Part shown: positions 1 to 41,876 of the stretch, in pieces
Numbering within the stretch: the stretch's first letter is position 1
Layout of the letters: each line of letters opens with the position of its first letter
Origin: Myxococcus sp.
GTDB lineage: Bacteria > Myxococcota > Myxococcia > Myxococcales > Myxococcaceae
Reading direction: 5' to 3'
NCBI GenBank assembly: GCA_014879945.1
Contig: JACSRE010000107.1
Span: 1-41,876 of the forward strand
Length of the DNA: 41,876 nt
The notes under the pieces: model-generated
Databases searched by the model: none
What the model saw: the letters and a program-made list of their open reading frames with translations, nothing else
What the model was told of the DNA's origin: nothing
Program-made: the position numbers and the translations under genes

Positions 1-64
1 CATCGCCCGTCAGCAGCGCGAGGGGCGACAGCTTCGCGCGGCGTGACCTAACCTGTTCGGCGCT

Positions 65-739
65 CTAGGCCACGCGGGCGATCGGCTCACCCCAGTCGAC
101 GATCGCCCACCCGCGCCGCGCCGCGTGGCGCCGCAGCCGGGGGTCTGGGTTCACCGCGACCGGCGTGCGCACGACCTCCATCACGGGCAGGTCGGCGAAG
201 CTGTCGGTGTAGAACGCGCTCTCCTCCACCGAGGCGCCGATCGCCTCGGCCTCGGCGCGCGCGTGCGCCAGCTTGCCCTCGCCGAAGCAGACCCGGCCGT
301 CGATCAGCCCGGTGTGGACGCCGTCAGGCCCGACGTGGAGGCGGTTGGAGCGCACCGCGTCGAAGCGCAGCTCGGTCGCGGCCCGCTCGGCCAACAGGTG
401 CGACGACGAGGTGAGCATCACCAGCCGGTCGCCGGCGCGGCGGTGGTGCTCCACCACCTCGAGCGCGCCCGGCCTGAAGGTGCCGCGCACCTCGGTCTCG
501 TAGAAGACGTCGGTGCGCGCCTGGAGCGCCTTCGCCGAGGTCCCCGTGATGTGCGTGACGGCCTCAGCCACCATCGCCTCGCCCGAGGCGAAGCCCAGCT
601 GGTAGCGCGCCAGCCACCACATCGCGCGCATCGCCTGGCGCTTGCTGATGTTGCCCAGGGCGAGCTCTCGACGCACCCACAGCGTCCCCGAGTTCACGGA
701 GAGCAAGGTGCGGTCGAGGTCGAAGAAGGCCAGGCGCAT
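65..739 (-). CDS. HAD-superfamily (subclass IB-like) phosphatase
   Basis: Predicted cytosolic HAD-type hydrolase of 224 aa that would remove phosphate from a small phosphorylated metabolite; the substrate cannot be read from sequence. Motif I is DLDRT (D7, D9) directly after the start, motif II is the LTSSS segment near residue 110, the motif III lysine is in GEGK (about K156), and motif IV is TDSFAD (about D179 and D183). The order and the short helical cap after motif I fit the phosphoserine-phosphatase-like IB group. The frame is open up to a GTG at 781, but the ATG at 739 puts motif I at the usual distance from the N-terminus; neither start has a clear ribosome binding site. The 64 bases beyond its stop hold nothing I can identify except an ATG on the minus strand at 3, which could begin a gene leaving the window. 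Confidence 0.85.
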   Translation of the reverse strand: MRLAFFDLDRTLLSVNSGTLWVRRELALGNISKRQAMRAMWWLARYQLGFASGEAMVAEAVTHITGTSAKALQARTDVFYETEVRGTFRPGALEVVEHHRRAGDRLVMLTSSSHLLAERAATELRFDAVRSNRLHVGPDGVHTGLIDGRVCFGEGKLAHARAEAEAIGASVEESAFYTDSFADLPVMEVVRTPVAVNPDPRLRRHAARRGWAIVDWGEPIARVA

Positions 740-804
740 TGCGGACGAGCTGGGAGTAACGGGACGTTCGCTCAGGTGCACGCAAGAGACCAGCCCTGTT
801 CAGG

Positions 805-1011
805 TCAAGCCAGGGGCCGTGACGAGGCCGCGCCGCATAGCTCGTCGCGCAGCAGCCTGCCCTGCTCCGACGCGGCGCCGGGAGGCCCTTCGCCAGCACC
901 TCGGGCTCGAGCGGGTCGAAGCGCCGGTGCGTGGCGATGACGCGCAGCCCGCGCGCGTTCGGCAGAGGTGGAGCCGCCGGCCGTTGGCGCCGAGCGGGAG
1001 CGCGTCACCTG
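805..1011 (-). pseudogene. Possible decayed or frameshifted small reading frame
   Basis: The 321 bases between the phosphatase start and the next gene's stop contain no intact gene I trust. On the minus strand one frame gives a protein-like stretch (NARGLRVIATHRRFDPLEPE, then VLAKGL) with almost every third base G or C. It is preceded in frame by a stop (TGA, about 1009-1011) with no start codon between. Past about position 880 the best third-base pattern moves to another frame (AASEQGRLLRDEL), which ends in TGA at 805. This suggests the tail of a small gene broken by a one- or two-base indel, or a sequencing error. No family recognised. Chance high-GC patterning is the alternative. Confidence 0.25.
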
Positions 1012-1060
1012 CCGGCCGTCTCGGCGTTCTCGCAGCCCCTGGGCCCCATGACGTGAGACG

Positions 1061-2038
1061 CTACCCGCGCACCAGCTCGAGCTCGATGCGCCCGTCGAGC
1101 TTGAGCGCCAGCAGCGCGCCGGTGAGCTGCTCTGCTTCGTGCCGCGTCAGCAGGTTCCGAAAGCCGTCGCCGTCGGCCACCTCGGCCTCCATCACCGCGC
1201 CGCGCTCGAGCCACCGCATGAGGCCGGAGCCCAGCAGCATCGGCACCATGCCCTTGACCGGCCACCGCTCGGCGCGGGCGCTCAAGAGGGCCGCCAGCTG
1301 CGCGGGCTTCGGGCGTCGATCGCTGACGCCCTCGTCTGGGTAGAGCACGGGGGGCGCGAGCAGCGCCTCGTCGGTCGAGTCATCGAAGAGGTAGCCGTAG
1401 CGCGTCGGCACCCGGCCGCTGGTGGCGAACAGCAGCGTCACCGCGGCGTCGGGGGTGGGGCGCCGCAGGTGGAGGATGCGCTGGTCGCCGGGCATCACGC
1501 GCACCATCAGCTCGACGAGGGGCCTGGCCTGCGCTGCCTGCCGCGCGACCCGCGCCGTCACCGTCTCGATGACGTGCTCGAGGGCCTCGGCGATCGCGCT
1601 CCGAGCGAGGTCGGCGCGACGGTCGAGCTCAGCCCGCGCGGCCTCGAGCCCCCGCTCCGCTTCGGCGCCGAGCGCCTCGAGCCCCGAGCGCCTGGCGAGC
1701 GCCTCGGGGCCTGCGCCGGGCGCGACCGCGCGAACGGCCCCCAGGAGCAGCTCCCCCTGCTGCTCGAGGCGCCGGCGCTCATCAGCGAAGGAGCGCTCGA
1801 GCGAAGCAGCCTCGGCGCGCAGCTCATCCCACGCCGCGTAGGCGGCCTCGATGGTCTCGGGACGGGACGCGAGCGCCGCGGCGGCGCTGCCGGTGGCGAG
1901 CGCGGGAGGAGGCTCGATCAAGGCCCGAGCGACCGGCGTATCGACGGGGGTGTCGCGCCTCAGCGCCCCCGGAGGGGTGGCGCGGAGCGGGTTGGACTTC
2001 GAGGGTTCAGGCGTCGCCTTCTTCTTCTTCGCCGCCAT
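1061..2038 (-). CDS. Hypothetical protein, central coiled coil, last gene of envelope operon
   Basis: A 325-aa soluble protein not assigned to a family. It has a Lys-rich N-terminus (MAAKKKKATP), a Pro/Ala-rich linker to about residue 55, a long Ala/Glu/Arg-rich stretch (about 65-185) typical of coiled coil, and a C-terminal region (about 185-325) of mixed helix and strand. No signal peptide or membrane segment is evident. The gene begins 12 bases after the stop of the preceding YtxH-like gene and is the last of six leftward genes, so it probably acts with the small membrane proteins made from the same message. The coiled coil suggests multimerisation or a scaffold; that is inference. Confidence 0.75.
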   Translation of the reverse strand: MAAKKKKATPEPSKSNPLRATPPGALRRDTPVDTPVARALIEPPPALATGSAAAALASRPETIEAAYAAWDELRAEAASLERSFADERRRLEQQGELLLGAVRAVAPGAGPEALARRSGLEALGAEAERGLEAARAELDRRADLARSAIAEALEHVIETVTARVARQAAQARPLVELMVRVMPGDQRILHLRRPTPDAAVTLLFATSGRVPTRYGYLFDDSTDEALLAPPVLYPDEGVSDRRPKPAQLAALLSARAERWPVKGMVPMLLGSGLMRWLERGAVMEAEVADGDGFRNLLTRHEAEQLTGALLALKLDGRIELELVRG

Positions 2039-2050
2039 GAAGCCCGCGCG

Positions 2051-2341
2051 TCAGACCGGCTTCGCAGCCGAAGCGGCGGCGCCGCCGTTGCTCGCGACGG
2101 GAGCGCCCTTCTGCAGCTTCTGCTTCACGTCCTGGCGGAGCTCGCGGCCCGGCTTGGGCGCCAGCATCAGCCCCAGGCCGACGCCCACCAGCACCCCCGC
2201 CCCGAAGAGGGCCAGGGCGGGCACCAGCTTGTCGCTCGACGAGCGCCGCTCCTCGAGCCCGATCAGATCGAGCAGATCATCTTTGTCCACCTCTGCGAGC
2301 CGCTTCAGGTTCTTGAGCACGTTCGACGCTCCCGCCATCAT
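2051..2341 (-). CDS. YtxH-like single-span membrane protein
   Basis: A 96-aa protein with an acidic/basic N-terminal helix (about 1-38), one hydrophobic glycine-rich span (about 39-62, including FGAGVLVGVGLGLMLAP) followed directly by a PKPGRELRQDVK amphipathic segment, and an Ala-rich tail. A glycine-rich span followed by an APKSG/APKPG-like motif and a coiled tail is characteristic of YtxH-type general-stress proteins; the assignment rests on that pattern only. Its ATG overlaps the TGA of the preceding gene (ATGA at 2341-2338), so translation is probably coupled. The second Met codon, three bases on, is an equally possible start. Confidence 0.75.
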   Translation of the reverse strand: MMAGASNVLKNLKRLAEVDKDDLLDLIGLEERRSSSDKLVPALALFGAGVLVGVGLGLMLAPKPGRELRQDVKQKLQKGAPVASNGGAAASAAKPV

Positions 2342-2721
2342 GACGATGACTCTTGGGGTTCTTCTTCTTCAGCCGGTTCTTCCTGCTCCTGCGACGCGAG
2401 CACCTGATCGACCGCGGCCTCGGCGACGTCGAGCAGCCGGTCCCGCACCGCGGGGATCGCGGCGAGCTTCATGCCGATGCGCAAGATCCGCAACGTCGTG
2501 GGCGTGAAGAGCCCGCCGCCCAGCAGGTAGCCAACGCCCACCGCGGCCGCCACCATGCCGTAGGGCGACTTCTCGACCTGCTCGGTCAGCCCCACCGCGT
2601 CGGCGACGCCGTTGAGCGCCGAGTTCGCGTCGCGGAGCGCGTCGGTGACCTGCTCGCCGAGCTCTCGGGCCACCATCGGCCCCGCGCCCTCGAGCACCTG
2701 CTTCGCCGAGGGCTCGCTCAT
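2338..2721 (-). CDS. Hypothetical single-span membrane protein with acidic tail
   Basis: A 127-aa protein when started at the ATG that overlaps the upstream stop (ATGA, 2721-2718); a start 15 bases further up is possible but less likely given the overlap pattern in this operon. Residues 1-50 form an Ala-rich amphipathic helix, about 52-75 are a glycine-rich hydrophobic stretch (MVAAAVGVGYLLGGGLF), then comes an amphipathic region and a strongly acidic end (EEPAEEEEPQESSS). The fold is the same simple type as its neighbours: helix, glycine-rich span, charged tail. No family assigned. It probably works at the inner membrane with the other products of this operon. Confidence 0.7.
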   Translation of the reverse strand: MSEPSAKQVLEGAGPMVARELGEQVTDALRDANSALNGVADAVGLTEQVEKSPYGMVAAAVGVGYLLGGGLFTPTTLRILRIGMKLAAIPAVRDRLLDVAEAAVDQVLASQEQEEPAEEEEPQESSS

Positions 2722-2960
2722 CGGCGCGCCGCCCAACGTCCGACGAGGAACCCCAGCGCTGCGGCGCCGAGGAGCACCGTGCCCGGGTTCCGCTTGATGA
2801 ACGCCTTCACCTGCTCGTTCACCTCGGTGGCGTGCTCCAGCGCGTCTTCGAGCTGCGGCGCGAAGCGGTCTTGCAGCTCCTTGAGGCCCTCAGGGAGCTG
2901 GGGCCCGTTCGGTGTCGACTGCGTCTCGTCGGCCATCGTCGTCCTTTCCGTCGAAGTCAT
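2718..2960 (-). CDS. Small DUF883-like membrane-anchored protein
   Basis: An 80-aa protein if started at the ATG overlapping the upstream TGA (ATGA, 2960-2957). The open frame continues to 3050, but that extension is the antisense-like basic sequence expected of an overlapped frame. A charged helix (about 18-50) is followed by KAFIKRNPGTVLLGAAALGF and a terminal GRWAARR: the arrangement of ElaB/YqjD (DUF883) proteins, where an amphipathic helix leads to one C-terminal membrane span ending in Arg residues. E. coli members are stationary-phase inner-membrane proteins reported to bind ribosomes. The similarity is to the pattern, so the family label is tentative. Confidence 0.7.
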   Translation of the reverse strand: MTSTERTTMADETQSTPNGPQLPEGLKELQDRFAPQLEDALEHATEVNEQVKAFIKRNPGTVLLGAAALGFLVGRWAARR

Positions 2961-3208
2961 CTCCGGCTCCACAGCCGGCCCAAGAGGTACCCGGCGACGA
3001 ACATGCCACCGATGGTGAGCGCCGGGTGTTTGCGCACGACCTGGCGCCACTTCCCCACGGCCTCGAGCCGCTGCTCCACGCCTGCGAGGCTGGCCTCGAG
3101 CCGCTCGCGCGCCGCCTGGAGCTCAGCCCGCACCTGGGCCGGCGTCTGGCCTCGGAGCGCCAGGCGGCTCTCGGGCCGACGGGTGAGCTGGCCAGGCCCG
3201 CCGCTCAT
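2957..3208 (-). CDS. DUF3618-like single-span membrane protein
   Basis: An 83-aa protein starting at an ATG that overlaps the stop of the preceding gene (ATGA, 3208-3205). It has an N-terminal TPAQVRAELQAARERLEASL segment, matching the short repeated-Arg/Leu helix that defines DUF3618, then a KWRQVVRKHPALTIGG linker and one hydrophobic span ending in GRLWSRR. The C-terminus closely resembles that of the next gene (GRWAARR), suggesting that the two arose by duplication or share a membrane partner. Function unknown; DUF3618 genes are often found beside DUF1469 holin-like genes, as here. Confidence 0.75.
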   Translation of the reverse strand: MSGGPGQLTRRPESRLALRGQTPAQVRAELQAARERLEASLAGVEQRLEAVGKWRQVVRKHPALTIGGMFVAGYLLGRLWSRR

Positions 3209-3579
3209 GGGCGCTCCCGCGAGGGGCTGAGGATGGCGGTGGTGGCCTCGAGCTCGGTCATCGACACCTGCATGGGCTCGCGCGTCTTCAGCTGGCGCGC
3301 CGCGAGGACGACGCCGATCACCCCGGCGATGAGGTTGATGAGGCCCACCAGGAGGAACGCGAGATCGGCCGCCATCACGCGCCGCAACGTCAGCGCCAAC
3401 GCCACGCACAGAAACCCGTAGCCAACCAGGATCAAGGGGGCGAGCGCGGCGATGACCGCCAACCGCACCCCCACGAAGCGCGCGTCATCGGCGAGCTCGA
3501 CGCGGGCGAGGCGGATGTGCTGGGCCGTCAGCTCGCTCAAGCCATCGACGACGTCGCGGAGCTGGGATCCGAGCGCCAT
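3205..3579 (-). CDS. DUF1469 / holin-superfamily III-like membrane protein
   Basis: A 124-aa protein with an N-terminal amphipathic helix (LRDVVDGLSELTAQHIRLAR), two closely spaced hydrophobic spans (about 37-63 and 70-94) and a short cytosolic tail. This is the architecture of PF07332 (DUF1469, annotated as phage_holin_3_6), widespread in bacterial chromosomes outside prophages. It is the first gene of the leftward six-gene operon, with an ATGA overlap to the DUF3618-like gene. No lysin or other phage gene is nearby, so I regard it as a housekeeping or stress membrane protein rather than a lysis gene. Confidence 0.8.
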   Translation of the reverse strand: MALGSQLRDVVDGLSELTAQHIRLARVELADDARFVGVRLAVIAALAPLILVGYGFLCVALALTLRRVMAADLAFLLVGLINLIAGVIGVVLAARQLKTREPMQVSMTELEATTAILSPSRERP

Positions 3580-3654
3580 GCGGCCACCTTACCTCTGGGC
3601 TCCGCACGGTGATCGAGTTTCGGCGGCGGGCCTCGACCGGCCGCCTGGGCGTCG

Positions 3655-4023
3655 TCAGTGCAGCACGCGCTCGCGATCGACCAACAGCATCGGGTGGTTC
3701 TCGCGCGTCTCGTAGGCGATGATGCGCAGGCCCGCGCCGCGGGTGCCCGACGTCGCCACCACCTGCTGCTCTTCCCCTGCTTGAGGGCTCGAGTAATTGA
3801 GCGCCACCTGGTACCGAACCTCACACAGCGCGGTCATCTCGGTGCCGTCGTCGCCGGTGAACGTCACCTTGATCTGCCCTCCCAGCGGCAACGCGTCGCG
3901 CGTTTCGACGAAAAGACCCGACGAGCTGATGTTTCTGGCGATCCCCCGCGTCATGCCCTGCTGCGTGGTGAGATAGACCGTGAAGACCTTGTCGAACCTG
4001 AGACTCTGCCGCCGCTCACTCAC
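3655..4023 (-). CDS. PilZ-domain protein, candidate c-di-GMP receptor
   Basis: A single-domain PilZ protein. Both parts of the c-di-GMP site are visible: an Arg-rich N-terminal motif (SERRQSLRF, an RxxxR) and the second motif NISSSGLFV (N-x-S-x-x-G), followed by beta-barrel strands. I start it at the GTG at 4023, which has AGGGG about six bases upstream and puts the RxxxR at the very N-terminus. An ATG at 4104 would add 27 residues rich in Ser, Thr and His. With the GTG start a 99-bp divergent intergenic region separates it from the secreted-protein gene. Effector target unknown; single PilZ proteins are numerous in myxobacteria. Confidence 0.85.
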   Translation of the reverse strand: MSERRQSLRFDKVFTVYLTTQQGMTRGIARNISSSGLFVETRDALPLGGQIKVTFTGDDGTEMTALCEVRYQVALNYSSPQAGEEQQVVATSGTRGAGLRIIAYETRENHPMLLVDRERVLH

Positions 4024-4056
4024 GTGCACCCCTGTTGTGTGGTGTGTCGTCGAGGA

Positions 4057-4081
4057 GCCTACAGAGTGCGATGATGTAGGC
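4057..4081. promoter_or_regulatory. Inverted repeat in divergent promoter region
   Basis: GCCTAC (4057-4062) and GTAGGC (4076-4081) form a perfect inverted repeat with a 13-base spacer in the 99-bp region between the divergent PilZ and secreted-protein genes. On the minus strand the same bases could serve as a weak promoter (TTGCCT, 16 bases, TAGGCT). It could be an operator for either gene; a 6-bp arm can occur by chance. Confidence 0.3.
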
Positions 4082-4122
4082 AAATTAGCGACCTGGTGCG
4101 ACATTCGATGGGAGGAAATACC

Positions 4123-4731
4123 GTGCGTTGGCTCATTCCCCTGCTGTTGATCATTCCTGCGACGGCGCTGGCCGACGTCGACGACAAGTTCGCCAAGCTG
4201 CGAGACGCCTCAGAGAAGTTGGGGAGCCTCTCGGAGTTCATCGACAACTACGCGGGCTCCTGCGGCCCGCTGCTGACGGCCCAGTGCGAAGAGAAGCGCA
4301 AGGCGTTCAGGCGCGGGGCCGATGGGCGCAAGCACTACATGATCGTCACCGAGGACTCGACGAGCGTGCTCTCGATGGGTGACGCGAACCCGATCAGCGG
4401 CGAGTTCGTGCTCAACATGACGCCCTTCTTCGCCGCCGGAGACAGCGCCATCACCCACCAGGCGCCCTCGAAGACCGACGGCAGCGGCAACGCGGTGCTC
4501 CCGTACATCCGAATCCCCGCCAAGCTCCCCGACGGGTGGACGATGCAGTTGATGAACCGCCAGGTGCAGGCCCGGGCCCTGCGCATTCAAGTCGTCTTCA
4601 CGCCCGAGGGCGTGTGGAGCCTGCCCAAGAAGGGCGGCGGTCAGATTCGCGGCATCAAGACGCGCTTCGAGGGCGTGGTGGTGCAGATCGGTCGCACCGG
4701 CGAGACGATCGGCCTCTGGTACCCCCGCTGA
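4123..4731 (+). CDS. Secreted protein of unknown function
   Basis: A 202-aa protein with a clear Sec signal peptide: VRWLIPLLLIIPATALA, with cleavage expected after ALA. I choose the GTG at 4123 because GGAGG lies at 4111-4115, a good Shine-Dalgarno spacing, and because the signal peptide then begins properly; the upstream ATGs at 4096 and 4108 are less likely. The mature part has two Cys (GSCGPLLTAQCEEKR) near residue 45 and then a mostly beta-strand region. No family recognised. It is divergent from the PilZ gene and 41 bases ahead of Ku; a shared function is not evident. Confidence 0.8.
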   Translation: MRWLIPLLLIIPATALADVDDKFAKLRDASEKLGSLSEFIDNYAGSCGPLLTAQCEEKRKAFRRGADGRKHYMIVTEDSTSVLSMGDANPISGEFVLNMTPFFAAGDSAITHQAPSKTDGSGNAVLPYIRIPAKLPDGWTMQLMNRQVQARALRIQVVFTPEGVWSLPKKGGGQIRGIKTRFEGVVVQIGRTGETIGLWYPR

Positions 4732-4772
4732 CTTCGATCAAGCGGAGCGTTTCGCGTTAGGCTGTCCGTCCT

Positions 4773-5678
4773 ATGGCAGCGCGCGCGAGCGGTTCGGGGA
4801 CGATCAGCTTCGGCCTCGTCAACATCCCGGTGAAGCTGTACTCGGCGAACGACTCGTCGGCGAAGATCTCGTTCAACCAGCTGCACGCCGAGAAGAAGAT
4901 CCGCCTCAAGCAGCAGATGATCGACCCCGAGACGGGCGAGGCCGTGCCCCGTGAGAAGATCGTCAAGGGCTACGAGTACGCGAAGGATCAATACCTGGTC
5001 ATCGACGAGGAGGAGCTCGACAAGCTCGAGCTGACCACCTCGCGCTCCATGGACATCACCGAGTTCGTGCCGCTCGAGATGGTCGACCCGCTGTACTTCG
5101 AGTCGGGCAACTACCTGGCGCCCGAGAAAGGCGCCGAGCGCGCCTACGCGTTGCTGGTGCGCGGCCTCGAGGACATGAAGCACGCGGCGATCGCGAAGTA
5201 CGTCGCGCGGGGCAAGATGCACCTGCTGCTGATTCGCCCCATGAAGAACGCGCTGGTGATGCAGTACCTTCGGTACGCCGACGAGGTGAAGCCGCTGTCC
5301 GAGATCCCCATCCCCGAGGGCGCGACCATCACCGACGCCGAGCTCGGGCTCGCCCGTCAGTTCATCGGCAGCCTGGCCAAAGAGACCTTCGACATCACGC
5401 AGTACAAGGACGAGTACCGCGAGCGCCTCAAGGATCTGCTCGATCGCAAGGTGAAGGGCGAAGCGGTCGATCTGACGCCTGCGCCGGCGCCACAGGCCAA
5501 GGTGGTCGACCTCATGGAGGCGCTCAAGGCCTCGCTCGCCCGCTCTGGTGCGATGCCCGCCGCGACCTCGGCGCTTTCGGACGACGCGTCGTCCGAGCGC
5601 AAGCCGCCTCGTCAGTCCCCCAAGTCTGACGAGGTCGCCGACGCAGCGGGCACGAAGAAGAAGCGAAAGAAGGGCTGA
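4773..5678 (+). CDS. ku: Ku protein, bacterial non-homologous end joining
   Basis: A 301-aa bacterial Ku, which forms a homodimer that rings DNA ends and recruits the ligase LigD for double-strand break repair. The N-terminus (SGTISFGLVNIPVKLYSA) is the family signature, followed by the beta-barrel core with HAEKKIRLKQQMIDPETG, the VARGKMHLLLIRP strand and the YADEVKP segment, ending about residue 255. The C-terminal extension is disordered and ends in a lysine-rich tail (KKKRKKG), as in Ku proteins whose basic tail promotes threading and ligase stimulation. No ligD or other repair gene is in the window, so its partner must lie elsewhere. A 16-base palindrome overlaps the stop codon. Confidence 0.97.
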   Translation: MAARASGSGTISFGLVNIPVKLYSANDSSAKISFNQLHAEKKIRLKQQMIDPETGEAVPREKIVKGYEYAKDQYLVIDEEELDKLELTTSRSMDITEFVPLEMVDPLYFESGNYLAPEKGAERAYALLVRGLEDMKHAAIAKYVARGKMHLLLIRPMKNALVMQYLRYADEVKPLSEIPIPEGATITDAELGLARQFIGSLAKETFDITQYKDEYRERLKDLLDRKVKGEAVDLTPAPAPQAKVVDLMEALKASLARSGAMPAATSALSDDASSERKPPRQSPKSDEVADAAGTKKKRKKG

Positions 5679-5714
5679 TCGCTCGAGCGATCGTGGGGGC
5701 ACCACCCCTCAGTC
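5677..5714 (+). terminator. Palindrome and G/C stem after ku
   Basis: GATCGCTCGAGCGATC (5677-5692) is a perfect 16-base palindrome overlapping the ku stop codon, followed immediately by a GGGG...CCCC pair (loop GCACCA). It could fold as a hairpin at the end of the message, but no T-run follows, so termination, if real, would not be the classic intrinsic type. A binding site is an alternative. Confidence 0.3.
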
Positions 5715-5826
5715 GGCGTGCACACTGTTCACCCGGGTTCCCAGTGGGAGCGGCACTCCAATGAGCGAGATCAAGCCCTTCGAAGCCGCGCCAGCTGGCA
5801 TGCGCCTCGCTCTCTGCACTCACGCC

Positions 5827-7515
5827 ATGCTCAGGATCCTCTTCGCCGCGCTCGTCGTTCTGTTGGTCGGGTGCGACGGCGCCATCATCGGCGCGCGCGA
5901 CCCCGGCCCGGTCGGCATCGATCCCAGGACGGGTGAGACGCCGGTCACCCCGATCACCCCCGTCACCCCGACGGAGCCGGTCTCGGCCTGCACGCCCTCC
6001 CCGACGCCTGGCAGCGCCCCCATGCGCCGGCTCTCGCACGAGGAGTACACCCGCGCCGTCGAGGATCTGTTCGGGAACCCCACGCTGGCCCGGCAGGTGG
6101 CGACCGGCTTCATCACCGACTCGGTCTCGCTCGGGTACAGCAACGGCGCCCGCTTCCTCGATGTGAAGCCGGTGATGATGCAGAAGTACCAGGAGGCCGC
6201 CGAGACCATCGCGACCCAGGTCACCTCGGCCGCCAACCTGCCCCGCCTGGTGACGTGCCCCACCGCGCAGGGAGAAGCGTGCGCGCGCGCTTCGATTGAG
6301 CGGCTGCTCCTCCGCGCGTACCGGCGGCCGGCGGCGCCCTCGGACGTCGACCGCTACGTGGCCATCTGGCGCGCGGGTTCGACGATGAGCGACTTCCGCA
6401 CCGGCATGGAGTGGGTGGTGGCGGCGGTGCTGCAGGCCCCGAAGTTCCTCTACCGGCTCGAGGTCGACGAGCCCTCGGCCACGACGCGGGCGCTGGGGCC
6501 GTACGAGCTGGCGTCGCGGCTGTCCTTCCTCTTCTGGCAGGCCGGCCCCGACGACGCCCTGCTCGAGGCGGCGCGCACCGGCAGCCTCGCCACCGCCCAG
6601 GACGTCGAGCGCGAGGCCCGGCGCCTGCTCGCCGATCCGAAGGCCGAGCGGGTGTTCAACTTCTTCGAGCAATGGATGGACGTGGACGAGCTCGACGTTC
6701 GCCGCGACCAGGTCCTCTTCCCGGGCCTGCCGGCGAGCCTGACCAGCCTGCTGCGCGAAGAGTCGCGGCAGTTCGTGAAGGACTCGGTGCTCAACGGCGA
6801 CGGCAAGCTCGAGACGCTCCTCACCTCGCCCGTCACCTTCGTCAACGGCGACCTGGCGCGGCACTACGGCATGACGGGCATCACCGGCGCGACCTGGCAG
6901 CGCACCTCGTTCACCTCCGGCCTTCGCGGCGGGCTCTTCATGAACTCCGCGGCCCTGGTCAGCCACGACAAGCAGACCCGCACCAGCATCGTCAACCGCG
7001 GCCTGCGCGTGCGCACCCAGCTGCTGTGCCAGACGGTGCCCGCGCCGCCCGACAACGTGCCCCTCAACCTGCAGCCGATCAACGGCGAGTTCAGCCAGGC
7101 CGATCGCCTCGCCCAGCACCGCACCAACCCCAACTGCTCCGGCTGCCACGCGCTCCTCGACCCGCTGGGGGAGCCGTTCGAAGGGCTCGACGCCGTCGGC
7201 CGCGAGCGCACCCGCGACGAAGGTGGGCGGGCCATCGCGACCGCTGGCGAGATCGCCGCCACCCGCGACGCCGACGGCCGGGTCGCCAGCGGCATGGAGC
7301 TGATGCGCAAGCTGTCCACCAGCGAAGAGGTGCGTGAGTGCGTGGTGACGCAGCTGTTCCGCTTCAGCAACGGCCGGCAGGAGGAGCCCAGCGATCTCTG
7401 CAGCCGCCAGCGCGCGCTCGAGAAGTTCAAGGCGGCCCAGTGGAGCGTACGGGAGCTGTTCGTGGCGATGACCCAGACCGATGACTTCCTGTTCAAGCCC
7501 GGAGCCACGCCATGA
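5827..7515 (+). CDS. DUF1592/DUF1588-family lipoprotein (DUF1587-1595-1592-1588-1585 architecture)
   Basis: A 562-aa exported protein of the family first seen in planctomycetes with cytochrome-like domains. From this ATG the N-terminus is a lipoprotein signal with lipobox LVGC (C16). An upstream in-frame ATG at 5800 would lengthen the signal. Then come a Thr/Pro linker, the RLSHEEYTRAVEDLFG segment (DUF1587), RLLLRAYRRPAAPSD (DUF1595), the YELASRLSFLFWQAGPDD segment (DUF1592), a region with GGLFMNSAALVSHD and NCSGCHALLDPLGEPFEG (DUF1588) and a C-terminal DUF1585. The CSGCH at 437-441 looks like a CxxCH haem site, but single copies occur throughout this family and haem binding is unproven. Its stop overlaps the DUF1552 start (ATGA). 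Biochemical role unknown. Confidence 0.9.
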   Translation: MLRILFAALVVLLVGCDGAIIGARDPGPVGIDPRTGETPVTPITPVTPTEPVSACTPSPTPGSAPMRRLSHEEYTRAVEDLFGNPTLARQVATGFITDSVSLGYSNGARFLDVKPVMMQKYQEAAETIATQVTSAANLPRLVTCPTAQGEACARASIERLLLRAYRRPAAPSDVDRYVAIWRAGSTMSDFRTGMEWVVAAVLQAPKFLYRLEVDEPSATTRALGPYELASRLSFLFWQAGPDDALLEAARTGSLATAQDVEREARRLLADPKAERVFNFFEQWMDVDELDVRRDQVLFPGLPASLTSLLREESRQFVKDSVLNGDGKLETLLTSPVTFVNGDLARHYGMTGITGATWQRTSFTSGLRGGLFMNSAALVSHDKQTRTSIVNRGLRVRTQLLCQTVPAPPDNVPLNLQPINGEFSQADRLAQHRTNPNCSGCHALLDPLGEPFEGLDAVGRERTRDEGGRAIATAGEIAATRDADGRVASGMELMRKLSTSEEVRECVVTQLFRFSNGRQEEPSDLCSRQRALEKFKAAQWSVRELFVAMTQTDDFLFKPGATP

Positions 7516-8888
7516 GTGACTTCTCTCGCCGACGCTTCCTGCGGGCTGGCGGCGTCAGCGTCGCCCTGCCCTTCCTGCAGTCGCTGGTGCCCTCGTCGGC
7601 GCGCGGGCAGACCGCCGCCCCGCCCCGCCGCGTGATGTGGGTGTTCACCGCGAACGGCGATCAAGAGGCGCGGCGCTTCTCGACGAAGAGCGAGACGGGG
7701 TTCGTGCTCGACGAGTTCCTCGCTCCGTACCAGGCGATGCGGGCCGACATGCTCTTCGTCGAGGGCATCGACAAGTACCACGGCCGCCTGCCCTCGGGGC
7801 AGCGCGCCGACGGCCACCAGCAGGGCGGCTCGGCCCTGGCGCCGTGGCGGTCGGGCTCGGGCTCGTTCCCCATCGGCGGCGCCCCCGGGCAGACCATCGG
7901 CTACGTGCAGGGGCCGAGCATCGATCGCGTGATCGGCGAGCGCGTGCAGGCGATGAACCCCAACGTGCAGTTCACCCACTTCAACTTCCGCGTGGGCGAT
8001 CGCAGCAACAACATCTGGAACCAGCACTCCCACCGCGGGCCGGTGGGCACCCAGAACCCGATCCCCCCCGAGACCGATCCGTTCGCGGCCTACACCCGCA
8101 TCTTCGCCGGCGTCGACCCGGCGGCGCGCGACGCGGCCCTGCGCCGGCTGCGCATGCGCCAGTCGGCCCTCGACGTGGTGAAGGCCGAGCTGGCCGAGCT
8201 GGGGCCCAAGGTGTCGGCCGACGATCGACGCCGGCTCGATCAGCACGCCGAGTCGGTGCGTGAGATCGAGCGCTCGCTGTCCGGCATGGCCGCCGCCGTG
8301 CCCCAGTGCTCCACCTTCTCGACGGGCACCACCTTCGACGCCTACTCCCAGGACCGGTGGTGGGACGTGGGCCGCACCTTCGCGAAGATCTCGGCGATGG
8401 CGTTCGCGTGCGATCTGACGCGCTCCATCAACTTCAACTGGTCGGGGAACACCTCTGACCGCGTGTACCGCGAGCTCAGCCACACCGACGGCCACCACAC
8501 CACCTCGCACGACTCGAGCGCGGCGGCCTTCACGCGCATTCGGCAGATCATGCGCCTGCTCCACCAGCGCACCGTCGATGGCATCTACGCCGAGCTCAAG
8601 GCCATCTCCGAGGGTGACGGCTCGACCGTGTACGACAACACCCTGGTGATGCACTGGAGCGAGCTGTCTCAGGGCGACACCCACGGCAACAGCAACAACC
8701 TGGTGATGTTCGGCGGCGGCGCGAAGAAGCACTTCCGCACCGGCCGCTACGTGAACCTCGCCACCCAGCAGCGCAAGAGCTTCTCGGACCTGCTGGTGAA
8801 CTGCTTCCACTTCATGGGCTTCAACGACGTCACCAGCTTCGGCGACCCGCTGCTGTCGCAGGGTGGCCTGCCGCCCGGCCTCACCTGA
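7512..8888 (+). CDS. DUF1552 protein with Tat signal peptide
   Basis: A 458-aa protein starting with a twin-arginine signal (SRRRFLRAGG at residues 5-14, then a hydrophobic stretch), so it is probably exported folded. The body matches DUF1552, which is nearly always encoded beside a DUF1592 gene; here the two overlap by four bases. Visible family features include VMWVFTANGD near the mature N-terminus, HSHRGPVGTQNP in the middle, and the DNTLVMHWSELSQGDTHGN segment near the C-terminus, which resembles metal-site loops of the alkaline-phosphatase/sulfatase-like DUF1501 group. That relation is inference. Tat export would suit a protein that binds a cofactor in the cytoplasm. Its stop is six bases from that of the convergent TPR gene. 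Confidence 0.92.
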   Translation: MSDFSRRRFLRAGGVSVALPFLQSLVPSSARGQTAAPPRRVMWVFTANGDQEARRFSTKSETGFVLDEFLAPYQAMRADMLFVEGIDKYHGRLPSGQRADGHQQGGSALAPWRSGSGSFPIGGAPGQTIGYVQGPSIDRVIGERVQAMNPNVQFTHFNFRVGDRSNNIWNQHSHRGPVGTQNPIPPETDPFAAYTRIFAGVDPAARDAALRRLRMRQSALDVVKAELAELGPKVSADDRRRLDQHAESVREIERSLSGMAAAVPQCSTFSTGTTFDAYSQDRWWDVGRTFAKISAMAFACDLTRSINFNWSGNTSDRVYRELSHTDGHHTTSHDSSAAAFTRIRQIMRLLHQRTVDGIYAELKAISEGDGSTVYDNTLVMHWSELSQGDTHGNSNNLVMFGGGAKKHFRTGRYVNLATQQRKSFSDLLVNCFHFMGFNDVTSFGDPLLSQGGLPPGLT

Positions 8889-8894
8889 ACGCCC

Positions 8895-10202
8895 TCAGCG
8901 GTGCTTCATGATGATGATGCCGGCCTTCTTGGGGCCCAGCGCCTTGTCGATGCGCGCCTTGAGCTTGAGGTACTCCTTGTTCTTCGGGTCGCGCCGCAGC
9001 GCCTCGGTGACGAGCGTCTTGCCGCGCTGGAGGTTGGCGCCGGTGTCGACGTAGAGCCGGAGCAGCTCGAGCTTCTCCTGCTGGGTGGCTTCGCCCATGA
9101 AAAGCAGCCGCTCGAGGGTGACGATGGCCTCGCCCGTCTCCTTGCGCTTGAGGTACAGCGCCCACAGCCGGCTGAGCGGGCGCACGTACGACGGGTCTGA
9201 ACGAATGGCGGTCTCGTAGTCGGTGACGGCCGCGTCGATGTTGCCGCCCAGCTCGATGGAGCGCCCTCGCACGTAGAGCGCCGGCGCGAACCGGGCGTTC
9301 TCGCCCAGCGCGCGATCGATCAAGACCTGGGCGTCGATGCCGCGCTCCTGGAGCAGGCGCGTCTCGGCCAACAACGACAGCAGCACCGGGTTGCGCGGGT
9401 CGCCCTCGAGCAGCGGCTCCACCAGCTTCGCCGCCTCGTCGTGCCGGCCGAGCTGGTTGAGCACCCGCGAGCGGAGCGTCACCACCTCGGGGGCCTGCCG
9501 GTCCGCCTCCTTCACCGCCAGCAGATCGTCCTCCGCCGCGTCGAGCTGCAGGTTCGAGATGAAGTACCGCGCCCTGAGGATGCGCGCCGGGGTCAGATCG
9601 GGCGTCGCGGTGAGCAGGCTGTCCATCAGCTTCGCGGCCTCGAGCTCCTTGCCGTCGACCAGGAGGATCTCGGCCTCGACCGTCTTCGTCGCCGGATCGT
9701 CGGGCGTTCGCTTGAGGATCGGGTCGATGGTCGCGTAGGCGTCGCTGACGCGCCCGTCGTGCGCGAGCAGCAGCGCCACCATGCGCAGCTCGCCGTCGGT
9801 CAAGATGCCCAGGTCCCTCAGCGCGAGGAACTCGGCGATGGCGGCGCGCTCCTGGTGCAGCTTCAGGTGCATGTCGGCGCGCGCGCGCTTGAGGCTGGGG
9901 TCGCTGCCGCCGCTGATGTCTTCGGCCTGCTTCAGGGTGAGAATCGCGCCCGGCTCGTTGCCCGACAGGCGGTAGGCCTCGGCCAACTGGATGTAGGGGT
10001 CGACGTCGTTGGGCGACATGCTGACCGCCTCTTTGAAGTACGCGATCGCGCGATCGGGCCGGTTCTTCGCCAGCTCGGCCCGGCCATCGGCCAGCACCTG
10101 CGCCGTGCCTCGAACGCGCCGCTCCTCTTCGACTTTCGCCTCCTCGGGGCAGCCCAGGCTCGCGCACGACAGCAGACAGAAGAGGACGGACCGGGCGCTC
10201 AT
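8895..10202 (-). CDS. TPR-repeat lipoprotein
   Basis: A 435-aa protein. Starting at the ATG at 10202 gives a lipoprotein signal (SVLFCLLSCASLGC, lipidated Cys at 18, lipobox SLGC). An in-frame upstream start at 10241 would bury it. The rest is a run of tetratricopeptide repeats, for example DRAIAYFKEAVSMSPNDVDP and later units ending in DPS/DPR, covering most of residues 35-430. TPR lipoproteins scaffold envelope assemblies such as secretion or motility machines; no partner is indicated here, because it is divergent from the 122-aa gene and convergent with DUF1552. Confidence 0.85.
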   Translation of the reverse strand: MSARSVLFCLLSCASLGCPEEAKVEEERRVRGTAQVLADGRAELAKNRPDRAIAYFKEAVSMSPNDVDPYIQLAEAYRLSGNEPGAILTLKQAEDISGGSDPSLKRARADMHLKLHQERAAIAEFLALRDLGILTDGELRMVALLLAHDGRVSDAYATIDPILKRTPDDPATKTVEAEILLVDGKELEAAKLMDSLLTATPDLTPARILRARYFISNLQLDAAEDDLLAVKEADRQAPEVVTLRSRVLNQLGRHDEAAKLVEPLLEGDPRNPVLLSLLAETRLLQERGIDAQVLIDRALGENARFAPALYVRGRSIELGGNIDAAVTDYETAIRSDPSYVRPLSRLWALYLKRKETGEAIVTLERLLFMGEATQQEKLELLRLYVDTGANLQRGKTLVTEALRRDPKNKEYLKLKARIDKALGPKKAGIIIMKHR

Positions 10203-10277
10203 GCGGGCGGCCACCGTAGCGCGCGAGAGTTGTTCGTCCAAGCGAGCAGGCCGCCGGTGGTATTCTCAGCGCGATCC

Positions 10278-10646
10278 ATGGACCCGTTCGTTCGCCGCCT
10301 GGTGGAGCGCCTCTTCGACCCCGACGCGGGGCTCTCGCGGAACCGGCACTTTCACACCTTCGACAACGCCGAGGGGCGGCTCGCGCTGCGCATCAGCAAG
10401 CGCCTCAAGGCGCTCGCGAAAGACCTCGAGGCCTGCCAGCGCGAGGGCGGGCAGCCGACGATCGTTCGCTCGACCGATCACCGGGGCAAGGTGCGCATCG
10501 AGCTCGGCCTGCGACGGCTGCGGAGCCAGCGCACCACGATGATCGACGAGGCCGAGTTCGAGCTGATGCTGAAGCTCCCCGAGGTGAGACGCGCGCTCGA
10601 CGTCGACTCAGCGAGCGCTACGAGCCGAGCGGCGCGCCAGGGCTGA
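10278..10646 (+). CDS. Small conserved-looking protein, function unknown
   Basis: A 122-aa protein with no signal peptide or membrane span. Residues 1-60 (MDPFVRRLVERLFDPDAGLS, then NRHFHTFDNAEGRLALRISK) look like a folded alpha/beta domain, and residues 60-110 carry alternating strands and an Arg/Glu-rich helix. The start at 10278 follows the divergent promoter region with the TPR lipoprotein gene (75 bp). Almost every third base is G or C and the product is acidic/basic balanced, as expected of a real gene. No family recognised. Confidence 0.6.
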   Translation: MDPFVRRLVERLFDPDAGLSRNRHFHTFDNAEGRLALRISKRLKALAKDLEACQREGGQPTIVRSTDHRGKVRIELGLRRLRSQRTTMIDEAEFELMLKLPEVRRALDVDSASATSRAARQG

Positions 10647-10654
10647 ACGACCCG

Positions 10655-10810
10655 TCAGGCGACCTCGGGCTCACGCGGCGACAGCGCCCACGCGGGGCCC
10701 TTGAGGTGCCGCTCCCGCCTGGTCCGCTTGCGCGCCCGCTCGACAGTCTCGAGCAGCTCGCCGTCGAGGGCGTCGTCGTTCTTCGCGGTCATGTCCAGGA
10801 GCGGCTTCAT
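10655..10810 (-). CDS. Possible 51-aa basic protein
   Basis: A short open frame on the minus strand translating to a charged helical peptide (MKPLLDMTAKNDDALDGELL, then an Arg/Lys-rich ETVERARKRTRRERHLKG and a PEVA end). Only a couple of its codons end in A or T, which supports coding. No good ribosome binding site precedes either the first or the second Met (residue 7). It fills the gap between the convergent 122-aa gene and the end of the receiver-PATAN gene. No family recognised. Confidence 0.45.
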   Translation of the reverse strand: MKPLLDMTAKNDDALDGELLETVERARKRTRRERHLKGPAWALSPREPEVA

Positions 10811-10903
10811 GGCGTCGGGCAGTGCACACCGCTGACCACCCGCAAGTCAGCGTTCTGACGCGGCTGAGCGCGCCTCGAGGTGGGGCCCTGCCGACAGCCG
10901 GGG

Positions 10904-12424
10904 TCAGGCGAGCCCCAGGAACCGCGAGACGACCGTCTCGGGAACCTCGGGCATCGGGCCCTGGAGCGCCGCCAACAACAGGGTGCGCAGCACGCTCGAG
11001 ATGTCAGAGGAGACCACCGCGACGCCCAGCGGCGCGCCCCGGAGCGGAGCCGGCACCACCTCGCTCGTCACCATGCCGTGGGAGGCCGCCTTCGCCGCGA
11101 TCACCAGCGGCATGCGCAGATCGAAGGCGCAGTAGCGGGCCACCTTGATCGCAGCCTCCGACTCTTCGAGCAGCACTGCGCCGATGGCCCCCGTCATGAA
11201 CGGGCGCCACAGCGGCCGCGCCGCCTCGGCCATCGGCACCACCACGAGATCGACGCGCAGCACGTCGCTGACGTCGAGGCGGCCGAGCGTGCCGAAGCTG
11301 CTGCGGAGCGCCTGGGGCTCTGCCGAGACCGGGGTCACCCCAGGCATCGACTTGAGCAGCCACCGCCCAGCCCTCGCCCCGGAGCCGCACACCACCACCT
11401 TGGTGATCAACGTGCTGCGCGACGAGCGCCCCCGCATCAGCCGGCCGCGGAGCGCGTGCACCTCGGCCGCCCCCAGCAGCGGCCCATCGGTCAGCTCCGC
11501 GCCCGCCACCCGCTCGATGATGCCCCGCGCCAGCAGCGCGCCGATCGCGGCCAGCACCTCGAGATCCGGCGAGTCCGTCAGATCGAGCACCTCAGAGATG
11601 CGCCGGGGGACGCGCAGCAGCTCGAGGACCTCGGCCGTCACCGGGTGGGGCTCCACCACCGCCGCCGCGTCAGGCGTGCGCTGGAGCAGCTGGCCGAGCG
11701 GCGGCAGCCCCGCCAGCAGGCGCTCCCGCTCGTCGCTCTGGCGCATGCCCTCGAGCAGCACGTCCTCCATCGCGCGCGTCACCGGCGCACGGAGCGGCGC
11801 CGGGCCCGGCACGAAGGCGAAGGTGCCCTCTCGCCACGCCACCAGCCGAAAGAGGGCCTTCTCGCCCTCGATGTCGCCCACCCGCGCGTTCACCGGCTGG
11901 CCCGCCGAGAGGTGGATCTCGCCCTTCTCGGCCCCGTTGGCGACGGTGAGCCGCCCGGTGCGCCGGTTCATCGCGAGGATCTGGAGCAGATCGGGCAGGG
12001 GGAGCTGCGAGAGCCCACCTTCGATCTCGCGCGCGTCACCCTTGAGCTCCCGCGCCGCCTCCACGCGCCGGCAGAGGTGGTCGATGCGCGAGAGCACCTC
12101 GTCGAGGTTGAAGGGCTTCTGGAGCGCCCCGTCGCGGAACCCGCGGAACCTGTCGAGCTCGCGCGAGCTCGTCGTCACCACCACCGGAATGTCGTCGGTG
12201 CGCGGGTTCGTGAGGAGGATCTGCACGAAGGAGCGCGCCTCGATCAGCCGGCAGTTCTCGTCGAAGAGGATGACGTCAGGGTGCCGGAGCACCGCCACCT
12301 CGAGCGCCCGGGAGCCATCTGGGGCGTACTGCACGTGGTACCCGCGCTGGCGCAGGGCGCGCGTGAGCGGCCGCACCGCGTTCACGTCGGGGTCTGCGAT
12401 GAGGATCTTTCGCGCCTGGGCCAT
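10904..12424 (-). CDS. Response regulator receiver - DUF4388 (PATAN) protein with pseudo-GTPase-like tail
   Basis: A 506-aa cytosolic signalling protein. Residues 4-120 are a receiver domain: acidic pocket near D11/D13, phosphoacceptor D55 in VILFDEN, and the conserved K103 in LQKPF. Residues about 134-235 are a DUF4388/PATAN domain (GGLSQLPLPDLLQILAMNRR, then RTGRLTV), common in myxobacterial signalling proteins. From about residue 335 the tail resembles a Ras-like GTPase fold (beta strand KVVVCGSGARAGR, later RVDLVVVPMAEAARP), but the P-loop lysine and following Ser/Thr are missing, so nucleotide binding as in MglA is doubtful. It starts 8 bases after the GAF/GGDEF gene, so the two are probably co-transcribed and act in one pathway. 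Confidence 0.85.
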   Translation of the reverse strand: MAQARKILIADPDVNAVRPLTRALRQRGYHVQYAPDGSRALEVAVLRHPDVILFDENCRLIEARSFVQILLTNPRTDDIPVVVTTSSRELDRFRGFRDGALQKPFNLDEVLSRIDHLCRRVEAARELKGDAREIEGGLSQLPLPDLLQILAMNRRTGRLTVANGAEKGEIHLSAGQPVNARVGDIEGEKALFRLVAWREGTFAFVPGPAPLRAPVTRAMEDVLLEGMRQSDERERLLAGLPPLGQLLQRTPDAAAVVEPHPVTAEVLELLRVPRRISEVLDLTDSPDLEVLAAIGALLARGIIERVAGAELTDGPLLGAAEVHALRGRLMRGRSSRSTLITKVVVCGSGARAGRWLLKSMPGVTPVSAEPQALRSSFGTLGRLDVSDVLRVDLVVVPMAEAARPLWRPFMTGAIGAVLLEESEAAIKVARYCAFDLRMPLVIAAKAASHGMVTSEVVPAPLRGAPLGVAVVSSDISSVLRTLLLAALQGPMPEVPETVVSRFLGLA

Positions 12425-12432
12425 GGGTGACG

Positions 12433-13832
12433 TCAGTAGGGCTGGAGGTCGTAGGCGGCCTGGAGCTTCGAGACGAGCCCCTCGACCAGGGTCGGATCGC
12501 TGGTGTGGAAGCCCCAGGTGGCGCCGCGCCCGCGCCGCTGCAGGAGCGCGTAGGCCAGGCCGTCTCCCAACCACAGGAGGAACTCGTGGCGCGCCAGGTG
12601 TTCGTCGCCCTCGAGGAAGACCGGCGTGATGATCGGGTGCGAGGCGAGATCGGCGCGCTTGCCCAGGAGGTAGACGCGCGGCGCGAACTCGGCCGCCGAC
12701 ACGTCGAGCCCTCGCGCGATCGGCAGGTCAGCGCGCATCAAGGGGCCCCCGACGTAGACCAGCCCACGGGCGCCCGGCTCGCGGAGCAGCTCCCGCGCCA
12801 CCTCGAGCTGCAGCTCGTCGAAGAGCACGTCGGCCACCTTGCCGCGGCGGGCCGGCTCTCCGCGCGTCTCGGGCAGCCGCGGCGAGCGCGAGTTGCCCAG
12901 CAGCAGCTCGACCTCCTCCCAGAACGGGAGCGGATCGAGCCGCAGCTGGTGGTGCAGCGAGCCCCGGCGCTCCTCCATGCGGCGCCGGCAACGAACCAGC
13001 AGCTCGTCGAAGTCGTCACCGTCGCGGGGAAAGGTGGCGCAGCCGCCCGTCAGGCCGAAGGGAATGCGGGCCTCGAGCGCGCGCCCGTCGGGCTCCTCGG
13101 TCAACGAGCTCAGCGCGCGCCGCAGGAACATCAGCCCGCCGAAGAAGTCGGTCTCGGGCAGCAGCACGTGAAACTCGTGCTCCCCTGCCCTCGCCACCAC
13201 GTCGGCGTCGCGCGTCACCTGAGAGATCACCCGGAGCACGATCTGCTGCGCCTGCCGCGCCGTCGCCGCCCCCAGGCGGGTGCGAATCGAGGTGAGGTTG
13301 TCGATCGAGAACGTCAGCAGCGAGAACGCGCGGCCGTAGCGGCGGGCCTTGTAGATCTCTTTCGTCGCGTAGTCGGTGAAGTAGCTGAGGGTGTAGGCGC
13401 CCGTCTCGCGATCGCGCAGCCCCTGCCGCTGCAGCAACGCGAACCGCGCCGCCGTCTTGAGCGCCGAGGCCGCGAAGGCGCCGAAGCGCTGCGCGTCGGG
13501 CACCAGCGAGTCGGAGAAGGTGGCGTTGAGCGAGTCGCCCAGCTGCACCAGCCCCTGCACCTCGCCGGCCGGCGTCACCAGCGGCACCAGAAAGGCCGCG
13601 CCCGCCAGCCACGGGTTGGCCTGCACGAGCGTGGGGTCAACCAGCTCCGGCAGCGCCGTTCGATCGACCAGCCCTCGCCAGGCGCGCAGCCGCAGCCCAG
13701 TCCGCTCTCCCGCGACCCACAGGGCCCCCGATTGGGCGCCGCAGTGCTCGCAGAGCTCCTGGAGGATGCGCTCCTGCACCAGCTCGATGTCGTTGACCCC
13801 GACGACGGCCAACGCGCGGGCCTCGATGGCGC

Positions 13833-13836
<4 letters not shown>
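12433..13836 (-). CDS. GAF - degenerate GGDEF signalling protein
   Basis: A 467-aa protein whose GTG start overlaps the dapF stop (GTGA, 13836-13833). Residues about 10-135 form a GAF-like sensor (ELCEHCGAQSGALWV, then AFLVPLVTPAGEVQGLVQL). Residues about 142-290 have the GGDEF fold, including DRETGAYTLSYFTDY and the DNLTSIRTRLG metal/substrate region, but the signature is RAGEHEF at 216-222: GEHEF in place of GGDEF. The loss of the second Gly predicts weak or absent diguanylate cyclase activity, so it may be a GTP or c-di-GMP sensor or a structural domain. The last 170 residues are an unassigned domain. Followed closely by the receiver-PATAN gene. Confidence 0.85.
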
Positions 13837-14657
<821 letters not shown>

Positions 14658-14798
14658 AGCCAGCCCGCGCCGCCGAGGCGAGGAGCTTCCCCCCGAAGGC
14701 CTGGTCGCTCGCCGGTAGCCCTGCGCCCTCGACAGGGGCGCCCCCGCCCTGACGCTCGCGGGCCGCCACGCTGCCGCTGGGGGCGGTCGGGCCCAAGC

Positions 14799-14828
14799 AA
14801 AAGGGCGAGCCCGATGCCGGGCCCGCCC
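14799..14828 (-). terminator. Intrinsic terminator after rpoC
   Basis: Reading leftward, an 11-bp stem (GGGCGGGCCCG and CGGGCTCGCCC with one G-U pair, loop GCAT) is followed by four T. It lies 28 bases past the rpoC stop and marks the end of the ribosomal-RNA polymerase operon. Confidence 0.85.
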
Positions 14829-14855
14829 CTGGTTCAGCTCATCCGACCGGAGCGC

Positions 14856-19090
<4,235 letters not shown>

Positions 19091-19154
19091 TTCACCCTGG
19101 GGTTGAAAGTTCAGTTCTTAGCGTTGACTCAGCAGCGACGTCTGACCCGTTCGG

Positions 19155-23369
<4,215 letters not shown>

Positions 23370-23472
23370 TCGCTTCTCTCAGTCGGGCGATGAGGGGGAA
23401 CCGGTCTAGCCGGCGGGTCAGCGATTGAGTTGTCCTGGGGAGTACGACGGGTGCTGCTTGTGAAGCGGCAAA

Positions 23473-23502
23473 GCCGGTGACCCTCCCCAGAGGATCACCG
23501 GC
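23473..23502 (-). terminator. Attenuator-like hairpin between rplL and rpoB
   Basis: Reading leftward, GCCGGTGA (23502-23495) pairs perfectly with TCACCGGC (23480-23473) around a 14-base loop and is followed by TTTG. A partial terminator at this place is known in E. coli and lowers polymerase-subunit output relative to L7/L12; that role here is inference. An RNase III processing site is an alternative. Confidence 0.6.
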
Positions 23503-23527
23503 TGCCAGATGCGTACGACGAAGGCGT

Positions 23528-23899
23528 TTACTTGAGCTCCACCGTCGCGCCGACGGCCGTGAGCTTCTCCTTCATCTTGTTGGCGTCGTCCTTGTTGGCG
23601 CCTTCCTTGACGGTCTTGGGCGCGCCCTCGACGAGGTCCTTGGCCTCCTTGAGGCCCAGACCGGTCAGCTCGCGGATCACCTTGATCACGTCGATCTTCT
23701 TGTCGCCGGCCTTCGCGAGAACGACCGTGAACTCGGTCTTCTCTTCGGCGGGAGCCGCCGGGCCAGCCGCCGCAGGACCCGCAACGGCCACCGCGGCCGC
23801 CGAGACGCCCCACTTCTCCTCGAGCTTCTTCACCAGGTCAGCCGCTTCCATGACGGTCAGCGACGAGAGCTGGTCCACGATCGTGTTGATGTCTGCCAT
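23528..23899 (-). CDS. rplL: 50S ribosomal protein L7/L12
   Basis: Full-length L7/L12, 123 aa, the stalk protein that recruits translation GTPases. An N-terminal dimerisation helix pair ([20 protein letters not shown]) leads to an Ala/Pro/Gly-rich hinge (about 35-52) and the C-terminal domain with [20 protein letters not shown] and [11 protein letters not shown], the factor-binding helices. The gene follows rplJ by 53 bases, as usual, and a hairpin separates it from rpoB. Confidence 0.98.
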
Positions 23900-23952
23900 G
23901 ACTTTGATTCCTTCTGTTCGGTTCTACGAATGGTTGATGGTTGAAAAACGGG

Positions 23953-24471
23953 TCACTGCTTGTCGGCCTTGGCCTGAAGCACACGGGCCAGCGCGTTCGC
24001 GGGCTCTGCGATGGTGCGCACCAACTTGCCTGCCGGCATGTTGATGACACCGAGGATCTTCGCTCGGAGCTCGGGCAGCCCCGGCAACTTCGCCAGCGCC
24101 TGCACGCCCTTCGCGTCGATCTTCTGCCCCTGCACCACGCCGCTGCGAATCGTGATGCTCTGCAGATCCTTGGAGAACTCAGCCAGGATCTTCGCCGGCG
24201 CGATCACGTCGTCGTAGCTGATGGCAGCTGCCACCGGCCCGACGAAGTCATCAGACACCAGCTCAACCGAGGTCCCCTTGGCGGCACGGCGGGCGATGGT
24301 GTTCTTCAACACCTTCCACTCCACCTTGCCGTCGCGCAGCTTCCGCCGCAGCCTGTTGACGGTGTCGACGTCGAGCTTCCTGAACTCGGCGACCACGACC
24401 GACTTGGCGCGGGTGAACTTGTCGTTCAGCTCCTTGGCCAACACTTCTTTCTCGCTCTTGAGCACTTCCAC
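23953..24471 (-). CDS. rplJ: 50S ribosomal protein L10
   Basis: L10, 172 aa, the stalk base that anchors L7/L12 dimers to 23S rRNA. The start at 24471 (MEVLKSEKEVLAKELNDKF) is backed by GGAGGTG just upstream. The N-terminal half is the rRNA-binding domain (VVVAEFRKLDVDTVNRLRRK, VLKNTIARRA) and the C-terminal helix binds L7/L12. A 431-base structured leader precedes it, consistent with the autogenous control of rplJL by L10 known in other bacteria. Confidence 0.97.
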   Translation of the reverse strand: MEVLKSEKEVLAKELNDKFTRAKSVVVAEFRKLDVDTVNRLRRKLRDGKVEWKVLKNTIARRAAKGTSVELVSDDFVGPVAAAISYDDVIAPAKILAEFSKDLQSITIRSGVVQGQKIDAKGVQALAKLPGLPELRAKILGVINMPAGKLVRTIAEPANALARVLQAKADKQ

Positions 24472-24902
24472 ACCTCCTTCCGTTACGTGTTGCCTGGTGC
24501 AAAGTGCGAGAGCGAGAACTTCAAAGTGACCCGACTGAAACTGCCATCACCTTTCGGCGCTCCCCGTCTCGGCAGGGCAGCCTCGAACTGACGGTGCCGT
24601 TTAAGCGCTCTGACTCGGTGCTGCCCGCTCCCCCTGACCTCGACGGTCAGGGAGCCAAGAGCGGGCGAGGCGACCCAGAGAGCCCCTGCTGTCTTCGACC
24701 AGGGTGCTGCTATTCACATTTTCGGCCCTGCCCCCTTGACGCCTTCGGAGAAGGCTCTCGTGTGCGACGAGAGAGCAGACGTCGGGCCCTTACCCGAGCG
24801 TGGCCACGGCTGTCAACTCGTTGAACCCCGAAGGGGCGAGCGCCCTGCCGAGGCCCCCCGACCAGGGAGGGCCCGGGCGCGCGCTGCCAGGGGAAGCGCC
24901 GG
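24472..24902 (-). promoter_or_regulatory. rplJ leader, candidate L10 autoregulatory region
   Basis: A 431-base gene-free region between rplA and rplJ with strong RNA structure in the transcribed (leftward) direction. The largest element (24666-24623) has two 8-bp arms: GCCCGCTC/GAGCGGGC and CCCTGACC/GGTCAGGG, split by a 6-base bulge on one side and a single G on the other, with loop GTCGA. Upstream are CTCTCGT/ACGAGAG and GCCTTC/GAAGGC hairpins. A TTGACA sits at 24816-24811 but its -10 partner (GTAAGG at 17 bases) is poor, so an internal promoter is uncertain. By position this is where the L10 leader RNA occurs; I could not match its consensus base by base. Confidence 0.5.
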
Positions 24903-25604
24903 TTACTTGTACCGGGCCCCGATCTCAGACGTGTCGAGCTTGATGCCCGGGCCCATCGACGAGCTGATCGCCACGGCCTTGAGGTACACGCCCTTGGCGG
25001 TCGCCGGCTTCATCTTCATCACCAGCTCCATCAGCGACAGGAAGTTCTCCTGGAGCTTGTCGGTGGCGAACGACGCCTTGCCCAGCGGCGCGTGCACGAT
25101 GCCGGCCTTCTCGGCGCGGAACTCGATCTTGCCGCCCTTGGCCTCTTTGATGGCGCGGGTCAGGTCCATCGTCACGGTGCCCACCTTGGGGTTCGGCATC
25201 AGGCCGCGGGGGCCGAGCACCTTACCAAGGCGACCGACGACGCCCATCATGTCGGGCGTGGCGATGACGGTGTCGAAGTCCATGAAGCCGTCTTCGATCT
25301 TCTTGGCCAGGTCGGCTTCACCGACGAAGTCGGCGCCGGCGGCGGTGGCCTCGGCCTGCTTCTCGCCCTTGGCGAAGACCGCGACGCGCGAGGTCTTACC
25401 GGTGCCGTGCGGCAGCACGACCGCGCCGCGGACCATCTGGTCGGCGTGCTTGGGGTCGATGCCCAGGTTGATGGCGACGTCGATGGTCTGGTCGAACTTG
25501 GTGGGGACGACGGCCTCTTTGAGCAGCTTGAAGCCATCGGCGACGGAGTAGCGCTTGTTGCGGTCCACCTTGGCGGCGGCGGCCTTGAACTTCTTTCCAG
25601 GCAT
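24903..25604 (-). CDS. rplA: 50S ribosomal protein L1
   Basis: L1, 233 aa, full length. It binds helices 76-78 of 23S rRNA in the mobile L1 stalk and helps release deacylated tRNA from the E site; in many bacteria it also represses rplKA. Visible family segments include [40 protein letters not shown] and the C-terminal [20 protein letters not shown]. It follows rplK by 36 bases, the standard order. Confidence 0.98.
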
Positions 25605-25640
25605 GGGAGTTTCCTCGTGAAAAAGGGTTGGGGGTGGTGG

Positions 25641-26084
25641 TTACTTGACCTGAATGCCCATCGAGCGCGCCGTTCCAGCGATGGTGCGCATCGCGGCCTC
25701 GACCGACGCTGCGGTGGTGTCGCCGATCTTCTGCTCGGCGATCTCACGCAGCTGCTTCTCGGTGACCGAGCCAACCACTTCCTTGCCAGCCTTCTTCGCG
25801 CCCGAGCCCTTCTTCTTCTCGGTGTGCAGCCCGGCGGCCTTCTTCAGGAGCACCGACGCGGGGGGCGTCTTGAGCTCGAAGCTGAAGGAGCGGTCAGCAT
25901 ACACGGTGATGATCACCGGAATGATGAGGGCTTCCTTCATGGCAGCCTGGGTCTTGGCGTTGAACTGCTTGCAGAACTCCATGATGTTGACGCCGGCCTG
26001 ACCGAGCGCGGGGCCAATCGGAGGTGCCGGGTTCGCCTTACCGGCAGGAATCTGCAGCTTGACCGTTCCTGTGATCTTCTTCAT
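25641..26084 (-). CDS. rplK: 50S ribosomal protein L11
   Basis: L11, 147 aa, which binds the GTPase-associated 23S rRNA region and is the site where RelA-type stringent control and thiostrepton act. The N-terminal proline-rich helix ([20 protein letters not shown]) and the FCKQFNAKT segment are intact, as is the rRNA-binding C-terminal domain. It lies 125 bases after nusG; that gap contains a GC-rich hairpin. Confidence 0.98.
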
Positions 26085-26139
26085 CGCTTCTTCTCCCGTG
26101 GTTCAAGCGGCGCGGAGTGTCCTCCCCGCCTCCCACAAG

Positions 26140-26163
26140 GGCCGGTGCGGAATTGCCCCGGCC
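26140..26163 (-). other. Hairpin in nusG-rplK spacer
   Basis: GGCCGG and CCGGCC arms with a 12-base loop (GGCAATTCCGCA when read leftward) lie between nusG and rplK. No T-run follows, so it is more likely an RNA-processing or regulatory structure (for example in L1 control of rplKA) than a terminator. The arms are short in a GC-rich genome, so chance is possible. Confidence 0.3.
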
Positions 26164-26209
26164 GTTCTTCAAAGGGCCCCAGCGCGGGCGGCCTGCTTCG
26201 AAAGTCTCG

Positions 26210-26761
26210 TTACCCCGCCGTCTTCTCGACCTGCATGAAGTCGAGCTCGACCGGCGTGGAGCGGCCAAAGATGCTGACCAGCACCTTCACGCGGCCCTTC
26301 TCGGGGTTCACCTCCTCGACCGTGCCGTTGAAGTTCGCGAACGGCCCGTCGATGACGCGCACGGTGTCGCCGTCGTCGAAGTGCACCTTCGGCTTGGGCT
26401 TCATCGCGCCTTCGCTCATCGCGGTCGTGATGCGCTGCACCTCTGACTCGCGGAGCGGCGGTGGGTCGTCCTGGCCCTGGGCGCCGAGGAAGCCGGTCAC
26501 CTTGGGCGTGTTCTTCACCAGCGACTTGGTGACGGGCGTCATCTCCATCTGCACCAAGATGTAGCCCGGCATCGTCTTGCGTCGCGTCTGGCGCTTCTGG
26601 CCGTCACGCATCTCGACGACCTGCTCGACCGGAATGAAGATCTGGCCGAACGACTCCTCGAGCGCGCGCTGCTTGATGAGGTCTTCGAGGCTCTTCTTCA
26701 CCTTGTTCTCGAAGCCCGAGTACGTGTGAACCACGTACCATTTCTTGTCCGCTGCGGTCAT
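26210..26761 (-). CDS. nusG: Transcription elongation/antitermination factor NusG
   Basis: NusG, 183 aa. The N-terminal domain, which binds RNA polymerase beta', begins WYVVHTYSGFENKVKKSLE and includes the MPGYILVQMEMT segment. The C-terminal KOW domain (about 125-180) has DGDTVRVIDGPFANFNGTVE, through which NusG contacts Rho or ribosomal protein S10. Its ATG shares one base with the secE stop (TGATG), so the two are translationally coupled. Confidence 0.98.
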   Translation of the reverse strand: MTAADKKWYVVHTYSGFENKVKKSLEDLIKQRALEESFGQIFIPVEQVVEMRDGQKRQTRRKTMPGYILVQMEMTPVTKSLVKNTPKVTGFLGAQGQDDPPPLRESEVQRITTAMSEGAMKPKPKVHFDDGDTVRVIDGPFANFNGTVEEVNPEKGRVKVLVSIFGRSTPVELDFMQVEKTAG

Positions 26762-27201
26762 CACAGCATCTCCCAGAACATCGGCAGCCAGTCGACCATC
26801 ATGCGCAGGCTCAGCGCGTCGATGGCCGCGAGCAGCACCGAGGCCACCAGCGACGCGAACACCACCGCGAAGGTCGAGATGCGCGTCTCTTCCCACGTCG
26901 GCCAGGTCACCCGCTTGAGCTCGGTCGCGACCTCGAGCGCCAGCCCGTGAATGCGCTGGTTGGTCCAGCAGTAGGCGCCCGTGCCCACCGCCAGCAACAG
27001 GCCGATGAGGTACGGCGGCGTCGACAGGTCGAGCCCGGCCACCAGCTGCTTCTGGCCAATGCCCAGCTCGATGAAGAGCCGGGTGAGGATGTTGGCGAAG
27101 AAGAACGCCAGCACCAGGCCGATCAGCATGAACGAGATGACCACGAATCGCTTCGGGTCGATCTCGGCGCGGTTTGCTTGTTCGGAGGCCTCGGAAGCCA
27201 T
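26761..27201 (-). CDS. secE: Preprotein translocase subunit SecE
   Basis: SecE, 146 aa, part of the SecYEG channel. It has three hydrophobic spans (about residues 18-42, 60-80 and 108-130). The conserved cytosolic amphipathic segment before the last span (LALEVATELKRVTWPTWEET) is the essential core, including the TWPTWEET signature. The three-span form is like that of E. coli rather than the short single-span SecE of many bacteria. I use the ATG at 27201, which has AAGGTG just upstream; a TTG at 27213 is possible. Confidence 0.93.
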   Translation of the reverse strand: MASEASEQANRAEIDPKRFVVISFMLIGLVLAFFFANILTRLFIELGIGQKQLVAGLDLSTPPYLIGLLLAVGTGAYCWTNQRIHGLALEVATELKRVTWPTWEETRISTFAVVFASLVASVLLAAIDALSLRMMVDWLPMFWEML

Positions 27202-27274
27202 GCTCACCTTCAAACGATGACGAGAAGAACGCCGACGCCGCTCGCCGCGAGGGCGAAGGAGGCCGGTGAAAAGT

Positions 27275-27350
27275 TGGCAGGCCAGGAGGGATTCGAACCC
27301 CCAACAGGCGGTTTTGGAGACCGCTGCTCTACCATTGGAGCTACTGGCCT
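27275..27350 (-). tRNA. tRNA-Trp (CCA anticodon)
   Basis: A 76-base tRNA with a perfect 7-bp acceptor stem (AGGCCAG/CTGGCCT), anticodon CCA in the loop CTCCAAA, a TTCGAAT T-loop, discriminator G and an encoded 3' CCA. It lies between rpmG and secE, as in many bacteria. Confidence 0.97.
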
Positions 27351-27365
27351 ACGCGAATCGAAGAC

Positions 27366-27533
27366 TCAGCTGACCTTGCCTTCTTTGTGCCCAGTGTGCT
27401 TGCGGCACCGCGGGCAGAACTTGCTCATCTCGAGCTTGTCCTGCTGCTTCCGGCGGTTCTTGGTCGTGGTGTAGTTGCGCTCTTTGCACACCGTGCACTC
27501 GAGCGAGATCAGGCTGCGGTTGCCCTTGGGCAT
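27366..27533 (-). CDS. rpmG: 50S ribosomal protein L33
   Basis: L33, 55 aa, too short to stand out among longer overlapping frames. It begins [20 protein letters not shown] and has two Cys pairs (CTVC and CPRC), so it is the zinc-binding form; the [20 protein letters not shown] middle is typical of the family. Between tuf and tRNA-Trp, reading leftward, in the classical rpmG-secE-nusG arrangement. Confidence 0.95.
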
Positions 27534-27663
27534 TTGACAACTCCTTGAAGCTTAAGACGACAGAAGGGAAGGCCCTCTGACAGAGCCCCCCCTTCATGTC
27601 AAGCGGTGTGCGCTGGTGGCGCACCCCAGAGAAGCGAGCGCCTCTTCAGGCACCCGCAGGGCT
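27534..27663 (-). other. tuf-rpmG spacer with hairpins
   Basis: The 130-base gap contains, in the leftward direction, a GTGCGC/GCGCAC hairpin (27624-27608), then TTGACA (27602-27597) as a possible -35 without a convincing -10, then a long stem-like stretch (GAAGGG...CCCTTC). Possible roles are partial termination after tuf and a secondary promoter for rpmG onward. Confidence 0.3.
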
Positions 27664-28854
27664 TTAGGCGACGACTTCGGAGACGACGCCGGAGCCCACC
27701 GTACGGCCACCCTCGCGGATCGCGAAGCGGAGTTCCTTCTCCATCGCGACCGGCGTGATCAGCTCGACCTCGATGCCGATGTTGTCACCGGGCATCACCA
27801 TCTCGACGTCGTCGGGCAGCTTGACCGAGCCCGTCACGTCGGTGGTGCGGAAGTAGAACTGCGGGCGGTACCCCTTGAAGAACGGCGTGTGACGACCGCC
27901 CTCTTCCTTGGTGAGCACGTACACCTGCGCCTTGAACTTCGTGTGCGGGAGCACCGAGCCGGGCTTGGCGAGCACCTGGCCACGCTCGATCTCTTCGCGC
28001 TTGAGGCCACGAACGAGCGCGCCGATGTTGTCGCCGGCCATGCCTTCGTCGAGCAGCTTCTTGAACATCTCGACGCCGGTGACGACCGTCTTCGCCGTGG
28101 GGCGAATGCCGACGACCTCGACCTCTTCGCCGACGCGGACCTTGCCGCGCTCGACGCGGCCGGTGGCGACCGTGCCGCGGCCTTCGATCGAGAACACGTC
28201 TTCCACGGGCATGAGGAAGGGCTTCTCGGTCGCGCGCTGCGGGGTGGGAATGTACGAGTCCACCGCCTCCATCAGCTTGAGCACCGACTTCTCGCCGATG
28301 TCCGACTGATCGCCCTCGAGGGCCTTGAGCGCCGACCCGGGGATGATCGGGGTGGTGTCGCCGGGGAAGTCGTACTTCTTGAGCAGGTCACGCACCTCGA
28401 CCTCGACGAGCTCGCGGAGCTCGGGGTCGTCGAGCATGTCGACCTTGTTCAGGAAGACGACGATGTAGGGAACGCCGACCTGGCGGGCGAGCAGGATGTG
28501 CTCACGCGTCTGGGGCATCGGGCCGTCGGCCGCCGAGACCACGAGGATGGCGCCGTCCATCTGCGCGGCGCCCGTGATCATGTTCTTCACGTAGTCGGCG
28601 TGCCCGGGGCAGTCGACGTGCGCGTAGTGGCGGTTCGCGGTCTGGTACTCGACGTGGGCCGTCGAGATCGTGATGCCGCGGGCGCGCTCCTCGGGCGCCT
28701 TGTCGATCATGTCGTACGCGAGGAACGTGGCCCCACCGGTCTTCGCGAGCACCTTGGTGATCGCAGCGGTGAGCGTGGTCTTGCCGTGGTCGACGTGGCC
28801 GATGGTGCCGATGTTGACGTGCGGCTTGTTTCTTTCGAACTTCTCCTTCGACAT
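27664..28854 (-). CDS. tuf: Translation elongation factor Tu
   Basis: EF-Tu, 396 aa, which delivers aminoacyl-tRNA to the ribosome with GTP. The P-loop GHVDHGKTT (about 19-27), [18 protein letters not shown] and the domain 2 [12 protein letters not shown] are all present. It follows the Thr-Tyr-Gly-Thr tRNA cluster directly and is thus the tufB-type copy. Myxobacteria often carry a second tuf in the S10/str region; that would be outside this window. Confidence 0.99.
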
Positions 28855-28914
28855 GTTGCCCTTCCTTTGTGCGTGAAGATCGGTGGGTTCTGGCTACGAG
28901 ACTCGGACTTCAAA

Positions 28915-28990
28915 TGGAGCCCAGAACCGGGATTGAACCGGTGACCTCATCCTTACCAAGGATGTGCTCTACCAACTGAGCTATCTGGGC
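28915..28990 (-). tRNA. tRNA-Thr (GGT anticodon)
   Basis: A 76-base tRNA: acceptor GCCCAGA/TCTGGGC, anticodon GGT in the loop TTGGTAA, T-loop TTCAATC, discriminator T and encoded CCA. It is the last tRNA before tuf, as thrT is in E. coli. Confidence 0.96.
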
Positions 28991-28992
28991 AC

Positions 28993-29059
28993 TGCTTGCT
29001 GCGTCTGCTTGCTGCGTCTGCTTGCTGCGTCTGCTGTGCTGCGTCTGCTGTGCTGCGAC
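28993..29059. repeat. Short tandem repeat in tRNA spacer
   Basis: Five head-to-tail units: three exact copies of tgcttgctgcgtc (28993-29031) followed by two 14-base variants, tgctgtgctgcgtc and tgctgtgctgcgac (29032-29059). Further degenerate tgctgcgac-like pieces follow to about 29085. The array lies between tRNA-Thr(GGT) and tRNA-Gly inside the transcribed region. Confidence 0.9.
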
Positions 29060-29104
29060 CGCTGACTTCGTGCTGCGACTGCGCCTGCTACTTCGTTCTG
29101 ACTG

Positions 29105-29177
29105 AGCGGGGAACGGGATTCGAACCCGCGACATTCAGCTTGGAAGGCTGACGCTCTACCAGCTGAGCTATCCCCGC
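29105..29177 (-). tRNA. tRNA-Gly (TCC anticodon)
   Basis: A 73-base tRNA: acceptor GCGGGGA/TCCCCGC, anticodon TCC in the loop CTTCCAA, T-loop TTCGAAT, discriminator T; the 3' CCA is not encoded. Matches glyT in the E. coli cluster order. Confidence 0.96.
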
Positions 29178-29186
29178 GTGCTGGTG

Positions 29187-29270
29187 TGGAGGGGGGTGGA
29201 TTCGAACCACCGAAGGTCTGGGACCGACAGATTTACAGTCTGTTGCCGTTGGCCACTTGGCTACCCCTCC
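29187..29270 (-). tRNA. tRNA-Tyr (GTA anticodon)
   Basis: An 84-base class II tRNA with the long variable arm expected for Tyr: acceptor GGAGGGG/CCCCTCC, anticodon GTA in the loop CTGTAAA, T-loop TTCGAAT, discriminator A; CCA not encoded. Confidence 0.96.
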
Positions 29271-29305
29271 GAGCGAAGGCGTCATATTCAATTGTCTGCC
29301 CATCT

Positions 29306-29378
29306 GGCCGGCGGCGGGATTCGAACCCGCGACCTACTGATTACAAATCAGGTGCTCTACCAGCTGAGCTACACCGGC
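29306..29378 (-). tRNA. tRNA-Thr (TGT anticodon)
   Basis: A 73-base tRNA: acceptor GCCGGTG/CGCCGGC with one G-U pair, anticodon TGT in the loop TTTGTAA, T-loop TTCGAAT. Two oddities: bases 27 and 43 of the anticodon stem are C and U, a mismatch, and the discriminator reads C. CCA is not encoded. First gene of the cluster in transcription order. Confidence 0.93.
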
Positions 29379-29432
29379 AAGGCTCCAGAACTTCAAAGGA
29401 AACCCGCCACCCCGGGGCTGCGAGGGCGGCGC

Positions 29433-29462
29433 TCCTTATCCATGGGGGAAAGAGCAAGTCAA
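29433..29462 (-). promoter_or_regulatory. Candidate promoter of the tRNA-tuf operon
   Basis: Leftward TTGACT (29462-29457), one mismatch from the sigma-70 -35, with TAAGGA 18 bases on (29438-29433) as a poor -10, then a GC-rich stretch (GCGCCGCC) as seen at growth-rate-controlled stable-RNA promoters. It lies about 55 bases before the first tRNA. The weak -10 keeps confidence low. Confidence 0.35.
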
Positions 29463-29520
29463 GCGTTGATGAGACGAGCCTCGACTCTTGCCTCTGACGG
29501 GCGCTCTTTTGGGGGCCTTG

Positions 29521-30612
29521 CTACGAGCGCGGCTGACGACGGCGGGCGACCTCGGCGAGCAGCACGGCGGCCGAGACCGAGGCGTTGAGCGAGGCGACCT
29601 GGCCGATCATCGGAATGCGCACCAGGTAGTCACAGTGCTCGAGGATTCCGCGACGTACGCCCGCGCCCTCGGCGCCCACCACGATGGTGATCGGCCCGTC
29701 GAGCCGCGCCGTCCACAGGGTCTCTTCTCCCGTGGGCTCGGCGGCGACCGACCAGTAGCCCGCCGCCTTCAGCTCTTCGAGAGCGCGCGCGAGGTTGGTG
29801 ACGCGGGCGATCTTCGTGTGCGCGGTGGCGCCGGCCGAGGCCTTGGCGACGACGCCCGTCACCGCGGCGGCGCGATCTTTGGCGATCACGATGCCGTCGG
29901 CCCCCAGGGCGTGCGCCGAGCGGATGATCGCCCCGAGGTTCATCGGGTCTTGAATGCCGTCGAGCATCACGACCAGGCCAGGCCTGCCGTGCATGCGGGC
30001 CGCGGCCAGGATCTGCTCCAGCGTCGAGTAGTCGAACTGCCGCACCTCGGCGACGACGCCCTGGTGCACCGACTTGGGCGCCATCGCGTCGAGGCGCGCG
30101 CGGTCGACGCGGTCGACACGAATGCCGTGCGTGCTGGCGCGCTTGAAGATCTCACCGGCGATGGACTCCTTGAGGCCCTGCTCCTGAACGCTCAGGCGAT
30201 CGATCTGCCCGGGCTTCGCGCGGAGCAGCTCGAGCACGGGGTTGATGCCGTAGATGAAGCGATCGTCGCCGTACGCCCGCGGACCATCGGGGGCGGCCTC
30301 GCGCACGAAGGCCTCGGCGCGCCGGGCGGGGCGCTCGGTCGGCGTGCGATCGGCCTGCTCGAACGCGCGGGGTGGACGACGCTCGGCGCCGCGCCCTCCC
30401 CGGTCGTCGCGCCCGCGCCGCGAGTCGCCCTCTGGCTTGCGGCGCGCCCCGAAGGCCCCGTCGACCCGCTCGTAGGGCGCGCGCCTGGCGGGCGGGCCTG
30501 CTCGTTTCCCCAGCGGGCTGGAGCGCTTGTCTCCACCAGCTCGCTTGTCCCCACCGGGGCGCTTGCCGAAGCCGCCCTTCTTCTTCTCGCTGCCGGGGCC
30601 GAAGCGCTTCAA
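29521..30612 (-). CDS. rlmB: 23S rRNA (guanosine(2251)-2'-O)-methyltransferase
   Basis: A SpoU/TrmH-family methyltransferase of about 363 aa, longer than E. coli RlmB (243 aa) because of a basic, Gly/Arg/Lys-rich disordered N-terminus of over 100 residues. The enzyme core starts at FIYGINPVLELLRA; the substrate-binding domain is followed by the trefoil-knot motifs GIQDPMNLGAIIRSAHALGA, VVGAEGAGVRR and IPMIGQVASLNASVSAAVLL. The TTG at 30612 overlaps the upstream TGA (TTGA), in keeping with the coupling in this operon; the ATG at 30657 would overlap that gene by 49 bases. The related TrmH/RlmB members modify different RNAs; the C-terminal match is to RlmB. Confidence 0.9.
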   Translation of the reverse strand: MKRFGPGSEKKKGGFGKRPGGDKRAGGDKRSSPLGKRAGPPARRAPYERVDGAFGARRKPEGDSRRGRDDRGGRGAERRPPRAFEQADRTPTERPARRAEAFVREAAPDGPRAYGDDRFIYGINPVLELLRAKPGQIDRLSVQEQGLKESIAGEIFKRASTHGIRVDRVDRARLDAMAPKSVHQGVVAEVRQFDYSTLEQILAAARMHGRPGLVVMLDGIQDPMNLGAIIRSAHALGADGIVIAKDRAAAVTGVVAKASAGATAHTKIARVTNLARALEELKAAGYWSVAAEPTGEETLWTARLDGPITIVVGAEGAGVRRGILEHCDYLVRIPMIGQVASLNASVSAAVLLAEVARRRQPRS

Positions 30613-31046
30613 TTGATCACCACGGGGAACGAGAGCGACTTCGTCTGCCGCGCGCACACCTTCTCGGTGCAGATGAAGAACGTCATCTTCGCGTCGACCG
30701 TCGCCTTGCCCGGCGCCGCCGCCGTGAAGCCCACCTCGAAGCGCGGGTCAGGGTACGCCGCCGACCCTTCCGCCTTCTTCGTCAGCGAGTCCGCGAGGGT
30801 GAGCTTCTCTTTGTCGAGCTTGCTGTCCTTGCTCGACAGCTCGATGCGCAGCGGGGCCTCGTCAGAGACGTGCGCGCCGTTCTTCGCCTTGATCTCGATG
30901 ACGACCTTCCCCTTCTCGCCGGCCTTCACGGCGGAGGACGTGCCGTCCGTGCGCACCTCGTACAGAGAGGCCACGTCGGGGTCGGCCGCGTACGCGCCCG
31001 CCGCCGCCATCGACACCACCAGCATCAGCACTCGTCTCATGTTCAT
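30609..31046 (-). CDS. Secreted protein with Cys pair, DsbD N-domain-like
   Basis: A 145-aa protein with a Sec signal peptide (MRRVLMLVVSMAAAGAYA after a second in-frame Met) and a mature domain of beta strands. The ICTEKVCARQTKSLSFPV ending, with two Cys four apart, resembles the FCT...C stretch at the end of the DsbD N-terminal (immunoglobulin-like) domain, so a periplasmic thiol-disulfide role is possible but unproven. Its ATG overlaps the stop of the ATP-grasp gene (ATGA) and its stop overlaps the rlmB start. Confidence 0.75.
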   Translation of the reverse strand: MNMRRVLMLVVSMAAAGAYAADPDVASLYEVRTDGTSSAVKAGEKGKVVIEIKAKNGAHVSDEAPLRIELSSKDSKLDKEKLTLADSLTKKAEGSAAYPDPRFEVGFTAAAPGKATVDAKMTFFICTEKVCARQTKSLSFPVVIN

Positions 31047-31954
31047 GACTCTCCCACTTTCAAGGCGCTGCTTGGAACGGCACGCGCGGCGACGAGCTGC
31101 TCGCCCCGCTCGATGATCAGGCTGGCCAGGTTCAGCTCCGTCGCGAGCTCGAGCTCGGGCAGCGAGGGCGCGGCGTTGACGTCGGCGACGCGCGCCCAGC
31201 GGCCCTCGATCACGTCGACGGAGCAGACCTCGAGCGAGCACGCCCGCGCGGCCTTCTCGGCGAGCGCGCGGACCTCGTCTGAAGGCGTGCAGCGCTCGAG
31301 GCGATCGAACTGCCCCAGGTTCCGCGCGGCGCGGCCGGGGCGAGGCACGCGCTTGACCGCGGCGACGACCGAGCCGCCCACCACCAACAGCTGCAGATCG
31401 TGCTGGCCCGGGCGAATCGACTCCTGCATCACCACGTCGTGGCCGAGCCCGAGCACCGCCTCGAGGGCGGCCTCGAGCGACTGCATCGACTCGCAGAGCA
31501 TCACGCGGCGCTGCTCGCTCGCGGCCAGCAGCTTCACCACCACCGGCACCCCGCCCACCCGCGAGACGAGCGCCTTGAGGGCCTTGGCGTCGCGAGCCAG
31601 CACGGTGCGCGGCACCGGCACGCCGCGGCTGGCCAGGCGCTGGAGGCAGCGCAGCAGGTTTCGACTCACGCCGATGGCGTCGGCCTCGTTCAGGCTGAGG
31701 GCGCCTTGCGCCTCGAGCTGCTCCAGCATCGGCAGCGCGAACGCGGCCACGTTCGAGGCGAAGCGCGGAATGACGAGGTCCGGCGTGCGCATCAGCTTGT
31801 AGGCGCGCACCAGGCGCCCGGGCCGGGACCCGAGCTGGAGCTGCAACGAGGTCGGATCGATGCACCGCACATGGTGGCCACGCGCGCGCGCCGCTTCCAT
31901 CAACCGCCGGGTTGAGGCGATTCGACTCGACCGGGAGAGGACCACGACGCGCAT
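31043..31954 (-). CDS. RimK-like ATP-grasp protein with altered active site
   Basis: A 303-aa ATP-grasp protein related to RimK, which adds glutamates to ribosomal protein S6 in E. coli. The N-terminal MRVVVLSRSSRIASTRRLME, the VGGVPVVVKLL lysine (K141) and the terminal VADVNAAPSLPELE segment fit. Several residues differ from E. coli RimK as I remember it: the Gly-rich loop after K141 is AASEQRRV, the D-I-R of the binding site reads DLQ (186-188), and the metal Glu-x-Asn is D258-x-N260. It may therefore use another substrate or be weak. Starts at 31969 or 32023 are possible. First gene of a coupled trio with the Cys-pair protein and rlmB. Confidence 0.8.
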   Translation of the reverse strand: MRVVVLSRSSRIASTRRLMEAARARGHHVRCIDPTSLQLQLGSRPGRLVRAYKLMRTPDLVIPRFASNVAAFALPMLEQLEAQGALSLNEADAIGVSRNLLRCLQRLASRGVPVPRTVLARDAKALKALVSRVGGVPVVVKLLAASEQRRVMLCESMQSLEAALEAVLGLGHDVVMQESIRPGQHDLQLLVVGGSVVAAVKRVPRPGRAARNLGQFDRLERCTPSDEVRALAEKAARACSLEVCSVDVIEGRWARVADVNAAPSLPELELATELNLASLIIERGEQLVAARAVPSSALKVGES

Positions 31955-32033
31955 TCGCTGCTGACCCATACACGCTTGCGACGGCACCCGGCTCACGGAA
32001 TTTTGGGCGCTTCGCCGCGCCACGCCCGCGCGC

Positions 32034-32051
32034 TGTCAGCCCGAATGACAG
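32034..32051. promoter_or_regulatory. Small inverted repeat in divergent promoter region
   Basis: CTGTCA and TGACAG around a 6-base spacer in the 211-base region between the ATP-grasp gene and the first CglB-like gene. Could be an operator; 6-bp arms are near chance level. Confidence 0.2.
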
Positions 32052-32165
32052 TGGAGCGCCGACGAACCATCTGGATTCACTGAACTTCGGACGGGTGTGG
32101 GCCTTGCGCCCGCGCGCGCGTGGCCCGCACACTGAACGCTCCCTGCCCATCCTCACGGAGGCCCC

Positions 32166-33320
32166 ATGCGCCGAACGATCTTCCTCGCAACCCTCAGCGC
32201 CCTGTCGTGTCAGTCCTACCAATTCGAGCCGGTGGCGCCCGTCACCCTCGTGGTGAGTGACGAGGTCTTCGAGCTGGCCCCGGTGCTCAAGCCCAACGTG
32301 ATGCTCGCGGTCGATCGCTCTGGCTCCATGGGCGGGCAGCTCGACGCCGCGTGCTCGAGCACCTGCCCCACGCGCCTGAGCGAGCTGAAGCAGGCGGTCG
32401 CGTCGTTCACCGCGCTGGCCGACGACCGGGTGCGCCTGGGCCTCACCACCTTTCCGCGCGAGCCGGGGCCGACCCTGACGGGCGCCGAGGCCTCGTGTCA
32501 GCCGGCCAACGACGTCAGGGTCGCGCTCCCGGTCGCCTCGCGGGTCGACGATCAGCAGGCCAGTCAGGCCAACCGCGCGAGCGCCAGTCAGGTCAACGCC
32601 GCGGTCCAGGCGCTCCAGGCCGCCGGTGGCACCCCGACCGGCGCCACCCTCGCGTTCCTGGGCACGCGCAGCGAGCTCCGCGCGTCGGACTTCCGCAACG
32701 ACTTCGTCCTGCTCCTCACCGACGGGCTGCCCAACTGCAACGAGAACAACCCGAACGACTTCATGCAGAGCGCGAGCGCCTGTCGCTGCCAGACCGGGGG
32801 CGGAGACTGCAGCGGCAACGACGTTCGCCGACGCGGCTGCCTCGACGCCGACGCGACCGTCGAGCAGGTGCAGGCCCTCCACCGGCTCGGCATCAAGACG
32901 ATCGTCGTCGGCTTCGGCGCCGACACCAACCAGGTCGACGCCCGCGCGGTGCTCGAGCAGCTCGCGCGCGCCGGCGGGGTTCCGCGCACCTGCGCTTCCG
33001 ACGGAGACTGCGGGGCGGGGTCGGCCTGCACTTCGGGGCGCTGCGATCGATGGGCCTTCCAGGCCTCGAACCGCGTCGAGCTCGAGCAGGTGCTCACCAC
33101 GGTGCTGAGCGGCCTCACGCCCGCGACCTGCACCCGCGCGCTCCCCGATCGCCCCTTCACCAGCGGCGCGGTGAGCCTGCTGGTCGACGGCGCGCGGGTG
33201 GCGCGGGGACCCGAGACGTGGTCGCTGTCTGACGATCAACGCAGCGTGACGCTCGCGCCGGCGTTCTGCGAGGCGAACCACGGCGCGCAGCTGCACCTCC
33301 GGGTGGCCGGTTCCCCTTGA
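32166..33320 (+). CDS. CglB-like VWA-domain lipoprotein, copy 1
   Basis: A 384-aa exported protein with one VWA domain. The signal ends at C15 (SALSC), followed by QSYQFEPVAPVTL; the lipobox is not perfect. The metal-ion (MIDAS) residues are present: DRSGS at 50-54, T156 in GGTPTG and D186 in LLLTDGLPN. A Cys-rich insert and further Cys toward the C-terminus suggest several disulfides. The organisation matches CglB, the outer-membrane VWA lipoprotein that acts in focal-adhesion gliding in Myxococcus xanthus. GGAGG lies 4-5 bases before the start. Copy 2 follows 51 bases on; copy 1 is the more divergent. Confidence 0.85.
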   Translation: MRRTIFLATLSALSCQSYQFEPVAPVTLVVSDEVFELAPVLKPNVMLAVDRSGSMGGQLDAACSSTCPTRLSELKQAVASFTALADDRVRLGLTTFPREPGPTLTGAEASCQPANDVRVALPVASRVDDQQASQANRASASQVNAAVQALQAAGGTPTGATLAFLGTRSELRASDFRNDFVLLLTDGLPNCNENNPNDFMQSASACRCQTGGGDCSGNDVRRRGCLDADATVEQVQALHRLGIKTIVVGFGADTNQVDARAVLEQLARAGGVPRTCASDGDCGAGSACTSGRCDRWAFQASNRVELEQVLTTVLSGLTPATCTRALPDRPFTSGAVSLLVDGARVARGPETWSLSDDQRSVTLAPAFCEANHGAQLHLRVAGSP

Positions 33321-33371
33321 GCCCCACCGCAACCTGAGCGACGCTGCGCCCCGCCTTCTCTTGAGGAACCC

Positions 33372-34592
33372 ATGACGCGATACCTCGCCTCCGCCCTGCT
33401 CTTCGCGACCGCCTGCCAGACGTATGACTTCGAGCCGGTGACGCCCATCGCGATCTCGCAGACGACGCAGACGCGCAACGTCGTCGCCCGAAACCTCAAG
33501 CCCAACCTGATGATCCTCGTCGACAAGTCGGGGTCGATGAACGCGCCGCTCAACGCGAGCATGCCCTCGTGTGGCATGTGCAGCGGCGCGAGCTGCCCGG
33601 CGACGTGCCCCACGCGCATCAGCGAGCTGCGCACGGCGATGAACCAGTTCCTCACCACCTCGTCCACCGTGGCCCGCATGGGGCTGGCGTTCTTCCCCAA
33701 GGGCGAAGACACCACCTTCAGCCCGACCGGGTGTGCGCCCACGCGGGAGATCGCCGTCGACCTGCCCGCCCCGTCCACCAGCGACACCGACACCGCCCCG
33801 CTGGTCATGAACGCCACCACGGTGAACCAGCGCATCCAGTCGCTGGGCTCGGCGATCCCCGTCACCGGCGGCACGCCCACTGCGGGCGCGCTCACCTTCC
33901 TCGGCTCCTACGCGGGGCTCCTCGACGACCGCGACAACCGGCAGGACTTCGTGCTCCTCCTCACCGACGGTCTGCCCAACTGCAACCCGGCCAACCCGCT
34001 GTCGTGCAGCTCGATGCCCCCGCCGCCTTCGAACCTGTGCACCCTCGGCAACAACTGCGTGGGGCAGTACTGCCGCGCCGGCTTCCTCGACAAGGACGGC
34101 GTGGTGACGGCGGTGCAGCAGCTGCGCTCGCGCAACGTCAGCACCATCGTGGTCGGCTTCGGCGCCGACTTCGCCAGCCCCGAGGCGCTCGACGTGCTCA
34201 ACTCCATGGCCGACGTGGGCGGCTTCGGCCGCAAGTGCCCCAACGGCACCAACGCGGAGTGCGGCAGCAACAACACCTGCCTGGCCACCAAGTTCTGCCA
34301 GAAGCAGTTCTACGCCGCGGCGAACGCGACCGAGCTGGCGACGGCGCTGGCAGACATTCAGAACCTCATCGGCAGCGGAGACCCCTGCCTCTTCAGCCTC
34401 TCTGACAAGCCCACCGACGACCGCTTCCTCGCAGTGATCATCAACGGGCAGACGACCACCAAGGGCCCCAACACCTGGTCGTTGCTCCCAACCGGCGCGG
34501 TGCAGTTCGCCGGGCCGCTGTGCGATCGCGTGAAGACCTCGACCACCGCCGAGCCCCTCAAGGTCGAGTTCCGAATCGTCAGCACGCTCTGA
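33372..34592 (+). CDS. cglB: CglB-like VWA-domain lipoprotein, copy 2
   Basis: A 406-aa protein that best fits CglB. After the signal peptide (lipidated Cys expected at C15 in FATACQTYDFEPVTPIAISQ) comes a VWA domain with intact MIDAS residues: DKSGS at 51-55, T168 in GGTPTAG and D199 in LLLTDGLPN. The Cys-rich stretches CGMCSGASCPATCP and CTLGNNCVGQYCRAG point to disulfide-stabilised loops. In M. xanthus CglB is a surface-exposed, integrin-like adhesin that joins the Glt gliding complex to the substrate. Here GAGG lies just upstream of the start. Whether this or copy 1 is the functional CglB cannot be decided. Confidence 0.87.
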   Translation: MTRYLASALLFATACQTYDFEPVTPIAISQTTQTRNVVARNLKPNLMILVDKSGSMNAPLNASMPSCGMCSGASCPATCPTRISELRTAMNQFLTTSSTVARMGLAFFPKGEDTTFSPTGCAPTREIAVDLPAPSTSDTDTAPLVMNATTVNQRIQSLGSAIPVTGGTPTAGALTFLGSYAGLLDDRDNRQDFVLLLTDGLPNCNPANPLSCSSMPPPPSNLCTLGNNCVGQYCRAGFLDKDGVVTAVQQLRSRNVSTIVVGFGADFASPEALDVLNSMADVGGFGRKCPNGTNAECGSNNTCLATKFCQKQFYAAANATELATALADIQNLIGSGDPCLFSLSDKPTDDRFLAVIINGQTTTKGPNTWSLLPTGAVQFAGPLCDRVKTSTTAEPLKVEFRIVSTL

Positions 34593-34601
34593 GCGGCGCG
34601 C

Positions 34602-34997
34602 TCAGAACGACAACAGCCGCGCGCTCGTCGTCAGCTTCCAGATGTCGGGCAGGCCAGCCACCTCGTCGAGGTGGCGCTCGTGCAGCAACTCCACCGGGTC
34701 GAGGCCGCACAGCTTGACGGTGGTGTCACACGCCATCAACCGCGCCCCCAACTGCCTGGCGTCTTCCAACATGCGCGCCGGCAGCGGCGCCCCCAGGCCC
34801 TGGCCTCGCGTCGCGGCCGACGACTCCCGCTCGGTCAGCGGCTTGCCGAAGGTGCCGCGGGCGAGCGCGCGCAGGGCGTCGAAGGCGAAGACGTAGATCA
34901 CCTCGTCGCCCATGGCCGTCGCGGTGAGGCCCAGCGAGGTGGCCTGCCAGGCGGCTTCGTAGCCGGCGTTCGACATGAAGATCATCAGGCGAGACAT
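34602..34997 (-). CDS. DsrE/DsrF-like family protein
   Basis: A 131-aa cytosolic protein of DsrE type. MSRLMIFMSNAGYEAAWQAT begins the Rossmann-like core, with GDEVIYVFAFDAL as the second strand, then a basic linker and LEDARQLGARLMACDTTVKL as the third, with two Cys (C90 and C97 in KLCGLD). DsrE-like proteins carry sulfur or bind small sulfur compounds, but many copies outside sulfur operons have unknown roles. The longer frame to 35258 is not used because the homology starts here. It is convergent with copy 2 of the CglB-like genes. Confidence 0.8.
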   Translation of the reverse strand: MSRLMIFMSNAGYEAAWQATSLGLTATAMGDEVIYVFAFDALRALARGTFGKPLTERESSAATRGQGLGAPLPARMLEDARQLGARLMACDTTVKLCGLDPVELLHERHLDEVAGLPDIWKLTTSARLLSF

Positions 34998-35126
34998 GGG
35001 CGGGCGACTGTACCCGAGCCGGGCGCCAGAGAGCGCATCACGTCCACGCAAGGCGGGGGCTGAGGTAGGCTCCTCGAGAGCCCTGTCGTCACGGCCCCGG
35101 CCGGGGGCCCCGGAGTCACCCCGCGC

Positions 35127-35699
35127 ATGTTTCCCTCTCGCCGCGCCACCGTGTTCGTCGTCGTCGCCCTTGCGCTCGCGCCCCTTACGGCGCTCGCCAC
35201 CGTGGTGATGGCCTTGTCGCTGGAAGAGCTGACCGAGCGCGCGCCCGTGGTGGTGCACGGAACGGTGCGGCGCTCGGTGACGGGCTGGGCCGAGGGCAAG
35301 CGCGGCATCTGGACGTGGACCGAGATCGCGGTGCGTGAGTCGCTCAAGGGCGCGCCGCGCACCACGGCGTTGGTGAAACAGCCTGGCGGCGTCCTCGACG
35401 GCGTCGGCCAGCGCGTCTCGGGCGCCGGCCGCTTCGAAGAGGGCGAAGAGGTGGTGCTCTTCCTCGAGCCGGCCGTCGATGAGCCGAACGCCTTCGTGCT
35501 GCTGGCCATGGCCGCGGGCAAGGTGACGCTCGAGGGCACCGTCGGCCCGAAGGTCGCGCGCCGCGACTTGAAGGGCCTGAGCTTCGCCCAGCGCGGCGGA
35601 AAAGGGGTCGCCGGGCCCGTCGCCGAGCGAGAGACCCTTGGCACCGCCGAGGCCTTCCTCGCCCGGGTGCGCGCTGCGGCGAAGGGAGCGACGAAGTGA
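35127..35699 (+). CDS. Exported protein coupled to metalloprotease
   Basis: A 190-aa protein with a Sec signal peptide (FVVVALALAPLTALA). The mature part begins MALSLEELTERAPVVVHGTV and goes on to strand-rich segments such as WTWTEIAVRESLKG and FEEGEEVVLFLEP, typical of a small beta-sandwich domain; similar short exported proteins precede MYXO-CTERM proteases in other myxobacteria (my recollection). Its stop overlaps the protease GTG by GTGA. Function unknown; the coupling suggests it helps or travels with the protease. Confidence 0.8.
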   Translation: MFPSRRATVFVVVALALAPLTALATVVMALSLEELTERAPVVVHGTVRRSVTGWAEGKRGIWTWTEIAVRESLKGAPRTTALVKQPGGVLDGVGQRVSGAGRFEEGEEVVLFLEPAVDEPNAFVLLAMAAGKVTLEGTVGPKVARRDLKGLSFAQRGGKGVAGPVAERETLGTAEAFLARVRAAAKGATK

Positions 35700-37996
35700 A
35701 GCACCTCCTCGTCACCACCCTCCTCCTGGCGACCGCCGCGCTCGCCGACCCCAGCGGCAACCGCTGGCTGCTGAGCCCCTGCACCACCAGCTGCACGCTC
35801 CAGTCGGGCATGGCGAACGGGAACCAGGTCTGCCGCAGCGGGCGCTGCCTGCCCGAGGTGCGCTTCGCCGCGTCGATCGACAACACCGGCGGCACCCAGC
35901 TGCCGGGCATGCAGCAGATCACCTACGGCTCGGTGCTGGCGACGATGCGCACCGCCTTCGAGCGGTGGACGCTCTCGAACACCTCGTGCTCGCCGTCGAT
36001 CGCGTTCGCCTACGAGTCGCCGAACTTCAGCACCCCGCAGGGCGCGCTCGCGGTCAACATCACCGACGACAACAACAACGTCATCTGGCTCTCGGGGCTC
36101 AACTGGCGCTACTCCAGCGCCACGCTCGGGCTCACCACCAACACCTGGTACGTGGTGGGCGAGCTGAGCGACTCGGACATGGAGATGAACGCCGCCACCG
36201 TCACCTGGGGCGCGGGCACGACGATCTCCTCGGGTGACTACGACTACGAGAGCGTCGTCACCCACGAGGCGGGCCACTTCATCGGCTTCGCGCACTCCGC
36301 CAACTCGGTGGCGGTGATGTTCGCCAACATCGGCACCGGCGAGATCAAGCGCAACCTCGCGCCTCCCGACATCGCCGACGTGTGCGCCGTGTACCCCGGC
36401 ACCACCGGGAGCCAGGGCTCGCCCTGCACCGGCACCTGCTCGGCCAGCCTGGTCTGCGAAGGCGCGTCGGGGAGCAGCAGCCGCATCTGCACGCGCGACT
36501 GCACGCGGGTGGGAGACGCCTGCCCCACCGGCTTCAGCTGCCAGGCTTCGACCAACGGCTTCGCGTGCCTCCCGCAGATCGGCGCGCCCGACATGTGCAA
36601 GTTCTGTACGGCAGGCCAGGACTGCTCCACCGGCCAGTGCCTCACCGACGGCAACGGGCGCAACTGGTGCTCGATGGCCTGCAACCCGACCGTCAGCGGC
36701 CAGTGCGGCACGGGCTTTACCTGCACCACCACGCCCGTCGGCAGCTACTGCTTCCCCACCTCGGCCTGCACCAACCAGTGCACCCCCCAGAACGTCGCCA
36801 CCAACTGCGCGCCCGGCTACCAGTGCACCGGCGGCACCTGCGTGCCCACCGGCAACACCGGCGATCGCTGCGAGGTGTCGGAGTTCTGCAACGCCTGCAA
36901 CGCCTGCGCGACCGACGAGGCGAACGCGCAGATCGCCTTCTGCCGGGCCTGCTGCAATGGTGGCGCGCCGCTGTGCATGGGCTGCTCGACGAACACCTGC
37001 AGCCCGGTGGGCGGCGCGATGACGCAGTGCCTGCCGATCAACGGCCGCAACGAGCAGCTGTGCTACCCCAGCGGCGGCTCCGCGACGTGCCAGGCCTGCA
37101 GCGCCGCGATGCCGTGCGCCGGCGGTGCCCAATGCCTGGGCGGCGTGTGTCGCGCCAGCTGCAACCCCGCCAGCCCCGGCTCGTGCCCGGCCTGCCTGCC
37201 GACGGTGAACGGGGGCATCTGCGCCTGCGGCGCTACCGAGATCAGCGACGCCAACCAGCCGTGCAGCAGCGCCGGCACGATGCTGGCCATCTGCCGCAAC
37301 GGGCTCTCGTGCATCAGCAACTTCTGCCGTCGCCAGTGCACCATCAGCAACCCGACGTCGTGCCCGACGGGCACCACCTGCCAGCTGAGCAGCGGCCAGG
37401 AGGTCTGCATTCCAGGGAACGCGGGCATGCAGTGCGCGACGTGCCGGAGCGACGGCCAGTGCGAAGCGGGCCTCGTCTGCTACTCGAACCGCTGCTACCC
37501 GCCGTGCACGACGACGCTGCCCAACCAGTGCGCGACGTGCGTGCAGGTGCAGCCTGATCCACCGCAGGGCAGCGGCGCGGGGGTGTGCGCCTGCCCTGAT
37601 CAGGTCGTCGGGCCCGGGGCGAGCTGCCTGCTGCCGAACATCGCGAGCTGTCAGCCGGGCACCCGCTGCATCAGCGGGGTGTGCCAGGGCCGCTGCGACC
37701 CGTCGAACCCGCAGACCTGCCCCTCGGGCCACGTGTGCACCGCGCTGGCGAACGACTTCTATTGCACCGTCGACAACAGCGGCCAGGGCGGTGGGAGCTC
37801 CGGGACGGGCGGCGGCGGCACCAGCGGAGGGCGCGCCACCGGTGGCGGCTTCGTCGCTGCGGGAGGCGCGGCCGGCGGCACCGTGACGGTGAACAACATG
37901 GGCTGCACCTGCCAGGGCGGCGGCGGGGGGCTGCTGGCGGCGCTCGCGGCGCTGCTCTTCTCGACGCGGGCTCGGCGCGGCGCTCGGCGGAGCTGA
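35696..37996 (+). CDS. Matrixin-like metalloprotease with Cys-rich repeats and MYXO-CTERM-like tail
   Basis: A 766-aa surface protein. The GTG start overlaps the upstream TGA (GTGA). After a signal peptide (HLLVTTLLLATAALA) the catalytic domain carries the zinc motif HEAGHFIGFAH at 190-200, with the nearby VAVMFANIG as a possible Met-turn. From about 225 to 690 come many Cys-rich modules (such as CTGTCSASLVC and CVPTGNTGDRC), then a Gly/Ser-rich linker. The C-terminus (about 735-766) is GCTCQ followed by a Gly-rich hydrophobic stretch and RARRGARRS, matching the MYXO-CTERM sorting pattern. Substrate unknown; predation and matrix turnover are the obvious candidates. Confidence 0.9.
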   Translation: MKHLLVTTLLLATAALADPSGNRWLLSPCTTSCTLQSGMANGNQVCRSGRCLPEVRFAASIDNTGGTQLPGMQQITYGSVLATMRTAFERWTLSNTSCSPSIAFAYESPNFSTPQGALAVNITDDNNNVIWLSGLNWRYSSATLGLTTNTWYVVGELSDSDMEMNAATVTWGAGTTISSGDYDYESVVTHEAGHFIGFAHSANSVAVMFANIGTGEIKRNLAPPDIADVCAVYPGTTGSQGSPCTGTCSASLVCEGASGSSSRICTRDCTRVGDACPTGFSCQASTNGFACLPQIGAPDMCKFCTAGQDCSTGQCLTDGNGRNWCSMACNPTVSGQCGTGFTCTTTPVGSYCFPTSACTNQCTPQNVATNCAPGYQCTGGTCVPTGNTGDRCEVSEFCNACNACATDEANAQIAFCRACCNGGAPLCMGCSTNTCSPVGGAMTQCLPINGRNEQLCYPSGGSATCQACSAAMPCAGGAQCLGGVCRASCNPASPGSCPACLPTVNGGICACGATEISDANQPCSSAGTMLAICRNGLSCISNFCRRQCTISNPTSCPTGTTCQLSSGQEVCIPGNAGMQCATCRSDGQCEAGLVCYSNRCYPPCTTTLPNQCATCVQVQPDPPQGSGAGVCACPDQVVGPGASCLLPNIASCQPGTRCISGVCQGRCDPSNPQTCPSGHVCTALANDFYCTVDNSGQGGGSSGTGGGGTSGGRATGGGFVAAGGAAGGTVTVNNMGCTCQGGGGGLLAALAALLFSTRARRGARRS

Positions 37997-38068
37997 TCGG
38001 TGAGGCCCGGGGGACGACGGTCGACCGGCGGCCGTTCACGCGGCCACGACGCCCGTCGTCACCATGCG

Positions 38069-38452
38069 ATGCCTCGAGCCGTGATGAGCCGCCTGGGCGG
38101 GCTGGCCGCGGTCTCGATCCTCGTGGCGGCGCCGGCGAGGGCCGACAGCTGGTGGGGCGCTGACAAGGCGCTCCACGTCAGCCTCAGCGCAGGGCTCGCC
38201 CTCGGCGCGACCGCGGTGAGCGCGGCGTGGATTGAGGGGCCGCTCGAACGCGCCGCGGTGGGCGCGGCCGCCAGCTTCACCCTGGGGGTGCTGAAGGAGG
38301 TCGCCGACGGGCTGGGCCTGGGTGCGCCGTCGCTGCGAGACCTGACGTGGAACCTGATCGGCGCCGTGGTGGGCGCGACGGCGGCGTGGGCGGTCGAGCG
38401 GTGGCTCGTCGGCCCGCTGCTCGAGGCGTTGGCGCCCCGCTTCGCTGGCTAG
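38069..38452 (+). CDS. YfiM-like small exported protein
   Basis: A 127-aa protein with a signal peptide (VMSRLGGLAAVSILVAAPARA, cut after ARA) and a mature part with WWGADKALHVSLSAGLALGA, a possible membrane helix, a GVLKEVADGLG segment and a DLTWNLIGAVVGATAAW helix. The D-K-x-LH...KE..D...D..N pattern is that of YfiM/DUF2279 proteins, whose role is unknown. Starts at 38069 or 38084 are both possible. Its TAG stop and that of the convergent lipoprotein gene share the palindrome CTAG (38449-38452). Confidence 0.7.
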   Translation: MPRAVMSRLGGLAAVSILVAAPARADSWWGADKALHVSLSAGLALGATAVSAAWIEGPLERAAVGAAASFTLGVLKEVADGLGLGAPSLRDLTWNLIGAVVGATAAWAVERWLVGPLLEALAPRFAG

Positions 38453-39231
38453 AGCGGATCCTCTTCGGTCGGAGTGACGGGCTTCTCATCGTCACTGGGC
38501 ACGGGAGCGTCCCTCTGAGCCGCGCGCACCGCCGGCGACAGATCGAGGGCGATCTGGTGCGCGATCGCCTGCAGCATCGTCTTGAGGCGGTTCGAGAAGA
38601 CGGCCGGGTGCTTGGCGACCTCGAAGGGATCGAGCCCCTCCAGTCCGGCGCGCAGCTCGTCGCTGAAGAAGGCCCGGCGATAGAGCACGCCTCCACCGAC
38701 CCGGTAGAGCTGCGCGTACCCGTAGAGGTAGACGCCCGCCTTCCCGCCCTTGCTCCGCAGGCCGTAGTCCTCGACGACGATCTCGATGATCGAGTCGACG
38801 CCCAGCGGCGCCAGCCGCGAGACGTCGGGCGCGTTGGCCGGCACCTCGTCGACGAGGAACGACTCGAGCAGCGAGGCCACCTGGGTGGGCCGGGCCAGCC
38901 GCGTCCACGGGGCTGAGTTGGGGAGCTCGGCCACCACGTGCGCGCGCAGGGTGTCGGCGACCTGGTACCGGTTGATGGAGCGCTCCGAGTCGGTGCCCTT
39001 CTCGAGCTTCAGGGTGAGCCGGCGGTCGGCCTCTTTGGCGTCGAGCTTCTTGAGGCGCCCGGCGTAGCTGGCCGCGTCGTCGCGGAAGACCACCGACCTC
39101 GGCCCCGCGCCCTCTTCGATGCGCGCGATGAAGGCGGGCCTGTTGAGCGAGTCGAGCGCCTCGGGCGACAAGGGCGTGTGGGCACAGCCGACGGCCACCA
39201 GGGCGACGACGAACACGAGCGTGCTGCGCAT
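38449..39231 (-). CDS. Lipoprotein of unknown function
   Basis: A 260-aa protein with a clear lipoprotein signal (FVVALVAVGC, Cys at 16). The mature part has mixed helix and strand; the DSIIEIVVEDYGLRSKGGKA and GYAQLYRVGGGVLYRRAF segments resemble the beta-rich region of outer-membrane-associated lipoproteins, followed by an acidic C-terminal tail (DDEKPVTPTEEDPL). No family recognised. It is divergent from the phosphoesterase-like lipoprotein gene (90 bp apart) and convergent with the YfiM-like gene. Confidence 0.8.
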   Translation of the reverse strand: MRSTLVFVVALVAVGCAHTPLSPEALDSLNRPAFIARIEEGAGPRSVVFRDDAASYAGRLKKLDAKEADRRLTLKLEKGTDSERSINRYQVADTLRAHVVAELPNSAPWTRLARPTQVASLLESFLVDEVPANAPDVSRLAPLGVDSIIEIVVEDYGLRSKGGKAGVYLYGYAQLYRVGGGVLYRRAFFSDELRAGLEGLDPFEVAKHPAVFSNRLKTMLQAIAHQIALDLSPAVRAAQRDAPVPSDDEKPVTPTEEDPL

Positions 39232-39321
39232 GGTCGACGGTCTACCGCGAACCTGCTGGACCGGCGAGTCCGTTTCCGCTAACTCCGCGCAGCTTTTCAC
39301 ACTTTCACGAGGGGACTTCTC

Positions 39322-40455
39322 ATGTTCAGCCGGCTGTCGAAGGCAACGGTGGTGCTCACGAGCGCGCTGGCGCTCACGGCCTGCCCCGAGAAGAAGACCG
39401 AGGCGCCCAAGCCTCCCGAGCCGCCGAAGGTGGCGGTGCCCGCAGTGCCGCCCGCCACGCCCAAGCCGCCGAGCGAGCGCGCCGAGAAGGAGTGCGCCGC
39501 GCCCATCGACCCCGGCCCCACCGCCGAGGTGAAGATCGGCGAGCGCGCCGCGAGCCTCTCGGGTGCCCACCTGACGTTCACCGACAAAGACACCGACGGC
39601 ACGCTCACCCTGGGCATCGTCGGCCCGGTGAACGAGGACTCGGGCGAGAACATGCTGGCGCTCAAGCGCTACGCGAAGTTCTTCCAGGACGAGAAGGTCG
39701 ACGCCATCGTCGTCACCGGCGACGTCGGCGACATCGCCGCGGGCATCACGCGGGTGCTCAAGGAGCTGGCGGCCACCAAGGTGCCGGTGCTCGCGCTCGC
39801 CGGCAACCAGGAGTGCCGCGCCGAGTTCACCGACGGTGTCGCCATGGCCCAGAAAGAGGCCTCGAACATCGTCAACATGAACGCCGTGCGGGTGGTCGAG
39901 TTCCCCGAGCTGATGCTGGTCTCGCTGCCCGGCTACCACGACGCCAACTACGTCAAGTGCAGCACCGGCTGCCGGTACTTCCAGACCACCCTCGACGAGG
40001 TGGTGCGTGAGGCGAAGACCTCGAAGGTGCCGGTGGCCCTGGTCGCCCACGGCCCTCCCCGCGGCAGCGGCAACCAGGCCCTCGACTTCGCGGGCGCGGC
40101 CGGCAACGTCGGCGACGAGGCCATCACCCAGGCGATCGCCGAGGCGAAGATCAGCTTCGGGTTTGCTTCGAACATCAAAGAGGCCGGCGGGCGCGCCACC
40201 GCAGACGCCGCGGGCACCACCCTGGTGAAGGAGAGCGCCGACTCGAGCACCCTCTTCATCAACCCCGGCCCCGCCGACACCTTCGGTTGGGAGATGAACG
40301 ACGGCACCAAGAGCGTCGGCATGGCCGCCGTCTTCAAGCTCAAGGGCACCACGGCGCAGTGGAAGTCGTTCCGCATGAAGCCGCTGTCGGGCGCTGAGAA
40401 GGCCGAGGCCAAGAAGCTCGCGCCGCCCGCGCGCGCCGCCGCCGAGAACAAGTAA
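39322..40455 (+). CDS. Metallophosphoesterase-like lipoprotein, metal ligands altered
   Basis: A 377-aa lipoprotein (lipobox LTAC, C21) with a Pro/Lys-rich linker and a calcineurin-like phosphoesterase fold. GDVGD at 133-137 fits the GDxxD metal motif, but the first DxH motif is replaced (LGIVGPVNE), the GNH(E/D) motif reads GNQE (161-164), and the later His is in AHGPPRG (H243). With one whole motif and one His missing, catalysis is doubtful or metal use differs. GAGGGG lies 9 bases before the start. An intrinsic terminator follows. The C-terminus is Lys/Ala-rich. Confidence 0.75.
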   Translation: MFSRLSKATVVLTSALALTACPEKKTEAPKPPEPPKVAVPAVPPATPKPPSERAEKECAAPIDPGPTAEVKIGERAASLSGAHLTFTDKDTDGTLTLGIVGPVNEDSGENMLALKRYAKFFQDEKVDAIVVTGDVGDIAAGITRVLKELAATKVPVLALAGNQECRAEFTDGVAMAQKEASNIVNMNAVRVVEFPELMLVSLPGYHDANYVKCSTGCRYFQTTLDEVVREAKTSKVPVALVAHGPPRGSGNQALDFAGAAGNVGDEAITQAIAEAKISFGFASNIKEAGGRATADAAGTTLVKESADSSTLFINPGPADTFGWEMNDGTKSVGMAAVFKLKGTTAQWKSFRMKPLSGAEKAEAKKLAPPARAAAENK

Positions 40456-40477
40456 CCCTCGGCGCGTCGCAGCACAG

Positions 40478-40513
40478 GCGCCGGCCCCCGCCTGGGAGCC
40501 GGCGCTCTTCTTT
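40478..40513 (+). terminator. Intrinsic terminator
   Basis: GCGCCGGC (40478-40485) pairs perfectly with GCCGGCGC (40498-40505) and is followed by TCTTCTTT. It lies 23 bases past the stop of the phosphoesterase-like gene. Confidence 0.8.
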
Positions 40514-40601
40514 CAGCCCCGGTTCCGCTCCTGGCCGAAGATTCTAGCCTCGCCACCCAGCGGGTGCTTGCCGCCGCCCTGTCGGCTGGTACCGTGGATG
40601 G

Positions 40602-41876
40602 GTGAGCCCGAACCTTCCGCCTGCGCGTGCGCGCCGCCGTCTTGGAGAGCTGCTGATCGAAGCCGGCGTGCTCGATGAGTCGCGCCTGAAGGCCGCGCTG
40701 GCCGAGCAGCGCAAGTGGGGCGGCCGCCTCGGACGCGTGGTCGTCGAGATGGGCTTCGTCGACGAGACCGTCATGTGCGGGCTCCTGGCCCAGCAGCTGC
40801 GCCTCGAGACCATCGCCCTCGACCAGGCGACGCTGCCCGAGCGCATCACCGAGCACCTGCGGCTGGACCTGGCCGAGCGCTACGGGGTCTTCCCGGTCCT
40901 CGCCGATCCGGCGAACAACGCGTTGTCGGTGGCCAGCTCCGACCCCACCAACATCGAGGCGCTGCAGGAGCTGGAGTTCGCCACGGGCGAGCGCCTTGCG
41001 CTGTCGCCGCGCGGGGAAGGCTGGTTCGAGGCCGAGGCGCCGGTGGGGCCGGGCGCGCGCTACCGCTTCCGCCTGCCGGACGGCACCGCCTTTCCCGATC
41101 CCGCGTCGCGGGCGCAGACGGAGGATGTGCACGGCTTCAGCGTGGTCACCGATCCCGAAGCCTATCGCTGGCGCACGGACTGGGCCGGGCGGCCGTGGCA
41201 CGAGGCGGTGATCCTGGAAGTTCACGCCGGCCTCTGCGGCGGCTTTTCCGGAGTCGCGGAGAAAATCCCCGCCTGGGCCGCCCTCGGCATCACGGCGGTG
41301 GAGCTGATGCCCATCGCCGCCTTTCCCGGCACGCGCAACTGGGGCTATGACGGCGTGCTGCCCTTTGCCCCCGCGGCCATCTACGGCACGCCGGACGATC
41401 TCAAAGCGCTCATCGACACCGCCCACGCCCACGGCGTGATGATGCTGCTGGACGTGGTCTACAACCACTTCGGGCCGGACGGGAATTATCTCGGCCTCTA
41501 CGCGCCCGATTTCTTCCACCCGGAGCAGGCGACCCCGTGGGGACCGGCGGTGGCGTTCGACCGGCCGGAGGTGGCCCGCTTCTTCCTCGAAAACGCGCTG
41601 ATGTGGATCGAGGCGTTCCGCTTCGACGGGCTGCGTCTCGATGCCGTCCACGCCATCCTGCCGCCGGACGCCCTTGCCGCCCTCGGCCGCGACCTCCGCG
41701 CCCGCATTCCGCCCGGCCGGCACGTGCATCTGGTGCTGGAGAACGAGCACAATGACGCGGCCCTGCTGCCGCGCCCGTTCGATGCCCAGTGGAACGACGA
41801 CATCCACCATTGCCTCCACGTGCTGCTGACCGGCGAGCGCGAGGCCTATTACGGCGACTTCGCCGACGCCCCCGCC
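40602..41876 (+). CDS. In-frame chimera: GspE/MshE N-terminal domain joined to TreZ (partial, runs off end)
   Basis: An open frame from a GTG at 40602 to the window edge, 425 codons with no stop. Residues 1-129 are a GspE/MshE N-terminal domain (MshEN; LGELLIEAGVLDESRLKAAL, then LGRVVVEMGF, VLADPANNALSVASSDPTNI and LQELEFATG), which in known proteins binds c-di-GMP or partners of secretion and pilus ATPases. From about residue 133-140 (RGEGWFEAEAP) it becomes malto-oligosyltrehalose trehalohydrolase, GH13: DPASRAQTEDVHG, ELMPIAAFPGTRNWGYDG, LLDVVYNHFGPDGNYL, the nucleophile Asp in FDGLRLDAVH and the acid/base Glu region LVLENEHND. TreZ's own first ~80-100 residues are missing. Both halves are good family matches, but the join has no known precedent to me. 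Confidence 0.8.
   Translation, partial: MSPNLPPARARRRLGELLIEAGVLDESRLKAALAEQRKWGGRLGRVVVEMGFVDETVMCGLLAQQLRLETIALDQATLPERITEHLRLDLAERYGVFPVLADPANNALSVASSDPTNIEALQELEFATGERLALSPRGEGWFEAEAPVGPGARYRFRLPDGTAFPDPASRAQTEDVHGFSVVTDPEAYRWRTDWAGRPWHEAVILEVHAGLCGGFSGVAEKIPAWAALGITAVELMPIAAFPGTRNWGYDGVLPFAPAAIYGTPDDLKALIDTAHAHGVMMLLDVVYNHFGPDGNYLGLYAPDFFHPEQATPWGPAVAFDRPEVARFFLENALMWIEAFRFDGLRLDAVHAILPPDALAALGRDLRARIPPGRHVHLVLENEHNDAALLPRPFDAQWNDDIHHCLHVLLTGEREAYYGDFADAPA

Follow-up and report, generated by a model that had tools for sequence, protein, structure and literature searches.

Operons and gene pairs that resemble the locus described here are known from several bacteria. In Escherichia coli, yqjCDEK holds the genes for YqjD and YqjE; YqjD and ElaB are reported to be ribosome-binding proteins that recruit ribosomes to the membrane, and either YqjD or YqjE arrests growth when overexpressed (PMC10746276). 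The YqjD-/YqjE-like genes of Pseudomonas aeruginosa, PA3040-PA3042, are induced by envelope stress and in stationary phase, and PA3042 carried the phenotypes in a clinical isolate; unlike the E. coli proteins, PA3040/PA3041 did not inhibit growth (PMC11302039), thus function may differ between relatives. In Actinoplanes, both members of the DUF3618/Holin-X pairs ACSP50_3381-3382 and ACSP50_4921-4922 are upregulated under sigma-H expression (PMC11205660).

The window, by which we mean the whole 41,876-nucleotide stretch of Myxococcus sp. DNA that was analysed, carries six head-to-tail open frames, g1 to g6, on its minus strand (Table 1). All six are coding-like, with a third-position GC of 0.86-0.94, which in a GC-rich genome fits real genes. 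The preliminary description placed ATGA overlaps at the four junctions from g1-g2 to g4-g5 (3208, 2960, 2721 and 2341) and the start of g6 12 bases past the stop of g5; the overlap positions are exact and the spacing matches the open frames.

Table 1. Coordinates of the cassette genes and of other features mentioned in the text. Positions without a locus or genome label are those of the window; those of the putative lipoprotein genes are oriented coordinates.
Feature	Position	Strand	Description
g1	3579-3205	minus	124 aa; PF07332 (Holin-X/YqjE family), two predicted spans
g2	3208-2957	minus	83 aa; DUF3618-type tail-anchored protein (predicted); ATGA overlap with g1
g3	2960-2718	minus	80 aa; predicted tail anchor, YqjD/ElaB-like glycine zipper; ATGA overlap
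g4	2721-2338	minus	127 aa; unnamed family, glycine-rich span; ATGA overlap
g5	2341-2051	minus	96 aa; YtxH-like; ATGA overlap
g6	2038-1061	minus	325 aa; zero predicted spans; predicted helical hairpin (~63-181) and C-terminal domain
TAAGGT just upstream of g1	3591-3586	minus	Possible -10 element or part of a ribosome-binding site; tentative
Region between g6 and HAD hydrolase gene	780-1060		Visual inspection gave no convincing frame; may hold gene remnants
Ku protein gene	4773-5678	plus	PF02735, 166 bits; Ku is part of bacterial end-joining repair
Multidomain protein gene	5548-7515	plus	DUF1587-1595-1592-1588-1585 domain set
CHASE2 sensor gene (example)	L039 9181-11748	plus	Adenylate/guanylate cyclase domain
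Putative lipoprotein gene	L040 4381-4827
Putative lipoprotein gene	L045 6272-6739
Putative lipoprotein gene	L048 7431-7892
Putative lipoprotein gene	L058 7575-8042
Distant g1 or g5 relatives (examples)	G142:C1:8080906-8081274; G035:C12:231144-231335		Diverged second copies

Like the E. coli operon (L067), the cassette encodes small, predicted inner-membrane proteins within one operon, and in E. coli too a PF07332 gene (yqjE, compare g1) adjoins the gene of a tail-anchored zipper protein (yqjD, compare the tail of g3). The E. coli operon, however, is without DUF3618, YtxH, g4 and g6, its YqjD has a DUF883 N-terminal domain where g3 has no recognisable one, and YqjC and YqjK are unmatched in the cassette, apart from weak YqjK matches in 3 of 23 g2 orthologues. 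The combined gene content of yqjD, yqjE and yqjK is therefore not found, although the yqjE family is present. PA3040-PA3042 resembles the cassette in having a YqjE-type gene (compare g1) closely spaced with a YqjD-type gene in one operon, but it has three genes, and PA3042 is without a recognised domain. The Actinoplanes pairs comprise the same two families as g1-g2 under consecutive locus tags, whereas the remaining neighbours listed in that report are DUF4235 and BrkB/YihY proteins, and a zipper-g4-YtxH module goes unmentioned (PMC11205660). A protein search of plasmid records with g1 and a DUF3618 orthologue gave no match, so that the Actinoplanes report is the basis for a broader distribution of this pair. 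The pairs g1-g2 and YqjD/YqjE are already known, while no description of the full six-gene unit was found in the literature searched. The earlier statement that no such complex had been described thus holds for the full set, as far as the literature search reached, but not for its parts, since operons holding these have been described.

On its profile score g1 is a member of YqjE's family, PF07332 (65.3 bits against a cut-off of 28.4, covering profile positions 4-115 of 116), and E. coli YqjE likewise scores above the cut-off. A holin (lysis) role, suggested by the family name, was considered: no lysis gene was recognised beside g1, and overexpression of PA3041 did not inhibit growth. The window copy of g2 gave no DUF3618 match at E values up to 1, but 16 of 23 orthologues matched (best 4.1e-9), and g2 is assigned to DUF3618 through its orthologues only. 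g3 can be aligned, at 89.9%, with the final 33 residues of YqjD, and the C-terminal zipper profile DUF883_C is weakly matched by 5 of 24 g3 orthologues (best 0.0077), whereas the DUF883 N-terminal domain was matched by a single orthologue of the 24, at 0.055, and not by the window copy; a zipper tail of this kind is short and of low complexity, and matches to it can arise by chance or through convergent evolution. g4 matched no Pfam family despite a strongly conserved alignment of 25, in which the consensus span reads NPYGMVAAAxGVGYVLGGGLFT and is glycine-rich. g5 and all of its orthologues (23/23) match YtxH (PF12732), the window protein barely so (38.4 bits against a cut-off of 37.5); in the cassette, g5 is coupled to g4 and to zipper tail anchors. 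The family labels proposed earlier are thus upheld for g1 and, just above the cut-off, for g5, for g2 by way of orthologues, and for g3 weakly and in the C-terminal zipper alone, the N-terminal part of the DUF883 label having failed. Comparison of the cassette proteins with NCBIfam and PHROGs gave nothing useful, and profiles of g1 and g3 found no convincing match among solved structures.

The five small proteins had each been credited with an amphipathic helix and a glycine-rich membrane span. The span was recovered in g3, g4 and g5, each with one hydropathy-supported segment (4, 6 and 5 Gly, respectively), but not in g1, which has two ordinary spans (hydropathy peaks 2.68 and 2.40), nor in g2, whose span has low hydrophobicity (1.18 in the window copy; orthologue median 1.38). 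The amphipathic helix survives for g4 only, the sole case among g1-g5 in which the best helical moment beats shuffled sequences (0.018); g1, g3 and g5 were indistinguishable from shuffled sequence (0.17-0.19), and g2 scored 0.98 with the whole protein tested, as no span was masked. The zipper anchors of g2, g3 and g4 are similar to one another (profile probabilities of 97.5% for g2-g3 and 92.5% for g3-g4), and on this similarity the three may be diverged relatives.

g6 matched no Pfam family, and the best match of its profile among solved structures, the chloroplast ATP synthase b' coiled coil at 0.009, was not convincing. An AlphaFold model built from a three-sequence alignment contains a long helical hairpin (63-104 and 111-181; pLDDT ~67-83 over most of 71-160), which is the only credible part of the prediction; the C-terminal domain modelled alone reached a mean pLDDT of 33, and the full model is unusable beyond the hairpin. 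Relatives of g6 are present in 39 of 60 related genomes; these include a 'Myxococcales bacterium' and a metagenome assembly of 'Archangium sp.'.

The preliminary description would have given up a joint complex had the gene order been confined to one strain, and the order is in fact conserved across the family of the window (f1), here taken to be the Myxococcaceae on the strength of the two named genomes. In a close reading of 34 stretches of DNA, window included, g1 was present in 27 from this family, of which 25 have the complete, collinear set of six on a single strand and two are without g5 at the locus. When 146 genomes from the phylum were scanned, g1, g4, g5 and g6 were collinear in 60 of 65 Myxococcaceae genomes, that of the window included, and g2 and g3 lie between g1 and g4 wherever DNA of the family was read. 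The g5 and g6 matches are separated by more than 500 bases in nine of the 60 collinear genomes, with a maximum of 5.3 kb. Several of the five non-collinear genomes (G007, G024, G026, G027 and G135) are fragmented assemblies. The gene upstream may encode a PilZ protein, an M1 peptidase or a member of the endonuclease/phosphatase family, and the one downstream a HAD hydrolase or a CHASE2-cyclase; the block is retained while its flanking genes change.

Some further genes were observed at or near these loci. A CHASE2 sensor with an adenylate/guanylate cyclase domain lies downstream of g6 in 21 loci and is frequent after the operon outside the window's genus. In three family members a putative lipoprotein gene (148-155 aa, with a cysteine after a signal-like start), for which no Pfam match was found, separates g4/g5 from g6, and a gene of the same type stands beside g6 in one genome of another family. 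Many Myxococcaceae genomes also contain a second, diverged relative of g1 or g5 far from the operon.

Conservation of the overlaps is a different matter. With junction starts assigned by rule (ATG and GTG for overlaps, ATG alone for gaps), 4-base overlaps were available in 6/6, 5/6, 6/6 and 6/6 members of the window's genus, window included, at the four successive junctions, while 4-base or 1-base overlaps were available in only 2/21, 1/21, 6/21 and 1/19 cases in the other genera of the family. There, g1 and g2 usually overlap by another length, mostly 11 bases, and the remaining junctions are mostly gapped, commonly by 30-60 bases; gaps between g5 and g6 outside the genus are unreliable, as many g6 there seem to start with GTG. 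Translational coupling of the whole chain is thus mainly a single-genus feature, and a fixed stoichiometry, which the preliminary description drew from strict coupling, does not follow for the family.

Outside the Myxococcaceae the cassette is found in parts. g1 and g2 occur together in G047:C65, G058:C256, G038:C45, G042:C131 and G051:C70, and g3, g4 and g5 together in G047:C64, G058:C286, G038:C9, G051:C50 and G036:C7. In G037, g1-g5 lie on contig C47 and g6 on a different contig. Separation of the pieces is certain in single-contig genomes: in G040, g2-g3-g4 lie at ~243 kb, g5 is found at 788 kb and the g1 matches fall at 2.5 and 3.4 Mb, and in G054 and G057 g3 and g4 are adjacent with g5 far away. 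Families f3 and f10 have g6 away from g1-g5, and f2 has it ~2 kb from g5. The simplest reading of these arrangements is that the Myxococcaceae operon joined a PF07332-DUF3618 module to a zipper-g4-YtxH module, with g6 arriving from an independent location; in the opposite and less simple history, which may also hold, an ancestral block was dispersed in other lineages.

The 150 bases upstream of g1 were scanned for a two-part site (TTG[AT]CN, 15-18 bases, TA[AG]G[GT]T, with one mismatch allowed per part). It occurs in 15 of the 27 loci, where shuffled bases would yield 2.5; related sequences enter this count repeatedly. The site looks like a housekeeping promoter rather than a stress one and suggests that the unit starts at g1. 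In the window itself a stricter scan upstream of g1 found no promoter, and of the two-part site only TAAGGT was seen.

We consider it fairly probable that the cassette is a composite inner-membrane maintenance/stress operon of the Myxococcaceae, in which two older modules, one of g1 and g2 and the other of g3, g4 and g5, were joined and g6 was added. This reading draws on the gene order kept in the family while the flanks change, on the separate modules outside it, on the membership of g1 in YqjE's family, of g2 in DUF3618 through its orthologues and of g5 in YtxH, on the induction of related operons by envelope stress, in stationary phase or under a stress sigma factor, and on the promoter-like site upstream of g1 in orthologues. 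The housekeeping appearance of that site counts against this reading, as do the lack of a recognisable ribosome-binding DUF883 N-terminal domain in g3 and the finding that PA3040/PA3041, unlike their E. coli counterparts, left growth uninhibited. In such an operon g1 would sit in the membrane by its two spans, g2 and g3 would be tail-anchored with their helical N-terminal parts in the cytoplasm, and g4 and g5 would contribute glycine-zipper spans, the zippers letting spans pack with themselves or with one another. The cytoplasmic helices may rest against the membrane surface or keep a cytoplasmic partner close to it, as E. coli YqjD does with ribosomes, and g6 may dock via its coiled coil.

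A more specific version, possible but unlikely, is a membrane scaffold peculiar to the Myxococcaceae, in which g4 and g6 would join the PF07332-DUF3618 pair to the zipper-YtxH proteins and organise the inner membrane during starvation or development; g6 would be its cytoplasmic coiled-coil arm. Alternatively, the cassette could be a mere shared transcription unit of envelope genes that act singly, their order kept by operon inheritance without a joint role. Modules that separate and rejoin, intergenic gaps that vary and a lipoprotein gene lying between g4/g5 and g6 in some genomes are all consistent with this, but g1-g2, g3-g4 and g4-g5 stay adjacent across distant families while the flanks change, and we regard it as quite improbable. 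A single heteromeric membrane complex of all six products, its stoichiometry fixed by coupled translation, was the earlier proposal and seems to us equally improbable. The overlaps in the window and its genus, the conserved order and the related zipper anchors of g2, g3 and g4, which could pack together, speak for it; yet the overlaps are not conserved in other genera, the modules lie apart in other families, g6 exists without g1-g5, and some Myxococcaceae are without g5 or g6 at the locus or have up to 5.3 kb between them. The products may still associate physically in a looser way. Finally, a ribosome tethering or hibernation module, in which the tail-anchored proteins would tether ribosomes to the membrane in stationary phase, much as is described for YqjD/ElaB, has the YqjD-like tail of g3 and the kinship of g1 with YqjE, encoded beside YqjD, in its favour, but is made improbable by the DUF883 N-terminal domain not being recognised in g3, by a zipper tail so short and low in complexity that its match may be chance or convergent, and by the literature surveyed, in which no ribosome link of YtxH, DUF3618 or g6 was found.

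Bacteria commonly have small proteins of the DUF3618, PF07332, YtxH and DUF883 kinds, and these are poorly understood. The Myxococcaceae unite these kinds in one unit, DUF883 by its tail only, whereas neighbouring families keep the two halves apart, and this contrast between families is a natural comparison of which partners belong together. With g4 and g6, the unit also provides two unnamed families for testing in a genetically tractable group.

Follow-up and report, generated by a model that had tools for sequence, protein, structure and literature searches.

Two neighbouring CglB-class lipoprotein genes at the cglB locus of a Myxococcus sp., one of them probably an older and faster-evolving branch of the family

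In Myxococcus xanthus the gliding adhesin CglB is described as a lipoprotein of the cell surface: it co-purifies with Glt components of the outer membrane, becomes unmasked at focal adhesions and attaches to the substratum (PMC12288465; PMC13104615). The MIDAS model is restated in a 2025 paper (PMC12282271). An earlier study from 2011, as far as its available text goes, confined CglB to Myxococcales except Anaeromyxobacter (PMC3169522). In the window studied here, i.e., the whole 41,876-nt stretch of DNA that makes up a single contig (JACSRE010000107.1) of the 7.72-Mb, 448-contig genome of Myxococcus sp. (GCA_014879945.1), two genes of the CglB type, hereafter A and B, stand side by side on one strand. 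A sequence-only reading had interpreted them as the products of an old tandem duplication, whereas M. xanthus is described with a single cglB. How are the two genes related, and could A serve as a second adhesin beside B? The ligand of CglB, and the way in which one adhesin serves many surfaces, are to our knowledge open questions.

Both reading frames were open and co-oriented, and the positions, the gap and the family scores bore out the two VWA lipoproteins 51 bases apart that had been proposed from the letters (Table 1). The genes are directly established, and so is their membership of the family: both scored above the curated cut-off (200 bits) of NCBIfam NF033757 (gliding_CglB equivalog), a cut-off that is by itself not decisive because C372, a long-branch paralogue elsewhere in the same genome, passed it with 215 bits. 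In Pfam, A was above the cut-offs of both VWA and VWA_2, and B was at the VWA_2 cut-off and below that of VWA. The two proteins were 36% identical over 376 columns (BLASTP, E 3e-64). Besides this pair, the window's genome (G000) was found to hold three dispersed CglB-like genes, i.e., C304 (L141, 158 bits), C213 (L140, 175 bits) and the above C372 (L139); the first two grouped with B and the last was placed on a long branch.

The orthology of the locus is likewise directly established. In M. xanthus AM003 (L030), cglB, which we take to be the gene tagged MXAN_3060, has a DsrE-like gene on one side and a RimK-like gene on the other, with genes for a small protein and a TrmH-like methyltransferase coming next. 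The RimK-like and DsrE-like neighbours of A and B are the same, and the order is TrmH-Thio-RimK-[cglB]-DsrE. With respect to these neighbours, cglB has the opposite orientation in the window's genus and in several related genera, and the same orientation in Myxococcus-type genomes. The CglB-like nature attributed to the two genes from the letters thus has the support of both the family scores and the locus, and the single cglB of M. xanthus was also recovered, with one family match in the whole genome of AM003 at E <= 1e-5.

Some side observations were made around the locus. A 190-aa ORF without a Pfam match and a gene for a Cys-rich matrixin-like protease (35127-37996) adjoin the DsrE-like gene and recur at many fetched loci. 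In many draft genomes the distance from the start of the cglB match to a contig end is often 3.0-3.2 kb; assemblies may be broken there by repeats, for which the EF-Tu and tRNA genes close by are candidates. An Rfam search of positions 27000-41876 returned five tRNAs and nothing else. A cglB locus of the Myxococcus type was also present in a record titled Comamonas sp. KCTC 72670 (L029, BNCN01000003.1), which is probably mislabelled or contaminated.

Table 1. Features of the cglB locus in the window (positions count from the first letter of the window)
Feature	Position	Strand	Score or basis
RimK-like gene of the ATP-grasp type, conserved left neighbour	31043..32023	-	
Conserved non-coding stretch upstream of A, with dyad TGTCA-N7-TGACA (32034-32050)	32034..32106	+	
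Gene A: CglB-family VWA lipoprotein, 384 aa, faster-evolving paralogue	32166..33320	+	NF033757 305.8 bits
A: lipoprotein signal to putative lipidated Cys15 (MRRTIFLATLSALSC)	32166..32210	+	sequence; Cys15 invariant in family alignment
A: MIDAS DxSxS (D50, S52, S54)	32313..32327	+	invariant columns
A-B intergenic gap, 51 nt stop to start	33321..33371	+	range 49-66 nt (five genomes of the genus)
Gene B: canonical CglB of the genus, 406 aa	33372..34592	+	NF033757 432.3 bits
B: lipoprotein signal to putative lipidated Cys15 (MTRYLASALLFATAC)	33372..33416	+	sequence; Cys15 invariant in family alignment
B: MIDAS DxSxS (D51, S53, S55)	33522..33536	+	invariant columns
DsrE-like gene, conserved right neighbour	34602..34997	-	Pfam DrsE_2 23.2, just below cut-off 25

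The shared start and the shared MIDAS, both pointed out in the sequence-only reading, were present in the two proteins. The mature N-termini, for which lipidation is predicted, read CQSYQFEPV in A and CQTYDFEPV in B, and in the alignment of 32 family members the positions C15, Q16, Y18 and V23 were invariant and F20 and E21 nearly so, with P22 variable. The remaining MIDAS residues (T156/T158 and D186 in A; T168/T170 and D199 in B) also fell in columns that were invariant among the 32 aligned members. The Cys-rich regions, said to be shared as well, were common only in part. There are 15 Cys in A and 17 in B; A is without the two Cys that stand after the MIDAS in B (C67 and C70), and B is without those of A at C206 and C225. 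The loss after the MIDAS is not special to A, because the same state, with two Cys only after the MIDAS, was found at the cglB locus in the B copies of two other genomes of the genus (G001 and G003) and in two genomes with one copy there (L057 and L122). The cysteine pattern accompanies CglB without defining it, and it varies within the family.

In other genera, 122 columns reach a consensus of 75% or more; A agrees with it at 92 of them and departs at 30, and B agrees at 112 and departs at 10. In A, the loop after DxSxS and the C-terminal tail are shortened, with loss of the short post-MIDAS stretch carrying two Cys and of a C-terminal STxxP stretch; the latter could be the part that docks to Glt. 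Predicted models reached pLDDT values of 81.4 (A) and 84.4 (B), with much of residues 201-224 of A poorly predicted. In Foldseek searches with both models, SpaC, PitA, integrin beta and TRAP were matched over the VWA part, with query-length TM-scores of about 0.4. The VWA of B aligned to 4fx5 with a Z of 19.7 (rmsd 2.3, 183 aligned). VWA chains of TFIIH were tied with the adhesin matches for B (Z 19.2), so the fold shows a VWA and is no proof of adhesion. When the sequence of B was compared with those of solved structures, no VWA relative was obtained, and the single match had an E of 0.29.

The descent of the two genes was examined in maximum-likelihood trees with hand-chosen rows, i.e., a quick tree of 84 rows and a careful tree of 58 rows after removal of 26 long, redundant, outgroup or partial rows, the outgroup being three hand-chosen proteins of the same order. 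In the quick tree, and against this chosen outgroup, A and B were both inside the clade that holds M. xanthus CglB, and not outside it as VWA lipoproteins of a merely similar type would be. The B copies of the genus grouped with the dispersed paralogues C304 and C213 (100/99). For this genus B is the standard CglB, with the slower evolution, and it is orthologous to CglB of M. xanthus. The five A copies formed one clade (100/100) on a stem of 1.24. The nearest neighbour of A was the first copy of G015, a genome of another genus (g10), with a support of only 58/7; both have NPND(F/Y) before the CxC stretch. With such a long stem and such support for the neighbour, the exact place of A in the tree and its origin can be given only tentatively.

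Judging from these comparisons, A probably represents a separate, older CglB branch and not one that arose recently from B. Two adjacent genes on the same strand would also be expected if B had simply been duplicated in tandem within the genus, with fast divergence of A afterwards, and local pairs do occur in other genera. However, AU tests, which were run after the first tree had been seen and in which A is a long branch, rejected the grouping of A with the five paired B copies (p 0.0036) and with all seven B copies (p 0.0057). The widest grouping, with B plus C304 and C213, was borderline (p 0.047), and long branches can mislead trees. Moreover, A keeps the Cys of GCLD that is general in the family; in its place stands F or Y in all seven B copies of the genus and Y in C304 and C213. 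The AU rejections and this Cys state together argue that A was not duplicated from B inside the genus, and such an origin is considered improbable. The best matches of A beyond the genus were three copies of g16 (43-46% in the matched stretch), which were as good as the B copy of G005 (39%). The old tandem duplication of the sequence-only reading can be retained as far as the age of the pair is concerned, but a simple duplication of one gene from the other is not supported. Misbinning was dismissed as an origin of A because A adjoins B on one contig in five genomes; the GC3 values were 0.92 for A and 0.96 for B.

The genomes of the genus are drafts, and conservation of each copy in its orthologous position was found for B in all seven and for A, as a whole gene with an open frame, in five of them. 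No A was found at E <= 1e-57 in G001 and G003. In G003 the contig starts inside A, and the segment NKNLPFCDANLGGTLSVQVASSP-stop just upstream of B resembles the tail of A. In G001 the copy that adjoins RimK is B-like, and upstream of it a 39-nt stretch matched the region of the A stop in the window at 28 of 39 positions, ungapped; none of 2000 mononucleotide shuffles reached this value (maximum 25), and the best of 12 other one-copy loci gave 22. This stretch is probably the scar of a deletion, although it is short, could in part be a conserved element before B and comes from a draft assembly. Given the truncated A in G003 and the probable scar in G001, A is most likely ancestral to the genus; it seems dispensable in G001, where it was not found.

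Pairwise dN/dS was estimated from five of the seven genomes, with 10 pairs per gene. The identity of A ranged from 68 to 90% with dN/dS of 0.20-0.34, and that of B from 80 to 88% with dN/dS of 0.13-0.24, values that are rough because dS was 0.3-1.1. Conservation and selection are directly established for both genes, and A and B are both under purifying selection. In nine of the 10 pairs A was less alike than B, with a dN 1.5 to 2.4 times that of B. The exception was the pair G002-G004 (L018/L016), with 90% identity and dS of 0.30 in A versus 83% and 0.67 in B; recombination or transfer of A is a possible cause of this reversal. A might be taken for a decaying duplicate without function, given its mostly higher rate of change compared with B and the failure to find it in G001. 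This explanation was rejected as very improbable on the dN/dS values, well under 1 in all 10 pairs, and on the intact frames, open in all five whole copies, with the MIDAS also intact.

A scan for promoters and terminators gave no promoter-like site and, in the gap between A and B, no terminator-like site. As no such site was found in the gap, we infer that the pair is probably co-transcribed. Upstream of A, 48 of the 71 positions from 32036 to 32106 (67.6%) were identical across all five genomes. In the same comparison, the 50-nt bins at the two ends of the stretch had 38% and 28% identity, and the coding regions of A and B 52% and 61%; the best 71-nt windows within A and B exceeded the upstream stretch, with 79% and 85%. 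The dyad stood at the same place in all five genomes. The core pattern of the stretch was recovered in 17 of 190 fetched loci, all of them overlapping copies of the five A-bearing places, and once in its own genome at up to 2 mismatches. Neither the dyad nor the core pattern was found upstream of B in G001. The stretch is probably a cis-element that serves either the A-B operon or the divergently oriented RimK gene. No regulator was matched to the dyad with its N7 spacing. A minus-strand coding region, considered by eye for the same stretch, was dropped because the changes were not confined to third positions.

In the family as a whole, 94 of the 96 genomes had a family match above the cut-off. 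Adjacent cglB pairs, as counted from matches at E <= 1e-58, were present in 13 of the 96 genomes and in seven genera, namely in the window's genus, g1 (G000, G002, G004, G005 and G006), and in g6 (G011 and G107), g10 (G015), g13 (G018), g16 (G047 and G048), g18 (G023) and g36 (G078). At the same threshold there was no adjacent pair among 27 genomes of g38 or 16 of g33, in which second copies were far apart or on separate contigs. Both flanks of the pair were recovered in g1, g6 and g16, the RimK side only in g13, and the DsrE side only in g10, g18 and g36. For g18 and g36, the start of the contig is close to the pair. The available DNA of g10 does extend on the other side of the pair, but no RimK, small-protein or TrmH gene was recovered there. 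In the careful tree the two copies were sisters in g13 (100/99), g36 (100/98) and g18 (99/90; open in the quick tree), the g16 pair was inside the g16 clade (100/99), and the g6 pair formed a clade with one copy of g35 (100/99). The pairings in these five other genera look lineage-specific and separate from that of g1, with the caveat that gene conversion could make old pairs of other genera appear recent. In one genome with GltC (G064, one contig of 9.4 Mb) no CglB match was obtained at E <= 1e-5, and a search for the locus gave a distant RimK-like gene only; real loss and a missing segment are indistinguishable in this case.

The distribution bears on the heteromeric partnership suggested in the sequence-only reading. 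Two co-oriented neighbours with a short gap could form an obligate heteromeric adhesin unit, and each of A and B is without Cys that the other keeps, which is a hint only. However, G001 has, as far as visible, B but no A, 83 of the 96 family genomes have no adjacent pair (some contigs are cut there), and the odd cysteines of A and of B probably pair within each chain. An obligate unit of this kind has a low probability.

The gliding machinery on which such adhesins would be carried is directly established in the window's genome with respect to GltE (573 bits, cut-off 225) and GltC (912 bits, cut-off 450). A second, weaker GltC-like gene scored 226 bits. Among the 14 genomes examined, GltE was above its cut-off in 13 and GltC in all. 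An ORF of 1242 aa beside GltE, with counterparts beside GltE in M. xanthus and in G089, is presumably GltD by gene order, and two OMP_myx_plus beta-barrel ORFs adjoin GltC. As a side observation, G109 (2.3 Mb) had CglB at 311 bits and GltC at 827 bits, and its GltE match reached just 44 bits.

Since the start, the MIDAS and the locus of A are as in CglB, the most likely reading takes A and B as neighbouring outer-membrane lipoprotein adhesins of the CglB class, probably transcribed together, with A as a second adhesin borne by Glt; this reading is adopted only tentatively. B would be loaded on the outer-membrane Glt module and would grip the substratum via its MIDAS when the Agl/Glt focal adhesion forms, a role into which it fits in the comparisons made here. 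A would be an older CglB lineage retained beside B, with its lipoprotein start and complete MIDAS kept, and could be carried on the same Glt platform, alone or beside B, with a different grip on surfaces. For A, we infer the surface exposure, the shared platform and the altered ligand.

On the other hand, A may have left gliding altogether and could act as a VWA surface lipoprotein in cell-cell or prey adhesion or in a second Glt-like complex, with B alone serving gliding. The divergence of A with its loss of conserved C-terminal residues points in this direction, as does the failure to find A in G001, and the weaker GltC-like gene together with the dispersed CglB-like genes makes paralogues for other roles plausible. 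As the change in the loop is not special to A, the tentative preference for a second Glt-borne adhesin was slightly lowered and a role of A outside gliding slightly raised. Moreover, according to the available text of the 2011 study, the duplicated Glt clusters of M. xanthus cannot replace those used in gliding (PMC3169522), which favours a new role for duplicates and counts against the reading of A as a second Glt-borne adhesin. However, in five genomes A remains beside B across a gap of 49-66 nt, its score is still that of a CglB equivalog and the mature N-terminus and the MIDAS are retained, and its departure from gliding is considered rather unlikely.

The word 'paralog' was absent from the available text of that 2011 study, whose passages with 'duplicat' concern Glt/Agl clusters (PMC3169522). 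A literature search, as far as it reached, found no paper title on paired cglB genes; this is not a claim that such pairs are unpublished. Natural pairs in which the MIDAS is kept and other parts are changed are ready-made swaps for complementation of M. xanthus. The repetition of pairing in seven genera suggests selection on the number or range of adhesins, which is not visible in a model organism with a single copy. A bolder proposal, doubtful at present, is that gliding adhesins have arisen repeatedly at the cglB locus and that A, an old second lineage in one operon with B, would be a fast-evolving 'grip' subunit, so that one Glt motor would carry two adhesins of differing surface or prey specificity, switched by the conserved element upstream of A.

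In comparison with known systems, the two genes are closest to CglB of M. xanthus, with which they have in common the family score, a mature start of the CQTYDFEPV type, the VWA with its MIDAS and the same neighbours; M. xanthus AM003 differs in having one copy, whereas here a second, divergent copy precedes B and both are inverted relative to the neighbours. The adjacent pairs of g6, g10, g13, g16, g18 and g36 are similar in that two CglB-family genes share a strand and have one or both of the conserved neighbours beside them, but in five of these six genera both copies share one clade, unlike A of the window's genus, which does not group with its B. A VWA with a MIDAS is also found in the integrin beta headpiece, Plasmodium TRAP, the pilus adhesins SpaC and PitA and Bdellovibrio Bd0875, according to the structure matches and PMC11003981. 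Those MIDAS adhesins have other anchors and machines, with no sequence relation shown, and the likeness to the CglB pair lies in the VWA and its MIDAS.
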